A stretch of 64,000 nt of DNA from Lentisphaerae bacterium GWF2_57_35. Lineage in GTDB: Bacteria; Verrucomicrobiota; Kiritimatiellia; CAIQIC01; GWF2-57-35. The stretch lies in assembly GCA_001804865.1 (NCBI GenBank), contig MHBK01000047.1, forward strand, positions 1 to 64,000, given 5' to 3'. The position numbers were made by a program, and so were the translations under genes. Position 1 is the stretch's first letter, and the number at the start of each line of letters is the position of its first letter. The notes under the pieces are model-generated. The model searched no databases. It saw only the letters and a list, made by a program, of their open reading frames with translations, and was not told the DNA's origin. This document shows positions 1 to 64,000 of the stretch, piece after piece.

Positions 1-510
1 GATCGGCTTCGGTGAAGCCGTAGAGCGGGGCGCCGGTGGCGTAGCTGGATTTCTGAGCGTTCCATAGCGGGTCGGCTTCCGCATAAACCGGAGAGCCGGT
101 AGCATAGTTGGCGCGTTCGGCGAGCCAGATTGGATCGGCTTCGGAATAGCCGTAGAGGGGCGTTCCCGTGGCATAGAGGTTCTTCTCGGTCGCCCAGACG
201 GGATCGGCCTCGGTGAAGCCGTAGAGCGGGGCGCCGGTGGCGTAGCTGGATTTTTGAGCGTTCCATAGCGGGTCGGCTTCCGCATAAACCGGAGAGCCGG
301 TAGCGTAGTTGGCGCGTTCGGCGAGCCAGATTGGATCGGCTTCGGAATAGCCGTAGAGGGGCGTTCCCGTGGCATAGAGACTCTTCTCGGTCGCCCAGAC
401 GGGATCGGCCTCGGTGAAGCCGTAGAGCGGGGCGCCGGTGGCGTAGCTGGATTTTTGGGCATTCCAGATTGGATCCATTTCAACATAAACCGGCGTGCCG
501 GTGGCGAAGG
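1..510 (-). repeat. 201-bp in-frame tandem repeat inside the surface protein gene
   Basis: The same block beginning gatcggc starts at 1, 202 and 403, an exact 201-bp period, and continues past the window edge. Copies differ at only a few bases, for example in the stretch around 176-186 versus 377-387. Each copy encodes 67 residues made of sub-units of 23, 23 and 21 residues. The first, more diverged unit near 455-510 reads YVEMDPIW. Near-identity at DNA level indicates recent expansion or gene conversion. Confidence 0.9.
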
Positions 511-904
511 CTGATGCATCGCGGCCATCCAGCATGTCCGCGTGAAAGGCGTAGGGAACCGCCAGTAAGCGGTGGCGTGGGGTGAGAGCTCCGCCATTCA
601 CCGATGATTCCAGCCAGCATTCGTTGTTGGTCAGAGCCTGTATTAGCGAAGCGGCATTGGTTCCAAACGAAAATGCATACATGCCATCTTGAACCGAGAT
701 CCAGCCGACGTCTTCAGAATAGAGCTGGGTTCCATTTTGACTGGCACTAAACAAGTCGATGCGAAAGTAGACATTGGAACTAACGGCCTGGCCGGCATCG
801 TTCAGCAAACGTCCCTGATAACTGATTCGCGCGGGATTTTGAGCCCAACTCGAAGAGGCCGTCAGCAGCCATAACCATGCGACCCACCGCATATTTTTTT
901 TCAT
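1..904 (-). CDS. Secreted repeat-rich surface protein, C-terminus beyond window edge
   Basis: The reading frame starts at the ATG at 904 and stays open to the window edge, giving about 301 codons. A GAGG motif lies about 11 bases upstream of the ATG. The N-terminus is a basic start followed by a hydrophobic stretch (WVAWLWLLTA), a likely signal peptide ending near SSWAQ. Next comes a domain of about 110 residues beginning ARISYQGRLLNDAG, a type often seen at the head of bacterial surface and tail-fibre-like proteins. After it the protein is a chain of 21-23-residue units of form YATGxPxY...EADPxWxxxK. Three units make a 67-residue super-repeat. The gene lies 14 bp after the TSP3-repeat gene at 919-1602, so the two are probably co-transcribed. 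The role is unknown; an extracellular structural or adhesive function is an inference. Confidence 0.8.
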   Translation of the reverse strand, partial: MKKNMRWVAWLWLLTASSSWAQNPARISYQGRLLNDAGQAVSSNVYFRIDLFSASQNGTQLYSEDVGWISVQDGMYAFSFGTNAASLIQALTNNECWLESSVNGGALTPRHRLLAVPYAFHADMLDGRDASAFATGTPVYVEMDPIWNAQKSSYATGAPLYGFTEADPVWATEKSLYATGTPLYGYSEADPIWLAERANYATGSPVYAEADPLWNAQKSSYATGAPLYGFTEADPVWATEKNLYATGTPLYGYSEADPIWLAERANYATGSPVYAEADPLWNAQKSSYATGAPLYGFTEAD

Positions 905-918
905 GAACAGCGCCTCAA

Positions 919-1602
919 TTATTGTTTGAGTCTTACAGCCCAGTATCTTTCGGATTCAACGGACGTATCGTTGGTCGCCACCAAAAGGGTTTCTTTCCAC
1001 AATCCAATGCCGAAGGCGCCCACATATTCGCCGGCCACGGCAGGATCATTGCGTAGCATTCGGGGCGTGGCGGCCGTCAGCAATTCGTAGGTCTTGCCTT
1101 CGCGGGCTCTCCACGCGATCGCTCGCGAGTTGGGAAGGAGTCTGCTTAAGGAGATCAATCTGAAGAAGCTGTTCTGGTCGCGGGGGTTGGTTCCTGCAGC
1201 GGCTTCGGCTTGATCGCTGACGTCGTCGAAATCGGAATCGGCCAGCAAGGGATCTGTTGCTGTGGCTGGATCGAAAAGAGCGCCGGAGAGTTCGTCGGCG
1301 TCGGGTATTCCATCCGATTCGTCATCGGGATCGTTTTCGTCGGGAATTCCGTTCTGGTTACGATCGGCGGAGGCGTTCATCACGAAGGTGTTGGCCCAGC
1401 CCGAAAATTCTATATATTCGGCGTTCTCCGAAGCGCCTGGCAATAGGCCTTGGCCGATGGAGGAAAACGACTGAAGAGCGGTGTTGGAGCCCCAACCTCC
1501 GCCGCAGGGAGCGATGGCCGATCGATTGGTTAATGCCGAAGCCAGTTGGGGAATGAGGAAGCTGCACGCGATAACGAACGACAACTGGTGTCCAAATGGC
1601 AT
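919..1602 (-). CDS. Secreted protein with thrombospondin type 3-like calcium-binding repeats
   Basis: This 227-residue protein begins with a likely signal peptide (hydrophobic FVIACSFLI, cleavage near ASA). The middle, about residues 75-140, is rich in Asp and Asn. It contains TSP3-type motifs such as DRNQNGIPDENDPDDESDG and DPLLADSDFDDVSDQAEA, which in this family bind Ca2+. The last 80 residues form a beta-rich tail (SRAIAWRAREGKTYELL) of a kind common at the C-terminus of PVC-group exported proteins. It precedes the repeat protein at 904 in the same direction, so the two form a small surface-protein operon. No enzymatic motif is visible and the function is unknown. Confidence 0.75.
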   Translation of the reverse strand: MPFGHQLSFVIACSFLIPQLASALTNRSAIAPCGGGWGSNTALQSFSSIGQGLLPGASENAEYIEFSGWANTFVMNASADRNQNGIPDENDPDDESDGIPDADELSGALFDPATATDPLLADSDFDDVSDQAEAAAGTNPRDQNSFFRLISLSRLLPNSRAIAWRAREGKTYELLTAATPRMLRNDPAVAGEYVGAFGIGLWKETLLVATNDTSVESERYWAVRLKQ

Positions 1603-1914
1603 GTATCCATCCTTGTTGCTTAACCTTAACGTAGTTAATCCGTGAGATTAGTAAAGGGATCTTTCGGCTTTTGTGATGCGGCGAGCGGCCGCAGGTTTGT
1701 GTCTGCGCCTGGAGAAGGCCACAGGCTTACGCCGGCGGTTACGTAGCCGCGTCCGTAAGGAGGTGGATGGTCCGGCGTAACCTTGGCGAAGACGGATGCC
1801 GACGCCCGCGGGTTTGAGCTGCTCCCGCTCTCCCATCCGATCGAAAAAATGGCTCGCGGAATAGGCGTAGATTTTCCAGAATGCCGCTATATTCAAGAAT
1901 AGCGGATCAAACCT
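1603..1914. other. Divergent intergenic region with an inverted repeat
   Basis: This 312-bp gap separates the divergent genes at 1602 and 1915 and must hold both promoters, though I see no strong -35/-10 pair. It contains the inverted arms ttacgccgg (1727-1735) and ccggcgtaa (1772-1780). Nearby wording (accttggcgaagacgg) resembles the hairpin-type dispersed repeat seen at 49393-49460. The long minus-strand frame crossing this gap overlaps xdhC and is not a gene. Confidence 0.5.
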
Positions 1915-3003
1915 ATGAAAAACTGGCAGGAAACCGATAAAATTGTCTCTGAAATCGAGCGGTTGACGGAGCTGGGGCAGGCCTGCGCCCTGGCCACGGT
2001 CATTCAAATAGAGGGTTCCACCTATCGGCGGCCGGGCGCCAAGCTGCTGATTCGCGCCGATGGCTCGATGGCCGGCAATGTCAGCGGCGGATGTTTGGAA
2101 AACGACATACGCGAGATTGGGTTGGGCCTTCTGCGCGAAAATAAAAGCCGCCGTGTTCACTACGATACAAGCGGGCCGGAAGATACCATTTGGGGATTTG
2201 GTTTGGGCTGCAACGGTAAGATCGATCTCGACGTGCGGCCCTGTGGAGAGTCCTTTCGGCAAATCGCGGCGCCTCTCAAAATTCAATTGAAGGGGGACCA
2301 GGCTTTTGTCTTCTCCTCCATTCTCTCGGGAAATACCGACGAAGCGCTCTATGTCTTGTTCAACGAGTCGGGTTATCTGGCCGGCGCCGCGCTCGATCCC
2401 TCGATCCGCGGCGAAGTTCTGTCGGCCGCGGAAAAAGGGCTGGCGTTGGGGCCATCTTCTTTGAGTGTCCTCTCGGACGGACGGAGCTTGTTCACGGAAG
2501 TGCTCCGGCCGCCGCCCCGGCTGGTCGTGTGCGGGGCGGGCGACGACGCCCTGCCGATCGTGCATTTGGCGGCCATGGCCGGCTTCCGGGTTAGCGTGGC
2601 GGATCATCGGCCGGTTTATTTGACGCCAGACCGTTTTCCTGCGGCTTGGTCATTGATTTCCGCCCGCCCCGGTGAACCGCTGTCCGGCGTGCCGCTGGAC
2701 GACAAGACCTTCGTGGTCATTAAGACGCATGGGTTGACCAACGATCAGGGGTGGTTCCGGCAGTTCATGGCGGCGCCGGTTCGATACATCGGTTTGATGG
2801 GGCCACGAAGCCGTCGGGAGGAGATTCTCAAGGATGTCCCCGAAGCGGAGCTTGCAAGGGTTTATGGGCCGGTTGGGTTGGATATTGGCGCGGAAGGTTC
2901 CGAGCAGATCGCGGTGAGCATTGTATCGGAACTGCTGGCTGTCTACCGTCAACGAACGTCCGGTCATCTGCGCGACCGGCAAAAACCTATTCATGCCGGC
3001 TGA
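1915..3003 (+). CDS. XdhC/CoxI family protein
   Basis: This 362-residue protein has both halves of the XdhC family. The N-terminal part has the conserved EGSTYRRPGAKLLI and SGGCLEND segments (about residues 35-65). The C-terminal Rossmann part starts RLVVCGAGDDALP and has YIGLMGPRSRREEIL and GLDIGAEGSEQIAVSIVSEL. Family members insert sulfurated molybdenum cofactor into xanthine dehydrogenase-type enzymes. No molybdenum hydroxylase gene is present in the window, so its client must be elsewhere or it has another role. It is followed 18 bp later by the helicase gene on the same strand. Confidence 0.88.
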   Translation: MKNWQETDKIVSEIERLTELGQACALATVIQIEGSTYRRPGAKLLIRADGSMAGNVSGGCLENDIREIGLGLLRENKSRRVHYDTSGPEDTIWGFGLGCNGKIDLDVRPCGESFRQIAAPLKIQLKGDQAFVFSSILSGNTDEALYVLFNESGYLAGAALDPSIRGEVLSAAEKGLALGPSSLSVLSDGRSLFTEVLRPPPRLVVCGAGDDALPIVHLAAMAGFRVSVADHRPVYLTPDRFPAAWSLISARPGEPLSGVPLDDKTFVVIKTHGLTNDQGWFRQFMAAPVRYIGLMGPRSRREEILKDVPEAELARVYGPVGLDIGAEGSEQIAVSIVSELLAVYRQRTSGHLRDRQKPIHAG

Positions 3004-3021
3004 GCCGCCAGGAGCGCTGTC

Positions 3022-5880
3022 ATGGACATTCTCCAATATAACGAACTGGATTCATCCCGCGTAAAAGACGCTTTCGAGAAGGTTGTGGATCGTTTGCGTA
3101 CTGGCGATTTCCGATCGGCGGATGTGAAGAAATTGACAGGAACTCCGTATTATCGCGCCCGGTTGGACCATGCCAACCGGCTGTTATTCCGGATCGTACG
3201 ATATGGCGACCGCAAGTATATCCTCCTGCTGGAAGTAATTCTGAATCATGCCTACGAGAAATCCAGGTTTCTTAACGGCGCGACCGTGGACGAGACAAAA
3301 ATCGAAGGAATCCCCGAGCTTTCCGTCGTCAAAGATTCGGAAATCGAATCTTTGAACTACATCAATCCGGCGAATCCCCGGTTTCATTTGCTGGATAAAA
3401 TTCTCTCCTTCGACGAAGCGCAGGACGAAGTCTTCAAGCTCAGGCCGCCGGTGATCGTGATCGGCTCGGCAGGCAGCGGTAAAACCGCGCTTACCCTGGA
3501 AAAGCTGAAGACGCTTTCCGGCGATGTATTGTACGTCACGCTTTCTCCGTACCTGGCGGATAATTCGCGAAATTTGTTTTATGCGAGCAACTATGAGAAC
3601 GATGCGTTGGAGCCGGATTTCCTGTCTTTTAGGGAATTGATCGAGACTATCCGGGTCCCGGAGGGACGAGAGTTGACGTATCGGGATTTCGAAGGGTGGC
3701 ATTCCAAATACCGACAAGTCAGCCGCCTAAAAGACGCGCATAAGCTCTTTGAAGAGTTTCGGGGCGTCTTGACCGGTTCGGCAACCGACCGGGTCTTTTT
3801 GTCCCGTGAGGATTATCAGGCCCTTGGCGTCCGGCAGTCCATTTTCCTGCAAGACGAACGCGAAGAGGTTTACAACCTGTTCGAGAAATATCTTCAGTTC
3901 ATGAAAGAGGGGCGGTATTACGACTTGAATCTCGTCTCCTGGGCGTACTTGCCGGATGCGCAGCCCCGGTACGATTTTGTGGTAGTGGACGAGGTTCAGG
4001 ATTTGACCAGCATCCAACTTTACTTGATCCTGAAAACCCTGCGAACGCCGGACCAATTCATCCTGTGCGGCGATTCCAATCAAATCGTACACCCGAATTT
4101 CTTTTCCTGGGCGCAAGTCAAGACGCTGTTTTACAAGGAACGCGGCGGAACGCCTTCGGATATCCGGCGCATCCTGCACGCCAACTATCGAAATTCGCCG
4201 CAAGTCACCGATATTTCCAATCGGTTGCTCCTGATAAAAAATGCCCGCTTCGGATCGATCGACAAGGAAAGTCATTACTTGATCCGCTCCAATTCAGAAA
4301 ATCCAGGCGTCGTCGAATTGATTGGCGACGATCCCGCGGTTATGCGCGAGTTGAACGAGAAAACCCGGAAATCCGCGAAAGTGGCCGTGTTGGTCCTTCG
4401 CGAAGAAGACAAAGAGGCTGCGCGCCTCTATTTTCAGACGCCGCTGGTGTTTTCCATTCAGGAAGCCAAGGGGCTCGAATACGAGAGCATCGTTCTGTTC
4501 AACTTCGTCACGCTCAACGCCAGGGTCTTCAAGGAAATCGTCGAAGGCATTGGGCCGGAAGATCTCGAGGCGGATAGGCGTTATGCCCGCGCCCGCGACA
4601 AAAGCGACAAATCGCTCGAAGCCTATAAATTTTATATCAACGCCCTTTATGTGGCGATGACCCGGGCGGTGCGGCAGCTTTACGTGGTCGAGAAGGACCA
4701 CCGGCATCGCCTGTTCGGGTTGTTGAATCTGGCGCAAGCCTCGGACCGCATCAAGTTGTCGGAACAAAAGTCGTCGCAGGAAGATTGGGAAAAAGAGGCC
4801 CGCAAACTGGACTTGCAGGGAAAGAAGGAGCAGGCCGACCTGATTCGCAAAGAACTGTTGGGCAACCAAGCGACGCCGTGGAAGGCGATCGATCCCGATT
4901 CTCTCGAAGAATTGAAGAAGGAAGCGTTCGATCCCAATCGTTACAATAAGCAGGCCAAGCAATTGCTTTACGAATATGCGCTGACGTATTCCGTCGATTA
5001 TTTATTCGACGAACTTGTTCGCTTCAAATTCAATCGGGCGCTCGACCCCAGCCGGGATGCCGCGGCGATCCTGCAAAAATACCGGCAGGATTATCTCGAT
5101 AAAAAATTCGTGGAGTTGAATCGGAAGATCAACCTGTACGGAATCGACTTTCGCAATCCATTAAATCAGACCCCCTTGATGATCGCGGCCCAAATGGGGT
5201 TGTCCATGCTGGTCAAGTCGCTGGCCGGCAACGGCGCCAATCCGGACGGGCGCGACAACTGGGGGCGCACCGCTTTCCACATCGCATTGAAAGAGGCGTA
5301 TGAGGATCGCGAATATGCTCTCGATAAAATTGGGGCGGTCTATCCGCTGCTGGCGCCCGGCAGTATGCGAGTCAAAGTGGATGGCCGTTTGATCAAGTTG
5401 GACGCGCATACAATGGAGTTTTTCCTGTTGAATTCCATGATCGCCGGTTTTCAGTTTGTCCTGCGCCATAAAATTCAGTGGCGCATACCCGCCTTCGAAA
5501 CGGCGGACTTCGTTTTTGCCCTGGAACATTTCCCCGAGCCGGTTATTCCTTATCGCCGTCGAAACCGGGCTTATATCACCTCCGTCCTGGCCCGGAACGA
5601 AGTGGTCCGTGAAGGGCCGTACAATCGGAAGCTTTTCTTGCGGGTGCAGCGAGGGTTGTATTTGCCCAATCCCTTGATGGAAATCGGCGTGAAGGAGGAC
5701 TGGGTGAATGTCTACGACTTGATTCGGCTGGACTCGCTGGAGCGCGAAAAGTCGAATGCGGCTCTCCAGGAGTTAGCCGCCTATCTGAAGCGAGTCAAGC
5801 GAACGTTGAGCGATCTTCGTCGCTCGTCAACGAATGAAGAGTCCGCTCGGGAAAATCGCCCGGATACGGTCGTGTCCTGA
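3022..5880 (+). CDS. UvrD-like superfamily 1 helicase with RelE-like N-terminus and ankyrin repeats
   Basis: This 952-residue protein starts at an ATG preceded by AGGAG. Residues about 40-85 (YYRARLDHANRLLFRIVRYG) resemble the core of RelE/ParE-type toxins. The helicase domain shows Walker A GSAGSGKT at 148-155, Walker B FVVVDEVQDL near 320 and motif VI YVAMTRAVRQLYVV near 543. About residues 570-620 are highly charged and probably helical. Residues about 708-760 contain at least one clear ankyrin pair (TPLMIAAQMGLSMLVKSLAG, then NPDGRDNWGRTAFHIAL). The domain order is unusual. Proteins with a RelE-like domain fused to a UvrD-like helicase are known but little characterised. A role in nucleic-acid metabolism or defence is inference only. 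No partner antitoxin gene is adjacent. Confidence 0.8.
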   Translation: MDILQYNELDSSRVKDAFEKVVDRLRTGDFRSADVKKLTGTPYYRARLDHANRLLFRIVRYGDRKYILLLEVILNHAYEKSRFLNGATVDETKIEGIPELSVVKDSEIESLNYINPANPRFHLLDKILSFDEAQDEVFKLRPPVIVIGSAGSGKTALTLEKLKTLSGDVLYVTLSPYLADNSRNLFYASNYENDALEPDFLSFRELIETIRVPEGRELTYRDFEGWHSKYRQVSRLKDAHKLFEEFRGVLTGSATDRVFLSREDYQALGVRQSIFLQDEREEVYNLFEKYLQFMKEGRYYDLNLVSWAYLPDAQPRYDFVVVDEVQDLTSIQLYLILKTLRTPDQFILCGDSNQIVHPNFFSWAQVKTLFYKERGGTPSDIRRILHANYRNSPQVTDISNRLLLIKNARFGSIDKESHYLIRSNSENPGVVELIGDDPAVMRELNEKTRKSAKVAVLVLREEDKEAARLYFQTPLVFSIQEAKGLEYESIVLFNFVTLNARVFKEIVEGIGPEDLEADRRYARARDKSDKSLEAYKFYINALYVAMTRAVRQLYVVEKDHRHRLFGLLNLAQASDRIKLSEQKSSQEDWEKEARKLDLQGKKEQADLIRKELLGNQATPWKAIDPDSLEELKKEAFDPNRYNKQAKQLLYEYALTYSVDYLFDELVRFKFNRALDPSRDAAAILQKYRQDYLDKKFVELNRKINLYGIDFRNPLNQTPLMIAAQMGLSMLVKSLAGNGANPDGRDNWGRTAFHIALKEAYEDREYALDKIGAVYPLLAPGSMRVKVDGRLIKLDAHTMEFFLLNSMIAGFQFVLRHKIQWRIPAFETADFVFALEHFPEPVIPYRRRNRAYITSVLARNEVVREGPYNRKLFLRVQRGLYLPNPLMEIGVKEDWVNVYDLIRLDSLEREKSNAALQELAAYLKRVKRTLSDLRRSSTNEESARENRPDTVVS

Positions 5881-6032
5881 AAGCGGTCCTATTCGGCAAG
5901 GAAGTTATTTTACGCATTCGAAGCCATAATTACATAATTACAATTGCTGACGACGCGCTTGTACTCTGGCCGTCCGGCAGGTAGAGTGACACGCTTCGAC
6001 TTTAAGAATGAACGTTCAAGGATGGTGAACCC

Positions 6033-6917
6033 ATGACGGCAAAAATTTTGGATGGCAAGCTTATAGCGCAGGAGATGCGCGAGGAAATCGCCGCGGAAGT
6101 GGCAAAACTGAAGGCCGCGGGAATTACTCCCGGGCTGGGCGTTCTGCTGGTCGGCGACAACCCGGCTTCCCGGTCCTATGTTACGGGCAAAGAGAAGGCC
6201 TGCGAGGCCGCCGGCATCTATTCCCGCGAAGTCCTTTTGACGGCCGCCGCTTCCAAAGCGGAGATCATGGCCGTGGTCGACTCCTTTAACAAGGACCCTC
6301 AGATTCACGGCATCCTGGTGCAACTGCCGCTCCCGGACAGTTCGATCGAGCAGGAAGTCATCGCCTCGATACGTCCGGACAAGGACGTCGACGGTTTTCA
6401 TCCTGTCACCGTCGGGCGGATGATGCTGGGGCTGCCGACCTTTCTGCCCTGCACGCCGCACGGCGTTCTTCAGATTTTAAAGCGCTCCGGCATTCCCACC
6501 GACGGCGCCCATGTCGTGATCGTCGGCCGCAGCAACATTGTGGGCCGGCCCTTGGCGAACATGCTGTCGCAAAAGAGCGCCCTGGGCAACGCCACGGTGA
6601 CGATGTGCCACACGCGCACGAAGAATGTGGCCCAGTACACCCGCCAGGCCGACATTGTAGTGGCAGCGGCCGGGAGGCCGCACACTATCACGGCCGATAT
6701 GATTCGGGAAGGCGCCGTGGTCATTGACGTCGGGGTGAACCGCGTGGAGGATAAAACCGCGAAGAACGGTTTCCGCTTGGTTGGCGATGCGGACTTTAAC
6801 GAAGTGAAGGAAAAAGCGTCGGCCATTACGCCGGTTCCGGGCGGGGTGGGGCCCATGACGATTACCATGCTGTTGTTTAATACCGTGGCCGCGGCCAGAA
6901 ATTTACGGCCTACATAA
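6033..6917 (+). CDS. folD: Bifunctional methylenetetrahydrofolate dehydrogenase/cyclohydrolase
   Basis: This 294-residue protein has the typical FolD length. It carries the substrate-site segment SRSYVTGKEKACEAAGI with the catalytic Lys, the DGILVQLPLP motif, and the nucleotide-binding signature VVIVGRSNIVGRPLANML. It also has the C-terminal TPVPGGVGPMTITMLL motif. The enzyme interconverts 5,10-methylene-THF and 10-formyl-THF in the cytosol using NADP. It stands 152 bp after the helicase gene and 28 bp before the lptF-like gene, so it may be co-transcribed with the latter. Confidence 0.97.
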   Translation: MTAKILDGKLIAQEMREEIAAEVAKLKAAGITPGLGVLLVGDNPASRSYVTGKEKACEAAGIYSREVLLTAAASKAEIMAVVDSFNKDPQIHGILVQLPLPDSSIEQEVIASIRPDKDVDGFHPVTVGRMMLGLPTFLPCTPHGVLQILKRSGIPTDGAHVVIVGRSNIVGRPLANMLSQKSALGNATVTMCHTRTKNVAQYTRQADIVVAAAGRPHTITADMIREGAVVIDVGVNRVEDKTAKNGFRLVGDADFNEVKEKASAITPVPGGVGPMTITMLLFNTVAAARNLRPT

Positions 6918-6945
6918 GCAGGCCATCCGATTTGGAGAATATTTT

Positions 6946-8079
6946 TTGCGTATCATCAATAAATATTTGGCCGGCGATTTCCTCATGATGTTCGTGATGA
7001 CCTTGCTGGTCTTCACGTTCGTAATGTATGTCGGCGCCATCATCAAGGCGATCGACCTGCTTTCCCGGGGCGTCTCGGGCCTGCTCATCCTGCGGATCTT
7101 TTCGTTGAACATTCCGTTCACCCTGGCGTTTTCGATTCCGATGAGCGTGCTGACGACCGTCTTGCTGTTGTTCGGGCGGCTTTCCTTCGACGGCGAGATC
7201 ACGGCGATGAAGGCCTGTGGCTTGAGCTTGTGGCAGATCACTTCTCCCGTGGTCTTGATTTCCATTCTGCTGTCGTTTTTGTGCGTATACATCAACGGGT
7301 CCCTGATGCCGGAAAGCCATTTTGCGCGGCGAAAGGTGCTGATGGATGTGGGCGTTGAAGAGCCGATCAATCTGCTGGAAGAGGGCCGGTTCATCCGGGA
7401 TTTCCCCGGCTTGATGGTCTACGTAGGGAAGAAAAGCGAAAAAGAAGTTTCCGACGTGATCGTCTACGAGATGGACCCCAAAGGCGTAAAACGGAACGTG
7501 CGCGCGAAACGCGGCACGGTTCAGTACGACAAGAAAACCAAGGTATTGCTGATCAATCTTTTCGATGTACGCATCGATCAGCCAGACCGCGACAACCCGA
7601 TGGACATTTCGAAGTCGCGCTTCATCACGGCCAAGGAATATCCGGTAAAGCTGGATTTCGCCCAGTTGGCCGGCGACGGCAAAATCAGCAAAAAAGCGCC
7701 GGACATGACGTATGTGGAATTGATCCAGGCCATCGGCAATGTGAAGGAAGCGTTTCCGGATTTGGAGCCGGAGGACATGCAGAAACAGCGGATGAAACTG
7801 GTGGTGGATGCCAATCAGCGTCTGGCGCTATCCATCTCCTGCTTTGCCTTTACCCTGCTGGGAATTCCGCTTGGACTCAAGTCGCATCGCAAGGAATCTT
7901 CCATTGGCATCGGCATCAGCCTGCTGTTGGTGTTTGTTTTTTATCTGTTCATCATCATTTCCGACGCGCTCGTGGGCTATCCGCAGTATCGCCCCGATTT
8001 GATCGTTTGGATACCCGTCCTGTTGGCTCAGGGCGCCGGGTTTATGCTGGTTCACCGCGCAGATTATCTGGCGACTTGA
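6946..8079 (+). CDS. LptF/LptG family permease (YjgP/YjgQ)
   Basis: This 377-residue protein begins with TTG at 6946, preceded by GGAG at 6934-6937; no better ATG is in frame nearby. The N-terminus MRIINKYLAGDFLMMF is typical of the family. Three hydrophobic helices lie within the first 110 residues and three more after residue 285, with a soluble beta-rich periplasmic part between. LptF and LptG form the membrane part of the ABC exporter that moves lipopolysaccharide to the outer membrane. Only one family member is seen here although the pair is normally adjacent. I cannot decide between LptF and LptG. Confidence 0.88.
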   Translation: MRIINKYLAGDFLMMFVMTLLVFTFVMYVGAIIKAIDLLSRGVSGLLILRIFSLNIPFTLAFSIPMSVLTTVLLLFGRLSFDGEITAMKACGLSLWQITSPVVLISILLSFLCVYINGSLMPESHFARRKVLMDVGVEEPINLLEEGRFIRDFPGLMVYVGKKSEKEVSDVIVYEMDPKGVKRNVRAKRGTVQYDKKTKVLLINLFDVRIDQPDRDNPMDISKSRFITAKEYPVKLDFAQLAGDGKISKKAPDMTYVELIQAIGNVKEAFPDLEPEDMQKQRMKLVVDANQRLALSISCFAFTLLGIPLGLKSHRKESSIGIGISLLLVFVFYLFIIISDALVGYPQYRPDLIVWIPVLLAQGAGFMLVHRADYLAT

Positions 8080-8081
8080 GC

Positions 8082-8115
8082 GGGTCTGTCGGCTGTCTTT
8101 TGAAAAAGAAGACCC
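8082..8115. terminator. Hairpin between convergent genes
   Basis: The arms GGGTCT (8082-8087) and AGACCC (8110-8115) enclose a second pairing of gtctttt with aaagaagac. The structure lies between the ends of the lptF/G-like gene and the convergent STAS-like gene and could stop transcription from both sides. Confidence 0.45.
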
Positions 8116-8130
8116 ATCGAAGGCTCTGTC

Positions 8131-8511
8131 TCAGTCGCTACTGAGATGGCTTAGCCATTTCCGGGCGGCGGCTTCATCGTCGAAGACGGTAATTAATGGC
8201 CAGCCGCGGTTTCGGACGACGGTTTCGCTAAGTCGGCTGCTGCTTAAGGCAGGGGGCCTGGTATCGACGATGGCCACTTTAATGTTTCTTGGGAAATTGT
8301 TCTGATCGATCCATTTCTCCACGCTGAGCAATTCGTAGGTTTTCAGGTGGTCTTCCGCTCGATCTCGAATGAGCACGGCATTCAATCGGTCGTTTTGAAT
8401 AGCCAGACGGATCATTTCCCAGGCATTTTTTGCGCCCTCGAGCGTCTTGTCTCCATCCAATTCCACGACGCCCAGCGTCTCTTCACGATAATAGTTGAAT
8501 CCTATATTCAT
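8131..8511 (-). CDS. SpoIIAA-like (STAS/SEC14-type) small protein
   Basis: The frame can start at 8544 (TTG), 8514 or 8511. I prefer the ATG at 8511 because the purine run aggggga sits 4-9 bases upstream. The product of about 126 residues (MNIGFNYYREETLGVVELDG) has the alternating beta/alpha pattern and the C-terminal EAAARKWL helix typical of the SpoIIAA-like STAS family. Proteins of this type are small cytosolic modulators, but the specific partner is not identifiable. It is a single gene, convergent with the permease gene and divergent from trpS. Confidence 0.55.
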   Translation of the reverse strand: MNIGFNYYREETLGVVELDGDKTLEGAKNAWEMIRLAIQNDRLNAVLIRDRAEDHLKTYELLSVEKWIDQNNFPRNIKVAIVDTRPPALSSSRLSETVVRNRGWPLITVFDDEAAARKWLSHLSSD

Positions 8512-8825
8512 CATTCCCCCTAGATGCGTATCCCTCAGATTCAAATAGACCCGCCAATCCCTGTCAGGCTCCTTGCCCCCAGGCGACGAGCTTGCCTGTT
8601 CTGACGTCCTCCATTATGACGACGTACATCCCATACAACGCGGTTGAGATTAGTTCAATCCCCTTGATCTTTTCAAGCTAATCGTTTGAGGCGAATCGAA
8701 TTATTTCATGCGTTGCACCGGGTAAGCAACGAGCTTGACTTTTCCATCGCAGATTTTGCTTTGATGGATTTGGGTTCTTAAGCTACCCTTTGCCGTCATT
8801 ATTAATGGAATGAGGAGTTGGACTG
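8512..8825. other. Intergenic region upstream of trpS with a possible gene remnant
   Basis: This 314-bp gap separates the divergent STAS-like gene and trpS. I see no riboswitch or T-box-like structure. On the minus strand, 8677-8564 reads as an open stretch ending in TGA (LEKIKGIELISTALYGM, then MEDVRTGKLVAWG). It is preceded in frame by a stop and has no clear start. Its composition looks protein-like, so it may be the decayed tail of a lost gene, but at 37 codons chance is not excluded. Confidence 0.35.
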
Positions 8826-9788
8826 ATGAGGATACTTTCGGGCATTCAGCCTTCAGGGAAGATTCACCTGGGCAATTATTTCGGGATGATGAAGCCGGCG
8901 CTGGAGCTACAGAAGATCGGCGAAGCTTTTTTGTTTATTGCTGATTACCATGCGCTTACAACGGTAACCGATCCGGCTTTCCTGCGGGCGGCGATCAAGG
9001 ATGTGGCGGTGGATTATCTGGCCTGCGGGTTGGATACGGAAAAGACGGTTTTTTACCGGCAGAGCGATGTGCCGGAGGTGCAGGAATTGGCCTGGCTGCT
9101 CTCCAACATAACGCCGATGGGGCTCTTGGAACGGTGTCATTCCTTTAAGGACAAGACGGCGAAGGGCATTGCGGCCAATCACGGGCTTTTTGCGTACCCG
9201 GTGCTGATGGCGGCGGACATCCTGATTATGCAGACCAACACCGTGCCGGTGGGGCGCGATCAAAAGCAGCACGTGGAAGTGACCCGCGACATCGCCATCA
9301 AGTTCAACAACCAGTATGGCGAGGTCTTCACGATTCCGGCGCCTTCGATACGCGACGAGGTGGCGGTGGTCCCGGGGTTGGACGGTCAGAAGATGTCGAA
9401 ATCGTACAACAACACCATCGAGATCTACGGCGATCCGAAGCAGATGGAGAAAAAGATCATGAGCATCGTCACGGACAGCAAGACGGTGGAAGATCCGAAA
9501 GATCCCGAGACCTGCAACGTGTTCGCGCTCTATAAACTTTTTGCCGGCGACGAACAGCGCCGCGACATGGAAGAGCGATATCGCAAGGGCGGCATGGGCT
9601 ACGGGCAGGCGAAGAAGGAATTGGCCGAGATGTTCGACGCCTATTTCACGCCGTTCCGCCAGAAGCGCGAGGAATTGCTGCGCCATCCGGATTATGTCGA
9701 CGAGGTGCTCCGCAAGGGCGCCGAAAAAGCCCGCGAGGAAGCCTGCAAAACGATGCGCCTGGCGCGCCGGGCTGTGGGATTGGAGTAA
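8826..9788 (+). CDS. trpS: Tryptophanyl-tRNA synthetase
   Basis: This 320-residue class I synthetase charges tRNA-Trp. The HIGH-type motif appears as PSGKIHLGNYFG near residue 10 and the KMSKS loop as GQKMSKSYNN near residue 192. The MQTNTVPVGRDQKQHVE segment of the Trp pocket is present. A gaggag sequence lies just before the ATG. The gene ends 6 bp before the likely ATG of scpA, so it probably heads, or reads into, the scp-aro operon. Confidence 0.97.
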   Translation: MRILSGIQPSGKIHLGNYFGMMKPALELQKIGEAFLFIADYHALTTVTDPAFLRAAIKDVAVDYLACGLDTEKTVFYRQSDVPEVQELAWLLSNITPMGLLERCHSFKDKTAKGIAANHGLFAYPVLMAADILIMQTNTVPVGRDQKQHVEVTRDIAIKFNNQYGEVFTIPAPSIRDEVAVVPGLDGQKMSKSYNNTIEIYGDPKQMEKKIMSIVTDSKTVEDPKDPETCNVFALYKLFAGDEQRRDMEERYRKGGMGYGQAKKELAEMFDAYFTPFRQKREELLRHPDYVDEVLRKGAEKAREEACKTMRLARRAVGLE

Positions 9789-9794
9789 TAATTG

Positions 9795-10523
9795 ATGTCT
9801 ACGCCTGACGAATACAAAGTTCAATTGGACGTTTTTGAAGGTCCGCTCGATCTGCTGCTTTACCTCATTAAAAAAGAGGAAGTGGACATTTACGATATTC
9901 CCATCGAACGGATTACCACGCAGTACATGCAGTACATGGATGTGCTGCGCATGCTCGACCTGAATATCGCCGGCGAATTCATCGTCATGGCTGCGACCTT
10001 GATGATGATCAAGAGCCGCATGTTGCTGCCGGTCGAGGAGCGCACCGAGATGGAGGAAGAGGAGGCCGATCCCCGGTGGGATTTGGTGCGCCAGTTGGTC
10101 GAATACAAAAAGTTCAAGGATGCCGCGCTGCACCTGGAGAACCTGGAGTATCGCCGGGAGGATGTGTTCGGCCGCGACAGCGACGAGGTGCAACTGGGGC
10201 CGGAGAGCGATGTGTCCCTGCACGACGTCAGCATCTTCGATCTGATTACCGCCTTCAACGACGCCTTGAAAAAAGTGAAGAAGGAAGAGCTGAAGGAAAT
10301 CTTCGCCGAACGCTTCACGGTGGCGGAGAAAATCGAGGCGATCTCGAACCTGATCAAAGGGCAGGCCAAGGTGACGTTTTCGAGTTTGTTCCGCGACATG
10401 GCCTCGCGCCATGAGATTATCTGCACCTTTTTGGCCGTTTTGGAATTGATCCGTCTGAAACAGATTCGGGCCGCGCAAGATGCGGCCTTCGATGAAATCG
10501 TGGTTTGCCGGGTGGAGGATTGA
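9795..10523 (+). CDS. scpA: Segregation and condensation protein A
   Basis: ScpA is the kleisin that bridges the SMC ATPase heads in the bacterial condensin complex. The N-terminus YKVQLDVFEGPLDLLLYLI is the family hallmark, followed by the DIYDIPI segment. The C-terminal winged-helix part holds TFSSLFRDMASRHEIICTFLAVLELIRL. The ATG at 9795 is a better start than the TTG one codon upstream. About 242 residues is a usual length. The gene is followed after 3 bp by scpB, its functional partner. Confidence 0.95.
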   Translation: MSTPDEYKVQLDVFEGPLDLLLYLIKKEEVDIYDIPIERITTQYMQYMDVLRMLDLNIAGEFIVMAATLMMIKSRMLLPVEERTEMEEEEADPRWDLVRQLVEYKKFKDAALHLENLEYRREDVFGRDSDEVQLGPESDVSLHDVSIFDLITAFNDALKKVKKEELKEIFAERFTVAEKIEAISNLIKGQAKVTFSSLFRDMASRHEIICTFLAVLELIRLKQIRAAQDAAFDEIVVCRVED

Positions 10524-10526
10524 GTT

Positions 10527-11423
10527 ATGAGCGAAGTCGCTGTCTTGCCTGAAATCAAACAGATTGTCGGCGCGATGCTGTTCGTCAACAAGCAACCATT
10601 GACGGCTGCGGAGATGCGGCGCGTGTTCGTGCAGGTGGCCGAGGGGCGAACCGATGCCATGAAGGATTTTGCGAAGGTGTCGGAAAAGGATATTCGCGAT
10701 GCCCTGGAGCAGTTAAAGGCCGATTTGATCGAGCGGCACACGGGGATGCATGTGGCCGAGGTGGCCGGCGGATTCCGGCTGGAAAACGATCCCCATTGCG
10801 GGCCCTGGCTGCGGCGGCTGTTGCAAAAGGGCCGCCCCAACCGGTTGAGCCGGCCGGCGCTCGAAACGCTGGCGATTATTGCCTATCGCCAGCCCGTGGT
10901 CCGGTCGGAGATCGAGGCCGTGCGCGGCGTGGCGGTCGATGCAATCCTTCGGAACCTGATGGAAATGCAGTTGATCAAAATTGTCGGCCGCAGCGAATTG
11001 CCGGGGCGGCCCTGGCAGTTCGGGACGACCAGCAAGTTCCTGGAACATTTCGGGCTGAAGGCGCTCGGCGATCTGCCCGGCACCGATGAGTTGCGGCGCA
11101 TGGAAAAAGAGCAACTGAAGAAGGAGCCCCAGAAGTCGGAAGCCGAAAAGGCGGCCGGCGACGAAGAAGCGGCCCCGGCGCCCGCGGCGGAACATGCGGT
11201 TGGCATCGAAGAGGCCTTGGACGATCCGAATCGCAACGAAGATTTGAAACCCGAACCCGATGCCGTATTGGCGGAAGCCGAGGACGAAGCCCCGGCCGAA
11301 AAGCCCTCGCCAAAGGTTGTTGAAGCTGAAGAAGAGCCCGTCGATGAAGACGAAGAAGAATACGACGACGAGGACGAAGACGATGAAGATGATGACGACG
11401 AGGACGAGGAAGACGAAACCTAA
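10527..11423 (+). CDS. scpB: Segregation and condensation protein B with long acidic tail
   Basis: ScpB dimers bind ScpA in the SMC complex. Residues about 1-185 form the two winged-helix domains, with the conserved LSRPALETLAIIAYRQPV and GRPWQFGTT segments. From about residue 195 the protein continues as a low-complexity tail of over 100 residues, first Ala/Glu-rich and then almost pure Asp/Glu for the last 30. Usual ScpB proteins are about 180-200 residues, so the tail is an extension. Its role is unknown. The repetitive acidic coding DNA (gacgaggacgaa pattern) suggests growth by slippage. Stop at 11423 is followed by a heptad repeat. Confidence 0.93.
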   Translation: MSEVAVLPEIKQIVGAMLFVNKQPLTAAEMRRVFVQVAEGRTDAMKDFAKVSEKDIRDALEQLKADLIERHTGMHVAEVAGGFRLENDPHCGPWLRRLLQKGRPNRLSRPALETLAIIAYRQPVVRSEIEAVRGVAVDAILRNLMEMQLIKIVGRSELPGRPWQFGTTSKFLEHFGLKALGDLPGTDELRRMEKEQLKKEPQKSEAEKAAGDEEAAPAPAAEHAVGIEEALDDPNRNEDLKPEPDAVLAEAEDEAPAEKPSPKVVEAEEEPVDEDEEEYDDEDEDDEDDDDEDEEDET

Positions 11424-11427
11424 GACC

Positions 11428-11469
11428 CGAAATTCTGAATTTGAGATCTGAAATCTGAAATTTAACATT
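11428..11469 (+). repeat. Seven-base tandem array, unit TGAAATY
   Basis: The gap between scpB and pheA reads in register as cgaaatt, ctgaatt, tgagatc, tgaaatc, tgaaatt, taacatt. It makes about six degenerate seven-base units. It occupies most of the 55-bp intergenic space. Confidence 0.75.
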
Positions 11470-11478
11470 GAGCTTCTC

Positions 11479-12528
11479 ATGAACAACGATTTGACCCAGC
11501 GCATAGACGCATTGGACGCCGAGTTGATCCGGCTTTTGAACGAGCGCACGAAAGTGGCGCTGGAGATGGGCCGGGATGCGGTCGGCATGGCGCGGGAGGA
11601 GGACGTGCTCCGCCGCCTGGGTAAAGCTCCGGAAGGCCTCTTGAAGGAGGAATCCCTGCGCGCGATTTACCGCGAAATCACAAGCGCCGCGTTGTCGTTG
11701 GAGCGGAATGTCCGCATCGCCTTCCTGGGACCGGAAGCCACCTTTACGCATCAGGCCGCGCGCGCGCGTTTCGGCGCGAGCGTCGAATATGTGCCGGCCG
11801 ATACCATCACCGAGGTCTTCACGTTCGTTCAAAAGAAGACGGCTACGTTCGGCGTCGTGCCGATCGAGAATTCCACGGAAGGGGCGGTGACGCACACGCT
11901 CGACGAGTTCATGAGCACGCCGCTCAAGATTTGCGCGGAGATTTTTCTGCCGATCGCGCAAAACCTATTGGCGAAGTGTTCGATGCAGGAAATTCAGCGG
12001 GTTTACAGCCATCCGAACGTGTTCGGCCAGTGCCGACGCTGGTTGCACGAAAACCTGCCGGGCGTGCAGTTGATTCCGGTGTCGAGCACGACCAAGGCGG
12101 CCGAGTTGGCGGTGAGCGAGCCGGGCAGCGCGGCCATGGCGGCGACGCTGGCGGGCGAGTTGTACGGCCTGAACGTGCTGGCGGAAAACATCCAGGATTC
12201 CGGCGGCAACACCACGCGGTTTCTCGTCGTGGCGCGGGACTACAGCCCGTCGACCGGACAGGACAAGACGTCGATTTTCTTCGGCGTCAAACATAAGGTG
12301 GGGGCGCTTTACGATGCGCTGTCGGCCTTTAAGAAATACAGTTTGAACATGACCAAGATCGAATCGCGGCCCAGCAAAACCAAGGCGTGGGAATATTATT
12401 TCTTCGTCGATTTCGAGGGGCATGCGGGGGATGAGGTGGTTCAGAAGGCCCTGGCGGAGTTGTCGGAGCATTGCACTCTGATGACCGTCCTGGGCTCTTA
12501 TCCCAAGGCGTCCGGGACGGAGGCCTGA
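11479..12528 (+). CDS. pheA: Bifunctional chorismate mutase/prephenate dehydratase
   Basis: This 349-residue protein has three domains. An AroQ-type chorismate mutase covers residues about 1-85 (LTQRIDALDAELIRLLNER). A prephenate dehydratase covers about 78-265 (IAFLGPEATFTHQAA, GVVPIENSTEGAV, NTTRFLVV). A C-terminal ACT domain carries the ESRPSKTKAWEYYFFVD segment that binds Phe in the family. It converts chorismate to phenylpyruvate. The ACT domain predicts allosteric feedback by phenylalanine. It sits in a run of aromatic amino-acid genes. Confidence 0.96.
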   Translation: MNNDLTQRIDALDAELIRLLNERTKVALEMGRDAVGMAREEDVLRRLGKAPEGLLKEESLRAIYREITSAALSLERNVRIAFLGPEATFTHQAARARFGASVEYVPADTITEVFTFVQKKTATFGVVPIENSTEGAVTHTLDEFMSTPLKICAEIFLPIAQNLLAKCSMQEIQRVYSHPNVFGQCRRWLHENLPGVQLIPVSSTTKAAELAVSEPGSAAMAATLAGELYGLNVLAENIQDSGGNTTRFLVVARDYSPSTGQDKTSIFFGVKHKVGALYDALSAFKKYSLNMTKIESRPSKTKAWEYYFFVDFEGHAGDEVVQKALAELSEHCTLMTVLGSYPKASGTEA

Positions 12529-12559
12529 CGGGTTTGTCCAATTATCAAGGAGTCGAAAC

Positions 12560-13675
12560 GTGAATACATTGAAAGCCATTGCCAACGATTGGGTGCCGAG
12601 TTTGTCCGTGTACGAACCCGGGCGGCCGATCGAAGAAGTGGCGCGCGAACTGGGCTTTTCGGATCAGGACGAAATCTTCAAGCTGGCCTCCAACGAGAAT
12701 GCCATCGGCCCTTCTCCAAAGGCCGTGCAGGCGATGCGCCAAGCCGCGAAGAACATGCACCTTTATCCGGACGGCGGGGCGTTTTATCTGCGGCGCGCGC
12801 TGGCCGCGAAGCTGAACGTGCCGATGGATCAACTCCTGATCGGGCACGGCAGCAACGAACTCATCGAGTTGCTGGGGCATGCCTTTCTGCACAAGGGAAC
12901 CAACATCGTCATGGCCGACCGCGCTTTCATCGTTTACAAGCTCGTGGCCTCCAGTTTTCTGGCGGATACGATCATGGTCCCGATGAAGGATTTGACTCAC
13001 GACCTCGACGCCATGCTGGCGGCGATCACGCCGCAGACCCGGATCGTTTTCATTGCAAATCCGAACAACCCGACCGGCACCATGGTCGACGGCGCGGCTT
13101 TGGACCGGTTTATGGCGCGCGTTCCGGAGCATGTCGCGGTGGTCATGGACGAGGCCTACATCGAATTGCTGCCGCCGGAAAAACAACCCGACACCATTCA
13201 ATACGTCCGGCAGGACCGGAATGTTTTTGTACTGCGGACTTTTTCCAAGACGTACGGCCTGGCCGGCCTGCGCGTCGGCTATGCGGCGGCGCCGAAAGAC
13301 GGCATCGATCTGCTGCACCGCGTCCGCCAGCCGTTCAACGTCAATGCCATGGCCCTGGCGGCGGCGCAGGCGGCGCTGGCCGACGAAGAACACGTCGCGA
13401 AAACCCGGACGCTGGTGGCGGATGGATTGGAGTATCTCTGCCGGTCGTTCGAGAAGCTGGGCTTGTCGTACGTGCCGTCGGTAACCAACTTTATTCTTGT
13501 CAAGGTCGGCAAAGGCAGGGATATCTTCACGGCTTTACAGAGGAAGCGGGTGATTGTTCGCCCGATGGATCCCAGTGGTTTGCCGGAATATGTACGGGTG
13601 ACCGTGGGTACGAAGAAACAGAATGCACATTTCATCAGGGCGCTGAAAGAAGCCCTGAAAGAGATTAGGGGTTGA
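12560..13675 (+). CDS. hisC: HisC-type aminotransferase, probably acting on aromatic keto acids
   Basis: This 371-residue class I/II PLP enzyme starts at GTG 12560 with AAGGAG at 12547-12552. The cofactor segment [14 protein letters not shown] contains the Schiff-base Lys; NPNNPTG and VVMDEAYIE are also present. Sequence matches histidinol-phosphate aminotransferases, but no his genes are near. Its position between pheA and aroF suggests transamination of phenylpyruvate, hydroxyphenylpyruvate or prephenate, a known side activity of HisC homologues. The gene ends 1 bp before aroF. Confidence 0.9.
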
Positions 13676-13676
13676 T

Positions 13677-14711
13677 ATGATTATCGTTTTGAAGAGAGAT
13701 GTATCCGACGCGCAGATTCAGCACATCATGGACAGTGTTCGAGGGTGGAATCTGACGCCGAACCTGAGCCGTGGAACCGAGCGAAGCATTATCGGCGTGA
13801 TTGGCGACGAGGCGGCGGTGCGCGTGAAGCCTTTGGAGGCGTTTGCGGGCGTTGAAAGCGTGATGCCGGTATTGAAGCCTTATAAATTGGCCAGCGCGGA
13901 TTTTCATGCCGACCGCACCCAAATCACGATTCCTCCGGTTCGATCCGGCGACAAGCCGGTGACGATTGGCGGCCCGGAAATTGTCGTCATGGCCGGTCCC
14001 TGTGCGGTGGAGAATCGGGAAATGTTGCTGGAACTGGCCGCTTTTCTGAAGGAAAACGGCGCCACGATGCTGCGGGGCGGCGCGTTTAAGCCGCGCAGTT
14101 CGCCCTACGCTTTCCAAGGCCTGGGCGTCGAAGGCTTGCGCTACCTGGCGGAAGAGCGCACCGTGATCGGCTTGCCGGTCATTACGGAAGTCATGGACAC
14201 GCGAGACGTGGAGATGGTGGCCGAGGTGGCCGATGTTCTTCAGGTCGGCGCACGGAACATGCAAAATTTCAATTTGCTGAAAGCCATCGGACGCTGCGAA
14301 AAACCGGTGATGATCAAACGCGGCCTTTCGAGTACGCTGGAGGAATTGCTGATGAGCGCGGAATACGTGCTTAGCGAAGGCAATCCCAACGTGATCCTTT
14401 GCGAACGAGGCATCCGGACCTTCGAGAAGTTCACGCGAAATACTTTGGATCTCAGCGCGGTGCCGGTCCTCAAGCGGGAGAGCCATCTGCCGGTAGTGGT
14501 CGACCCGAGTCATGGCGTGGGGCATTGGGATCTGGTCATTCCGATGGCGCGCGCCGCGGTTGCGGCCGGCGCCGACGGCTTGATGATCGAAGTGCATCCC
14601 AAGCCGGAAGAAGCCTTCTCCGATGGGCCGCAAACGCTGATCCCGAGGAATTTCCGCAACATGATGAAGGATGTCGAGCGGATTGCCAAGGCTATGGGGA
14701 GATCGGTTTAA
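13677..14711 (+). CDS. aroF: 3-deoxy-7-phosphoheptulonate synthase (DAHP synthase)
   Basis: This 344-residue enzyme makes the first committed compound of the shikimate pathway from PEP and erythrose 4-phosphate. An N-terminal ferredoxin-like regulatory domain of about 70 residues ([20 protein letters not shown]) precedes the catalytic barrel. Catalytic signatures are [44 protein letters not shown] and [12 protein letters not shown]. The fold and domain order match the type found in Thermotoga and many PVC bacteria. The stop codon lies at the beginning of a seven-base repeat array leading to tyrA. Confidence 0.96.
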
Positions 14712-14773
14712 GACGGAAAACGGAAGACGGAAAACGGAAAACGGAAGACGGAAAACGGAAGACGGAAGACGGA
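14711..14773 (+). repeat. Seven-base tandem array, unit ARACGGA
   Basis: Nine near-perfect units alternating agacgga and aaacgga run from the last base of the aroF stop codon to eight bases before the tyrA ATG. Practically the whole 70-bp aroF-tyrA gap is repeat. The frame of tyrA stays open through it, which explains an apparent upstream extension of tyrA. Confidence 0.9.
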
Positions 14774-14781
14774 AAAACAGC

Positions 14782-15669
14782 ATGCGAACAGTTGCCATAA
14801 TGGGGTTGGGGTTGATGGGCGGGTCGCTGGGGCTGGCGCTGAAGGCGCAAGGCTTTTCAGGGACCATTGCCGGCTATGCGCGGCGGCTTGAAACCTGCGA
14901 GGAAGCCCTTCGGCAAAAGATGGTCGATCGCGTGTCGAACGATCCGTCCGAAGCGGTGGAGGGGGCCGATTTGGTGGTGCTTTGCGTGCCGATTCTTTCC
15001 ATGCCGGATTTGGTGCGCGGCTTTCGCGATCGCCTGAAATCTTCGTGTTTGCTGACCGATGTGGGCAGTACCAAAGCCGAAGTCGATGAGGCGATCCGGC
15101 AGGAATTGGGCTCGCGCGCGGTGTTTTTCATCGGGAGTCATCCCATTGCCGGCTCGGAGCAGCAGGGCCTTGGCGCGGCCCGGCGGGATTTGTACGAAAA
15201 AGCGGCTTGTATCCTGACGCCGCGCGAGGATAGCCCTGCGGAAAAAGTCGAGGCCCTGGCCTCCTTTTGGAAGAGCCTGGGCGCGGTGGTCTATCGGATG
15301 CCGGCCGTGGAGCATGATCGGATTATGGCCCGCACCAGTCATTTGCCGCATGTGATCGCAGCCTCGCTGGCGGCTGTCGTGGGGCGGGATGGGGATTGGG
15401 AGCAACTGGGCAGGTTCTGCGGTCCCGGGTTTCGCGACACGACGCGCATCGCTGAGGGATCTTCGGAGGTTTGGCGCGATATCATTAAAACCAACAAGTC
15501 GTGCGTACTGATGGAATTGGACGCGTATAAAAATAAGCTGGAATCGTGGTCCGAGTTGATTAAAAAGGACGATTTTCAGGGATTGCAGAGTTTCTTGGAA
15601 CAAAGCCGGTCCACACGTCGGGCCATCATGGCCCGCCGGGGCGTGGAAGGGAATCAGGAGTTATTATGA
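14782..15669 (+). CDS. tyrA: Prephenate/arogenate dehydrogenase
   Basis: The ATG at 14782 gives a 295-residue protein that begins directly with the NAD(P)-binding fold (VAIMGLGLMGGSLGLALK). An in-frame start at 14671 lies inside aroF and would translate the heptad array, so I reject it. Other family segments are VVLCVPILSMP, LTDVGSTKAEVDEAI, FIGSHPIAGSEQQGLGAA and RTSHLPHVIAA. It makes the tyrosine branch precursor from prephenate or arogenate. No ACT domain is present. The last four bases overlap the start of aroA. Confidence 0.94.
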   Translation: MRTVAIMGLGLMGGSLGLALKAQGFSGTIAGYARRLETCEEALRQKMVDRVSNDPSEAVEGADLVVLCVPILSMPDLVRGFRDRLKSSCLLTDVGSTKAEVDEAIRQELGSRAVFFIGSHPIAGSEQQGLGAARRDLYEKAACILTPREDSPAEKVEALASFWKSLGAVVYRMPAVEHDRIMARTSHLPHVIAASLAAVVGRDGDWEQLGRFCGPGFRDTTRIAEGSSEVWRDIIKTNKSCVLMELDAYKNKLESWSELIKKDDFQGLQSFLEQSRSTRRAIMARRGVEGNQELL

Positions 15670-16991
15670 AGCCAATTAGTCAATCGGTAATGGTCCATCC
15701 GGCCGACTTTCAAGGCGGATCGCTTGAAGTGCCCGGCGACAAGAGCATCTCGCATCGAATTGCCATGCTGGCGGGGCTGGCTTCCGGCGTGTCGCAGGTC
15801 CGGAATTATCTGCAGGCAGAAGATTGCATCAATACGCTGCGGGCTATGGAAGCCTTGGGCGCACGCTCGTCGTTTTCGGAGAATGGAGATTTGGAGATTC
15901 ACGGCACCGGCGGCAAGATTTTGGAGCCGGTGGGCCCGCTCAATCTTGGCAATTCCGGGACCGGGATGCGCTTGCTGGCCGGATTGATGTCGGGGCTTCC
16001 CGTTTCCGTCGAAATGACGGGCGATGCCTCGCTGTGCTCCCGGCCCATGGGCCGCATCAAGGCGCCGCTCGAAAAAATGGGAGCGACCATCGAATTGACG
16101 GGAGAACGGGGCTGCGCGCCCATCCGCGTAAAGGGCGGCCACCTCAAGGCGATCGATTATGTCCTGCCGGTGGCCTCGGCTCAGGTGAAGTCGTGCGTTC
16201 TCTTCGCCGGACTATTTGCAGAGGGCACGACAACCGTTACGGAGCCGGTGGCGACCCGGGATCATACCGAACGGCTGATGAAAGCCATGGGACTTCCCCT
16301 GACGGTCGACGGCTTGAAGATTTCCATCCAGGGTTTCGGAAGCAAAGGGTTGAATCTGATGGCCCGGCCGTGGATGGCGCCCGGCGATTTTTCGTCGGCG
16401 GCTTATTGGATGGCGGCCGCAGCGATCAAACCGGGCGCCAAGGTCACCATTCGGAATGTCGGCTTGAATGCGCGGCGGACGGCGTTGCTGGATGTGTTGA
16501 AACGCATGGGCGCCGAGGTGAAGATTCAACGGACGAGCAGTTCCGCCGACGCCGAAGTGTTCGGCGATATCACGGTCAAAGGCCAGCTGTTGAAGGGCAC
16601 GGAGATCGGGGGCGGCGAGATTCCGAACCTGATCGACGAGATTCCCATCATTGCCGTGGTAGGCGCGCTGGCGGAGGGCCGGACCGTGATCCGCGATGCC
16701 GCCGAGCTCCGGGTCAAAGAGTCGGATCGCATCGCCGTCATGGCCGCCAATCTCCGGCTTTTTGGGGTGAACGTGGAGGAAAAGCCCGACGGCATGGAAA
16801 TCGTGGGGCCGACGGACCTCAAAGCGCCGTCGAACGTAAACAGTTTTGGCGATCATCGCATTGCCATGTCGATGGCGATTCTCGCGTTGCAGGCCGATCA
16901 ACCGGTTTGCATCAATAATGTCGCGTGCGTGGAAACATCGTACCCGGGTTTTTGGGACGATATGAAACGTTTAGGAGTGAATGTTGAATAA
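15666..16991 (+). CDS. aroA: 3-phosphoshikimate 1-carboxyvinyltransferase (EPSP synthase)
   Basis: This 441-residue enzyme joins PEP to shikimate 3-phosphate. Family signatures are VPGDKSISHRIAMLAGLASG, NLGNSGTGMRLLAGLMSG and ELRVKESDRIAVMAANLR. SFGDHRIAMSMAILAL is also present. Two-domain length is normal. Translation is coupled to tyrA through an ATGA overlap, and the 3' end overlaps cmk by 11 bp. Confidence 0.97.
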   Translation: MKPISQSVMVHPADFQGGSLEVPGDKSISHRIAMLAGLASGVSQVRNYLQAEDCINTLRAMEALGARSSFSENGDLEIHGTGGKILEPVGPLNLGNSGTGMRLLAGLMSGLPVSVEMTGDASLCSRPMGRIKAPLEKMGATIELTGERGCAPIRVKGGHLKAIDYVLPVASAQVKSCVLFAGLFAEGTTTVTEPVATRDHTERLMKAMGLPLTVDGLKISIQGFGSKGLNLMARPWMAPGDFSSAAYWMAAAAIKPGAKVTIRNVGLNARRTALLDVLKRMGAEVKIQRTSSSADAEVFGDITVKGQLLKGTEIGGGEIPNLIDEIPIIAVVGALAEGRTVIRDAAELRVKESDRIAVMAANLRLFGVNVEEKPDGMEIVGPTDLKAPSNVNSFGDHRIAMSMAILALQADQPVCINNVACVETSYPGFWDDMKRLGVNVE

Positions 16992-17661
16992 GGACGTGAT
17001 GGTGGTTGCAATCGATGGCCCGTCGGCCTCCGGCAAATCGACGGTTTCCAGGGAAGTGGCTCTGAAACTGAAGTTTACCTATGTGGATTCCGGATCGCTC
17101 TATCGTGGAATGACCTGGAAATGCATCCGGGAAGGGGTGGACGTCAAGATGCCGGAGTTTGTCATCGACCTGATGAACCGGATGAAGCTGGAATTTTTCG
17201 CGGAAAACCGAGTGGTGCGTTTTACCATCGACGGCGAAGATCCTGGGCAGCAACTGCGATCGGAGCCGGTTCGCGAATGCGTCAGCGATATCGCGGCCAT
17301 TCCCGAGGTTCGGCACTTCATGGTCAATAAACTTCGACAGATGGTTCAATTCGGGGCTATTGTCATGGAAGGCAGGGATATCGGTTCCGTGGTTTTCCCG
17401 GATTCGCCTTTCAAGTTTTACTTGGATGCCGATCCCGAAGAACGCGCGCGCCGGCGGCATGCCGAGTTGATCGAAATGGAAGGGCAGGGCGATGTGGAAA
17501 AGGTTTTGGACTCACTGAAGCGGCGCGATCAAAAGGATACCACGCGCAAAACGGCGCCTCTGCAAATTCCCTTGGGCGCGCATGTGATCAACAGCACTTC
17601 CATGAGCATTGAAGAAGTCGTTTCCTTGATTGTGAAAGAAGTTAGTGCGGCAGGGGGGTAA
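16981..17661 (+). CDS. cmk: Cytidylate kinase
   Basis: This 226-residue protein phosphorylates CMP and dCMP. Walker A is AIDGPSASGKSTVSREVA near residue 10. Further segments are YVDSGSLYRGMTW, the EGRDIGSVVFPDS motif and the DPEERARRRHAE lid region. The ATG at 16981 overlaps aroA. The aroA-cmk pairing is common in bacteria. It is followed directly by plsC, with no gap. Confidence 0.95.
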   Translation: MLNKDVMVVAIDGPSASGKSTVSREVALKLKFTYVDSGSLYRGMTWKCIREGVDVKMPEFVIDLMNRMKLEFFAENRVVRFTIDGEDPGQQLRSEPVRECVSDIAAIPEVRHFMVNKLRQMVQFGAIVMEGRDIGSVVFPDSPFKFYLDADPEERARRRHAELIEMEGQGDVEKVLDSLKRRDQKDTTRKTAPLQIPLGAHVINSTSMSIEEVVSLIVKEVSAAGG

Positions 17662-18300
17662 ATGGCCGAAAAGTTTTTCGATAGTTGGTTTTATTGGATC
17701 TCGCAATTTTCGCTGTTTTGCTGGCTGAAGGTTTGGCTGCGGTTTCGATCGAAGGGATCCGAAAACGTTCCTTCTGAAGGCGGCTGTATTCTGGCGGCAA
17801 ATCACGTCAGTTATCTCGATCCTCCCGTGGTCGGTGCAGGCATTCATCATCGGGTCGTCCATTTTATGGCCCGGGATACGTTGTTCTCCTCCAAACTCGG
17901 GCGTTGGTTCATGACGAATGCCCAATGCATTCCCTTGGATCGGACGAAAGGGGATGTCGGCGCCTTGCGAAAGGCCTTATCGTTTCTAAAAGAAGGCAAG
18001 GTCCTGGCCTTGTTTCCTGAAGGGACACGTTCTGTGGATGGCGAAATGCAGTCTGCCAAGGGGGGGATTGGGTTTCTAATTGCCAAAGCCGGTATACCGG
18101 TAGTTCCGGCCTACATTTCAGGGACTTTTCGATCGTTTCCTCGCCATGCCAGATACGTAAGACCAGGCCGTGTGGAAATTGTGTATGGTAAACCAATTAA
18201 ACCAGAAGAGTTTATGTCGTTCGGTAACGATCGGGAAGCTTATGAAGCGATCGGTAAACTCGTGATGAGACGGATTGCTGAACTCCGATCAAACCCCTGA
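17662..18300 (+). CDS. plsC: 1-acyl-sn-glycerol-3-phosphate acyltransferase
   Basis: This 212-residue protein makes phosphatidic acid from lysophosphatidic acid at the inner membrane. The catalytic HX4D motif is present as NHVSYLD, and the substrate motif as LFPEGTRSVDG. VVPAYISGTF corresponds to the later conserved block. The hydrophobic N-terminal segment (YWISQFSLFCWLKVWL) probably anchors it to the membrane. The start follows the cmk stop codon immediately with a G-rich ribosome site. It is the last gene of the long operon. Confidence 0.93.
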   Translation: MAEKFFDSWFYWISQFSLFCWLKVWLRFRSKGSENVPSEGGCILAANHVSYLDPPVVGAGIHHRVVHFMARDTLFSSKLGRWFMTNAQCIPLDRTKGDVGALRKALSFLKEGKVLALFPEGTRSVDGEMQSAKGGIGFLIAKAGIPVVPAYISGTFRSFPRHARYVRPGRVEIVYGKPIKPEEFMSFGNDREAYEAIGKLVMRRIAELRSNP

Positions 18301-18516
18301 AATGCAACGATTAAAGTTGACATAAACGCGACGCTGCGGCGTTGGTGTCAATATAAATAATCCTCCGTGCGTTACCGGATAAACACTTGACGTTCAAGCT
18401 ATTTTCATCCAACCTCTGAGTATTGGTGTTTCGCACTTATATCTGGTTGGGATGTCGTGTGTTGGCAATGAGTGTGAAGCGATTTAGCGTTCTTTGGCCA
18501 GAAACTTGGGGGATAC
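18301..18516. other. Intergenic region with an imperfect inverted repeat
   Basis: After the plsC stop the arms TTGACA-ta-AACGC (18317-18329) and GCGTT-gg-TGTCAA (18339-18351) can pair around a loop of about nine bases. This could be the operon terminator or an operator. An AT-rich tataaataa follows at once. The rest of the gap shows no gene. Confidence 0.45.
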
Positions 18517-19203
18517 ATGGTACACAATTCGTGGGCAATAGTGATAGCTGGAGGCAAGGGCGAACAGCTCAGTGCAGAGGCGACTATTCCGTATCTCTAC
18601 CTCAACGGCAAACCCGTCCTGACTTACTCGCTTCAAGCGTTCGAACGATGTCCTGAAATCGATGGCGTTATCTTGATCGTGGATAAAGAGCGCATCGAAA
18701 GCGTTACAGGCATGGTGCAAATGTTCGGTTGCTCGAAAGTGAAGAAGCTTATGCCCGCCGCTGTACATCGCCAAGGTTCCGTGATCAGCGCGCTCAAGGA
18801 ATTGGACGAGGAAGTGAAGGTTGTGACCATTCACGATACCTCCCGCCCCTGTATTACCGCTGAAATGATTTCTGAAACCGTCAAGGCGGCCAAACGATAT
18901 GGCAGTGGAGTGGCCGCGGTCGCTCTGAAGGATTATGTAAAAGAAGTTGAAAAAGGTCTTACCGTAAAGAATAGCTTCGAAGACATTTCCTTGTGGTCTG
19001 TTCAATCGCCGCAGACGTTCAAAAAGGATGTTTTACTCAAAGGCTATGAAGCCTTGGCCAAGAAAAAAATCCAGACGGAAGACGATTCGCTGGCCTACGA
19101 AAAAACCAAGGAATCCGTTCATTTGGTCGAATCGAAGCCCTTGAATATCAAAATCCGCACCGTGGACGATCTGAGTTCTTTGACCAAGCTCTTGAAGAGC
19201 TGA
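18517..19203 (+). CDS. IspD-like nucleotidyltransferase with altered active-site motif
   Basis: This 228-residue protein matches IspD (MEP cytidylyltransferase) over its full length. It keeps IVIAGGKG, LNGKPVLTYSLQAFE, IHDTSRPC, SLWSVQSPQTF, TEDDSLAYE and LNIKIRTVDDL. The P-loop-like region that in IspD reads with basic residues and a PKQY(L/F) block is instead GGKGEQLSAEATIPYLYL, so the conserved Arg and the Lys of PKQ are missing. The RADS-type Asp is Gly here (HRQGSV). The gene starts at an ATG behind GGGGGA. It may be a diverged IspD, a related sugar or polyol cytidylyltransferase, or an inactive homologue. A separate true ispD would argue for the latter two. Confidence 0.72.
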   Translation: MVHNSWAIVIAGGKGEQLSAEATIPYLYLNGKPVLTYSLQAFERCPEIDGVILIVDKERIESVTGMVQMFGCSKVKKLMPAAVHRQGSVISALKELDEEVKVVTIHDTSRPCITAEMISETVKAAKRYGSGVAAVALKDYVKEVEKGLTVKNSFEDISLWSVQSPQTFKKDVLLKGYEALAKKKIQTEDDSLAYEKTKESVHLVESKPLNIKIRTVDDLSSLTKLLKS

Positions 19204-19248
19204 CGGTCGATGGTCATGCCGTTCTAATGCCCCACAGAGACCGCGTTC

Positions 19249-19286
19249 GCCCGCCTGCGCATCGCTGCGCGAAGCGTTGCGGGCAG
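19249..19286 (+). repeat. REP-like hairpin repeat, copy 1
   Basis: A 38-bp segment starting gcccgcctgcgcat and ending gcgttgcgggcag recurs in inverted orientation at 55188-55225 with only two mismatches. It can fold: outer arms GCCCGC and GCGGGC, inner arms CGCT and AGCG. It lies in the gap between two converging genes. Confidence 0.8.
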
Positions 19287-19317
19287 GGAGAATGCGGTCC
19301 ACCTGTTCCAGCCGCCA

Positions 19318-20289
19318 TCAGGGTTTGTGTTCGCTGCTCTTTCGGATGTGCAGTTCCGGGTGTTTGGATGTTACGAAACTTTCCGGAGGAACGCTCTCCA
19401 TCAGGAATACGTTGCCGCCTATGATCGAGCCCTTCCCGATGATCGTATCTCCTCCGAGGATGGTGGCGTTGGCATAGATCACGACATCGTCTTCAACCGT
19501 CGGATGGCGCTTGATGTGTTTGACGGGATTCCCATGCTCGTCCATGGGGAAGCTGCGGGCGCCCAGGGTGACGCCTTGATAAAGTTTCACGTGATTGCCG
19601 ATGTGCGCGGTTTCCCCGATAACGACCCCCGTTGCATGATCGATGAAAAACCCATGGCCGATTTCAGCGCCGGGATTGATGTCCACGCCGGTTTGCGCAT
19701 GGGTCCATTCGCTCATTACGCGGGGAACAATGGGAATGTCCATCTTATAGAGCACGTGCGCAAGCCGATGGGAGGCGACGGCCAGCAAACCCGGATAGGC
19801 CAATTGAACTTCGGCAAAGGTCAGCGCGGCGGGGTCTCCCTCGTAAGCGGCCCTTACATCCTCGATTAAAAGCGTCCTGACGCCCGGCAGGGCATCGAGA
19901 AACGCTTTCATGATGCGGGTGGCTTCGGTGAGGGCGTCCACAGGTTCCTTTGAGCCTTCCATGCGAGCGGCCTCGCCTTTCCAACGGAACGGAATCGCTT
20001 TTTCGATTTCCGGACGCAACAATCGCCAGCCTTCGCTGAGGCGGCGAACCAAAAACAAGCCAAGATCGTCCCGGGCCATGGGGCCGGGCGTTATTTTCCC
20101 CGGGAATACGATGTCGATGAACGTTTTCAGCGCGTCCACGATGTTGACGGGATTGGGGTATGAGCCCAATAAAGCGTCCGGACGATCCTCTTCGGTCATG
20201 GAATACAGGGGAATCATCGAAAGAGCCGTGTTGCACAAGCAGAATTCCGCTTCATCGCCCATGCATAGCTTGAGCTTGTTTGTTGTCAT
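19318..20289 (-). CDS. cysE: Serine O-acetyltransferase (EpsC/CysE type)
   Basis: The best start is the ATG at 20289, with AGGAG at 20296-20300, giving 323 residues. An upstream in-frame start at 20385 lacks such a site. The C-terminal third is a left-handed beta helix of hexapeptides (GAEIGHGFFIDHATGVVIGETAHIG, broken here into its GFFIDH and GVVIGE turns). The catalytic His-Asp region is DIHPGA-like INPGAEIGHGFFIDH. The N-terminal alpha-helical part is longer than in E. coli CysE and matches the EpsC subgroup. The enzyme makes O-acetylserine for cysteine synthesis. It stands alone, convergent with the IspD-like gene. Confidence 0.92.
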   Translation of the reverse strand: MTTNKLKLCMGDEAEFCLCNTALSMIPLYSMTEEDRPDALLGSYPNPVNIVDALKTFIDIVFPGKITPGPMARDDLGLFLVRRLSEGWRLLRPEIEKAIPFRWKGEAARMEGSKEPVDALTEATRIMKAFLDALPGVRTLLIEDVRAAYEGDPAALTFAEVQLAYPGLLAVASHRLAHVLYKMDIPIVPRVMSEWTHAQTGVDINPGAEIGHGFFIDHATGVVIGETAHIGNHVKLYQGVTLGARSFPMDEHGNPVKHIKRHPTVEDDVVIYANATILGGDTIIGKGSIIGGNVFLMESVPPESFVTSKHPELHIRKSSEHKP

Positions 20290-20402
20290 TTCATTCTCCT
20301 CAGGGACAGCCAACGTTAAAACCGTACATGACCGGAGCCGTGCAATCAAGGATCGATCGGAGGTTATTCGTTTGCGTAAAACCACTTTCGTGAGGAAGAC
20401 AG

Positions 20403-20430
20403 TTGATTTATTGCTTATTAAAACTAATAT
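20403..20430 (+). promoter_or_regulatory. Candidate promoter for the SH3-domain gene
   Basis: TTGATT at 20403-20408 and TAATAT at 20425-20430 are separated by 16 bp in an AT-rich stretch. They lie about 64 bp before the GTG start at 20494. Confidence 0.45.
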
Positions 20431-20493
20431 TTAAAGGCCGATGGGCGTTCTCGCTTCATTCGTCCGCCGTCGAGCGCGTAAAGGAAGGTGCAT

Positions 20494-21390
20494 GTGAAAA
20501 AGCAATGGTTGGTTGCAGGGATTCTGGGCTGCATTACAGCTTCGTTGGTTTATGCCCAAGGCGATATCCCTGTCAAAGTGCTGGGGCAGCGGGTCAATCT
20601 GCGGGCCAAGGCTGTAGCGGAAGCCGAAGTGGTTGGGCAGGTTGCGGAAAACGACATCTTGACCGCGAAAGCCATTGGCGACGAATGGGTGGAATTGGTT
20701 CCTCCCGACAAGGTGGATTTTTGGGTGCATCGAGATTTCGTCAAGGACGGCATGGTAACCGCCAATAAACTGTATGTCCGCGGCGGGCCCGGCATTAACT
20801 ACAGTGTGGTCGGCACGATGAATAAGGGCGAGTCGTTCACGGTGCGCGGGGATTTTGGGGAATGGATCCGCATCGCGCCTCCGCCGTCGTGTTCGGTTTG
20901 GATCCATCGTCAGTTTGTCCAAGTAATCCAACCCGAAAAGCCGCGTGCGCCGGAGGTTCGTCCCGGACGCCCGTTGGCTCCTCCGATCGAATCGACCGAG
21001 CCGGGAGCTGTCGCGATGGCGCCGCTGGAGGTTCCGCCCGTGATGCCTCCGGTCCGGCCTCCCGAACCGTTGGCCGTCGAGTCGTCCATTCCGCCTCCCA
21101 CGGACCTGGTGCTGATTCCTCTGGAGGGGCAGGGCCGCTTTGTGCAACGGGAAGGGGAGTTGCGGATGGTGGGCTTTGTCTTTGGCGCTCCGAGCCGGTT
21201 TCGCCTGGTTCGCTATGAAGGAAACCGGTCGATCGTCATTTGTTACGTGCGGGGAAATAACACCCAGTTGCGCTCGTTCATCGGAAAGAGAATGTTGATT
21301 CGGGGTCGCGAGTATTGGGTCAAGGGTTCCGACTATCCCGTCGTGGTTCCGGAGCAGATCGTTCCGAGAGCCGATACGACGGCGGAGTAA
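20494..21390 (+). CDS. Secreted protein with two bacterial SH3 domains
   Basis: The GTG at 20494 is chosen because AAGGAAGG lies five bases upstream; a GTG two codons earlier would overlap that site. The signal peptide is hydrophobic (WLVAGILGCITASLVYA). Two SH3b domains follow: about residues 25-80 (VNLRAKAVAEAEVVGQV) and 85-145 (LYVRGGPGINYSVVGTMNKG). A Pro-rich linker (about 150-200) leads to a C-terminal beta-rich domain (VIPLEGQGRF-like part to GREYWVKGSDYPVV). SH3b domains usually bind cell-wall or protein ligands in the periplasm. It is followed 23 bp later by a membrane protein gene and may be co-transcribed with it. Confidence 0.78.
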   Translation: MKKQWLVAGILGCITASLVYAQGDIPVKVLGQRVNLRAKAVAEAEVVGQVAENDILTAKAIGDEWVELVPPDKVDFWVHRDFVKDGMVTANKLYVRGGPGINYSVVGTMNKGESFTVRGDFGEWIRIAPPPSCSVWIHRQFVQVIQPEKPRAPEVRPGRPLAPPIESTEPGAVAMAPLEVPPVMPPVRPPEPLAVESSIPPPTDLVLIPLEGQGRFVQREGELRMVGFVFGAPSRFRLVRYEGNRSIVICYVRGNNTQLRSFIGKRMLIRGREYWVKGSDYPVVVPEQIVPRADTTAE

Positions 21391-21413
21391 TAAAGTAGAA
21401 ACTGTTGCTCGCT

Positions 21414-23024
21414 ATGCATCGATGGCATTTTTTCCGATTTATACGATGGCTGATTCCCGTGGTGGTGTTGCTGGCCGCTCTTTGCCTGATTGTCGTAGGG
21501 CAGAAAAATAGAGGCGTTGGCTTGGCCTTTGGGGACGATGCCGCCTACTTGGATGTGCTGTTGGCTCAGAACCTGATCGAACACGGGTCGTTTGGCCTTA
21601 ATGCGGATCATGCGATCATGGCTGTACGGGATGTGCTTTGGCGCTTGCTGTTGGCCGTTGCCGGCTTGCTTACCGGCGATTTCATGGGCTCGGCCTATTT
21701 GTTGGGCGCCGTTTTTTCGATCGCGACCGTGTTGATATGCTTGCGGATGGTCCGCATGTTGTTCCCGTTTCCTCCGTTTATTTTTTATACCGCGCTTTTA
21801 CTGATGGCCGCTCCGGGTTTGGTCGCGAGTTCCGTTTCGGGTTCCTCGGAGTCCCTGGCCACGGCCTTGATTTGCGGGGCTTGCCTTCTGCACATCGAGG
21901 GCTTGATCGGGCGGCGTCATGTGCTGCCTTTGGCGTCCGCCTTTCTGCTGGGACTGGCGATGTGGATCCGGATCGAATTTTTCGTTTTCTGGTTGGTGTT
22001 TTTCCTTCACGCGCTCTTCATGACCCTGTTTATGCCCCGTGCGGAACGTTCGATTCCGTATGTCGTCGTTCGGGCGATCTCGGGCTTTTTGATCCTAAGC
22101 TTGTGCGTGATGCCGCTGCTGGCCTGGAATTACGGTTTGATGCGCATTCCCTGGCCGCAAGCGATCGGCGCGCCGTTTACCATGGATCTGTGGAATAGCA
22201 TGACGCCGGTGGAGGCGCTCCAAAAGAGCATGAGCCTTTCCCTGGAGGCGGTCCCGGCTGCTTTCCGACGCCTGCTGGACATTCCTTTCTTGAAAGGTTG
22301 GTTGGAGCGGCTGGTGGCCGTGGTGGGCTTGGCGCTGATCTCCGGCTTGTCGATCAGGCATCGGGAGGAGCGCCCGTATTTGCTCCTCCTGTTCCTGGCG
22401 ATTTTTGTGCCGTTGATTTATGCGCTGTTGTATCCCTATCTGGGGTGGGGAGGCGCTTCGATCCTATTCCAGACGCTTAGCCCCCTGTTCGTGGTGGCCG
22501 CGGCTTTTGTCGTATTTCGGGCGCCCTTTCTGGCCGAAGCGATCTATCGGAAATGGAAGCCGGGCCTTCCCGAAGCCCCGGGTTTCAAGTTGTGGTGGCT
22601 GGGCATGGGCTTGATCTTGATCCTGTTTTGCCTGTTTCGCACCGGCAGCCGGCTGTCGCAACGGCTCGAACGCCTGGTCGAGGCGGATGCCGCCCGCAAG
22701 CTCGTTGAGCAGACGCTTTCCAGTCATGCGGCCCAGGGTATTTTGACCGATCAACCCGGATGGATCGCCTTCCGATTGCACGTCCTGCCTCTCGATCTTA
22801 GCGGCGAGACAGATCCCTATGTATTGACCTGCCTGGAATCCGGCGGACAACTTTCCCGCGAGAAGATCAAAACTTGGATCGACGAGCAGAGTCCTGGCAG
22901 CATCGTGTTGTGGAATCGCAATTACGATGCCTGGATTTCTTCCCCGCCTTACGCCCAGCAGGCCTTGCCCCTCTCGCCGCTGGGGCCCAAGGTCTGGATC
23001 AGGTCTCGGAGCGGCGTTCTTTAA
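21414..23024 (+). CDS. Polytopic membrane protein, GT-C/ArnT-like glycosyltransferase family
   Basis: The ATG at 21414 gives 536 residues; a TTG three codons upstream is also possible. About ten hydrophobic helices are visible, from WLIPVVVLLAALCLIVVG to LWWLGMGLILILFCLF. The first loop has GDDAAYLDVLLAQNLIEHG, matching the acidic loop after helix 1 in GT-C glycosyltransferases that use lipid-linked sugars. A soluble C-terminal domain of about 130 residues follows. The acceptor is unknown. Its 3' end overlaps the convergent tadA by 26 bp. Confidence 0.7.
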   Translation: MHRWHFFRFIRWLIPVVVLLAALCLIVVGQKNRGVGLAFGDDAAYLDVLLAQNLIEHGSFGLNADHAIMAVRDVLWRLLLAVAGLLTGDFMGSAYLLGAVFSIATVLICLRMVRMLFPFPPFIFYTALLLMAAPGLVASSVSGSSESLATALICGACLLHIEGLIGRRHVLPLASAFLLGLAMWIRIEFFVFWLVFFLHALFMTLFMPRAERSIPYVVVRAISGFLILSLCVMPLLAWNYGLMRIPWPQAIGAPFTMDLWNSMTPVEALQKSMSLSLEAVPAAFRRLLDIPFLKGWLERLVAVVGLALISGLSIRHREERPYLLLLFLAIFVPLIYALLYPYLGWGGASILFQTLSPLFVVAAAFVVFRAPFLAEAIYRKWKPGLPEAPGFKLWWLGMGLILILFCLFRTGSRLSQRLERLVEADAARKLVEQTLSSHAAQGILTDQPGWIAFRLHVLPLDLSGETDPYVLTCLESGGQLSREKIKTWIDEQSPGSIVLWNRNYDAWISSPPYAQQALPLSPLGPKVWIRSRSGVL

Positions 23025-23505
23025 AAAAGGCCTGGACGATTTCTTTGCAGGGTTGTTCCAGTACGCCCGCCACATAGCTGGGACGATGATTCAGCGTCCG
23101 GCTTTGGAAAATCCCGAATTGCGAAATCGCGCCTCCTCGCAACGGATCGGTCAAGCCCCAGACCACGAGGGGTATCCTGGCCAATACAATGGCGCCGGCG
23201 CACATGGGGCAGGGTTCCTTGGTTACGTAGAGGATGGTGTCCGTCAGTCGCCAATCGCCCAGCGCGCTGGCCGCCTGCGTGATGGCGATCATCTCGGCAT
23301 GCGCCGTGGGATCCTTCAGCAATTCCACCTGGTTGTACGCCTGCCCGACAATGCGATGTTGATGCACCATCACGGCGCCGACCGGCACTTCGCCTTCTTC
23401 GGCGGCGCGGGCCGCCCATCGCAGGGCGGTTCTCATATATTTTTCATGTGATGCGGCCTGGAGCAGCTCGTTATCGGCGGACATCGATTCATCCATAACA
23501 ACCAT
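22999..23505 (-). CDS. tadA: tRNA-specific adenosine deaminase
   Basis: This protein of up to 168 residues makes inosine at the wobble base of tRNA-Arg. The zinc and catalytic motifs are PTAHAEMIAI (HAE) and EPCPMCAGAIV (PCxxC). GEVPVGAVMV and RIPLVVWGLTD are further family segments. In-frame ATGs at 23496 and 23484 are alternative starts. The extra N-terminal residues upstream of the deaminase fold are not conserved, so the real start may be internal. Confidence 0.93.
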   Translation of the reverse strand: MVVMDESMSADNELLQAASHEKYMRTALRWAARAAEEGEVPVGAVMVHQHRIVGQAYNQVELLKDPTAHAEMIAITQAASALGDWRLTDTILYVTKEPCPMCAGAIVLARIPLVVWGLTDPLRGGAISQFGIFQSRTLNHRPSYVAGVLEQPCKEIVQAFFKERRSET

Positions 23506-23681
23506 TCATGGGGCTATTCAGCCCGCTTGATTCATGTTTACTTTTCGACAAAACATTTTGCGGACAAATCGGGTTTTGTCCAAGCCCAATCTTTGGAATC
23601 TGTGTCAAGATGCACCCAAAGGGCATCGGCGAGCTTCTTTTCGCTGGCCAGAGCGGTTCGGGGGTTTTATCCTTCCGGGCT

Positions 23682-24728
23682 ATGGAAAAAAGTCGAATCG
23701 TCATAGTGTTGCTGGCGGTGTTGGCGTTGGTGGCGGTGGGCGTGGTGCTCAAATCCGCCCAGTCGGTGATCCTTCCCTTGATTCTCGCCTGGCTGCTCTC
23801 CTATATCCTGGGGCCGGTGGTGGGGTTTCTGACCCGGCGACGGATCCCGGCGCCCATCGCCGTGGGCATCGTGCTGGTTTTGCTGATCGGGCTTTGTTAC
23901 GTCGGCGTGGTATTTGTGAATGCCCGCATTTCGACCTTTATTACCGCCTATCCGAAATACCATGCTAAAATCACTCAATTCATGCAGGCAATGACTTCCA
24001 GCATCGATATGCCGTCGAATCCTCTGGCCAAGATCGATTGGGGGCAGAAGTTCAGCGCGTTTCTGATCAGCTTGTCGGGCTTCATGGTGGTGTTCGTCTC
24101 CAAGTTGGTGATGGTCATCATTTTTCTGGTGTTCATGCTGCTCGGCAAGCCCTTCTTCCAATACAAAGTGAGGAAGGCCTTTCGGCCTGAATATGCCGTT
24201 TCGATCGAACACGTGATGAACACGATTTCCGGCCAGATCGGCCGCTATCTGACGGTGCAGGTGCTGGTGAGCTTTGTGACCGGCGTGTTGGTCTGGCTGG
24301 CGCTGTCCTGGCTGGGCGTGGATTTTGCCCTGACGTGGGGCGCCCTGGCGTTCTTCCTGAATTTCGTTCCAACCGTGGGCTCCATTGCGGCGTCGATCCC
24401 TCCGATCCTTCTGGCCCTGGTGCAGTATTATCCGAACTACTGGGTTGCGGCGATCTGCACGATCTGCCTGTTGGCCATTCATATGAGCCTGGGGCATTTG
24501 GTGGTGCCCAAAGTCATGGGCGACCGGTTGAATCTCAGCCCGGTGGTAGTGCTGCTTTCGCTGGTATTCTGGGGCTGGCTGTGGGGGATTGTCGGCGCGC
24601 TGATTTCCATCCCGATCGCCGCAGCGATCAAAATCGTGTGCGAAAACGTCGAGCCGTTGCATCCGATCGGCGTACTGATGGGTTCGGGCGGCCCCATTAA
24701 AAAAGAAATGGAAGCCGCCGGCCGGTAA
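23682..24728 (+). CDS. AI-2E family transporter (PF01594-type permease)
   Basis: The ATG at 23682 gives 348 residues, the normal family size. The frame is open upstream to 23508, but that part has no membrane segment or family similarity. About eight hydrophobic helices are present, starting VIVLLAVLALVAVGVVL and including LPLILAWLLSYILGPVV. The conserved loop LTWGALAFFLNFVPTVGSI and the LGHLVVPKVMGDRLNLSPVV segment are typical. Members export small molecules or act as ion antiporters; AI-2 transport itself cannot be assumed. It ends four bases before the convergent PPK2 gene. Confidence 0.85.
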   Translation: MEKSRIVIVLLAVLALVAVGVVLKSAQSVILPLILAWLLSYILGPVVGFLTRRRIPAPIAVGIVLVLLIGLCYVGVVFVNARISTFITAYPKYHAKITQFMQAMTSSIDMPSNPLAKIDWGQKFSAFLISLSGFMVVFVSKLVMVIIFLVFMLLGKPFFQYKVRKAFRPEYAVSIEHVMNTISGQIGRYLTVQVLVSFVTGVLVWLALSWLGVDFALTWGALAFFLNFVPTVGSIAASIPPILLALVQYYPNYWVAAICTICLLAIHMSLGHLVVPKVMGDRLNLSPVVVLLSLVFWGWLWGIVGALISIPIAAAIKIVCENVEPLHPIGVLMGSGGPIKKEMEAAGR

Positions 24729-24732
24729 GCTC

Positions 24733-26217
24733 CTATTCGTATTCTTTCAGCCGTTTTTCCACGGCGGCGATGACGGTGCGCAGGGTTTTGATGCGAGCGT
24801 AATATTTTGAGTTGGCCTCGATCACGGTCCAGGGGGCGCGCTTCGTTCCGGTCAGGCGGATCATGTCGTCGATGGCTTTCCGGTAAAGATCCCATTTCTT
24901 GCGATTGCGCCAGTCTTCGTCGGTGATTTTCCACATCTTGTACGGGTTGTTCTTGCGCTCGTTGAAGCGTTCCAGTTGCACGTCCTTGTCGATTTCCAGC
25001 CAGAATTTAACCACGACGGCGCCGGAATCCACGAACTGCGCTTCCATGTCGTTGATCTCGTTGTAGGCCCGCTGCCATTCGTCCGGACGGCACAAGCCCT
25101 CGACGCGTTCGACCATCACGCGCCCATACCAGGTCCGGTCAAAGATGGCGATGTGCCCGGCCTTGGGGACATGCGTCCAGAACCGCCAGAGGTAATGGCG
25201 GCTTTTTTCCACGTCGTTGGGCGCGGCAATGGGGATCACTTCGTACCCGCGCGGATCCAGGCGGCTGACGAGGCGTTTGATGTTGCCGCCTTTTCCGGCG
25301 GCGTCCCATCCTTCGTAGGCAACGATCAACGGCACGCGATACATGTACAGGCGGTGCTCCAAGTCGCGGAAGCGCTTTTGCAGCCCCTCAATCTGATCCT
25401 CGTATTCTTCCTTCGTGAGCGAGGCGCTCAGGTCGATGCTCTTCGGCGGCGACAGGGTGAAATGCCGGCGCGGAAGCGTCTTCCAGGAGGCCCGCTTGCC
25501 GGCCTTCACTTGAGCGATTTTCTTTTGGAGCGCCGAAATTGCGGCGGCGAAAATTTTGGCGGCGGCGAATCGTTCGTCCTCGGCTTCGACCACCGTCCAA
25601 GCCGCCCAGGGCGTGTGCGTACGCTCGATCATGTCGTCGACGGCTTTTTCGTACGCTCGGTACTGCTTGTGATTCCGCCAGTCGTCCGAGGTCACCTTCC
25701 AGACCGTTGACGGATTTTTAAGCAGCTTCTTAAAACGTTTTTTTTGCTCGGCCTTGCCGATATGAAGGAAGAATTTGACGATGACGCATTCGTCGTCGGC
25801 CATCTGGCGCTCGAAGGCGTTGATTTCCTCGTAGGCGCGCTGCCATTCGGATGGGGGAAGCTTCTGGTCGACTCGATCGCCGAGTACGCGGCCATACCAA
25901 CTGCGGTCGAAGATCGCGAGGCGGCCCCGCGCCGGAACCCGGATCCAGAATCTCCACAGAAACGGCCGCAGGCGTTCCTCCTCGGTGGGGGCGTTGGTGG
26001 AATAGACATTGAAGCCGCGGGGATCCAGCGCCATCAGCAGTTTGTTGATCATCGTGCCTTTGCCGGCCGCATCCCAGCCTTCGAAGACCAGCATGATCGG
26101 GATATTCAAGGTGCGGGCTTCGCGTTGCAGTTCGCCCAGGGTCAGTTGCAGTTTGGCCATGCGCTCTTTGTAAGCGGGCTTGGACAATTCGACGGACAAA
26201 TCTACCTGTCGAAGCAT
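24733..26217 (-). CDS. Two-domain polyphosphate kinase 2 (polyphosphate:AMP phosphotransferase type)
   Basis: The ATG at 26217 has AGGAGG seven bases upstream; two extra codons are possible. The 494 residues contain two PPK2 domains. Walker A is FEGWDAAGKGTMINKL near residue 47 in the first and YEGWDAAGKGGNIKRL near residue 305 in the second. Each is followed by an R-rich lid (WRFWIRVPARGRLAIFDRSW and WRFWTHVPKAGHIAIFDRTW). The fused form is characteristic of class II PPK2, which phosphorylates AMP to ADP with polyphosphate. The substrate is inferred from this architecture. It is a single gene in a convergent setting with the permease. Confidence 0.92.
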   Translation of the reverse strand: MLRQVDLSVELSKPAYKERMAKLQLTLGELQREARTLNIPIMLVFEGWDAAGKGTMINKLLMALDPRGFNVYSTNAPTEEERLRPFLWRFWIRVPARGRLAIFDRSWYGRVLGDRVDQKLPPSEWQRAYEEINAFERQMADDECVIVKFFLHIGKAEQKKRFKKLLKNPSTVWKVTSDDWRNHKQYRAYEKAVDDMIERTHTPWAAWTVVEAEDERFAAAKIFAAAISALQKKIAQVKAGKRASWKTLPRRHFTLSPPKSIDLSASLTKEEYEDQIEGLQKRFRDLEHRLYMYRVPLIVAYEGWDAAGKGGNIKRLVSRLDPRGYEVIPIAAPNDVEKSRHYLWRFWTHVPKAGHIAIFDRTWYGRVMVERVEGLCRPDEWQRAYNEINDMEAQFVDSGAVVVKFWLEIDKDVQLERFNERKNNPYKMWKITDEDWRNRKKWDLYRKAIDDMIRLTGTKRAPWTVIEANSKYYARIKTLRTVIAAVEKRLKEYE

Positions 26218-26788
26218 AACCAATCCTCCTGTTGCGGCCGGCTCATGGAACCATTTCCTCCGGTATATCGTACGTTACAAAATACGTTGTTCCAAGTTGA
26301 TTATTCTTAGGAGCTTCCCGTGTCTTTTGAAGTTAGCGCTCACTTGTTGGCAAAGATGAACCCGTTTTGGTTTCATGTGGAAAATCAACAGGTATATTGC
26401 AAAAAAATGAAAAAAAATGTTGCAATGAGATATAAATACGTAACACACGTACAATTAATAACAAACAACGATATATTAGATGAAGGTGATAACGGTAACA
26501 TATTGAATCGCATTAATTATTTACTTTACTTAATAAGTCAACAGGGTAAATAGTGCACGCCAGTTGGGACTGGTCCCATAATTGTGCGTTTACTCTGAGA
26601 TGTAGATGTTAAACTGTTGTAAAAGTCATAATCTGAGCCGTCAACAAAGCCGGCTAATGACCCTCTCCTTATGTCCCCATATTCTACCCATTTCAGGCTT
26701 CGTATTTCTTTTTTCCATGGATGTCCACTATCGCAAGATTTCTCGTTTCGCAGTGTTTCCCGTTTCGGTTTAACAATAGGAGTTCCAC
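26218..26788. other. AT-rich leader region upstream of the giant glycosidase gene
   Basis: This 571-bp gap is much more AT-rich than its surroundings, most strongly at 26390-26560. It contains attgc at 26396-26400 facing gcaat at 26422-26426, and the small palindrome gggactggtccc at about 26567-26578. A 77-codon frame at 26320-26553 crosses it but has low-complexity AT-driven composition and no ribosome site, so I do not call it. The region presumably holds the promoter and regulator sites of the 10-kb gene. Confidence 0.5.
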
Positions 26789-29700
26789 ATGAGGTCACGT
26801 CGTGTTGCGTTGGTTCTGGCGTTACTGGCTGGTTTGGCGAGCGGCATTACCGCATCCGGTGCTTTGCCCGGATACATCAAGATGAGGAGCGGCTATTTTT
26901 ACGACTCGGCGACGGGCGATACCTTCGTCCCTCACGGCATCGCGTATCAAACGTGGAACCGGCCCTTGGGCGTCTGGCAGACCAAGAGCCAGATCGATTA
27001 CGATCTCGACGAGATGGTGAAGATGGGCGCCAACAGCATTCGCGTGGACTTCGTCTGGCAGCACATCGAGGAAGACGGCGACAACCAGTGGAAGTGGGAG
27101 AACTACGACTACCTGGTGCAGGCGGCGGAAGCCCGCGGCATCCGGATCTTCGCGCTGATCGGCTATCAGTGGCCGCCGAACTGGTTTCCGGACGAGTGGT
27201 ACACGCAGCATCCGCCCGCGACCGACGCCGAAGGCATTTATCACCCGACGCGCTGGCAGTCCGACATCATCAATTACGAGCATCCGCAGGCGCGCGCGCA
27301 ATACGCCGAATGGTTCCAGAACGTGTGCAGCCGCTACAAACATTCCAAGGCGATCGTTTGCTGGATCATCGGCAACGAGTCGGGCTATCTGGGCTTGTGG
27401 AGCGGCCTGCTGGACGGGTACGATCCGGAATCCGAAGCCGCGTTTCGCACCTGGTGCCAGGCAAAATATGCAACCGTCACGAATTTGAATGCGCGGTGGG
27501 GAACCGGCTACGCCAACTTCCCGGGCATCAAGTTCGTGGAAGAGTATCGCGAGTACGGGCCGGAAGGCGCCCAATGGGCCGACATGGTGCAGTGGCGCGA
27601 AGATTCGATCGGTACGTTCACCGCCATCGGCGCCAAGGCGGCGAAGACGGCCGACACGAATCACATGATTGCCTATTCGACGGTGGGCATGCAGTGGGGC
27701 GAAGAAGACTGGCGCTATCACGCGGAAGACCGCGGCAAAATCACGAGCGCCTGCGCGGCCACGAATGCGCCGGTGGATCTCTTTGCCGTGAACAATTACC
27801 CCTGGTCGATCCTGGGCCACGAATCCCAGAACGGGCACTGGGGCATTTCGTACACGAAGAAAATCACTTCCAGCCCCGCGCTGCCCGACGGCGTGCCGGT
27901 GCTGTATTCCGAAACGGGTTTCACCAGCTCGGAAACGATGTGGGAGGGGATGGATCAATACCGGCAGGGACCGCTCATCCGCAACGCGCTTTGGGAGAGC
28001 CTGGAAGCGGGCGCGATCGGCACGCACGTGTTTGCCTGGCATGACCGGCCGTACATCACGGATCGCGAAAAAGGTTTCGGCATCCTGACGCCCGAACGCC
28101 ACATCAAACCGGCGTTCTGGGATTGCTTGAACGCCTTCCAACTGATGGAGCAGGCCAAGATCAGCCAGTTGCTGGGCGGTTCGAAGGATCCCACGCCCGA
28201 CATCGGCTTCCTCTGGACCGCGGCCAACGATTCCCAATACAACCGCTACGAATGCGAAATGCAGCAGGTGGCCGGGGCGCTGGAACGCGTCGGCTATGAA
28301 CCCAATTTTGTCAGACTGGAAGACCTGGCCTCCGGGGCCTACACCAATTTCAAAGTGCTCGTTTTGCCCCGGAATATGCGCGTCGATCGGGAAGTCCCCG
28401 GCACGGGCAAGGGCGTGTTGAAATTCCTCCGCGAAAACGTGCTGCCCAAGGGCATTCACATTCTGGCCACCGCGGATCTCCCCGGCATGCAGGACGAGAA
28501 CGGCCGCACGATGGCCGATTTCACCAACGAAGCGGCGTTGCTCTTCGGCATCGACGCTTCGGATGTCGGCGGCTTCGAAGTGCCGCCCCGGACCAAGGTT
28601 TTCATTTCGGACAACATGAAGCGCATCCGCGTGAAGTTCAACCATGCGGTGGGCGCACTGACCAATGGCTATACGGTTACGCCGGCGGTTTGGAAGTATA
28701 ACGACGAAGTCAAGGTCAGCGACGGCACGCTGTGGGGCGTCATGGATACCGGCGGCAACAAGGGCTTCGAGGACAATGCCGACGGATCGGGCATTCTGTC
28801 GGGCTGGGACGGCACGTGGACCAACACCGGGGCCGGGCTGTATGTGCGAAGCAACTGGGGTTGGCAATATGCCGGTTCCAACATGCTGCAAGTCTGGGGC
28901 GATGCGGTCATGTGGAAGAATTTCCAGGTCGTGCCTTTTGGCCGTTACTCGTGCAGCGCCTTCCTGCGCAGCAATTCCGGCGATCCGTTGCGGGATGGCT
29001 CTTACGCGTCGATCGCGTTTGAATGGTACGGCAAGAACGATAATTATCTGGGCATCACGGAAAGCGAGCACCTGACCTCCGCCACGTCTGGCGGCGTGTC
29101 CGAGTCTCCGAACCTGGTCAAGAATCCGGGCTTCGAAACCAACGGCGCCAACTGGTCGGTGACCGGACAGCTTAACATCGAAGACGGTTTTGCGGCCTAC
29201 GCGGCGGAGACCGGCAGTTTCGGCGCGTGGATCACCAACAACCAGGGCGATCACTACATTTATCAACAGATTCCCGCGAACGTATGGTCGCCGAATTATG
29301 GCAACACCTTCGTTTATCGCGTTCGCGCCCGAAAGACCGGCGCTGTGCCCGGCGCCATCAAGCTGGAATTGTATCATCCGTGGGTGGCCGTCACCAACAT
29401 CGACATCACCTCGGCCCTGACCACCAACTGGCAGACGTTCTCCTTGTACTACCGGCCGACCGCCGGCGCGGACCAAGTGCTGGAATTGCGTTTGCGCAAT
29501 GCAACCGGCGGTTCCGGGACGGGCCAAGTACTTTATGACAACGCCTATTTGGGCCTTACCAACACCGTGGCCTCCGGCGATGGCTGGGTGAAGTTCAGCG
29601 TGGACGCCGTGGCGCCTTCGAACACCTACACCGCGCGCAAGCTCATTCGGTGCGGCTTCGAAAACCTGCTGGCCAACGGCAGCTTGACCGGTTCCGGCTT

Positions 29701-32700
29701 GGCGCCGAACAGTTGGGCGCAGTGGAACGACGGTTCCCACGATCCCTGCACGTCGGTCTTTGCCGGCACTTCCGGCAACGCCTGGACGTTCTGGTGGGAT
29801 GGGGGCATCTATCAGGATATCGCCAGCGGTTTCTCGGCCGGCGATACGGTGAAATTCGGCGGCTACCTGTACACGCCCAACGACGACCGGTTGCGCAACG
29901 GCACGAAGTACGGCGTGATCCAGCTCGAATTCTATAACGGCGATTCGCTGCTCTCCAGCGCGTCGGCGGCGCCTGCCATCGGTTGGAGTTCGACCAATGA
30001 CATCTGGCTTCCTTCGACGGCCCAAACCACCGTCCCGGCCGGCACGACCAGGCTGCGTCTCATCGTTCGTTGCAACGATTATGCCAACGGCGACGGGCGG
30101 TTCGTGGCGGACGATATTTTCGTGCGCAACCAATCGAAGAGCGGCGGTTCCCTGTATGTGGACAACCTGCACGAGAATCCCGCCCTGGTGGTCAAGAATC
30201 ACGGCACGGCCAAGGCCGCGATCTTCCTGTTCAGCGCGGGCGACATCCTGCCGGACGGCTCGGGCGACGGGAAGATGGACGTCCTGCCGTGGAAATGGCG
30301 CTATGACTACTTTGGCGCGATCGTGAAGGATTACTTCGGCGTACAACCGCCGCTGCAAGTCGTCGGCGCCAACGCCTATCTGTGCCTGGCGGAATACCGG
30401 ACCTGCACCAACGGCGCGACGCTGTGGCAGGTGAAGAATTACATGTACGACACCAACTATGCCAACGGCGGCCCGGATGCGACGTTCACGATCCAGAGCA
30501 GTCTGTTCAACGGCAAGACCATTCGCGCCTTCGAGCAGGGGAAGGTCATCGAGACCAACAGCGACGGCCTCATCTCCATAGTGCTGAAACCGGACGGCCA
30601 CGAAATGCTGATGGCGTATGCCCCCGGTACGAACCGGCAGGAAGTCTGCCAGATCTCCGCCGGCCCCGGCGTGGTCCATCCGGGCGGCGATCGCGTATAT
30701 GAAATCAAGGTCATGTTTGACTGCCTGCTCGCCACCAACCTGAACCTGCGGCTGGCCTTCAAAGAAGCCGGCAACAACGGGGACGCGTTGACCAACGAAA
30801 TCTACGCCATCCAAACCAACCTGGTGCGGGGTGCGGGCGAAACCAACTTCTTCATGTGGATTCCGCCGTACAACCAAGCGGATTCCGACTACAAGTCGAC
30901 CCCCGACGGAGGCCGGTATGAATTTGCCGCGTGGCTGGAGAATCCGGTTGGCGTGAAGATCGCCCAGGCGGCGCCTCGCGCGACAGTGCTGGAGTGGGGC
31001 GTGCGTCCGACCGCGGCGGTCCCGACCAACATGACCAAGGGCGGAACGACTACGCTGCCGTTCGAATGGGAAGAGCTGTATGAGCCATTGTCCTGGCAGA
31101 ACACGCCGATGGCCCGCAACGACGGGTTCCCAACCCGCATTGCGGTTCTGCGTTCGAGCAAGACCGAAGGTCAGTATCCGGGGCATTTCAACAAGGTCAA
31201 CGCCGCCTCCGACTGGCTGGAGACCCTGGGTTATGTGGCCGGCAATCCGTTGGACATCTCGTTCGACAATGTGACGGCCAGCAACGGTACGGTGTTCTCG
31301 GACAACTTCGAGGACGGCAACTACAATGGCTGGACCCGCACGGCGGGCTGCGCCAACTGGGCCGTCCAGGCCGCCGCCCTGTCGCACGGCAAGCCGTTCA
31401 AGTACGCGCTCAACACGAGCTTTACCTTGAACAACGCGACCCGCAAGCTCAGTTTCAAGGTGGCGGCGGATCTCGGCAAGACGGTCGACCGCGTGTATAT
31501 CTACGGGGCCCGCACCGGCGTGTCGCCGACCTTCAAGCTGGATCTCGTCAAGGATAACGGAGGTTTGCCGGGCTCCGAGGCGCTGGCCACGGCCAACTTC
31601 GCGTTTCCGACCAATGTGTACAACTGGGTGGCGATCGATTTGCCGAACTACAACTGGTCGGCGGGCGCCGCGTATCATTTGGTGCTGTCCTACGTCTCCG
31701 GCACGATCAACGCCACGAACTGCGCCACGGTGCAGTATGTCGGTCCCGATACGACCGGCCGCAAGGTGCTCTATTCCACGACCGGCGGTTCGACCTGGAT
31801 AACCCAGAACTATGAGCCCGTTTTCCGGGTGCTGTACTCGGATGGTTCGTCGTTCTCGCAACCGTACGCGTCGTATTCGAGCGTCGGGGTGAACGGCGGC
31901 CGCTATGGCCAGCAGTTCACGTTGACCGAATCGACGAGCGTGTCGAATATTGCCATCTACATCCGCAAGGACAGCACGGTGAACGGCAATGTCCGGATGC
32001 TGTTGCGGCGCTGGTCGGACAAGGCCATCCTGGCGACGTCCACCGTGTCGCGCACGCTGGTGGCCACCACCAACAACTGGGTGAACTTCGCGTTCTCCCC
32101 GTCGGTGTTGTTGGGCGGAAGCACGCAGTATTTCTTCGATGTGATGAACCTCGGGACGACCGGTTCGTTCTGGTGCATCCGAGAAAACACGCTGGGCAAC
32201 TATGGCGCCTATACGTGGGACGGCACGGCCCGTGCGACCGTCTATTCCGCCAACACCGGCCTGACCTGGAGCGCGCAGACGCATTACGACCTCGGGTACG
32301 TCCTCTCCGGTTCGACGCTCAACAAGGCCCTGCGCATCTGGCGCATCGGCAACTCCGACAACATCCTGGCCGCGGGATCGACCTATACCAACTGCACCGT
32401 CTCGGCCAATATCCGCTACAACAAGCAGGATAACTATTTCGACGATGCGGAAGTGTATTTCCACTACAAAGACCGCGGCAATTACTACCGCGTCGGCATC
32501 CGGAACTTCTACGCGTTCTGGCGCTTGAAATACGTGGTCATGGCCAACAGCAACATCGTGGCGCAGGGCTGGCTCTACGACTTTGCCAAGACCAATCGGC
32601 CCGTGGAGAACGCCTGGTACAACCTGAAGATCGATGCGAAGGGAAGTACCAACAAGGTGTTCTTCAACAACGTGCATGTGGGCACGTTTTGGGCGACGAA

Positions 32701-35700
32701 CGTTCCGTCCGGCCGCATCGGCGTGGGCAGCCGCGCCTTGCAGCTCGGCAACTGGGAACCGCAAAAGGGCTTCTATTTCGTCGACGACGACGAGTGGAGT
32801 TTCTGGGCGCCCGAGGGCCAGCCTCAAACCCAGGGCAAGCCGCTCGATCTCGACTACGGGTACTTGAAGGCCTTTTTCAATACCTTCGTGCTGCCGGATG
32901 TTTATGTGATGAGCGACATCGAAGTGTCCAACCTGCGCAATTGGCTGACCGGCGGCCTGAACAGCATCATCGCCTTTGACGGCGGCACGGCGATGAAAAA
33001 CGAAACCGGCGCTTTTGACATGGGCCGCATCGAGGATGTCTTCGGCGTGAGCGCCTCCACCAAGGCGATGAGCAATGTGACGAAGGTCGTGGTTGGGCAG
33101 GGCGAGCATTACATCACCCTGGATTACGGCCCCGGCTCGCAGGTCGCCGCGCGCGGAACGGGCACGTCCTATACGGCCGTAACCACCGGCTCAAGCCTCG
33201 GTACGGTGCAAAACGGTTCGACGGCGCCGGGTCTCATCGCCCATGTGCTGATGGACAATCCGGACGCACCGGTCAAGGTCTTCTGCTTCAATTACCCGGC
33301 AGACACGCTGGGCCAGTTGGGCAACGAAGCCAAAAAGCTTGCCCAGCGCGCCTTTGAATGGTGCCGCGGCAACGCGTTCAAGTGCCAGATTGCGTTAATG
33401 TACGACGCGCAAACAGGAGATCCTTCCCAGAACTTCATTGTCTACAAGACCAATGTCTGGGTGCTCGGCGGTTCGGGTTCGAACTCGGTGTCCGTGACGC
33501 TGCCGACCGACGGCATCATGACGGGAACCAACCTGTTCTGGACGTATACCGTCTATCCGTGGGATGCAACGGACCTGTGGACGTACCATGCCGGCTATTA
33601 CGGCTCCGACGCCGACGGCGGCCGCGTGCGGCTGGCCGGCAAGGGGCTGCAAGTGCTCGGCGGACCGACCAACGTCTATGGCGGCCGCGGTTGGGATCTG
33701 TGGCTGGCTTACAACACCGAGGGGCAGGCTTGTACCCTGACCTTCGGCTTGCAGGACAAGGGCGTGCTGGCGAGCGAAGACAACTTCGACGACGGCAACT
33801 ACGCCGGCTGGACCGTGACGGCGCATCCCAACATCGGTTGGAGCGTTACCGGCGGCGCCTTGCGGGCCAGCGTGGTCAGCACGGGCGGCTATGCGAGCAT
33901 TACGCGCGACGGCCTGGCGTTGAACACGAACAACATCACCATCGAGTATAATACCCGGTTCATGAACGGGGCGCGGCATGGCGGCGTCATATATCGCGGT
34001 TTGGTCTTGTATGTGAATCCGCAGCTCTGCGGCTGGGCGGACCTGAGTCCCTACTACATCACCAACGGCGCCGGCGTAACCACCGGCCAGTGGCATCATG
34101 TCGTGGTTAATATTCGCGACGGCGATCCGTACCTGCGGAGCGATCTGACGATCGACGGCAAGACGGTGTTCATGGACGAAGCACTGGAGGTCAACAGCTT
34201 CGCGAACAATACCATGGGCTTCCTGAGCCCGTATCATCCGGGATATGCGGAATGGGACAACGTGCGCGTGACGGACGAGCAGTACTCCTTCGTGACGCAG
34301 ACAGTGAACGGCGTGTATTATCCGGTCACGAATGAAACGCCCTTCTATGCGCGCGTTCCGGATTTCGATCCCGGCATGATGGAGCATGAAGGCACGACGT
34401 TGGGCGGCGCCTACCAGTTCTATGCCTACCTGAAGGGGCAGGGCGTGCATGGGGCAACGGATACCGAGGTGTATTTCTCGCCTCAGATCATGATCGAGCA
34501 CAGCAACTTCCCGGCGGTCATGAATCCGGGCCAGCTCGTGAATCTGCCGGTCCAATGGGAACGCCTGCCGCAGACGCCCATGAAGCTCATGGTGAACTTG
34601 CAGGATGTGTGGAGCGGTCGGACGTACCTGACCAACTTCTACACGATCTCCAGCGCAACGGGCTCCGGGCTCTTCCCCGTTACGATTCCCGAGGAGATCG
34701 TCAGCGGCGCCGGCTATGCCTGGCAAGCCGTGATTTGCCCGACCAACGAACCGGACCCGATCGCCGGCCAGTTGGGCAACGACGACACCTTCCGCTACAC
34801 CCGCGACGGGCTGGCCTTGAAGGAAGAGACCACGGTCATCGTGACGCCGATCGTGGGCGGCGATTACGCGATTTATCGCGATCTCGGCATCCCGGCCGGC
34901 AGCGATATCTTTACGTGGGACGGCGGCTCGTCGTCTTTCGACGGCAACTATGCCGGCGCCACGCCTCCGGAAGGCAGCCTGTGCTTCCGCGCAGATACGG
35001 CGACGTGGGCGGGGTGGGGCGTTTTGGCGACCGCCAACGCGCTCGACATCAGCGAGTATCGCGACGGCCTGCTGAAATTCTGGCTCAAGAGCATGGTGAC
35101 GGTCAAAGTGGAACTCGAACAATGGTCCGGGGCCAAGGTCGCGAAGTACATCCCGACCACGTCCAATGTTTGGAAGGAAATCGTCGTCCCCATGTCCGAT
35201 TTCTCCAGCCTGACGCTGGCCCAGATGAAGGGCCTGTTCGAGATCACGGCGGAAACCGCCACGGGCTTCTATGTCGACCATGTCCGCTTCGTCAAGGGAG
35301 AGCTTGCCGTATACAACGACTATGGAGTTCCGGCCTTGTCCCGGATCACCAACTGGTCGAGCGGCGCGGCCTCCTTCAACGCGAGCTATACCGAAGGCGC
35401 CGCTCCGGAAGGGTCGAAGTGCTATATGACGACCGGTTCCGCAGCCTCCGGCTGGGGCGTCGTGATGACCAATGGCGTAATGAATATGAGCCTTTACAGT
35501 AACGGCTACATCAGCCTCTGGGCCCGGAGTTGGGGCAGTTTGAAGCTTGAGATCGAAGTGCCCCAGGGCGTGACCCGGACCACTTACATCGGGTCCACCA
35601 CCGGCATCTGGAAGCAGATTACGCTGCCTTTGAGCGTCTTTGGCGGTTTCAATTATGCGCAGGTTTATGGGCTGGCCAAGGTGTCGTCCACGAATGCGGC

Positions 35701-36769
35701 AAAGTTCTTTGTGGACAACATCCGCTGGAGAAGGGGAACCAATGCCGTGCCCAGCGAAAAGAAGGAAACGTTCTTCTCCGATGCCGGCATTCCCGGTAAC
35801 GCCCAAGTGCTGACTTGGTGGGCCTATCAGTATTGGGAACATATATCGGCCGCGATCTCGGATGGCGGCTTTGAAAGCAGCACGGACGGGCTCTTCCCGA
35901 ACTCCGGATTCTGGGCCTTCACCAACGCGACCTCGGGCGCCGGCGCCCTTTGCTCGACGGCGGCGTTGCGCAGCGGAGCGAAAGGTCTGCGCGAACAGAC
36001 CAGCGCGAACGGCTCGTACTGGGCCAGCACCTATCAGGAAATTTCGGGCTATGCCGGAGATATCTACAATGCGCACGTCTACGTACGCCAGCCGTCCGGG
36101 CAGGGCTGGGTGGCCGGTTCCACGGCCTATGTGCGCATGCAGTTCCTGAATGCCTGGAGGCAGGTGCTGACCAACGTGGTTTCGGCCGTCAAGGTGACCA
36201 CCGCGGCGCAGGCCTGGACGTTGTGCTCCATTCCGGATTTTACGGCGCCCTATGCGACGCGCTTCGTGCGGTTCGAGCTGGTCGTGCAAAAACCCAATGG
36301 CTCTACCGGCGCCAGCGTGGCCGACTTCGACGACGGATGGTGGGGCCAGGCAAACAGCTTCAACGCGAACTTTGCCGAAGATCCCGTGACGCCCGAAGGC
36401 GCCAAGAGCTTCCGTTCCTATTGCGTGGGCTGGTCCGGCTGGAATGTGATCTATTCCAACACCGTGACAAATCTCTCGCAATATGCCGGCGGCTACTTGA
36501 AGTTCTGGTACAAGTCCTCAGGCTACACGAAGGTGGAAATCCAGAGCGTATGGAATGGGGTCACCAACCAAGCGGCCTATCCGGCGTTCGGCTGGTTTGG
36601 GCCGACCGTGAACGATCAAGGGGCGGTGGTCTGGCAGCAGAAGGTCATCCCCATCAGCTACTTTGTCGGGATCGATCTCCAGCACATCAAGAGCCCGTTC
36701 ATGATCACCGACCCGACCTACGATCATGCCTTCTATGTCGACGACGTCCGCTGGACGATCAGCCCCTGA
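26789..36769 (+). CDS. Giant secreted multi-domain protein with GH42-like glycosidase domain
   Basis: This 3326-residue protein starts at an ATG behind TAGGAG and has a signal peptide (VALVLALLAGLASGITASG). Residues about 30-480 resemble GH42-type beta-galactosidases. The acid/base is probably Glu197 in WIIGNES and the nucleophile Glu375 in VLYSETGF, a normal separation for clan GH-A. A following Rossmann-like part (about 490-610) fits the GH42 trimerisation domain. The remainder is a chain of beta-sandwich modules. These include CBM4/9-like ones (NLVKNPGFETNGANWSV), concanavalin-like ones with DNFDDGNYAGWT-type openings, and three related modules at about 2690, 2840 and 2997 onwards. No membrane anchor or sorting signal is seen at the end (DVRWTISP). 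It probably degrades a complex polysaccharide outside the cell; the substrate is unknown. Confidence 0.8.
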   Translation: MRSRRVALVLALLAGLASGITASGALPGYIKMRSGYFYDSATGDTFVPHGIAYQTWNRPLGVWQTKSQIDYDLDEMVKMGANSIRVDFVWQHIEEDGDNQWKWENYDYLVQAAEARGIRIFALIGYQWPPNWFPDEWYTQHPPATDAEGIYHPTRWQSDIINYEHPQARAQYAEWFQNVCSRYKHSKAIVCWIIGNESGYLGLWSGLLDGYDPESEAAFRTWCQAKYATVTNLNARWGTGYANFPGIKFVEEYREYGPEGAQWADMVQWREDSIGTFTAIGAKAAKTADTNHMIAYSTVGMQWGEEDWRYHAEDRGKITSACAATNAPVDLFAVNNYPWSILGHESQNGHWGISYTKKITSSPALPDGVPVLYSETGFTSSETMWEGMDQYRQGPLIRNALWESLEAGAIGTHVFAWHDRPYITDREKGFGILTPERHIKPAFWDCLNAFQLMEQAKISQLLGGSKDPTPDIGFLWTAANDSQYNRYECEMQQVAGALERVGYEPNFVRLEDLASGAYTNFKVLVLPRNMRVDREVPGTGKGVLKFLRENVLPKGIHILATADLPGMQDENGRTMADFTNEAALLFGIDASDVGGFEVPPRTKVFISDNMKRIRVKFNHAVGALTNGYTVTPAVWKYNDEVKVSDGTLWGVMDTGGNKGFEDNADGSGILSGWDGTWTNTGAGLYVRSNWGWQYAGSNMLQVWGDAVMWKNFQVVPFGRYSCSAFLRSNSGDPLRDGSYASIAFEWYGKNDNYLGITESEHLTSATSGGVSESPNLVKNPGFETNGANWSVTGQLNIEDGFAAYAAETGSFGAWITNNQGDHYIYQQIPANVWSPNYGNTFVYRVRARKTGAVPGAIKLELYHPWVAVTNIDITSALTTNWQTFSLYYRPTAGADQVLELRLRNATGGSGTGQVLYDNAYLGLTNTVASGDGWVKFSVDAVAPSNTYTARKLIRCGFENLLANGSLTGSGLAPNSWAQWNDGSHDPCTSVFAGTSGNAWTFWWDGGIYQDIASGFSAGDTVKFGGYLYTPNDDRLRNGTKYGVIQLEFYNGDSLLSSASAAPAIGWSSTNDIWLPSTAQTTVPAGTTRLRLIVRCNDYANGDGRFVADDIFVRNQSKSGGSLYVDNLHENPALVVKNHGTAKAAIFLFSAGDILPDGSGDGKMDVLPWKWRYDYFGAIVKDYFGVQPPLQVVGANAYLCLAEYRTCTNGATLWQVKNYMYDTNYANGGPDATFTIQSSLFNGKTIRAFEQGKVIETNSDGLISIVLKPDGHEMLMAYAPGTNRQEVCQISAGPGVVHPGGDRVYEIKVMFDCLLATNLNLRLAFKEAGNNGDALTNEIYAIQTNLVRGAGETNFFMWIPPYNQADSDYKSTPDGGRYEFAAWLENPVGVKIAQAAPRATVLEWGVRPTAAVPTNMTKGGTTTLPFEWEELYEPLSWQNTPMARNDGFPTRIAVLRSSKTEGQYPGHFNKVNAASDWLETLGYVAGNPLDISFDNVTASNGTVFSDNFEDGNYNGWTRTAGCANWAVQAAALSHGKPFKYALNTSFTLNNATRKLSFKVAADLGKTVDRVYIYGARTGVSPTFKLDLVKDNGGLPGSEALATANFAFPTNVYNWVAIDLPNYNWSAGAAYHLVLSYVSGTINATNCATVQYVGPDTTGRKVLYSTTGGSTWITQNYEPVFRVLYSDGSSFSQPYASYSSVGVNGGRYGQQFTLTESTSVSNIAIYIRKDSTVNGNVRMLLRRWSDKAILATSTVSRTLVATTNNWVNFAFSPSVLLGGSTQYFFDVMNLGTTGSFWCIRENTLGNYGAYTWDGTARATVYSANTGLTWSAQTHYDLGYVLSGSTLNKALRIWRIGNSDNILAAGSTYTNCTVSANIRYNKQDNYFDDAEVYFHYKDRGNYYRVGIRNFYAFWRLKYVVMANSNIVAQGWLYDFAKTNRPVENAWYNLKIDAKGSTNKVFFNNVHVGTFWATNVPSGRIGVGSRALQLGNWEPQKGFYFVDDDEWSFWAPEGQPQTQGKPLDLDYGYLKAFFNTFVLPDVYVMSDIEVSNLRNWLTGGLNSIIAFDGGTAMKNETGAFDMGRIEDVFGVSASTKAMSNVTKVVVGQGEHYITLDYGPGSQVAARGTGTSYTAVTTGSSLGTVQNGSTAPGLIAHVLMDNPDAPVKVFCFNYPADTLGQLGNEAKKLAQRAFEWCRGNAFKCQIALMYDAQTGDPSQNFIVYKTNVWVLGGSGSNSVSVTLPTDGIMTGTNLFWTYTVYPWDATDLWTYHAGYYGSDADGGRVRLAGKGLQVLGGPTNVYGGRGWDLWLAYNTEGQACTLTFGLQDKGVLASEDNFDDGNYAGWTVTAHPNIGWSVTGGALRASVVSTGGYASITRDGLALNTNNITIEYNTRFMNGARHGGVIYRGLVLYVNPQLCGWADLSPYYITNGAGVTTGQWHHVVVNIRDGDPYLRSDLTIDGKTVFMDEALEVNSFANNTMGFLSPYHPGYAEWDNVRVTDEQYSFVTQTVNGVYYPVTNETPFYARVPDFDPGMMEHEGTTLGGAYQFYAYLKGQGVHGATDTEVYFSPQIMIEHSNFPAVMNPGQLVNLPVQWERLPQTPMKLMVNLQDVWSGRTYLTNFYTISSATGSGLFPVTIPEEIVSGAGYAWQAVICPTNEPDPIAGQLGNDDTFRYTRDGLALKEETTVIVTPIVGGDYAIYRDLGIPAGSDIFTWDGGSSSFDGNYAGATPPEGSLCFRADTATWAGWGVLATANALDISEYRDGLLKFWLKSMVTVKVELEQWSGAKVAKYIPTTSNVWKEIVVPMSDFSSLTLAQMKGLFEITAETATGFYVDHVRFVKGELAVYNDYGVPALSRITNWSSGAASFNASYTEGAAPEGSKCYMTTGSAASGWGVVMTNGVMNMSLYSNGYISLWARSWGSLKLEIEVPQGVTRTTYIGSTTGIWKQITLPLSVFGGFNYAQVYGLAKVSSTNAAKFFVDNIRWRRGTNAVPSEKKETFFSDAGIPGNAQVLTWWAYQYWEHISAAISDGGFESSTDGLFPNSGFWAFTNATSGAGALCSTAALRSGAKGLREQTSANGSYWASTYQEISGYAGDIYNAHVYVRQPSGQGWVAGSTAYVRMQFLNAWRQVLTNVVSAVKVTTAAQAWTLCSIPDFTAPYATRFVRFELVVQKPNGSTGASVADFDDGWWGQANSFNANFAEDPVTPEGAKSFRSYCVGWSGWNVIYSNTVTNLSQYAGGYLKFWYKSSGYTKVEIQSVWNGVTNQAAYPAFGWFGPTVNDQGAVVWQQKVIPISYFVGIDLQHIKSPFMITDPTYDHAFYVDDVRWTISP

Positions 36770-36790
36770 CAGAAGCAAAGAGTCCTTATG

Positions 36791-36826
36791 AACAAGAAAG
36801 CCCGTTTAATCACGGGCTTTCTTGTT
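36791..36826. terminator. Strong bidirectional terminator
   Basis: A perfect 15-bp stem pairs 36791-36805 (aacaagaaagcccgt) with 36812-36826 (acgggctttcttgtt) around the loop ttaatc. It sits 21 bp after the giant gene. The stop codon of the convergent minus-strand gene, at 36810-36812, lies in its loop. A-rich and T-rich outer arms allow function in both directions. Confidence 0.9.
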
Positions 36827-37214
36827 TATCTTCCTCTTCGTCCGGTCGTTCGGCTGCCAGCATTTGTTCGTGCAAGGCCTCGTCGAGGCCTTCTCCGGTC
36901 AGGTCCTCGGCGTTTTCCTGCTCGCTACGAGGCTGGATGGGTTTCGTGCGATGGCCGGTATCGGTTGCGGCTTCGCTGGGATCCAGGGTAGCGACTTCGT
37001 CCATTTCGTCGTCGTCGGTGGTTACGCCATGAGGCTGGCCACGAAGTTCGTCCAGCGCCTTTTGCCGGTCGGTCTCTGTAATCCCTTCGATTTCAGGATG
37101 GTCAATGGCTGCAATTTCTTTGGCCCGTTCTTCGACGGTGTCCTGGGCGGCCGAGCTGAATTCTCCACCCCTCAACTCGATCCTACCGGTCTTTCTATCG
37201 GTTGCTTTTTTCAT
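36810..37214 (-). CDS. Acidic, hydrophilic hypothetical protein
   Basis: The 134 residues are rich in Asp, Glu, Thr and Gln with no hydrophobic segment, so it is probably a soluble and partly disordered protein. It begins MKKATDRKTGRIELRGGEF, and the centre has TDDDEMDEVATLDPSEAATDTG. I do not recognise the family. An alternative strand shows no better frame. It lies alone between the terminator of the glycosidase gene and the kinase gene, in the same direction as the latter. Coding status rests on length and even codon use only. Confidence 0.55.
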   Translation of the reverse strand: MKKATDRKTGRIELRGGEFSSAAQDTVEERAKEIAAIDHPEIEGITETDRQKALDELRGQPHGVTTDDDEMDEVATLDPSEAATDTGHRTKPIQPRSEQENAEDLTGEGLDEALHEQMLAAERPDEEEDKQESP

Positions 37215-37281
37215 GATGTTACTCCCGGATGCTGCGCATCCTTAGGAAGAATATACATCAGGAGCTTTTTTGCGGCCAGGG

Positions 37282-39057
37282 TCAGCCGGGCAGGATGGGG
37301 CGCAGCGAGTTTTCCTTGGCGATGGCCAGGGATCGTCGATCCCAGTAGGCCACCCGCCAACGAAGGATGAGGATTCCCAGGATGGCGCCGAAGATGGCCG
37401 AAAGATACAGGGAGGCCAGATAGGTTCGATCGATTTGCTTGAAGGTCTCGTTCAATTCGTCGAGCTTGATGTCCACGCCCAAAATGGCAATGGCGTTGCC
37501 GTTGGCGTCCCGAATGGGGGCGTAGCCGGACAGTCCGACATTCCACTCGTCGTGCGTGCTGATGGCCCGGTCGGCGGTGGGCCGGTCAAAGCCCTCCATC
37601 ATGTCCGGATACCGGGGCGTATCGGCATAAATATCGCCGATTTGAAGGGCCCGTTCTCCGGGATCGATCACTCCGTTGTGATTGATGTCGGGCGCGGCTG
37701 ACGACCGGACAAGCGTATCGAGGGCCACAAAGGAAACGTACCCCGGCTTATCCGCTTTCCGGGCAATGTAGGCGTAATTGATATGGGGGCTTCTCTTTGT
37801 AATTTCGTTTAGAACGCTTACCAGATTTTCGCAGGCAGGCGTATTCCGGTCCGCCGGCGTTCGGACGGCTTCCACCTCCGCGGGATCGATCAAAAGACTG
37901 GCGGTTCCCGCGACGCTCGTTACTTTGTCCTTGAGCAGACCGATCAGCGAGTTCCTGGAAATCCGATACTGGACGACCTGAACGGAAAGAAAGAAAGCGA
38001 ACACGACCAGTACGGCGGCCACGGCGACGAAAAAATTGCGCTTGCGGTATTTGATGGCGCGCAGGGTCTTTTCCGGCAGCGAATAGGTCCGGACGGAGAC
38101 CGGCAGCTTTTCGCGAAAACGGCGCAGATCGTCCGCCAATAGATAGGCGCTGCGATACCGGTTTTCCGGGTCGCATTCCAGGCACTTCATGCAGATCGTC
38201 TTCAGGTCGAGCGGCAAGGGGGGATCGTCGTCGGCGATCGGTTCGATCCGTCCGTTCCTCAGCTTTTCGAGAATCTGCTGGGCGGAGCCGCTGACGACGT
38301 TGCGTCCTGTCAGCGCGTAGTACAGCGTCGCGCCGATGCCGAAGATATCGGTGCGGTTCGTGATCTCGGCCAGGTCGCCCCGGGCCTGCTCCGGCGACAT
38401 GAAGGCCGGGCTTCCCATGATGACTTTGCCGGAGGGTTTGTCGGCGGCAGCCTGGTCCGGGTCGATTCGCAGGGCCACCCCGAAATCGGCGATTTTAACG
38501 CGGCCATCGTCGCTCAAGAGGATGTTTTCGGGTTTGATGTCGCAGTGAATCACGCCGTGCTCGTGCGCATGAGCCACGGTTTCGCAAACGGAAATCATGA
38601 TGTCGATCAGTCGATTCCGATCCAGCTTGCGGCTGCGAATCGGTTTTTCGAGGTTCGTTCCCGGCACGTATTCCATCACGATCAGCGGCGTGAGTTCGCA
38701 GTCGATGATTTCATGGATCTGCACGATATTCGGGTGGGCAAACGAGGCGACAATGGTGGCCTCGTCGCGAAAGCGGTCGATGATTTTCGACGAGACTCGG
38801 AACTTGGAACGGATGACCTTGATGGCCACCTGGCGCTTGAGCACGACGTCGGAGGCCAGATAGACGGCGCCGACGCCGCCGGCGCCGAGAATCTCCTGCA
38901 ATTGGTAACGGCCCTCGAGTTTTCGGTTGATATGGTCTATTTCCGATTCGGAAGGCGGCAGCGCCTGGGGAGCGCGTTCCACGTCAGCGGGTTGCAAGTC
39001 GATAGTCGACTGATGGTCCCTGTGCACGACAACATTTTTTGTGTCCGACGAATTCAT
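37282..39057 (-). CDS. Membrane Ser/Thr protein kinase with periplasmic sensor domain
   Basis: In this 591-residue protein the kinase domain covers about residues 50-320. It has the glycine loop LGAGGVGAVYLASD, Lys80 in VAIKVI, Glu99, HCDIKPEN at 171-178 (Cys replaces the usual Arg of HRD), DFG at 191-193 and MSPEQ. Helix 1 is at about 341-363 and helix 2 at about 549-567. Between them lies a periplasmic domain of about 185 residues with a CACHE/PAS-like ending (YAPIRDANGNAIAILGVDI). It contains a perfect EF-hand-type loop, DINHNGVIDPGE, at 457-468. The architecture suggests an outside signal, possibly calcium-dependent, controlling cytosolic phosphorylation. No phosphatase or substrate gene is adjacent. 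Confidence 0.88.
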   Translation of the reverse strand: MNSSDTKNVVVHRDHQSTIDLQPADVERAPQALPPSESEIDHINRKLEGRYQLQEILGAGGVGAVYLASDVVLKRQVAIKVIRSKFRVSSKIIDRFRDEATIVASFAHPNIVQIHEIIDCELTPLIVMEYVPGTNLEKPIRSRKLDRNRLIDIMISVCETVAHAHEHGVIHCDIKPENILLSDDGRVKIADFGVALRIDPDQAAADKPSGKVIMGSPAFMSPEQARGDLAEITNRTDIFGIGATLYYALTGRNVVSGSAQQILEKLRNGRIEPIADDDPPLPLDLKTICMKCLECDPENRYRSAYLLADDLRRFREKLPVSVRTYSLPEKTLRAIKYRKRNFFVAVAAVLVVFAFFLSVQVVQYRISRNSLIGLLKDKVTSVAGTASLLIDPAEVEAVRTPADRNTPACENLVSVLNEITKRSPHINYAYIARKADKPGYVSFVALDTLVRSSAAPDINHNGVIDPGERALQIGDIYADTPRYPDMMEGFDRPTADRAISTHDEWNVGLSGYAPIRDANGNAIAILGVDIKLDELNETFKQIDRTYLASLYLSAIFGAILGILILRWRVAYWDRRSLAIAKENSLRPILPG

Positions 39058-39149
39058 AGCGTGTTCATTATGCGCACAATCTTGGGATGAGGTGAAGCCT
39101 GTTTCGAAAAATCGCGGCCGCCCTTGAACGCAACCCTATGGAACACAGA

Positions 39150-39968
39150 TTATTTCGACGGCAGCGAATCCGTGCCGGACAGGCCCAACAGGCGGGCGGC
39201 ATTTTCGTAGAGTAATTTGCTCAGGAACGGGTTCTCCAAGCCCAACGCAAGGACGCGGTCGATTTCCTCTTGCTGGCCGGTCCAGGGCGAATCGGAGCCA
39301 AACAGAAGATGATCCGGCGAATGGGCGGCCATCATGCGCCGGAGCCGGCCGGGTTCCAGGTACGACGTCGAAAAGGAAATGTCCATGTAGAGGCGCCGCC
39401 CGATCAGTTGGTTTTCCACCCGGTCCCAATCCTCCCAGGCGCCGAAATGCGTGGCCACAAACTTCAGCTCAGGGAAGTTTTCGATCACGTGAAGAATCTG
39501 CTGGGCGTCGCAGCGGCGGTCCCGCGGGAAGGCGATGTCGAAACCGGTGTGCGTAACCAGAATCAGGCCGCACGCCTGCAAGGCTTCGTAGACGGGATTC
39601 ATCCGGGGTTCGTTTAAATAGAAGTTCTGATAGTAAGGATGAAGTTTCACGCCCAGGAAGCCTTCCTCGTGAATGCGCCGGACTTGGGCGGCCGCCGCCG
39701 GATCGTCCGGGTGGATCGACGGGAAGGGGATCAGCCGGTCGGATGCCACGGCATGAGACCACTCCAGGATCTTGGAAAACTGTTCGGGGCGGGTGGCGAT
39801 CGAACAAATGACGGATTTCTCGATGCCGGCGCGATTCATGGATTGAAGCAGGGACGATGTTTTGCCGTCCAGGGCCGCGGTGATGTTGGCTTCTTTGGCC
39901 AGGGCGGGCACCGCCCGTTCCGCCAGCTTGTCCGGAAAAGCGTGTGTATGAAAATCGATAATGTGCAT
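39150..39968 (-). CDS. Amidohydrolase family 2 (TIM-barrel metal-dependent hydrolase)
   Basis: The ATG at 39968 follows AGGAG and places the metal-binding HTH motif right at the N-terminus (MHIIDFHTHAFPDKL), as usual. A longer frame from 40052 runs into the upstream gene. The 272-residue product has VKLHPYYQNF, VTHTGFD, VATHFGAWEDW and LLFGSDSPWTG, matching metal ligands and the catalytic Asp of the ACMSD-like subgroup. The substrate cannot be read from sequence. It lies 71 bp after the DUF2235 gene and may share its transcript. Confidence 0.85.
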   Translation of the reverse strand: MHIIDFHTHAFPDKLAERAVPALAKEANITAALDGKTSSLLQSMNRAGIEKSVICSIATRPEQFSKILEWSHAVASDRLIPFPSIHPDDPAAAAQVRRIHEEGFLGVKLHPYYQNFYLNEPRMNPVYEALQACGLILVTHTGFDIAFPRDRRCDAQQILHVIENFPELKFVATHFGAWEDWDRVENQLIGRRLYMDISFSTSYLEPGRLRRMMAAHSPDHLLFGSDSPWTGQQEEIDRVLALGLENPFLSKLLYENAARLLGLSGTDSLPSK

Positions 39969-40039
39969 GATCTCCTCGTCGTATCTTCCCCGACTTGATA
40001 CACCACTCCGGGGTTCCAAGGGAAGCGTTTCTTCACGAG

Positions 40040-40963
40040 TCAATGCACGCATCGGACAAAGTCCCAGGGAATGGCCGGGTAATGCTCGGGCCGCACCGAA
40101 CTATGAACCCAATCGCCCGGCTGCACGATCCGCGCGGAGTTGAGTCGTTCGGTTTCGTCGAGCAGCCCCTCGGGCGAAGGATCGAGGTTTTCCAGCATCG
40201 CAGGATCGAAGGATAACCCGGCTTCCATGCCTTTGTGAAACATCCATTGCAGGGCAATATCGGAAAGACGAGGATCCTGATGCCCGCCTCCCAGGCGGCT
40301 ATGGTCGCCCATGAACCAAACTTCTTCGGCGCCTTGGAGGCGAAGAACCGGCAAGTCTGCGTGGGTTTCATCCAGGGCCATGGCGTGATAGGCATTCCAA
40401 ATCCCTTTGGGAACGCCCAATCGATAGCCCATGCTGCCTTGCTGAACCGGAACCGGACCTATGGTGACGGGCAGATCGCCGGCGGCGATCATATCCCAGA
40501 TGCCGATGAAACGGATGGGCGGCGCCGGCTGGCAGTCGAAGGTGTATACGATGCGATGTTCCGGCTTGTCTTTTCCAGGCAACCGGTGAGTGATTTCGCG
40601 CTTTTGCTTCGACTTCAGAATGGGAATGCCCTTAAGGATGACCAGGTTGGCGAAATGCAGCGCCAGATTGGCGCCGCGGCTGAACCCTATGAGGTCGATG
40701 GGGTCGTCCGGCGACTCTTCCAGATGTCGCGCCAGTTGGAGGTAGGCTTTCTGAATGACGGAAGCGCCCTTCAGACCAAAAGCGCCGTTTAGGGCCGCCA
40801 AAATGAAAATGTATTCCATGCGGCTGCCGATCTCGGGAAAATGAAACACATCGCCCGAACGGTAGGCATGCTTGAATAGGGAGACATGAGTGCCCCGGCG
40901 AGGAGCCGTTTTTTCCGATGGCCCTTGCTGGTTCCATGCCCCCTCGAATGCGAACAGGCTCAT
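40040..40963 (-). CDS. DUF2235 alpha/beta hydrolase (Tle1-like phospholipase domain)
   Basis: The ATG at 40963 is preceded by GGGAGGGGG; the frame also allows a start five codons upstream. The 307-residue protein starts MSLFAFEGAWNQ, has the nucleophile elbow IDLIGFSRGANLALHFAN, the Asp-containing FIGIWDMIA and the His-containing EEVWFMGDHSRLGGGHQD. These fit the DUF2235 family, whose best studied members are T6SS phospholipase effectors of the Tle1 group. No secretion-system gene, VgrG or immunity gene is nearby and there is no signal peptide. A housekeeping or cytosolic lipase role is equally possible. Confidence 0.8.
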   Translation of the reverse strand: MSLFAFEGAWNQQGPSEKTAPRRGTHVSLFKHAYRSGDVFHFPEIGSRMEYIFILAALNGAFGLKGASVIQKAYLQLARHLEESPDDPIDLIGFSRGANLALHFANLVILKGIPILKSKQKREITHRLPGKDKPEHRIVYTFDCQPAPPIRFIGIWDMIAAGDLPVTIGPVPVQQGSMGYRLGVPKGIWNAYHAMALDETHADLPVLRLQGAEEVWFMGDHSRLGGGHQDPRLSDIALQWMFHKGMEAGLSFDPAMLENLDPSPEGLLDETERLNSARIVQPGDWVHSSVRPEHYPAIPWDFVRCVH

Positions 40964-41098
40964 AGCGCCCCCTCCCATTGAATGCCCTTTTCCCTGAAAA
41001 TGAACCTTACCGCCTTAATTTATCCCTGTTATGAAAGGTTTCTCGATTCTTTTTTGTATTTTTAAAGAGTTCGTTTTCCGCGGGCTCAAAATCCTTGC

Positions 41099-41127
41099 TT
41101 AACGTATGACTCAAATATCGATATGAT
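41099..41127 (+). promoter_or_regulatory. Candidate promoter for diaminopropionate ammonia-lyase gene
   Basis: TTAACG (41099-41104) and TATGAT (41122-41127) are separated by 17 bp and lie 37 bp before the GTG start. The -10 is a five-of-six match, the -35 four-of-six. Confidence 0.4.
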
Positions 41128-41163
41128 CTTCCCATTGTCGAAGCCTCATGCAAGGAGAACAAC

Positions 41164-42423
41164 GTGAACGAGCCTGTCCCCGTCACTTGGATGGAAAACC
41201 GCCGCGCCCGGAATCTCGAAGCCCAGGAGGTCGTGAAGGATCTTTTACCCCCCGGGATTGCCCGGCTTGCCAGAAGTTTCCATCGCCAGATTCCGGGATA
41301 TAATATGAGTCCTTTGAAAGGCATGCCCCGTCTGTCGGCCATGCTGGGCGTGGGGGGAATCTGGATCAAGGACGAGTCGGCCCGTCTAAGTTTGAATTCC
41401 TTTAAGGTGTTGGGCGGGTCGTTTGCGATTTATCAGGTCATAAAGGACAAGTTGGGAATTCGCGACCGCGAACTGCCGTTTGCCGAATTGACTTCCCCCG
41501 GCGTGAAGGAGCGACTCGGTCGGTTGGTTTTTGCCGCGGCGACCGACGGCAATCATGGCCGGGGGGTGGCCTGGGCGGCAACGAATCTGGGTTTTGAATC
41601 GGTGATTTACGTCCACAAACACACTTCTCAGCCCCGCATCAAATCGATCGAAAAGAATGGAGGCCGCGTCGTAGTGGTCGACGGGACCTACGATGATGCG
41701 GTGCGCCAGGCGAGCGTCGATGCGGAGATGAATGGCTGGCAGGTCATCTCGGATACATCCTGGGAAGGTTATTCGGATATTCCCAAGTGGGTCATGCAGG
41801 GATATGCCTCGCTCTTTTCGGAGGCGCAGGAGCAACTGTCTGCGCAGGGTCTCGCCAAGCCCACGCATGTTTTTGTTCAGGCTGGGGTGGGGGCGCTGGC
41901 TGCGGCTACCATCGGTTTCTACTATCAATTGTTCGGAGCCGAACGCCCCCGAACGGTGGTCGTGGAGCCTTCAAAGGCCGCGTGTTTGTACGAATCCGCC
42001 CTGCGGGGCGACGGGCAGCCGCACCATTTCGATGGCGAGCTGAACACGATCATGGCGGGCTTGGCCTGCGGCGATCCAAGCCCCCTGGCGTGGAAACTCC
42101 TGTGGGATTGCGCCGACTTTTTTGCGGTGTGCCCGGATTATGTCGCCGCCAAAGGCATGCGGGTTTATGCGGTTCCCCTGGCCGGCGATCCGTTCATCGT
42201 GTCCGGAGAATCCGGCGCCGTTACGTTGGGCGCGCTGCTGTTTACCATGCAGAGCGAGGAAGGCAGCGCCTTGCGCGAGCGGCTACAGTTGGGGCCCGAC
42301 TCCCAAATCCTGCTGATCAACACGGAAGGCAATACGGATCCGGACGATTTTCGGCGCGTGGTTTGGGAAGGCGGCGATCCCGTGCCTGCGGAGTTTCGCA
42401 CCTATAAGGATCCGGAAAGCTGA
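41164..42423 (+). CDS. dpaL: Diaminopropionate ammonia-lyase
   Basis: This 419-residue PLP enzyme splits 2,3-diaminopropionate into pyruvate and ammonia. The cofactor Lys lies in LNSFKVLGGSFAIYQ, the phosphate-binding and substrate segment in AATDGNHGRGVAWAA, and SDTSWEGYSDIPKWVMQGY is diagnostic for this group. GTG start with AAGGAG at 41152-41157. The gene stands alone and is convergent with the response-regulator gene. No ygeY/ygeW-type neighbours are present. It may scavenge diaminopropionate or related amino acids. Confidence 0.93.
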   Translation: MNEPVPVTWMENRRARNLEAQEVVKDLLPPGIARLARSFHRQIPGYNMSPLKGMPRLSAMLGVGGIWIKDESARLSLNSFKVLGGSFAIYQVIKDKLGIRDRELPFAELTSPGVKERLGRLVFAAATDGNHGRGVAWAATNLGFESVIYVHKHTSQPRIKSIEKNGGRVVVVDGTYDDAVRQASVDAEMNGWQVISDTSWEGYSDIPKWVMQGYASLFSEAQEQLSAQGLAKPTHVFVQAGVGALAAATIGFYYQLFGAERPRTVVVEPSKAACLYESALRGDGQPHHFDGELNTIMAGLACGDPSPLAWKLLWDCADFFAVCPDYVAAKGMRVYAVPLAGDPFIVSGESGAVTLGALLFTMQSEEGSALRERLQLGPDSQILLINTEGNTDPDDFRRVVWEGGDPVPAEFRTYKDPES

Positions 42424-42445
42424 ATTCCGCTGGGGCGCAAAAGAA

Positions 42446-42468
42446 GCCCGTCTTCGGAGAAGCCGGGC
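42446..42468. terminator. Hairpin between dpaL and response regulator gene
   Basis: GCCCGtCTTC and GAAGcCGGGC pair around the loop gga at 42446-42468. It is placed 23 bp after the dpaL stop and 18 bp from the end of the convergent gene. Confidence 0.65.
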
Positions 42469-42485
42469 CGCTTCCGGTCAGCCTT

Positions 42486-42893
42486 TCACTTTTTGATCGG
42501 CTGAAAGTCGAATTCGTCCATTGCCTTTTGCAAATCGGCCGGCGTGATGGGCTTGATCAGGTAATTCTCGCAGCCTTTGGAAAAGGATTTGACCACGCTG
42601 TCGGCATCTTTCATCGCGGACACCATCAGGATTTTCGCTTCCTTGTCGCTCTTGTAGCATTGCTTGTCGGCTTCCCATGAGCGAAGTCGGTCGACTACAT
42701 CCTGGCCTCGGGCGCCGGGCATGTCCACATCCATGGTAATCAGACCGTAGGGGGCATGATCGTCCCAAGCCTTGATGAAAAAATCGAACGCTATCTGCCC
42801 GTCATAAACCGCATCGCAATCGCCGTAAGCGGACAGCAGGGCTTTTAGTTTGGTTCGGCTGACATAATCGTCGTCCACGATCAATATTCTCAT
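42486..42893 (-). CDS. CheY-like single-domain response regulator
   Basis: This 135-residue receiver domain has MRILIVDDDYVSR (acidic pair), the phosphoacceptor Asp in LITMDVDMPGA and the Lys in YLIKPITP. MVSAMKD corresponds to the Thr/Ser switch. There is no output domain. It lies 16 bp downstream of the hybrid kinase gene in the same direction and is the obvious candidate to receive phosphate from its HPt domain. Confidence 0.93.
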   Translation of the reverse strand: MRILIVDDDYVSRTKLKALLSAYGDCDAVYDGQIAFDFFIKAWDDHAPYGLITMDVDMPGARGQDVVDRLRSWEADKQCYKSDKEAKILMVSAMKDADSVVKSFSKGCENYLIKPITPADLQKAMDEFDFQPIKK

Positions 42894-42909
42894 GGGACCC
42901 CTTTTTGGT

Positions 42910-45900
42910 TTATTTCTTTGTCTTCAGGTAATCTTTCAATCGCTTGAATTCCGTTTCCATAAGGCCGCAGGTCTTTTCAAGATCCGACGGAGTGGGGGAG
43001 CCGGCTTCCTCCTCCAGCAGGGAGGCCGCCGCCGCCAGCGGCATGGCCGTCAGATTGGCGGCGCCGCCGCGTATGCGGTGCGCCTCCTTGCGAACGGTTT
43101 CCGTTTCGCTTTTCTGGATCGCCTGCCGGATGGAAACCAGTTGATCTTCCACCTTGTCGAGAAACTGGCCGATCATGGCTTCGACCAGCGATTGATCGCC
43201 CCCGAATTCCTCGACGGCCTGCTTGAGGTCGAACGGGGCGTTCCGGGTGGGACTTTTGACGGCCGTCATGGCATTGTGCGCCACGTCCGCCGGCCCGGCA
43301 TGGAACCATCGCGCGACGGTCCGCAGGAAGGTCACGCGCCGGATGGGTTTGGTGATGATGTCGTCCATGCCCACGGTACGGCATTGATGGCGGGCATCGG
43401 ACGAGGCGTTGGCTGTCATGGCCAGGATGGGAATCGCGTTGTATTGCGGGTAATTTGTCCGGATGTTTCGAGTGGCATCGTATCCATCCATGACCGGCAT
43501 CTGCAAGTCCATCAAGACCAAGTCGTAATTCTTGCGGCCGCAAGCGGCGACGGCTTCTTCGCCATTTTCCGCGATATCCACGGTGTACCCGATCCGTTCC
43601 AGGTGATGGCGGGCCACTTCCTGGTTGGGCTGATAATCCTCGACCAGCAGGATGCTTTTTTTGTCGCCGGATGGGACAGGGGAAACGAGTTCCTCTTCCG
43701 GGGCGTTTTTCGGTACGGCGCTCTCCGGAGGAACGTCTTGTATCCTGAAGGGAATGACGACCGAGAAGCAACTGCCCTGGCCGGGCTCGCTTTCCACGGA
43801 AATGTCGCCATGCATCAAGTGGGCCAGATGCCGGGCAATGGTCGTGCCCAAGCCGGTTCCGCCAAAGCGCCGGGTGGTGCTTCCGTCCGCCTGCGTAAAA
43901 CTCTCGAAAATGGTCGCTTGTTTTTCCTTGGGGATTCCGATGCCGGTATCCACGACATCGAAACGCAAAACGATGCCCGAATGGTCGTTGCTTTGCTGCT
44001 TCACATTCACCTTGATGGACCCTTTTTCCGTGAACTTGACCGCGTTTACAATCAGGTTCATGAGAATTTGCCGCAGGTGGTGGTCGTCGCCCCAGAGCCA
44101 GGGGGGAATGCCGGTGTCGACGTGAAGAAGAAAATCCAAACCCTTTCGCCGGGCATGGACGTTCGAGGTGCTGACAATACTTTCCATCAGGCTGTGAAGC
44201 TCGAAGGCCTGCTCCTCCAGCGGCATCTTGCCGGCTTCGATGCGGGCATTGTCCAGCAGGTCGTTGATCAGGCCGAGGAAGACTTCGGTTTCATGGAGGG
44301 TGGATCGGGCATATTTCTGAATGAGCGGCACGTCCTGAGCATTGAGAATCAATTCCGAAAACCCGACGATGGCATTCAAGGGAGTCCGAATTTCATGCGA
44401 CACATTCGCGATGAATTGCGATTTCATGCGATTGGATTCTTCGGCTTTTTCCTTGGCCCGCTGCAATTCGCTTTCGGTCCGCTTGCGAATGGCAATTTCC
44501 CCGGTGAGTTGTTCGTTCGAAAGGGTGAGGGCGCTCGTCCGTTCGGCCACGCGCATATCCAATTCGTCGTTGGCCCGGCGCAGGGCGTCTTCCGCCATTT
44601 TGCGGCGCAGGACATTCGCGATGATCTCGCCGGCCAGATTCAGCAGGCGGATATCCTCGATGTCCCACGAACGCGCCTTCTCTTCCGCGAGAAGCGATAG
44701 AATGCCAAAAAGAGTCTGGTTGATGACGATAGGGGTGAACAGGATCGAATGAATGCCGCCCTTTTGAAGCAGTACTTTTTCGGCGCCGGCCTCCCTTGGA
44801 AGGTCGTTGACGCTGGAAATCTGGACGGATTCGAACCGGCTGAGTTGATGATAAGTCCACGGAAAATCGTTGAGACGCAGCTGTTTGACGGTCGATAGCA
44901 CAGGAGACAAACCCTCCATCGCCCAGCGATTGGTGATATGGAGGGTTTCCCGATCCTCGGAAATCACGCCCAGAAAGCATCGTTCGACTCCGATAAAGAG
45001 GGCAATTTCTTCCAGCGACCGGTTGATCTCGGTGTCGACGTTTTCCGGGCCGGCGTTCAAAAAGCGCGAGGAGATGGACGCAATCAACGATTCCATGCCC
45101 AGGCGATGCTGAAGCAGCCGTTCCGCAAACTCGCGTTCGCTGATATCCGTAAACGTTTCGACCAGGTGCCATCGCCCCTTCAAATTCACCGGCGACACCG
45201 TTTTGAGCACCGGGATGCTCTCGCCGCGGGCATTGACCAAAATCCGGTACGTCTTTTCCAACGAGGGGCTCAAGCGGGCGGTGGGATTGGTTTCCAACTC
45301 GGTAGGCGTCAGGAACCGGGTGCTGGGCGAACCGACGATCTCGTTTCGCGGCAGTCCGATCATGTCGACGGCGGCCGGATTGATGTCTACGATTTCGTGT
45401 CTTTCGGCATCGATCAGCATAAAACCGGTTTGAATGGAGTCTTGGACGGCTCGCAACCGATGCTCGCTGTCGCGAAGGTTTTCCTCGGCCTTTTTCCAGT
45501 CGGTGATGTCATAAGCCAGGGCCAGCACTTCGTCGAGGCCGCAGGGCGACAGGCGCGCCTCGAAAAATCGCGGAACATCGGACTGGGTAATGGCATACTG
45601 GAGTATGCGCACCCGTTTATGTTGGAGGGTCAGGTCGCCTTCACGCAAAAAGGCCTCTGCGACATCCGGCGGAAAGATGCCGGACAGGCCTTGACCGATG
45701 ACCTCATCCAGGGAAACATACGGCTCCGCGTTCTTTTGCTCGCGGAAATCCAACAAGGTTCCGTTCCGGTCGAAATGAATCAGCAGTCCGGGAATGGAGT
45801 TGAGCAGGGCGTTCTTCTTGTTTTCCGTTTTTCGAAGGATTTTTTCCGCTTTTTTGCGTTCGCGAATTTCTTCGGCCAGCGATTGATTGGACGCTTCCAG

Positions 45901-46131
45901 ACGGGCTGTGCGTTCCTGGACGCGTTGCTCCAGGCTCTGTTTGAGTTCTTCCAGCTGGGCGTTTTGACGGCGCAGCTCGGACATCAGATCGATGTATCCG
46001 GCTTTGGCCGACATGGACTCCTGCTGGGTCAGAAACATGTCGTTTTCCGCATGCCGCAGGCGGGTGGTCAGTTCTTCCACATGCGCTTCGAGGCGGCGTG
46101 TTGTTTCCTGATCGGTCCCTGGATCAGTCAT
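42910..46131 (-). CDS. Hybrid sensor histidine kinase with PAS, GAF, receiver and HPt domains
   Basis: The ATG at 46131 lies two bases after the HDOD stop codon. The frame is open further upstream, but that part only mirrors the HDOD gene. The 1073 residues run as follows: coiled coil (about 1-100), two PAS domains (about 105-225 and 235-350), GAF (about 365-515) and HisKA with phospho-His near 579 (VSHEIRTPLNAIVG). Then come the ATPase (VVDTGIGIPKE, GGTGLGTTIARHLA), a receiver with Asp near 873 (LVLMDLQMPVMDG) and HPt with His near 1017 (EAHRIRGGAANL). No transmembrane helix is seen, so it senses a cytosolic cue. A complete internal phosphorelay is present, with the CheY-like protein downstream as probable final acceptor. 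Confidence 0.93.
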   Translation of the reverse strand: MTDPGTDQETTRRLEAHVEELTTRLRHAENDMFLTQQESMSAKAGYIDLMSELRRQNAQLEELKQSLEQRVQERTARLEASNQSLAEEIRERKKAEKILRKTENKKNALLNSIPGLLIHFDRNGTLLDFREQKNAEPYVSLDEVIGQGLSGIFPPDVAEAFLREGDLTLQHKRVRILQYAITQSDVPRFFEARLSPCGLDEVLALAYDITDWKKAEENLRDSEHRLRAVQDSIQTGFMLIDAERHEIVDINPAAVDMIGLPRNEIVGSPSTRFLTPTELETNPTARLSPSLEKTYRILVNARGESIPVLKTVSPVNLKGRWHLVETFTDISEREFAERLLQHRLGMESLIASISSRFLNAGPENVDTEINRSLEEIALFIGVERCFLGVISEDRETLHITNRWAMEGLSPVLSTVKQLRLNDFPWTYHQLSRFESVQISSVNDLPREAGAEKVLLQKGGIHSILFTPIVINQTLFGILSLLAEEKARSWDIEDIRLLNLAGEIIANVLRRKMAEDALRRANDELDMRVAERTSALTLSNEQLTGEIAIRKRTESELQRAKEKAEESNRMKSQFIANVSHEIRTPLNAIVGFSELILNAQDVPLIQKYARSTLHETEVFLGLINDLLDNARIEAGKMPLEEQAFELHSLMESIVSTSNVHARRKGLDFLLHVDTGIPPWLWGDDHHLRQILMNLIVNAVKFTEKGSIKVNVKQQSNDHSGIVLRFDVVDTGIGIPKEKQATIFESFTQADGSTTRRFGGTGLGTTIARHLAHLMHGDISVESEPGQGSCFSVVIPFRIQDVPPESAVPKNAPEEELVSPVPSGDKKSILLVEDYQPNQEVARHHLERIGYTVDIAENGEEAVAACGRKNYDLVLMDLQMPVMDGYDATRNIRTNYPQYNAIPILAMTANASSDARHQCRTVGMDDIITKPIRRVTFLRTVARWFHAGPADVAHNAMTAVKSPTRNAPFDLKQAVEEFGGDQSLVEAMIGQFLDKVEDQLVSIRQAIQKSETETVRKEAHRIRGGAANLTAMPLAAAASLLEEEAGSPTPSDLEKTCGLMETEFKRLKDYLKTKK

Positions 46132-46133
46132 GC

Positions 46134-46994
46134 TCAAAACCATCCTTCTTTGGTCATTTGGTTGATCGATCTTTCCACGTCGTTCATGATCAAAGCAAGG
46201 GACAGCTCGCTGAGCTTCAGTTGGCTCAGGCAATCGAGATAGAGGCTTTCGTTCAGATTGGGCGTCTCGTTGAATCCGATGCGCTTCAGGTTGCAGGCAT
46301 GATTGGCCACGTAGAGCGTCATGACCATGGTCGCTTGCTCGGTCGTCGCCATTTCCGGACGGCCTTCGATGCCGATGATTTGGGAAAGTTCGTCCGGCAG
46401 TTTCCAGGCTTCGGACAGCTTGCGTCCGACATCCATATGAGTGAACCCCATCAGCTCGGACTCCAAAACGTCGATCGAGCATTTGTCGGATTGCATGCGT
46501 TCCAGAATCTTGATGAAGGCGGCATGATTGAATTGATCTTCCACTATGATGCCGATGTCGTGCAGCAGCCCGGCGGTATAGATGTCGTCCCCAGGGCGCC
46601 GGAATTCCTTGCGGTAGATCATCTTTCCGCAGAGGGCTACCCCGACGCTATGCATCCATAGCGCCGTGCGGGTATACCCGTAGAACTTCTCCCCCTTGGT
46701 GAAAATTTCGCAGACTTTTTGACTCAGCGCCAGTTCCCTCACCGCCTCGAACCCGATCGTGATGATGGCGTCGAGGATTTGAACCAGGGGCCGGTTGACG
46801 CCATAACTCGCGGAATTGGCTAATTTCAGGACTCGGCCGGCCAACGGAGGATCGACCTCAATGAGGTCTTTCAAGTTCATCGCGCTGGAATTGGGATTGC
46901 TGATGGCTTCAATTATCTTGGCGAGGACGGTTCGCACCGAGGAAATCTCGGATCTGCCGGCACGTTCCACCAATTCATCGAGGGGTTCCGTCAT
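46134..46994 (-). CDS. HDOD domain protein
   Basis: This 286-residue protein is almost entirely one HDOD domain. SNPNSSAMNLKDLIEVDPPL, VLKLANSASYG and ILDAIITIGFEAVRELALSQ are the family helices. HDIG-like wording LLHDIGIIV shows the HD ancestry. HDOD proteins commonly work with two-component or diguanylate signalling. It is the first gene of a tight operon with the hybrid kinase and response regulator. Confidence 0.9.
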   Translation of the reverse strand: MTEPLDELVERAGRSEISSVRTVLAKIIEAISNPNSSAMNLKDLIEVDPPLAGRVLKLANSASYGVNRPLVQILDAIITIGFEAVRELALSQKVCEIFTKGEKFYGYTRTALWMHSVGVALCGKMIYRKEFRRPGDDIYTAGLLHDIGIIVEDQFNHAAFIKILERMQSDKCSIDVLESELMGFTHMDVGRKLSEAWKLPDELSQIIGIEGRPEMATTEQATMVMTLYVANHACNLKRIGFNETPNLNESLYLDCLSQLKLSELSLALIMNDVERSINQMTKEGWF

Positions 46995-47081
46995 ATGAGC
47001 TCCACTTTATACACTCTTCCTATTGTACTTTCAATCGTCCGGCTTGTTTAATTCGATCTTAATGCGCGGGTTGTCGTTTTT

Positions 47082-47245
47082 CCGTCTTGGCGCTTGTCTC
47101 GGCAACAGATGCTTTTATACTGCCCCCGTGCTCGCGATCCGCCGGAGGCAGGGCGGGTGGGGCGAAAGGGAGGTTGAATTGCTGGCCAAAGCGTTTTCTG
47201 GAGCGGTGTACGGCGTGGATGCGTATGCCGTCGAAATTGAAGTGA
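47082..47245 (+). repeat. Left copy of duplicated comM promoter and 5' end
   Basis: This 164-bp segment recurs at 49590-49754 with one single-base indel and one substitution. It contains the promoter, the ribosome site gggagg, the TTG start and the first 22 codons of comM. Confidence 0.95.
47094..47121 (+). promoter_or_regulatory. Duplicated comM promoter, left copy
   Basis: TTGTCT (47094-47099) and TATACT (47116-47121) are 16 bp apart. The identical pair stands before intact comM at 49602-49629. In this copy the next complete genes downstream are the two inserted ones. Confidence 0.55.
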
Positions 47246-47265
47246 CTCGGATGGACCCTCTGTAA
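47179..47265 (+). pseudogene. Truncated comM fragment
   Basis: The TTG at 47179 starts the same sequence as intact comM ([22 protein letters not shown] in the full frame, counted from the start). After 22 shared codons it diverges into TRMDPL and a TAA stop at 47263-47265. Only 28 codons are left of a 511-codon gene, so it cannot give a working ATPase. It might act as a short leader peptide for the genes behind it. Confidence 0.85.
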
Positions 47266-47282
47266 GCCCCGCCTGGGTGTAG

Positions 47283-48470
47283 ATGCACGTAAATATGAAA
47301 AAAACGAAAAACAGGAGCTTCCTGTTCATGCACGAGAGAATTTCAAGGCTGAAACGTATGGGCGATGGGGCGTTACTCTGTGTCGTTTTGCTCGGTATCC
47401 AGATGGGCATGTGTTGGCCAACCTTTGCAGCGTCGGCATCAATGTCAAAGATCGAAGCTCTTCTGGTTTTGTCCCAGAAAATTGAAGATGACTTGGTGAC
47501 AAACAAGTCGTTCTTTATGGATGAAACGTTGGACGCATATTTGAGCAGCGTAACGAGCAACTTGATAACTCACGCGACGGGAACGGTGGAGAATGTAAGG
47601 GTTCGCGTTATTCCCAAGGAATATCCTTATGCCTGCAGTTATCCTCATGGTCTTATCCTCATTGATGCCTCTCTGCTCGCGCTCATGAAAAATGAAGCGC
47701 AACTGGCTGCCATCTTGAGTCGGGAAGTAGCACATCTGGTCAGCAGGCATCCGCTGGTTTATGCGGATAAGGAATCAGGACTATTGAATAACTCGGCCAG
47801 CACCAATAAAGCCGATGTGCTGTGGAAAGCCCTGGCTATTGACGGATATGCCAAGAATGTAGAGGCAGAAGCTGATCGTGACGGATTTGCGATGATGAAA
47901 GCCGCCGGATACGACATGCGTGAGTCGATTGAAGCCTTTCAGTTGCTTCTTTTCAAAGCCATGGGCAGCCCGTCGCATTTTTTCTACAATAAAAAGTTAT
48001 CACTCCTGCCAACTCTTCAATATTACTATCGTTCGATATCCACTAACAACAGTCTCGCCGAAGGAATCACTCGCACCCAGGAATACAGGGATGCAACACA
48101 AAATGCTACGGTTGAAGACGTACGAATGCGTATGTTACGCCACAATTATATTGACGTAAAAGATGTTCTGGACGAAGTCGTTCAGTTCAATCCGAGTAAT
48201 GCGCTGGCTCACGCTTTGCTGGGTGAGTTTTATCGGCTTTGCGGCCCTGGACCCAACCATTTGGACGTCGCAATCGCACAATATGCGGAATCCATTATAC
48301 TCAATCCTACCAATGCCAGCGTATATCTCGAGTTGGGTTTGCTCCTGAGGCAAACGGGAAAGTATGCCGAATCGAAGCTGGTACTGAAAAAGTATCTTGA
48401 GTTGAAGCCTGAAGCTCCAGATGTGTCCATCGTACGCGGATACGTGGATGAAGCAGCTCCATCAAAATGA
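47283..48470 (+). CDS. Exported M48-like protein with TPR repeats and altered zinc motif
   Basis: The frame opens at 47283, but the ATG at 47328 is attractive because AGGAG (47313-47317) precedes it and a signal peptide (LLCVVLLGIQMGMCWPTFAA) follows. The following ~160 residues match M48 peptidases of the BepA/LoiP type (RVIPKEYPYACSYPHGLILI, NEAQLAAILSREVAHLVSRH, VEAEADRDGFAMM). The HExxH motif reads RExxH, with Arg coded by CGG at 47721-47723, so one zinc ligand is lost. The C-terminal ~110 residues form TPR-like helices (NALAHALLGEFYRL, ASVYLELGLLLRQTGKYAES). It is probably a non-catalytic or altered periplasmic chaperone. Base composition is more AT-rich than the flanks. Confidence 0.78.
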   Translation: MHVNMKKTKNRSFLFMHERISRLKRMGDGALLCVVLLGIQMGMCWPTFAASASMSKIEALLVLSQKIEDDLVTNKSFFMDETLDAYLSSVTSNLITHATGTVENVRVRVIPKEYPYACSYPHGLILIDASLLALMKNEAQLAAILSREVAHLVSRHPLVYADKESGLLNNSASTNKADVLWKALAIDGYAKNVEAEADRDGFAMMKAAGYDMRESIEAFQLLLFKAMGSPSHFFYNKKLSLLPTLQYYYRSISTNNSLAEGITRTQEYRDATQNATVEDVRMRMLRHNYIDVKDVLDEVVQFNPSNALAHALLGEFYRLCGPGPNHLDVAIAQYAESIILNPTNASVYLELGLLLRQTGKYAESKLVLKKYLELKPEAPDVSIVRGYVDEAAPSK

Positions 48471-48493
48471 AGCAACCCCATCATAGGGCGCAT

Positions 48494-49273
48494 ATGAAAA
48501 AAACATGCTGTTTATTAAGTGCCGTGGGGCTAATGACATGGTCGGTTAGTTGCATAACGGTTCCGCCTTCAAAGACGAACTCCTATTTTTATGTCATCCC
48601 TGTCGTTATTAAGCAAAAAGTAAAAACGGTGGTCATTCCTGAAGTGCAGCTTCCTTTCAAGTCGGCGACCTCCGAAGCCATCAGCCGACAGTTCCTCGAT
48701 AAAGTTGCGTTTAAGTTGGACGCTGCGGGTTTCAAGGTTCTTCCTTCCGATGTTTTTACAACAGTAAATGAAGGGATGAAAAAACGCGTCGGCGACTTAT
48801 ATGATCCCAAAACCGGAAAGATATACAGCGAGAAAGCTCAAGCCGTATGGAAACACACTTTGGCGGAGTTGAAAACGAAATACCAAGTGGATGCCATTGT
48901 CTCCTGCTACGTGGATGTATTCAACGTAGAGTTTTCACATGGTTCGGCGTTCTGGCACGGGATTGAGTACTCGGTTGGATCGAATGCCTACAGCTATAAC
49001 GGCACTGTTGGAGTCTTGTCGTTAGTCTTTGCGCTGATCGATGTCCAAGGAACCGAACTCTACAGAAGCTTTGGCGGTCTTCAACCGGAGGCTCAGATTC
49101 AAAATGGAGCCTTTGTAAAAATGTCGAGCGATGAATTGTTAACGGATCAACAGAGGAACGACAAGGCGGTTGAAGTCGCCATGGAATCATTTTTGCTCAA
49201 TATGGCGCAAGCAGGATTGCAGTCGGCAAAGCCATTGGACATGAAATCCTTGATCCGGAATGATGCATGGTAA
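48494..49273 (+). CDS. Predicted lipoprotein of unknown function
   Basis: The ATG at 48494 gives a good lipoprotein signal: MKKTCCLLSAVGLMTW followed by SVSC, with the lipidated Cys near residue 19. The frame also opens at 48467, overlapping the previous gene by four bases, but that adds a charged prefix before the signal. The mature part of about 240 residues has mixed alpha/beta character (VVIPEVQLPFKSATSEA, VDAIVSCYVDVFNVEF). I do not recognise a family. It is coupled to the M48-like gene and both lie in the insert between the two comM starts. A periplasmic pair with the M48-like protein is inferred. Confidence 0.7.
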   Translation: MKKTCCLLSAVGLMTWSVSCITVPPSKTNSYFYVIPVVIKQKVKTVVIPEVQLPFKSATSEAISRQFLDKVAFKLDAAGFKVLPSDVFTTVNEGMKKRVGDLYDPKTGKIYSEKAQAVWKHTLAELKTKYQVDAIVSCYVDVFNVEFSHGSAFWHGIEYSVGSNAYSYNGTVGVLSLVFALIDVQGTELYRSFGGLQPEAQIQNGAFVKMSSDELLTDQQRNDKAVEVAMESFLLNMAQAGLQSAKPLDMKSLIRNDAW

Positions 49274-49280
49274 TGCAATG

Positions 49281-49521
49281 ATCTAAGTAACTAGGCAACA
49301 GTTGTCTGACAAAAAACAATGGACTAGTCTGAGACTCCAGAGTTATGCAACCATCCCGATCCGATCGAGACGGTCCACCTGCCGAAAATGCTCCTGAAGG
49401 TGGCCCGGCTTCTTCCGCCTTCGTCCCGCGGACGGAACTACGGCGGACAGGCCGAAGACGGGCTTCCCACAGGTAAGGTGGTTCATTTTTTGTCAGGAAA
49501 ATTTTGCTTAGTTACCTAGAT
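49281..49521. mobile_element. MITE-like element with 36-bp imperfect terminal inverted repeats
   Basis: The left end 49281-49316 (begins atctaagtaactaggcaa) is matched by the inverted right end 49486-49521 (ends ttgcttagttacctagat) at 30 of 36 positions. The ends include a shared run reading ctgacaaaaaa. The 241-bp element has no gene. Its core holds a GC-rich hairpin repeat (49393-49460). No clear target-site duplication is seen beyond a few bases. It lies between the lipoprotein gene and intact comM. Confidence 0.65.
49393..49460 (+). repeat. Dispersed hairpin-type repeat
   Basis: The first 21 bp (49393-49413, beginning cctgaaggtgg and ending cggcttct) are identical to 55165-55185. The part after it (ccgccttcgtcccgcggacg, then aactacggcggacagg) can pair CCGCCTTCG-type arms with the GGCGGA end. 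A related wording is present inverted at about 1760-1795. At 55165 the same lead-in is followed by a different hairpin, so the lead-in and hairpin parts are exchangeable. Confidence 0.6.
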
Positions 49522-49589
49522 TCGCCTTATTTCACCGGCGCCTAATTCAGAGCAGTAAATGGTAGGCCTCGAATGTAACAGATTTTTCC

Positions 49590-49754
49590 CCGTCTTGGCG
49601 CTTGTCTCGGCAACAGATGCTTTTATACTGCCCCCGTGCTCGCGATCCGCCGGAGGCAGGGTCGGGTAGGGCGAAAGGGAGGTTGAATTGCTGGCCAAAG
49701 CGTTTTCTGGAGCGGTGTACGGCGTGGATGCGTATGCCGTCGAAATTGAAGTGA
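49590..49754 (+). repeat. Right copy of duplicated comM promoter and 5' end
   Basis: This 165-bp segment is the partner of 47082-47245. The two copies differ by an extra t and one g-to-a change near 49662-49669. This copy continues into the full comM gene and is therefore the functional one. Confidence 0.95.
49602..49629 (+). promoter_or_regulatory. comM promoter
   Basis: TTGTCT (49602-49607), a 16-bp spacer and TATACT (49624-49629) lie 59 bp before the TTG start of comM. Confidence 0.55.
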
Positions 49755-51223
49755 ATGCGGGGCGGGGCGATCCGCAGACGGTCATTGTGGGGTTGCCCGA
49801 TGCCGCCGTGAAGGAAAGCAAGGACCGCGTCGAAACGGCCTTGATCAATTCCGGCTACAAGCCGCCGCGGGGCCGCACGACGATCAATCTGGCGCCCGCC
49901 GACGTAAAAAAGGAAGGCCCCAGCTTCGATTTGCCGATTGCGCTCGGTATGCTGGCGGCAACCGATGACATTCCCGGAGAGCCCTTGCTGAACTATTGCG
50001 TGGTCGGCGAATTGGCTTTGAGCGGAGAGGTCCGCCGCGTCCGGGGCATCCTGCCGATCGCGTTGAATGCCCGCCAGGAAGGCCGTAAAGGCATGATTGT
50101 GCCGGTCGACAACGCCGAGGAAGCGGCCGTGGTCGAGGGGTTGGAGGTCTATCCGGTCCGTACCCTGCGGGAAGCCGGCGACTTCATGGCCGGCAAAATT
50201 CCCGTCGCGCCGTTTCAGTTGGACGTGCATGAGGTCTTCAATTCCTACAGCGCCTACGACGACGATTTTGCCGACGTAAAAGGCCAGGAATCCGCCAAGC
50301 GCGCGCTGGAAGTGGCCATGGCCGGCGGGCACAATATCTTGCTTTTAGGTCCGCCCGGCACGGGAAAAAGCATGCTCTCCCGGCGGGTGCCGTCCATCCT
50401 GCCGCCGATGAGCATGGACGAATCGCTCGAGACGACCAAGATTCACAGCATTTCCGGATCTCTTCCTGCTCATCAGGCGCTGGTGGCCCGGCGTCCTTTT
50501 CGCGCGCCGCATCATACGATTTCGGATGCCGGGCTGCTGGGCGGCGGTTCGCATCCGATGCCGGGCGAAGTGAGTCTGTCGCATCACGGCGTCCTTTTTC
50601 TCGACGAATTGCCGGAGTTTCATCGGAACGTGCTCGAAGTGATGCGCCAGCCGCTGGAGGATGGCTTTGTCACCATTTCGCGCGCGGCGGCCAGCGTGAC
50701 GTTTCCCAGCCGCTTCATGCTGGTGGCGGCGATGAATCCCTGCCCGTGCGGCTTTTTTGGCGACCTGCGCCGGGAGTGCCGCTGCTCGCCGCTGCAGATC
50801 CAACGCTACCGAAACAAAATCTCCGGGCCGTTGCTGGACCGCATCGATATCCATGTCGAAGTGCCGGCGGTCAATTACCAGCAGTTGGCCTCGATGGAGA
50901 AGGGGGAGCCCTCCGAAAAAATCCGCGAGCGCGTTATTAAAGCCCGTCAGATTCAACAACACCGTTTCAAAGGCGTAGCCAAGGTTCATTGCAACGCCAA
51001 TATGCGCGCCAAGGATGTCCACAAATACTGCCGCCCCGACCCAGATGCCGAAAACTCCCTTAAAATGGCCCTGTCGGACCTGAATTTCAGCGCGCGGGCC
51101 TATGACCGCATCCTGAAAGTCTCTCGCACCATCGCCGATTTGGAGGGTTCCGAGCAAGTGCTGCTGCCTCATGTCTCGGAAGCCATTCAGTATCGGTCGC
51201 TGGATCGGCAATATTGGGTTTGA
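49688..51223 (+). CDS. comM: ComM/YifB family Mg-chelatase-like AAA+ ATPase
   Basis: This 511-residue protein starts at TTG 49688 behind GGGAGG. An N-terminal Lon-protease-like domain (about 1-170; [20 protein letters not shown]) is followed by the AAA+ domain. That has Walker [21 protein letters not shown] near residue 220, sensor segment [19 protein letters not shown], and [10 protein letters not shown] with clustered Cys. A C-terminal Mg-chelatase-type helical part ends the protein (LSFSAR-type [20 protein letters not shown]). ComM is a hexameric helicase that helps branch migration during natural transformation. Its 5' end and promoter are duplicated 2.5 kb upstream. comM is a known insertion target for resistance islands in Acinetobacter. 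Confidence 0.95.
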
Positions 51224-51250
51224 GGGGACGAAGAGACCGAAGACAAAAGA

Positions 51251-51280
51251 GTCCAAAGTCCAAGGTCCAAGGAGTCCAAA
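51251..51280 (+). repeat. Seven-base tandem array, unit GTCCAAR
   Basis: Units gtccaaa (51251), gtccaag (51258 and 51265) and, after a two-base slip, gtccaaa (51274) stand between comM and the convergent PIG-L gene. Weaker seven-base periodicity (gaagaga, ccgaaga, caaaaga) extends upstream to about 51230. Confidence 0.75.
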
Positions 51281-51335
51281 GTTGATGGATCGCACTTCAA
51301 TGTTGGGTTCCGGAATGCGTATATCCTGATGCTTT

Positions 51336-52769
51336 TTACAGGACGGGCACAGCGACTCTTTGGGCGTGGGCGTCGAGGGGTTTGCCGGCGGACGGCGGCA
51401 CTTTCAGGACGCGCCAGGCGGCCCAACTTAGGGGGAGGCCTCCGGCATTGATGCGGGCGCTGGTCAGGATTTTTTCCGGGTTTCCGATTATTTCCAACGG
51501 AATCCTCAGCGTGAATTCCCTGGCACGGCGGACGACACGGACGGACTGGGCGGGTAACGCGTTGAATTGGTCGTAAACGGTATGCGCCAGGGGGCCAATG
51601 GTCACTTTGATCTTCGGCATGTCGGCGAACGGCTTGTCGGAACGGTAGCCGAAAAGTTCGACGACGGCCCCGACGGTATTGGCGAGAGGCTTGGACAACG
51701 TGACGTTCAATACCAGTTCCCGGTCTTCGAGCCGGATGTATCGTCGTTGCACCCCGGTGTAGCGAGCCCGTTGCTCGGGACTCAACTCCTCAGGCGGATT
51801 CAACAGGTCTTTTTCGCCGCCGAGTTCCTTGTCTTCGTGATTATTGGTCAATTCCACCACGGGATAATCGCCAAAAAATTCGTTCTTTCGCAGAAAGCTT
51901 TCCAGGTAGACATGGGAATAATCGTATTGCGTTTTGTGCTTCCTGAGGGCTTCGCGCTTCAGGGCCAACTCGTCTTCGTTCAAATTAAGAACTTTCCAGG
52001 GAATGCCTTCTGACATGGACTCGGGCGGGGACAGCGTCTGGTCGGGACGATAGCCTTTGGGCAGCGGCCAGGATTTGAAGTGGACGAGATAGGGCAGCAG
52101 CTCGGCTTTGAGTTCCTGACGCAGATCCCACAGCGCCACTCTCGTGAACAGGTACAACGATCGGTGGTCGGGATTTTGATCTTCGGGATGCGAGACGAAG
52201 ATCTTCGTTGGACGGAAGGAGCGGAAGATTTGCGTGAGATCGCCCAGGATGGATTCGCCTTTGTACAGGGCTCCGAAATGGAAGGCGTTCGTGTAGGGCA
52301 CGACCGTCACGCGCGTCAACATGCTGCGAAACGGAGGACTGCTGTTCCAGCGGTTGTTCCAGATGGTCAATGTGCCGAAATCGGGATAGCCCAGGAACGA
52401 TAGATCTTCCGGCGGAAGCCCCAGGACCTCGCAGGCGGCGATTCCTTCCAGGCGGCGCACCAAACCCATATTGCGGATGCTCTGCGGCGCGATCAGCACG
52501 CGTTTCTCGTAGCGAATGAACGCCCATTCGTTGTTGTCGCCGTAGGTCAGATAGGCCACGTGAACGGGCAACCCCTTTGCCAGGGCCTTCTGAATGACGC
52601 CGCCGCAGGCGATGACTTCGTCGTCGGGGTGGGGCGCCAGGATGAGGATGCGGTCGTCGGACTCGAAGGTCACTTCATCCTTGAGATTCAATTCCGGAAA
52701 GGAAACGGTGGTGCAGGCCGTCAGTAAAAGACAAATCGATGCCAACAGCAGCAATGCGCGCGTATGCAT
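51336..52769 (-). CDS. PIG-L/LmbE family deacetylase, predicted lipoprotein
   Basis: The ATG at 52769 with GAGG upstream gives 477 residues and a lipoprotein signal (TRALLLLASICLLLTAC) with lipobox LTAC. The earlier in-frame start at 52802 spoils the signal. The catalytic domain begins ILILAPHPDDEVIACGGVI, the zinc-binding AHPDDE-type motif, and continues to VSHPEDQNPDHRSLYLF with further ligands. It should remove N-acetyl groups from a sugar derivative in the periplasm or at the outer membrane. After residue about 290 there is an additional beta-rich domain of about 180 residues of unknown role. It is divergent from the serpin gene. Confidence 0.86.
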   Translation of the reverse strand: MHTRALLLLASICLLLTACTTVSFPELNLKDEVTFESDDRILILAPHPDDEVIACGGVIQKALAKGLPVHVAYLTYGDNNEWAFIRYEKRVLIAPQSIRNMGLVRRLEGIAACEVLGLPPEDLSFLGYPDFGTLTIWNNRWNSSPPFRSMLTRVTVVPYTNAFHFGALYKGESILGDLTQIFRSFRPTKIFVSHPEDQNPDHRSLYLFTRVALWDLRQELKAELLPYLVHFKSWPLPKGYRPDQTLSPPESMSEGIPWKVLNLNEDELALKREALRKHKTQYDYSHVYLESFLRKNEFFGDYPVVELTNNHEDKELGGEKDLLNPPEELSPEQRARYTGVQRRYIRLEDRELVLNVTLSKPLANTVGAVVELFGYRSDKPFADMPKIKVTIGPLAHTVYDQFNALPAQSVRVVRRAREFTLRIPLEIIGNPEKILTSARINAGGLPLSWAAWRVLKVPPSAGKPLDAHAQRVAVPVL

Positions 52770-52904
52770 TTCGGGCCTCGTTGTTAATTTCTTGAAGGCC
52801 ATTCATATCAGAGCGCCACGGGAAAAACGATGTAAATTCATTTGAAATTAAACGGATGCCGGTCAAAAAGAGTAGTAGGCTGCTGTCAGAATGAGAGGTG
52901 GGGT

Positions 52905-54110
52905 GTGAATACAAAGCTTATGGTCTGGTCTGGTTGGTGTTTGCTTTTCGGGTTGTGCTCGGGGTGGGGGGCTGCAACCGAATCGCTGGTGGAACGAAAC
53001 AACGCTTTCGCGTTTGAATTATACCAATCCCTTGGCAATACGCCGGGCAACCTGATTGCGTCTCCCTTCAGTCTTTCCGTCTCCATGAGCATGGTCCATG
53101 CCGGCGCCTCCGGGGAGACGGCCCGGCAAATCTCGGAAACCATGCACTTTACCGGGTTGGATACGGGTGCTGCCTTTCATGAATTCATCTTGCACTTGAA
53201 AGCGATGGAAGAGAAGGCTTCCGTCCAACTGCGCAGCGCCCAATCGCTGTGGGTGGATAAATCGTATGCCTTTCGAGAGCCGTTTCTTAATGCGTTGAAA
53301 ACGTACTATTTTTCGGAGTTGCAGCCGGTCGACTTTATGGCCGATGCCGAGACCGCACGCACAGAAATCAATGCTTGGGTGGAGCAGCAGACGCAGGATA
53401 AAATACGGAATCTCCTGCCGCCGGGAACGCTGAATGCCATGATCCGCCTGGTTCTTGTAAATGCCGTCTACTTCAAGAGTCAATGGGCTCACCCCTTCGA
53501 TCCCTCCCTGACCCGCGAAATGCCTTTCACGATTGTGCCTGACGAGGAAACGAACGTGATGATGATGTCCCGCCAGGGCGATTACTTGTATGCAGAAGAC
53601 GACGAGGCGCAATGGCTCGAATTGCTCTACGCGAACCAGGATTTGTCGATGGTCATCTTGCTGCCCAAAGCGACGAACGGGCTTTCCGGCGTGGAGTCGA
53701 AGCTTACGTTCGCCTATTTCGAAGACGGATTGAAGAAACTCCATTCGAGGGACGTTCAAGTCTTGATGCCCCGCTTCAAGATCGTGTCGTCTTTTGTGCT
53801 CAACGACGTCCTTCAAAGCATGGGCGTCACCGAGGCTTTTCATGTTCAGAAGGCGGATTTTTCGGGTATGTCCAAAAGACCCGGCTTATGGATGTCGGAT
53901 GTAATTCACAAGGTTTTTGTGGAAGTGAACGAAGAGGGAACCGAAGCCGCCGCGGCAACGGGCGCGATCATGTCGCTGACCTCGGTTCCGGCCAGTCCCG
54001 TGGTATTTCAAGCCGATCGTCCCTTTGTTTTTCTTATTCGCGAGCGGGGCCAGGGTGGGATTCTCTTCATGGGCCGGGTCTCCGATCCCACTCGGCTGGC
54101 TGCCGATTAA
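52905..54110 (+). CDS. Bacterial serpin (serine protease inhibitor), exported
   Basis: The GTG at 52905 with GAGAGGTGGG upstream gives 401 residues and a signal peptide (KLMVWSGWCLLFGLCSGWG). The earlier ATG at 52842 would bury it. Serpin signatures are NNAFAFELYQSL, IASPFSLSVSMSMVHAGASG, LVLVNAVYFKSQWAHPFD, FVEVNEEGTEAAAATG and FVFLIRERGQGGILFMGRV. The hinge EEGTEAAAAT is the form found in true inhibitors. By position the scissile bond is probably Thr-Ser within MSLTSVP, suggesting an elastase-like or subtilisin-like target. Such serpins may protect secreted enzymes from foreign proteases. Confidence 0.92.
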   Translation: MNTKLMVWSGWCLLFGLCSGWGAATESLVERNNAFAFELYQSLGNTPGNLIASPFSLSVSMSMVHAGASGETARQISETMHFTGLDTGAAFHEFILHLKAMEEKASVQLRSAQSLWVDKSYAFREPFLNALKTYYFSELQPVDFMADAETARTEINAWVEQQTQDKIRNLLPPGTLNAMIRLVLVNAVYFKSQWAHPFDPSLTREMPFTIVPDEETNVMMMSRQGDYLYAEDDEAQWLELLYANQDLSMVILLPKATNGLSGVESKLTFAYFEDGLKKLHSRDVQVLMPRFKIVSSFVLNDVLQSMGVTEAFHVQKADFSGMSKRPGLWMSDVIHKVFVEVNEEGTEAAAATGAIMSLTSVPASPVVFQADRPFVFLIRERGQGGILFMGRVSDPTRLAAD

Positions 54111-54172
54111 GCGCCTATTTCGGCATGGTAACGCTCCAGGGCAAGTCTGTTGCGATATTTTGCTTTTTGGAG

Positions 54173-54192
54173 CCGGGACGACCTCGTCCCGG
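54173..54192. terminator. Perfect hairpin after the serpin gene
   Basis: CCGGGACGA pairs with TCGTCCCGG around cc at 54173-54192, followed by tcattcttttg. It lies 63 bp after the serpin stop and is probably its terminator, though it also resembles the dispersed hairpins of this genome. Confidence 0.6.
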
Positions 54193-54213
54193 TCATTCTT
54201 TTGCATTCATTTT

Positions 54214-54243
54214 GACATCTGTAGACATTAAGAGGACATTAAG
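54214..54243 (+). promoter_or_regulatory. Three GACAT direct repeats, candidate operator
   Basis: gacat occurs at 54214, 54224 and 54235; the last two extend to an identical gacattaag. Spacing of 10 and 11 bp puts them on one DNA face. A consensus -35 TTGACA (54212-54217) overlaps the first. The array lies 53 bp before the HTH-EIIA gene. Confidence 0.5.
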
Positions 54244-54295
54244 CCTGTCAAATGCGTATGTATGGACAATAGCATTGGAAAAAACGAGGTATGGC

Positions 54296-54985
54296 ATGCA
54301 ATTATCTGTTCGTGATGTATCGAAGCTTCTAAATGTAACGGAAAAAACGATTTATCGATGGATTCAGGGATCGGGGCTGCCAGCCTATCGTGTCGAAGGA
54401 CAGTATCGCATCAACAAGGCTCTGCTGCTTGAGTGGGCGACGACCAAGAAGATCAATATCTCTTCCGACATGTTTCAAGGATCCGAGTCGACGGATGTTT
54501 TGCCCACGCTGGCCGCCTGTCTTCAGACCGGCGGCATTTACTATCGGATTGAAGGTCGCGACAAATCGGCGGTGCTGCGTTCGGTGGTCGATGTAATGAA
54601 GCTGCCCGATGGCGTGGATCGCGAATTCCTTTTCCAGGCGTTGCGGGCGCGCGAGAATCTTCAGTCTACCGGGATTGGCGATGGGGTTGCGATCCCTCAT
54701 GTGCGCAATCCTGCCATATTGGAAGTCGATAAGCCCATGGTTAGCCTCTGTTTTCTAGACCAACCCATTGAGTTTGGCGCGTTGGACGGAAAGCCGGTGC
54801 AGATCCTGTTCGCCTTGATTTCGCCGACCGTCAAAACACATCTGCATTTACTGTCTCGTTTGAGTTTTTCTTTGCAGAACGCCGGCTTCAAGGAAGCGCT
54901 CAAAAAACAGGCCACCCGCGAGGAACTGCTTCGGGAGTTGGAGCGAATTGAAGCCGGCGTGCATGTGCAGGAGGCTGCTCTTTGA
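54296..54985 (+). CDS. Excisionase/MerR-type HTH protein fused to PTS EIIA (fructose/nitrogen type) domain
   Basis: The ATG at 54296 follows GAGG and gives 229 residues. The frame upstream overlaps the serpin gene and is not translated. Residues 1-55 form a DNA-binding helix-turn-helix of the excisionase/MerR kind (SVRDVSKLLNVTEKTIYRWI, LPAYRVEGQYRI). Residues about 70-225 form an EIIA domain like PtsN, with the phospho-His in GIGDGVAIPHVR. No EIIB, EIIC or sigma-54 gene is adjacent. This fits a regulator whose DNA binding or partner contact depends on phosphorylation by the PTS, not a sugar transporter part. The GACAT repeats in front suggest self-regulation. Confidence 0.85.
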   Translation: MQLSVRDVSKLLNVTEKTIYRWIQGSGLPAYRVEGQYRINKALLLEWATTKKINISSDMFQGSESTDVLPTLAACLQTGGIYYRIEGRDKSAVLRSVVDVMKLPDGVDREFLFQALRARENLQSTGIGDGVAIPHVRNPAILEVDKPMVSLCFLDQPIEFGALDGKPVQILFALISPTVKTHLHLLSRLSFSLQNAGFKEALKKQATREELLRELERIEAGVHVQEAAL

Positions 54986-54992
54986 TTGCTAA

Positions 54993-55036
54993 CCCGCATT
55001 TCTCACCAGCGAGGCCGCGCTGGTGAGAAATCCGGG
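54993..55036. terminator. Long hairpin after the HTH-EIIA gene
   Basis: The 14-base arms atttctcaccagcg (54998-55011) and cgctggtgagaaat (55018-55031) pair perfectly around aggccg, with flanking ccg/cgg extending the stem. It begins 8 bp after the stop codon. Confidence 0.75.
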
Positions 55037-55187
55037 CTAAGGAATCCGTATCCCATGCCGTGGGGCGTCTTCTACCCTTGGAAGATGGGCCCCACGGATG
55101 GCAAAGCGGTCCCACGGATCGTCAAGTCCGAGCCTTAAGGGTCCTGCCGTCGGTCCGAAGTGGACCTGAAGGTGGCCCGGCTTCTCC

Positions 55188-55225
55188 CTGCCCGCAACGC
55201 TTCGCGTAGTGATGCGCAGGCGGGC
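55188..55225 (-). repeat. REP-like hairpin repeat, copy 2
   Basis: This is the inverted counterpart of 19249-19286, 36 of 38 bases identical, with the same foldable arms. It is preceded at 55165-55185 by a 21-bp lead-in shared exactly with 49393-49413. Confidence 0.8.
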
Positions 55226-55346
55226 TCTTCGGCATTGCAAACTCAAACCAAGAGAGGCGGCAACGAATAGAATAAGCAACCCATGAAAGACGCCGATGGA
55301 ACAGCTCTTTATCCGTTGTCCCATCCGAAAAGATCTAAAGTTTTCT

Positions 55347-55404
55347 GGAGGGTTCCGCTCTGTCGGAACCTTCTTCTTTCGGTCGCGACGGAGCGCGCCC
55401 CTCC
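55347..55404. repeat. Inverted pair of GGAGGG hairpin units
   Basis: Plus-strand unit 55347-55370 is GGAGGG, arm ttccg, loop ctctgt, arm cggaa, then cc. Minus-strand unit 55404-55381 is GGAGGG, arm gcgcg, loop ctccgt, arm cgcga, then cc, with one mismatched pair. The frame is conserved but the stems differ in sequence. Confidence 0.75.
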
Positions 55405-55582
55405 AAAAAACAAGTCTTCTTGCAGCGGCAAGGCTTACCCTGCAAAGGCGGAGCGAAAAGGTACAAATCCCGCGAATCCGTGGGACTGCTTTGCCATCTG
55501 TGGGGCTAAATCTTCCTCCCCGTAATATGGAAAAGTAGACGCTGATGCGAGTCTATGAGTAACGAACGAAATAGGCTCTAAA

Positions 55583-56353
55583 TCAGTCTTTAACCCGTCC
55601 CAACAGCCGCAACAACCCATCCAGAATGGTCAACGGATGCGGCGGGCATCCAGGGATGAACAGATCGACGGGAAGCAGGTTGGTTACGCCGTTATTCACT
55701 TCGGCATGGTCCACAAAGGGGCCGCCGGCGATGGCGCAGGCCCCAACGGCGATGACGATCTTCGGATTGGGCACGGCGCGGTAGGTGTCCATCAATGCGC
55801 TTTGCATGTTTTGGGTGACCGGTCCGGTAATCAGGACTCCGTCGGCATGACGGGGCGAGGCGACAAATTGAATTCCGAAACGGCCCAGATCCCAACCCAC
55901 GGTTCCCAAGACGTTGACGTCGGCCTCGCAGGCGTTGCAGCCGCCGGCGCTAACCTGCCGCAGCTTGAGAGAGCGCCCCAGGAGTCGCTTTAAATCTTTC
56001 CCCAGCTCATGAGCCCACTGAAGGGCTTGCCCTTCTTCCACGACGAGTTCTTCGCGCCGGCTGGCGGCCAGGCGATAGTCGTTGCTGTGCCGAATGGCGT
56101 GCTGGGGGCAGGCCTGCACGCAATCGTTGCAAAATAGACATTTCCCGAGATCCACGCGCGGCTTGTGATCGGCGGTAAACTCGATGGCGCCGGTCGGGCA
56201 GCTTTCTGCACAGAGCTGGCACGAGCCCTGGCAGCGCGCGGCGTCAAACAACGGCCGCCCTCGCAAACGGTCAGGCAGCGGAGGCGGAGGCGCATCCGGA
56301 TATCGAATGGTTCGATGTTTTTGATGTAAACGGGCTAGCGTTATTTTAATCAT
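55583..56353 (-). CDS. Ferredoxin-fused 20-kDa small subunit of Ehr/hydrogenase-4-like complex (HyfH/HyfI-like)
   Basis: The ATG at 56353 gives about 256 residues; a GTG-type extension to 56380 overlaps the previous gene. The N-terminal half has two 4Fe-4S sets, CQGSCQLCAESCP and CLFCNDCVQACP. The C-terminal half is NuoB/HycG-like: SAGGCNACEADVNVLG, VAVGACAIAGG and FIPGCPPHP provide the four Cys of the proximal cluster. In E. coli hydrogenase-4 these are separate proteins HyfH and HyfI, so this is a fusion. It should carry electrons between a partner and the large subunit. It is the last gene of the operon, 8 bp after the large-subunit gene. Confidence 0.88.
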   Translation of the reverse strand: MIKITLARLHQKHRTIRYPDAPPPPLPDRLRGRPLFDAARCQGSCQLCAESCPTGAIEFTADHKPRVDLGKCLFCNDCVQACPQHAIRHSNDYRLAASRREELVVEEGQALQWAHELGKDLKRLLGRSLKLRQVSAGGCNACEADVNVLGTVGWDLGRFGIQFVASPRHADGVLITGPVTQNMQSALMDTYRAVPNPKIVIAVGACAIAGGPFVDHAEVNNGVTNLLPVDLFIPGCPPHPLTILDGLLRLLGRVKD

Positions 56354-56361
56354 ATCGGCGC

Positions 56362-57900
56362 CTATAAATCGTGTCCGCAATACGACAGGTTGAAGCTTTT
56401 ATTACACAGCGGGAAATCGGAGATCTGTTGATTTCGCATGGCATAAGCCAGCCCCATCCAGTTATGGAAGGACGGATCGACGATCTTATGGCGCCGGACG
56501 AGGCTCTGGGCGTCGGTCAGCGCCACGTGGCAAAGTTCGCCGCGCCAGCCTTCGACGAGCGAAACGGCCAGCCGGGACGGTTTGAGCGGTCCGGGTTTCG
56601 TCCGGATGGGTCCTGCGGGAATGGCGTTGAGTTGTTCGCGAATGAACTCGATCGATTGCTGGATCTCCAGCCAGCGCACATAGCCGCGGGCAAAGATGTC
56701 GCAGGTGTCCCACGTGGACAAAGGCAGATGCACGAAGCGATAGATGCCCGCCGGATGATCGTGCCGGATGTCCCGATACAAACCGGACGCGCGGGCGGCC
56801 GGGCCGACCATGCCCAGGGTGCGGGCCATTTCCGGCGGCAGCACGCCTTTGCTCTCGAAACGGGCCAGCACGGAGGGCGTATCGAAGAGCAGATTGACCG
56901 CGTTGGCGGTGTCTTTTTCTGCGGCGGTCAGGCGCGTTTGAAGATCTTTAATGCGGGCCGCATCCATGTCGTAACCGACGCCGCCGGGACAAACCATGCC
57001 CCGTCCGAAGCGGCTGCCGCAAAGCAGCGCGCTCATGTTCAGGAAGTCGCCGCGAATGCGTCCGCAATAAGACGCCGTGGGCAGGAAGCCGATATCGTTG
57101 GCCAGCGCGCCCAAATCGCCGACGTGATTGGCCAGCCGCTCGAGTTCCAGGGCAATGCCCCGCAACGATTGCGCCCGAACCGCGCTGAAGCCGCCGGCGA
57201 GCGCTTCGAGCACCTGGCAGTAGGCGGTGGCATGGCCGATGGTGGTGTCGCCGGCCAGCGTCTCGGCATAGTGCAGGCCGCGGCGGCCGGAATTTTGGAG
57301 CAGGGCTTCTTCGATGCCGCGATGCTGATAACCTAGCGCGATTTCCAGGTGGTAGACCTCTTCGCCGTGGCATTGGAAGCGGAAATGGCCGGGCTCGATG
57401 ATGCCCGCATGCACGGGGCCGACGGCCACTTCATGAACGTCGGGGCCGTCCACGCGATAGAAATCGCCCACGCCGGGTAGGATGGCTTGGCCGCGCGGAC
57501 GTTGCCAGGCGTCGCGCTGCGAATCCCAGGATGTCCGATAGCGCACGGGCTTCAGCCAGGGATGTCCCTCCGGGCGCAGGCCGAACTGTTCGGCGATCTC
57601 GCGTTCAAAAAGGTGCAGCGAGGGGCAGCTTGGCGTCAGCGAAGGGAAATGGCCGCCTTCTACTTGGGTGCAAAGCAGGTTCAACTGACTGTTGTTGTCG
57701 TGGGCCAGAACGATGAATAGATCGGTCTGGCCGGGCTGATCGGCGGCAGCGCCGAAAAAGGCCGAGGCGCGTTGCCCGGCGTGCAGCGCCGCCGAGACGA
57801 TGCGTTGAAACGTCTCGAGGTCGTGACGGGGAATCCGGTCGAGCGCGACGGATTGCGCGTTGATCAAGGTGAGCATGTCGGGGGCGGATGGGGTCGTCAT
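56362..57900 (-). CDS. Large subunit of Ehr-type complex (HyfG/NuoCD-like) lacking Ni-binding cysteines
   Basis: This 512-residue protein fuses a NuoC-like part (about 1-150; FEREIAEQFGLRPEGHPWL) to a NuoD/HycE-like part (VGPVHAGIIEPGHFRFQ, IALGYQHRGIEEALL). Where [NiFe] hydrogenases have RxCGxC this protein has ETLAGDTTIGHATAY, with no Cys. At the C-terminus the DPCxxC motif is replaced by DFPLCNKSFNLSYCGHDL. It therefore cannot hold the Ni-Fe centre. The sequence fits energy-converting-hydrogenase-related (Ehr) complexes of unknown substrate. Start overlaps the HyfF-like stop by four bases. Confidence 0.88.
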   Translation of the reverse strand: MTTPSAPDMLTLINAQSVALDRIPRHDLETFQRIVSAALHAGQRASAFFGAAADQPGQTDLFIVLAHDNNSQLNLLCTQVEGGHFPSLTPSCPSLHLFEREIAEQFGLRPEGHPWLKPVRYRTSWDSQRDAWQRPRGQAILPGVGDFYRVDGPDVHEVAVGPVHAGIIEPGHFRFQCHGEEVYHLEIALGYQHRGIEEALLQNSGRRGLHYAETLAGDTTIGHATAYCQVLEALAGGFSAVRAQSLRGIALELERLANHVGDLGALANDIGFLPTASYCGRIRGDFLNMSALLCGSRFGRGMVCPGGVGYDMDAARIKDLQTRLTAAEKDTANAVNLLFDTPSVLARFESKGVLPPEMARTLGMVGPAARASGLYRDIRHDHPAGIYRFVHLPLSTWDTCDIFARGYVRWLEIQQSIEFIREQLNAIPAGPIRTKPGPLKPSRLAVSLVEGWRGELCHVALTDAQSLVRRHKIVDPSFHNWMGLAYAMRNQQISDFPLCNKSFNLSYCGHDL

Positions 57901-59333
57901 GGTTGGACCTCCAGGTAATGGACGGCGTCCATAAGCATATGATTCAACGGCGAGGGAATGGCCAACCCGAGCAACAACGCCAAGCCGAGAAAAACGATCG
58001 GCGAGAACGTGGTGAAAAGGCTGTCGCGATAGGGCGTTTGGGGGGTGGATTCCGGCGCCGAGCCCTGCACGATGCGCAGCACCGTCGCGCCCATGCCGAT
58101 GAAGATGACCAGCAAAAAGAGCAGGAACAAGCCGCTGGCGATCCAGTGCCCGGAATCGATGGCCGCATTGAAAATGGAAAACTCGCTGATGAATGGCGCG
58201 AAGGGCGGCGATCCCGTAATGGCCAGGAAGCCCGTCAGGAACAGACCTCCCGAGAGGGGAAGCCGGCGCAGGGCGCCATGTACGACGCTGGTCTGTGCGC
58301 TGTTGTAGGAGCGGTGGATGTTGCCTGCCGAGAGAAATAGGACGCCTTTGGTCAGGCCGTTGTTGATCATGTGCAGGAGCGTGCCGAAGAGAGCGGCGGC
58401 CCCTCCAAGGCCGAGTCCGAGAATCAGGATGCCCATGTGTTCGACGCTGGAATACGCCAGCATGCGTTTATAGTCCTGCTGCCCGACCATGAAAATGCCC
58501 GCGATGGCCATGGAGAGCAGGCCCATGAAGAGAAGCATCGGCGCCACGTAGGGCCCGTCGCCTGCGGCCAGGCAAATGTGGTAGATCCGCAGGATGCACA
58601 AAAAGGCGCAACTGGTGACCCCGCCGGCCAGCAAGGCGCCGATGGCGCCCGGCGCTTCGCCGTAGGCATCCGGCTTCCAAGTGTGCATCGGGGCCAGGCC
58701 CATTTTGGTTCCATAGCCGACCAGCATCAGCACGAAGGCGGCATGCAGCCAGGGCTTGGAAAGCTGGGGGGCTTCGCGCAGCAGCTCGCCCAACAGCAGG
58801 GTGGGGGGAAGGCCCGAGCGCAGCGAGGCGTAGGCCAGAAAGAACGAGCCCAGCAGCGCCAGCGCGATGCCGACCGATCCGATCAACAGATATTTCCACG
58901 CGGCCTCGATCGAGCGGGGCGTATGGTTGAAGTAGATGAGGGGCGCGGTGCTCAGCGCCGTGGTTTCGATGGCCACCCACATGATGCCCAGATGATGGGC
59001 CCAAGTCAGCAGCGTCATCGCGCTCAAGCCGCTCAACAGGCACGCGCAGACAATGCGATTGGAGCGTTCGTGGCGATAATGCAAATAGCCCACCAGATAG
59101 AACGAGGTGATGAAGTACAGCACGCTGATCAACAACAATACCAGCTTGCCCAGCGGGTCCAAAGCGATCCAGGAGGTGGCGATATTTCCAGCCGGCCGCA
59201 GCAACGCCAGCAGGGTCAATGCCAGATGGACTGCCGTGGTTACGGGCAGAACCCAAGGGCGCAAGCGATTGGATGGGATGGCCAAGGCGACCAGCGCCAT
59301 GCACGCAGGGAACAATAGTAATAGCAAAGTCAT
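57897..59333 (-). CDS. Proton-pumping antiporter-like membrane subunit (HyfF-like)
   Basis: This 478-residue polytopic protein belongs to the NuoL/M/N and MrpD family. It has about fourteen hydrophobic helices. The helix-5 Glu lies in WVAIETTALSTAPLIYF and the helix-7 Lys in GYGTKMGLAPMHTWKPDAY. LAYSSVEHMGILILGLGLGG and FLAITGSPPFAPFISEF are further conserved blocks. It should translocate protons in the membrane arm. Gene order E-F-G matches hyf operons. Confidence 0.9.
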   Translation of the reverse strand: MTLLLLLFPACMALVALAIPSNRLRPWVLPVTTAVHLALTLLALLRPAGNIATSWIALDPLGKLVLLLISVLYFITSFYLVGYLHYRHERSNRIVCACLLSGLSAMTLLTWAHHLGIMWVAIETTALSTAPLIYFNHTPRSIEAAWKYLLIGSVGIALALLGSFFLAYASLRSGLPPTLLLGELLREAPQLSKPWLHAAFVLMLVGYGTKMGLAPMHTWKPDAYGEAPGAIGALLAGGVTSCAFLCILRIYHICLAAGDGPYVAPMLLFMGLLSMAIAGIFMVGQQDYKRMLAYSSVEHMGILILGLGLGGAAALFGTLLHMINNGLTKGVLFLSAGNIHRSYNSAQTSVVHGALRRLPLSGGLFLTGFLAITGSPPFAPFISEFSIFNAAIDSGHWIASGLFLLFLLVIFIGMGATVLRIVQGSAPESTPQTPYRDSLFTTFSPIVFLGLALLLGLAIPSPLNHMLMDAVHYLEVQP

Positions 59334-59337
59334 GGTG

Positions 59338-59979
59338 TTATTCCTTCAGCGCCGCCAAATGGCGCGTATCCAGCGAGGAGAACGCCTGGTTGACGTGATT
59401 GACAATGATGCAGATGACGAAAATACCCACAAACAAATCCAGCAAGATGCCGAGTTCCACGATCAGCGGCATGGCTTCCACCAGCATCATTCCGAAAATG
59501 AAGATGCCGTTTTCGAGCACCAGGTATCCCATGGCTTGCAGAATGGCCTTGGCGCGTGTGGTCAGCAGGATGAACCCGATGAACATCGTCGACAATGCGG
59601 CGGGTACCAGCAACGGAGTCATGTGCTCGTCGGCCAGCGGCAGCTCCCCGGCAAAGATCAGCGCGAATCCCGTGGCGACGGCGCCGAGAATCATCGACGG
59701 CAGAAAGCCGATCAGCGGTTCCACTTCGCGTTTGATATGCACGTCGCGCATCGCCCGCGTGAGCATGAATGGAATGGCAAACCCCTTGAGAAGAATGGCC
59801 GCCGCCGAAGCATACACCGCCGGCAGGCTGGGATGCCCGTGCACCAGCAGCGGCAGGATGCCCAGCAGGATGCCTTGAAACGTGACCGTGCGAATGACCG
59901 TTAAAATACGGCTGGTTCCCAAGGCAAACAAATTGAGAGCCAGGACCAGGACCAGCGCCGCGTTAAGCAATGAATTCAT
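59338..59979 (-). CDS. Hydrogenase-4 component E-like membrane subunit
   Basis: This 213-residue protein with about seven hydrophobic helices matches HyfE in length and position. Its second half resembles NuoK (LVPAALSTMFIGFILLTTRA, GYLVLENGIFIFGMML), with the Glu in LVLENGIF conserved. It probably contributes a proton path between the NuoH-like and antiporter-like subunits. It lies 4 bp before the HyfF-like gene and 6 bp after the HyfC-like gene. Confidence 0.87.
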   Translation of the reverse strand: MNSLLNAALVLVLALNLFALGTSRILTVIRTVTFQGILLGILPLLVHGHPSLPAVYASAAAILLKGFAIPFMLTRAMRDVHIKREVEPLIGFLPSMILGAVATGFALIFAGELPLADEHMTPLLVPAALSTMFIGFILLTTRAKAILQAMGYLVLENGIFIFGMMLVEAMPLIVELGILLDLFVGIFVICIIVNHVNQAFSSLDTRHLAALKE

Positions 59980-59985
59980 GGATAT

Positions 59986-60897
59986 TTACCTCACCAATAA
60001 AACAAACCCGAACCCGCAGAACAGAATCGCCGCGATCAATAAATAGTTCACATGCCGCATTTGCAGGCGGGCCATGACCGATTCCACTACGCCTATGGCG
60101 ACCGCGACGCCCAGCATTTCCCCGACAAACGCCAGCCAATCCAGTCCCGCCCGCCCGCTTTGAAAGGGCGCGACGATGTGCAGGAATACGGAGCTCAGCA
60201 CGAACAACTTGATGGCGGCGCCATAGAGGACAAGGCCTAGCAGCGGACCGCTGTGATCCAGGACCATGACTTCGTGAATCATGGTCAATTCGAGATGGGT
60301 ATTCGGGTCGTCCACCGGGATGCGGCAGTTTTCCGCCAGCAGCAGGATGAACAGTCCCACCGCGACCAGTACCAGCGGCGCGGCCTCCGCCTCCCACCCG
60401 GTGGTAACCAGGGGGGCGTGCAGCAAATCTCCGAGCACCAGCGATCCGGACATTTTGGCCAGCACCAGCAAGGCGAAGAACAAGGCCGGTTCCGACATGC
60501 AGGCGAAGGTCGCTTCGCGCGCGGCGCCCATGCCCTCGAACGCGGATCCCGTATCCAAAGCCGCGGTCGTGGTAAAGAACCGTCCCAGGCCCAGCAGGTA
60601 GGCGAAGAGAATCAGGTCGCCGGTGAAGCCCAGAGGCGCGCGAAATGGGCCCTGGGGGACCAGGATGCCTGCAATGAGGAGCGCCGTCAGGGTGATCACG
60701 GGGGCGGCGGTGAAGACCCAGGTGGTCACCTCGCTGATGACCACATGTTTTCGCGTCAGTTTGAATAAATCGTAATAGGGCTGCAGCAACGGCGGCCCCT
60801 TGCGACCCGCGAAAAGAGCTTTGGTTTTGTTGATGACGCCCAGCAGCAGCGGGGGCATCCCCAGCAGCAGCGCGATGTGAATGAAGATATCCCTCAT
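59986..60897 (-). CDS. NuoH/HyfC-like membrane subunit
   Basis: This 303-residue protein has about eight hydrophobic helices and the NuoH-type loops KALFAGRKGPPLLQPYYDLFKL (read as its AGRKGPPLLQPYYD core) and ENCRIPVDDPNTHLELTMIHE. In complex I these loops form the quinone-channel and the link to the hydrophilic arm. Here they show that the membrane arm is complete even though the large subunit lacks a Ni site. The start overlaps the HyfB-like stop by four bases. Confidence 0.92.
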   Translation of the reverse strand: MRDIFIHIALLLGMPPLLLGVINKTKALFAGRKGPPLLQPYYDLFKLTRKHVVISEVTTWVFTAAPVITLTALLIAGILVPQGPFRAPLGFTGDLILFAYLLGLGRFFTTTAALDTGSAFEGMGAAREATFACMSEPALFFALLVLAKMSGSLVLGDLLHAPLVTTGWEAEAAPLVLVAVGLFILLLAENCRIPVDDPNTHLELTMIHEVMVLDHSGPLLGLVLYGAAIKLFVLSSVFLHIVAPFQSGRAGLDWLAFVGEMLGVAVAIGVVESVMARLQMRHVNYLLIAAILFCGFGFVLLVR

Positions 60898-62900
60898 GAC
60901 TTATTTCCTATCGTTTCCCAAATCAACAACAGCAGGACCATGACCACGATGTACAAAAGATAAATCTGCACGCGCCCCTGTTGCAGGAGCCGTAAACGGG
61001 GCAGCAGCCGCCCGGTCCAGCGGAAAAAAGGCAGGACGAAGTGGTCCAAGAGGGTATCCGGCACGGTGGTCGAGAAAAAGCCTGCGGAAGGCAACGGAGC
61101 TTGGATCTTGGGCGCTTTGGTTTGCGGCCACAAGGCCCAGGCAAAGAGCGCAACGATCATCTGTCCGAACGAAGTAGACGTATACTGCATGCGCGAAGTC
61201 GGACGGGCGTAGCCGCAGCTCCAGGTGCCGACGCCGCAAACGGAACGGGTGCGCAACCGCAGCCGCAGCAGCAAGAATCCGATGCCGGCGGCGCCCAATA
61301 AAACCAGGGCGATTCCGCCGATCCAGCGCAACGGAACATAACTCAGCAGTGAGGCGGCCGATGCGGCATCGGCATCCAGCCATTGGCTTGCGGCTTGTTG
61401 GATCAGCGGCATGACGTATTGAGGCGCGCAGCCAACGATCGTGCAGCCGGCGGCCAGCAGTAGCATCGGACCGAGCTGGCTAAGGTCCGGATCATGAGGC
61501 TCGTGGGCCAGCGGCTGGCGCGACACGCCCAGAAAGGTCGTACTTAATGCGTTCACGAAACAGGCCAGGGCCAAGGCCCCGATCGCAGCCAGTGCGATGG
61601 CGCCCAAGGCGGCGGTCGGCCAGGCCGCACCGCCGGATGCCGAGACCTGAAGACTGCCGAAAAAGCCCAGGTACATCAGCCACTCGCTGACGAATCCATT
61701 GAAGGGCGGCAACGCGCAGATGGCCACGGCGCCCAGCAGAAACAAAGTCGAGGTCACGGGCATGTGCCGGGCCAAGCCGCCCATGCGGTTCATTTCGCGG
61801 GTATGCGTCGCATGGATCACAACGCCGGAATTCAGGAAGAGCAGGGACTTGAACAAGCTGTGATTCCACAGGTGCAGCAGCGCGCCGCCGAGGCCCAGCA
61901 CGACAAAGTCGGCCCGGTGCAGCGTGCGACCCAGGCTCGCCAGTCCGATGCCCATGACAATGATGCCGATATTCTCGATGCTGCTATAGGCCAGCAGGCG
62001 TTTGATGTCGCTTTGTCCGATCGCGAAGGCGATGCCCAGAATCCCGGCGCCTGCGCCGAGGGCCAGCAGCAAGCCGCCATGCCACGTTTCCAGCGGCGGC
62101 AGAAGGGCGATTAATCGAACGATGCCGTAGATGCCCATTTTCAGCATCACTCCCGACATGACCGCCGAAACGTGGCTGGGCGCGTTGGCATGCGCGCCGG
62201 GCAACCACACGTGCAGGGGCATGACCCCGGCTTTAAATCCAAAACCTATTAACGTAAGTAGAAAAAGAATCGTAGTCAGCGTGGGAGACAGGGCTCCGGT
62301 CTCCACGGCGGACAAAGCAAAAGAGCCGGTAATCTTTTTCAGCAGCACGAAAAGCGCGAACAGGCACAGCGTACCTGAGTGGGTGGCCACCAGGTAAATC
62401 CACCCCGCGCGCCGTACGGCGGCATTTTCGTTTTCGGTGGTGGCGAGGAAGAAGGCCGAGACGGCCATGACTTCCCAAGCCATCAATAACAATACGGAAT
62501 CGCGCGCAACGACCACCATCAGCATGGCGCCGGCGAGCAGCCCATAGAAAAGTCCCAGCCCTCGTCCGTTATCCGGATGATCCGCCTGCCGCCAGTAGCC
62601 CAGTCCGTAGATCGCGCCCAGCATGGGCACAAGCAGAATGGGTATTAAAAAGACGGCGCTGAGCGCATCCAGCCCGATGGAGAAGCGTCCCCAGGGCAGC
62701 GTCCACGGAAGAGAAACGGCCTCGTTTTGCGGCGCGGAGAGCGAGAGAAATACGCCGTACCCGCCGATCGCGCTGCCCAGGATCATCAGGGCGGCCGACA
62801 GCCGTTGCGCGGCGCAGGATCGCCGCGAAAAGAAACACGCCGGCAAGCCGCTAAAGGCCAGCACCGCCGCTGCCACGACAATAAGCCAGAGTCCCGTCAT
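60894..62900 (-). CDS. HyfB-like antiporter-type membrane subunit
   Basis: The ATG at 62900 has AGGAG upstream and gives 668 residues, close to E. coli HyfB. The frame open to 63056 is a hydrophilic artefact crossing the hairpin region. Conserved sites are the helix-5 Glu (LLMAWEVMAVSAFFLA), the helix-7 Lys (GFGFKAGVMPLHVWLPGAH) and LAYSSIENIGIIVMGIG. The C-terminal extension has PFFRWTGRLLPRLRLLQQG and a last helix (IYLLYIVVMVLLLLIW), as in HyfB. A second paralogue lies directly upstream. Confidence 0.9.
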   Translation of the reverse strand: MTGLWLIVVAAAVLAFSGLPACFFSRRSCAAQRLSAALMILGSAIGGYGVFLSLSAPQNEAVSLPWTLPWGRFSIGLDALSAVFLIPILLVPMLGAIYGLGYWRQADHPDNGRGLGLFYGLLAGAMLMVVVARDSVLLLMAWEVMAVSAFFLATTENENAAVRRAGWIYLVATHSGTLCLFALFVLLKKITGSFALSAVETGALSPTLTTILFLLTLIGFGFKAGVMPLHVWLPGAHANAPSHVSAVMSGVMLKMGIYGIVRLIALLPPLETWHGGLLLALGAGAGILGIAFAIGQSDIKRLLAYSSIENIGIIVMGIGLASLGRTLHRADFVVLGLGGALLHLWNHSLFKSLLFLNSGVVIHATHTREMNRMGGLARHMPVTSTLFLLGAVAICALPPFNGFVSEWLMYLGFFGSLQVSASGGAAWPTAALGAIALAAIGALALACFVNALSTTFLGVSRQPLAHEPHDPDLSQLGPMLLLAAGCTIVGCAPQYVMPLIQQAASQWLDADAASAASLLSYVPLRWIGGIALVLLGAAGIGFLLLRLRLRTRSVCGVGTWSCGYARPTSRMQYTSTSFGQMIVALFAWALWPQTKAPKIQAPLPSAGFFSTTVPDTLLDHFVLPFFRWTGRLLPRLRLLQQGRVQIYLLYIVVMVLLLLIWETIGNKS

Positions 62901-62936
62901 GAGAAGATCTCCTGACGATGACGGGCTGTAAGAAGC

Positions 62937-62991
62937 GGTCCGCGAGGCCGCGGACCCTCCCGTATTGGGAGGGACGGCGGCCTCGCCGTCC
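62937..62991. repeat. Divergent pair of GGGAGGG hairpin units between two hyfB-like genes
   Basis: Minus unit 62961-62937 and plus unit 62967-62991 are each 25 bp: GGGAGGG, five-base arm, loop GGCCTC, complementary arm, CC. The arms are TCCGC with GCGGA in one and ACGGC with GCCGT in the other. The two gggag ends also pair around gtatt, so three adjacent hairpins can form within the 133-bp gap 62901-63033. Confidence 0.85.
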
Positions 62992-63033
62992 TTCTGCTTC
63001 GTGTTGAGATGTTCAGCTTGTGCATCATGCTTT

Positions 63034-64000
63034 TTACCTGCTGAATAATCGCTCAATCAATCGATGTATGGGCATCGTCCAGATGAAGAGGGCGATGACG
63101 GCGACGAGCACATAAATCAGGTAGTGATGCGTAAAGCCCTGGTGAAGCGGGCGGAATTCCAGGAAGGATTGCTTTACAAAACGGGCAATGGGAAGGATTT
63201 GTCGATCCAGTATCGGTTCGTCCTGATGGGTTTCAAAGCGCGCGGAGCCCGTGAAGAGGGGCTTGGTGCTTGGATAATGAATGCGAGGCCGCAACGCCCA
63301 GCGAAACAAGCCCAGAATCGTATGAGCGAAGGACGAGGCGGTGTACTGCATGCGGGCCGTGGGCGCCGCATAGCCGCATGACCACGTGATCGTTCGTTCG
63401 ATCCCGCGCCGTTTAAGCAGCCGGGACAGGAGGAAAAACGAGATCAGGCCGCCGGCTGCCAGCGCGAGGCCAAACAAGGAAATGGATGACAGCGGCGCCA
63501 TCGAGGCCAACAAGCCCGGGAAGGGAATTGAGGGCGCCGGATTCCATGCGCGTAGAGCAACTTCGAGGGCCGGTACGATCAGCATGGGCGCGAGGCCGAT
63601 GAGGATGCATCCCACCGCCAAAACCAGCATGGGCGTCCGCATGGAAAGCGGGGCTTCCTGCACCGTGGAGAGCTCGATGGATCGCGGACTGCCCAGGAAC
63701 ATGACGCCGTACGCCTTGACGAAGCAAGCCAGCGCCAAGGCGCCGATCAAGGCCAGGATGGGGGCGGCCAACGCCACCGAGGTCCAGCCGTTGTGCGCTT
63801 GCTGAGCCGTATGCAGCAGGCCCAGGTAAATGAACCATTCGCTCACAAATCCATTGAGAGGCGGCAAGCCGCAAATAGCCGCCGCGCCAATGAGGAAAAA
63901 GAAGGCCGTGTACGGCATTCGTTTGGCCAGTCCGCCCCATCGATCGAGCTGGCGCGTGTGGGTCGCATGCACGACCGCGCCGGCGCTGAGGAAGAGTAGC
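63034..64000 (-). CDS. Second HyfB-like subunit, N-terminal part beyond window edge
   Basis: The frame is open to the window edge; upstream of the GTG at 63972 it continues as LLFLSAGAVVHATHTRQ, matching the same place in the neighbour (NSGVVIHATHTRE). So this is the C-terminal half of another NuoL/HyfB-type protein. It shares AAAICGLPPLNGFVSEWFIYLG and TARMQYTASSFAHTILGLF with the 60894-62900 product and also ends in a single helix (HYLIYVLVAVIALFIW). Two HyfB-like proteins in one operon imply a membrane arm with at least three antiporter-like subunits. Confidence 0.9.
   Translation of the reverse strand, partial: LLFLSAGAVVHATHTRQLDRWGGLAKRMPYTAFFFLIGAAAICGLPPLNGFVSEWFIYLGLLHTAQQAHNGWTSVALAAPILALIGALALACFVKAYGVMFLGSPRSIELSTVQEAPLSMRTPMLVLAVGCILIGLAPMLIVPALEVALRAWNPAPSIPFPGLLASMAPLSSISLFGLALAAGGLISFFLLSRLLKRRGIERTITWSCGYAAPTARMQYTASSFAHTILGLFRWALRPRIHYPSTKPLFTGSARFETHQDEPILDRQILPIARFVKQSFLEFRPLHQGFTHHYLIYVLVAVIALFIWTMPIHRLIERLFSR

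Follow-up and report, generated by a model that had tools for sequence, protein, structure and literature searches.

The locus described here raises the question of what a hydrogenase-4-like complex does when its large subunit has no Ni-Fe site. The window, a 64,000-nt stretch of contig MHBK01000047.1 of Lentisphaerae bacterium GWF2_57_35, whose genome is Kiritimatiellota-like, possessed a complete operon of seven Hyf-like genes on the minus strand at nt 55583–64000, and the open reading frames together with the contig continuation showed that this operon runs on to contig position 65783. Pfam and NCBIfam were in agreement on the subunit identities, and the genes were as follows.

55583..56380, minus strand: EhrS, fused ferredoxin and NuoB/HycG-like small subunit (Pfam Fer4 and Oxidored_q6)
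56362..57900, minus strand: EhrL, HycE-like large subunit with 30-kDa and 49-kDa domains (Pfam Complex1_49kDa/30kDa, site table, tree and AlphaFold2 model)
57897..59333, minus strand: EhrD, HyfF-like antiporter-like subunit, Glu123, Lys210 and Glu384 retained (Pfam, NCBIfam)
59338..59979, minus strand: EhrC, HyfE-like membrane subunit (NCBIfam hydrogenase 4 membrane subunit)
59986..60897, minus strand: EhrB, HyfC/NuoH-like membrane anchor, acidic path residues conserved (Pfam NADHdh, conserved charged columns)
60894..63056, minus strand, exact start uncertain: HyfB2, HyfB-like antiporter-like subunit 2, Glu195, Lys275 and Glu458 retained (NCBIfam hydrogenase 4 subunit B)
63034..64000, minus strand: C-terminal part of HyfB1, HyfB-like antiporter-like subunit 1, Glu146, Lys226 and Glu409 retained (ORF and contig)
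Contig 65088–65783, outside the window, minus strand: HTH and PTS-EIIA gene, 23 bp before HyfB1

HyfB1 was cut by the window edge; the full gene, of 676 aa, extended to contig position 65064 and was preceded by the HTH-EIIA gene, up to which the operon was traced in the upstream inspection proposed in a preliminary description. EhrS probably starts at the ATG at 56353, not at the TTG at 56380. The locus encodes an Ehr (energy-converting-hydrogenase-related) complex, a kind of pump that is already known.

In EhrL, the RxCGxC position read E-T-L-A-G-D-T-T and the C-terminal DPCxxC position N-L-S-Y-C-G, and the motif pair of a group 4 [NiFe] hydrogenase was thus lacking. In a site table aligning 101 Ehr large-subunit sequences with [NiFe] and complex I sequences, the four Ni-Fe sites of the window EhrL were A216, T219, S506 and G509; the same residue classes occurred across the 101 Ehr sequences, only one of which retained a single Ni-Fe cysteine. 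These observations agree with the preliminary description, which had reported both motif replacements and a Hyf-like operon, found here with all seven genes intact, whose large subunit lacks the Ni-Fe site. Full-length orthologues with the same motifs (51% to 76% identity) were present in 26 of 55 related genomes and more than 570 matches were found in public genomes; an assembly error at the motif was therefore ruled out, all orthologues having the same residues. Also ruled out was a new metal site formed by the C-terminal Cys499 and Cys508, one of which was replaced by Asn, Ala or Ser in several homologues. The pocket retained, in 101 of 101 Ehr sequences, the equivalents of HycE E193, H284, E437 and R478 and the beta1-beta2 loop Glu (Glu169 in the window EhrL), while the canopy Asp, conserved in the aligned [NiFe] and complex I sequences, was Asn in 100. 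The AlphaFold2 model of EhrL (pLDDT 90.5) had as its best PDB match HycE of FHL (7z0s_E, TM 0.87).

In a quick large-subunit tree with SH-aLRT support, from which MbsL and G. sulfurreducens GSU0739-45 were left out, a branch with an SH-aLRT of 100 separated the 39 Ehr rows from [NiFe] group 4 and complex I. This single clade, which upheld the proposed Ehr identity, included Geobacter argillaceus and Geomonas edaphica, the Geobacter/Geomonas orthologues being 55% to 57% identical to the window EhrL. No hyp genes were found near the operon, and HypD was absent from four Ehr-bearing genomes of 92% to 97% completeness (G042, G043, G046 and G055), indicating that Ehr lacks the dependence on Hyp maturation expected of a group 4 [NiFe] hydrogenase, as had been predicted. 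The window's own genome has HypD, but it also encodes, away from this locus, two true [NiFe] group 4 hydrogenases that account for it (C45 and C27 paralogues with RxCGxC and DPCxxC). A missing Ni-Fe site would suit a hydrogenase in decay and without function, the view stated for Geobacter in PMC13194489; however, this is hardly credible, since dN/dS was 0.05 between Geobacteraceae and 0.14 to 0.20 in the window's order, values indicating that Ehr is not a relic, and it is further contradicted by the same replacement residues across phyla and by the intact operons.

The N-terminal domain of EhrS was a HyfH-like 8-Cys ferredoxin, 2x[4Fe-4S], fused to the small subunit; all 12 Fe-S cysteines were present and were conserved in 99 homologues, and the proximal-cluster motif was of the hydrogenase type, CxxC. 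Glu-TM5, Lys-TM7 and Glu-TM12 were present in all three antiporter-like subunits. The retention of proton-path residues and of every Fe-S cysteine was thus confirmed, but the ferredoxin fusion and the second HyfB, which had been put forward as informative extra features, turned out to be ordinary Ehr traits, occurring in 98 of 100 and 16 of 78 loci, respectively, with EhrA-1 and EhrA-2 listed for Geobacter (PMC7894505, PMC13194489).

One possible function is that of a sulfane-sulfur (polysulfide) reductase like Pyrococcus MBS, in which the proximal cluster would cleave polysulfide in the emptied pocket and so drive the pump. MBS is a characterised complex of the superfamily that has lost Ni-Fe and has no quinone residues (PMC7684303), both losses being common to Ehr; however, its proximal cluster has three cysteines, in a motif three residues shorter than that of MBH, and the MbhL beta1-beta2 loop Glu is absent (PMC7684303), whereas Ehr has the full hydrogenase CxxC motif and, in 101 of 101 sequences, the loop Glu. 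By comparison with that description, the window complex does not match MBS, and this function is unlikely.

Complex I (NDH-1) was no closer match, the small subunit having CNAC instead of the NuoB tandem CC and the quinone-binding His38 and Tyr87 (Nqo4 numbering) being Ile and Gly in 101 of 101 Ehr sequences (Ile168 and Gly217 in the window EhrL). This argues against Ehr being a minimal complex I, that is, a ferredoxin:quinone oxidoreductase, as does the absence of MenD and MqnA/D from 12 Ehr-bearing genomes at least 92% complete, the window's included. MenD was called by a cut-off, weak matches of 60 to 90 bits being counted as other ThDP enzymes and two genomes (G016 and G017, about 180 bits) being assigned neither way, and UbiA, present everywhere, was useless as a quinone marker. 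For many Ehr owners, quinone synthesis thus seems out of reach, and this limits the range of roles open to the pump, although owners without MenD and MqnA/D could scavenge quinones or make them by an unfamiliar route. The full complex-I-like core, the three antiporter-like subunits and the capacity for menaquinone synthesis in some Ehr owners (G004, G006, G012, G036 and G052) favour quinone reduction, yet it appears distinctly improbable.

Clustering of 766 neighbouring ORFs at about 100 Ehr loci gave no recurrent redox partner genes, fdhA, nuoE/F-like and HycB-like genes included, the recurrent family being promiscuous NtrC-type regulators only. The Ehr operon described here had no HyfA/HycB-type adaptor gene, and the suggested inspection of its surroundings for a redox partner yielded no linked gene. 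These absences weigh against a formate dehydrogenase-Ehr complex with formate as the electron source, formed by FHL-like module exchange. Such a complex was proposed for Margulisbacteria (PMC6349859), Ehr subunits were up in Geobacter sulfurreducens grown on formate (PMC7894505), and HycE of FHL is closest to EhrL in sequence and fold; even so, it is quite unlikely. With no gene for a donor or an acceptor in the vicinity, the electron route is drawn from homology. No biochemistry on any Ehr complex was found in a literature search.

The sole conserved neighbour was the HTH-EIIA gene, beside the Ehr operon in 62 of 78 loci from about a dozen phyla, with none nearby at the other 16. Lying outside the window seen in the preliminary description, it was a more informative neighbour than the fusion or the second HyfB. 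The EIIA phospho-His was retained in 71 of 73, and the HPr and enzyme I genes were adjacent to each other on C65. EIIA was not strictly tied to Ehr, an unlinked copy being found in seven Ehr-less relatives; at two loci (L091 and L119) its partner was a single HyfB gene standing alone, and in some Geobacteraceae it was divergent from the rest. The following features relate to this regulator.

54296..54985, plus strand: second HTH (HTH_17) and PTS_EIIA_2 paralogue on the other operon flank, 58% identical to the first (Pfam, tree)
Contig 65817–65831: operator-like TGTCCTCAAATGTCA, upstream of the HTH-EIIA gene at contig 65088–65783
54213..54227, minus strand: operator-like repeat TGTCTACAGATGTCA, one mismatch, 69 bp before the second HTH-EIIA start

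A repeat, TGTCC-N5-TGTCC, occurred at 24 of 53 loci with EIIA (1.5 expected) and at none of 29 without it; it lay mostly 40 to 75 bp before the EIIA start and after a TTGACA-like -35, and also preceded unlinked EIIA genes. TGTCTACAGATGTCA had the place and orientation seen in relatives; the window-wide count of such sites equals chance, so that it is its position that supports it. Among nine exact matches in the window's own genome, only the one before HTH-EIIA clearly fronts a gene start, the other eight lying in or among unrelated ORFs. Roughly one in two EIIA loci, those of Geobacteraceae among them, showed no such repeat, and it may have diverged there or may serve another protein. Literature searches linking Ehr with PTS/EIIA found nothing; the linkage and the conserved operator-like repeat are new here.

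EIIA might instead set the activity of an ion transporter of the Mrp-like kind, largely without catalysis and gated by redox state, which the former hydrogenase arm would only sense at its clusters. The predominance of antiporter-like subunits, the pairing of EIIA with a lone HyfB and the inhibition of the antiporter YcgO by bound PtsN, an EIIA protein (PMC11808508), are in its favour. A sensor, however, would hardly need 12 Fe-S cysteines and many pocket residues under strong constraint, and the DNA-binding domain of EIIA together with the promoter repeat points to transcription, leaving this proposal little probability.

We consider it somewhat likelier than otherwise (probability about 0.55) that Ehr is a ferredoxin-fed ion pump of group 4 hydrogenase descent, with an acceptor that is not a proton nor, in most owners, a quinone, and with PTS-linked transcriptional control. 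In such a complex-I-like, redox-driven pump, electrons would come from a donor of low potential, most probably ferredoxin in its reduced form, and enter at the 2x[4Fe-4S] domain of EhrS; they would then move on through the proximal [4Fe-4S] cluster, which is of the hydrogenase type, into the remodelled pocket of EhrL. There an acceptor would be reduced, presumably not protons, as no Ni-Fe is present, within a retained proton-handling frame of the beta1-beta2 loop Glu, the canopy Arg and a lateral His/Arg/Glu path, and the energy released would drive ion transfer through the NuoH-like EhrB and the antiporter-like subunits, of which there are two or three. The co-transcribed HTH-EIIA may read the PTS phosphorelay (PEP/pyruvate state) and set expression through the TGTCC-N5-TGTCC operator, which would lie immediately 3' of the -10 element in the promoter of the HTH-EIIA gene itself. 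The data show the gene content, the residue changes, purifying selection, the gene linkage, the conserved repeat in the promoter and the lack of linked partner genes; the electron donor, the direction, the ion and the binding of the repeat by HTH-EIIA are what we infer. Slightly against the odds, Ehr could stand as a functional branch in its own right, the third within the complex I superfamily, having a conserved active site of its own that serves neither hydrogen nor quinone and being typically PTS-controlled, an autoregulated HTH-EIIA with its operator switching ehr by PEP/pyruvate state in many phyla. Ehr complexes are spread over many phyla; H2, decay, obligatory quinone reduction and a linked formate dehydrogenase are removed or weakened here as candidate functions. 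The HTH-EIIA protein as a regulator specific to Ehr and the DNA sequence at which it probably acts, two handles absent from the literature examined, are testable in culturable Geobacter/Geomonas and relatives, and would reveal the metabolic state in which the pump is used.

In Geobacter, Ehr corresponds to GSU0739-0745, with EhrA-1, EhrA-2, EhrB, EhrC, EhrL and EhrS named (PMC7894505, PMC13194489). The window complex shares its kinds of subunits and the loss of Ni-Fe ligands with Ehr of Geobacter, Margulisbacteria, Nitrospira and CPR, but differs in having HyfB1 and HyfB2 in tandem and two HTH-EIIA genes. E. coli FHL/hydrogenase 4 (HycE, HyfG; group 4a), the closest in solved structure and sequence, has the same 30-kDa/49-kDa fusion; however, HycE and HyfG have RxCGxC and DPCxxC, neither of which occurs in the window EhrL, and Hyf has separate HyfH and HyfI in addition to HyfA, HyfD, HyfJ and the regulator HyfR, with no EIIA regulator. 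Pyrococcus MBS resembles Ehr in its lost Ni-Fe, absent quinone residues and antiporter-like subunits, but not in its shortened three-Cys proximal-cluster motif and lack of the beta1-beta2 Glu (PMC7684303). PtsN/EIIA-Ntr has, like the window regulator, a PTS_EIIA_2 domain with phospho-His, and acts on YcgO through protein-protein contact (PMC11808508), whereas the window regulator has an N-terminal HTH_17 DNA-binding domain and is linked to ehr.

The complex encoded in the window almost certainly belongs to the energy-converting-hydrogenase-related (Ehr) group. In a tree of 62 large subunits (a quick tree with no bootstrap, leaving out G. sulfurreducens Ehr and MbsL, and unrooted as to the placement of Ehr versus HycE/HyfG), one branch with SH-aLRT 100 grouped 39 Ehr sequences. 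The window protein fell within it, as the preliminary description had proposed, with Kiritimatiellales as nearest named relatives, which makes a Kiritimatiellota the probable source; outside were E. coli HycE/HyfG, MbhL, NuoD and the Ech (C27) and MBH-like (C45) proteins of the same genome. The Verrucomicrobia locus L098 carried a second, divergent Ehr-like cluster (12374-19889; subunits 31-42% identical) immediately after the first, whose large subunit (17613-19028; C-terminus NKSFNLSYSG) formed the deepest Ehr branch.

The contig (78,182 bp) belongs to a 5.05-Mb draft genome, 93% complete. ORF calls, made with no trained gene finder, and domain searches placed the ehr operon on the minus strand, from contig position 65783 to 55583, in the order HTH-EIIA (a regulator gene with HTH and PTS_EIIA domains), HyfB1, HyfB2, HyfC, HyfE, HyfF, HyfG-like large subunit and fused HyfH/HyfI-like small subunit. 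Neighbouring genes overlapped or were separated by a few bases, with 23 bp between HTH-EIIA and HyfB1. The start of the operon, expected upstream of 64000, was thus reached at HTH-EIIA. Two further features of the contig concern this regulator:

54296-54985, plus strand, second HTH-EIIA gene
65817-65831, repeat TGTCCTCAAATGTCA, directly after a TATATT -10 candidate

The second gene adjoined one for a full-length serpin (52842-54110; Pfam E 1e-115).

In 53 of the 78 loci where the first HyfB gene had 1.5 kb or more of sequence ahead of it, HTH-EIIA was located immediately upstream and in the same orientation; in 9 others it lay no more than 6 kb away. The 80 public Ehr loci had been taken by top score and not at random, and L084 and L155 represent one stretch. 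The linkage occurred in Planctomycetota, Verrucomicrobiota, the window's class, Thermodesulfobacteriota, Myxococcota, Spirochaetota, Acidobacteriota, Omnitrophota, Latescibacterota, Zixibacteria and others. The neighbour comparison, which could have revealed a redox partner, yielded this regulator and no other recurrent gene family around Ehr loci. An unbiased search of 56 genomes, the window's own among them, found close homologues (E < 1e-57) in 24 of 27 Ehr-bearing and 7 of 29 Ehr-less genomes; in the tree, unlinked close copies formed one clade within the linked ones, one singleton excepted. The phospho-His was retained in 71 of 73 HTH-EIIA proteins, and HPr and enzyme I genes were adjacent on contig C65 of the window's genome. 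No report of the linkage was found in the literature searched, which covered few subscription journals. An additional broken copy was present at Ehr in G046. Verrucomicrobiota-type loci (L098:6276-6947, L101, L106, L118 and L161) had a divergent HTH-EIIA (about 25% identical; phospho-His kept) within the operon, where a HyfB gene precedes it and the next subunit gene follows.

When the 250 bp ahead of the 53 EIIA genes were scanned for overrepresented spaced pairs, TGTCC-N5-TGTCC and the one-base-shifted TGTCC-N4-TTGTC were the top patterns (12-13 sequences; no pattern exceeded 3 in shuffles). With up to one mismatch, TGTCC-N5-TGTCC was present at 24 of 53 EIIA loci (random windows drawn from these loci predict 1.5), a somewhat optimistic enrichment since the loci used for counting were those that had yielded the motif, and at 0 of 29 loci lacking upstream EIIA. 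It also preceded six unlinked EIIA genes, and therefore belongs to the regulator gene; this and the 0/29 control are independent of motif choice. Most copies were 40-75 bp before the EIIA start and about 28 bp downstream of where a TTGACA-like element begins, and so cover the position at which transcription should start. HTH-EIIA may thus bind the repeat. In Geobacteraceae and a relative (L091:1470-4156 and L119:1552-4223), HTH-EIIA and a lone HyfB formed a divergent pair apart from the remaining ehr operon, with no TGTCC repeat.

The window large subunit comprised the 30-kDa and 49-kDa domains (Pfam). When 101 Ehr, 15 [NiFe] and 6 NuoD sequences were aligned, the Ni-Fe ligands Cys 241, 244, 531 and 534 of HycE corresponded to Ala216, Thr219, Ser506 and Gly509, confirming their reported loss. 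These residues recurred in 94, 92, 101 and 101 of 101 Ehr sequences, and a single one kept Cys at the first site. Equivalents of HycE Glu193 (proton donor), Arg478 (canopy), and His284 and Glu437 (lateral path) (PMC9474812) were retained in all 101 and that of Arg395 in 99, while canopy Asp529 was Asn in 100. All 101 had Ile and Gly in place of Nqo4 His38 and Tyr87, the residues that bind the quinone head in complex I (PMC7684303). These consistent replacements with retained proton-handling residues show that the pocket is rebuilt in one specific manner across phyla, not eroded. The conserved pocket and a dN/dS of 0.05-0.20 between close Ehr pairs contradict the description of Ehr as non-functional and drifting (PMC13194489).

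Quinone is unlikely as a general acceptor, because 20 of the 27 Ehr-bearing genomes had neither MenD nor MqnA/D, an absence subject to draft completeness (12 of the 20, the window genome included, had completeness of 92% or more and contamination of 5% or less); external uptake or another synthesis route is possible. MenD above cut-off or MqnA/D occurred in G004, G006, G012, G036 and G052, and a MenD-like gene below cut-off in G016 and G017. The window genome contained only three NuoH-like subunits (Ech, MBH-like and Ehr), and therefore no complete respiratory complex I was seen in the assembly. An isolated nuoB-nuoCD pair (L008:6252-8575 on C38, minus strand; 46-51% identity with E. coli), with genes for electron-transfer flavoprotein and acyl-CoA dehydrogenase close by, is an orphan or truncated complex I in an assembly where no NuoH of complex I type was found. 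The single HypD of this genome is explained by two genuine group 4 [NiFe] hydrogenases, L009 (C45; MBH-like with Mrp-type subunits) and L010 (C27; Ech). HypD was not found in Ehr-bearing G042, G043, G046 and G055 (92-97% complete), in line with the expectation that Ehr can dispense with maturation genes. G042 (97% complete) encoded an Ech large subunit with intact Ni-Fe motifs (L137), yet no HypD.

By homology, ferredoxin would deliver electrons to the fused ferredoxin domain, from which they would pass through the proximal cluster to reach an acceptor within the remodelled pocket; the redox energy would drive ion transfer. We give this compound mechanism as a whole a probability of about 0.55, its donor and ion coupling being assigned by homology. 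Glu-TM5, Lys-TM7 and Glu-TM12 were present in all three antiporter-like subunits and nearly all sampled homologues, and the 12 Cys of the fusion protein were all conserved in most of the 99 homologues compared, so that the proton-path and iron-sulfur residues were kept as first described. Pumping modules increase with reaction energy span from MBH through MBS to complex I (PMC7684303); by analogy, three antiporter-like subunits give a weak hint of a reaction that releases more energy than proton reduction does. The fusion and the second HyfB, initially regarded as special, are not peculiar to this genome, since the fusion gene came after that of the large subunit in 98 of the 100 loci where there was space for it, and 16 of 78 carried two HyfB genes.

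The AlphaFold2 model of the large subunit (pLDDT 90.5, with low confidence in the beta1-beta2 loop) best matched FHL HycE (7z0s_E, TM 0.87), followed by NuoCD. The proximal-cluster motif of the fusion protein is CxxC, shared with HycG, whereas NuoB has tandem Cys at this cluster.
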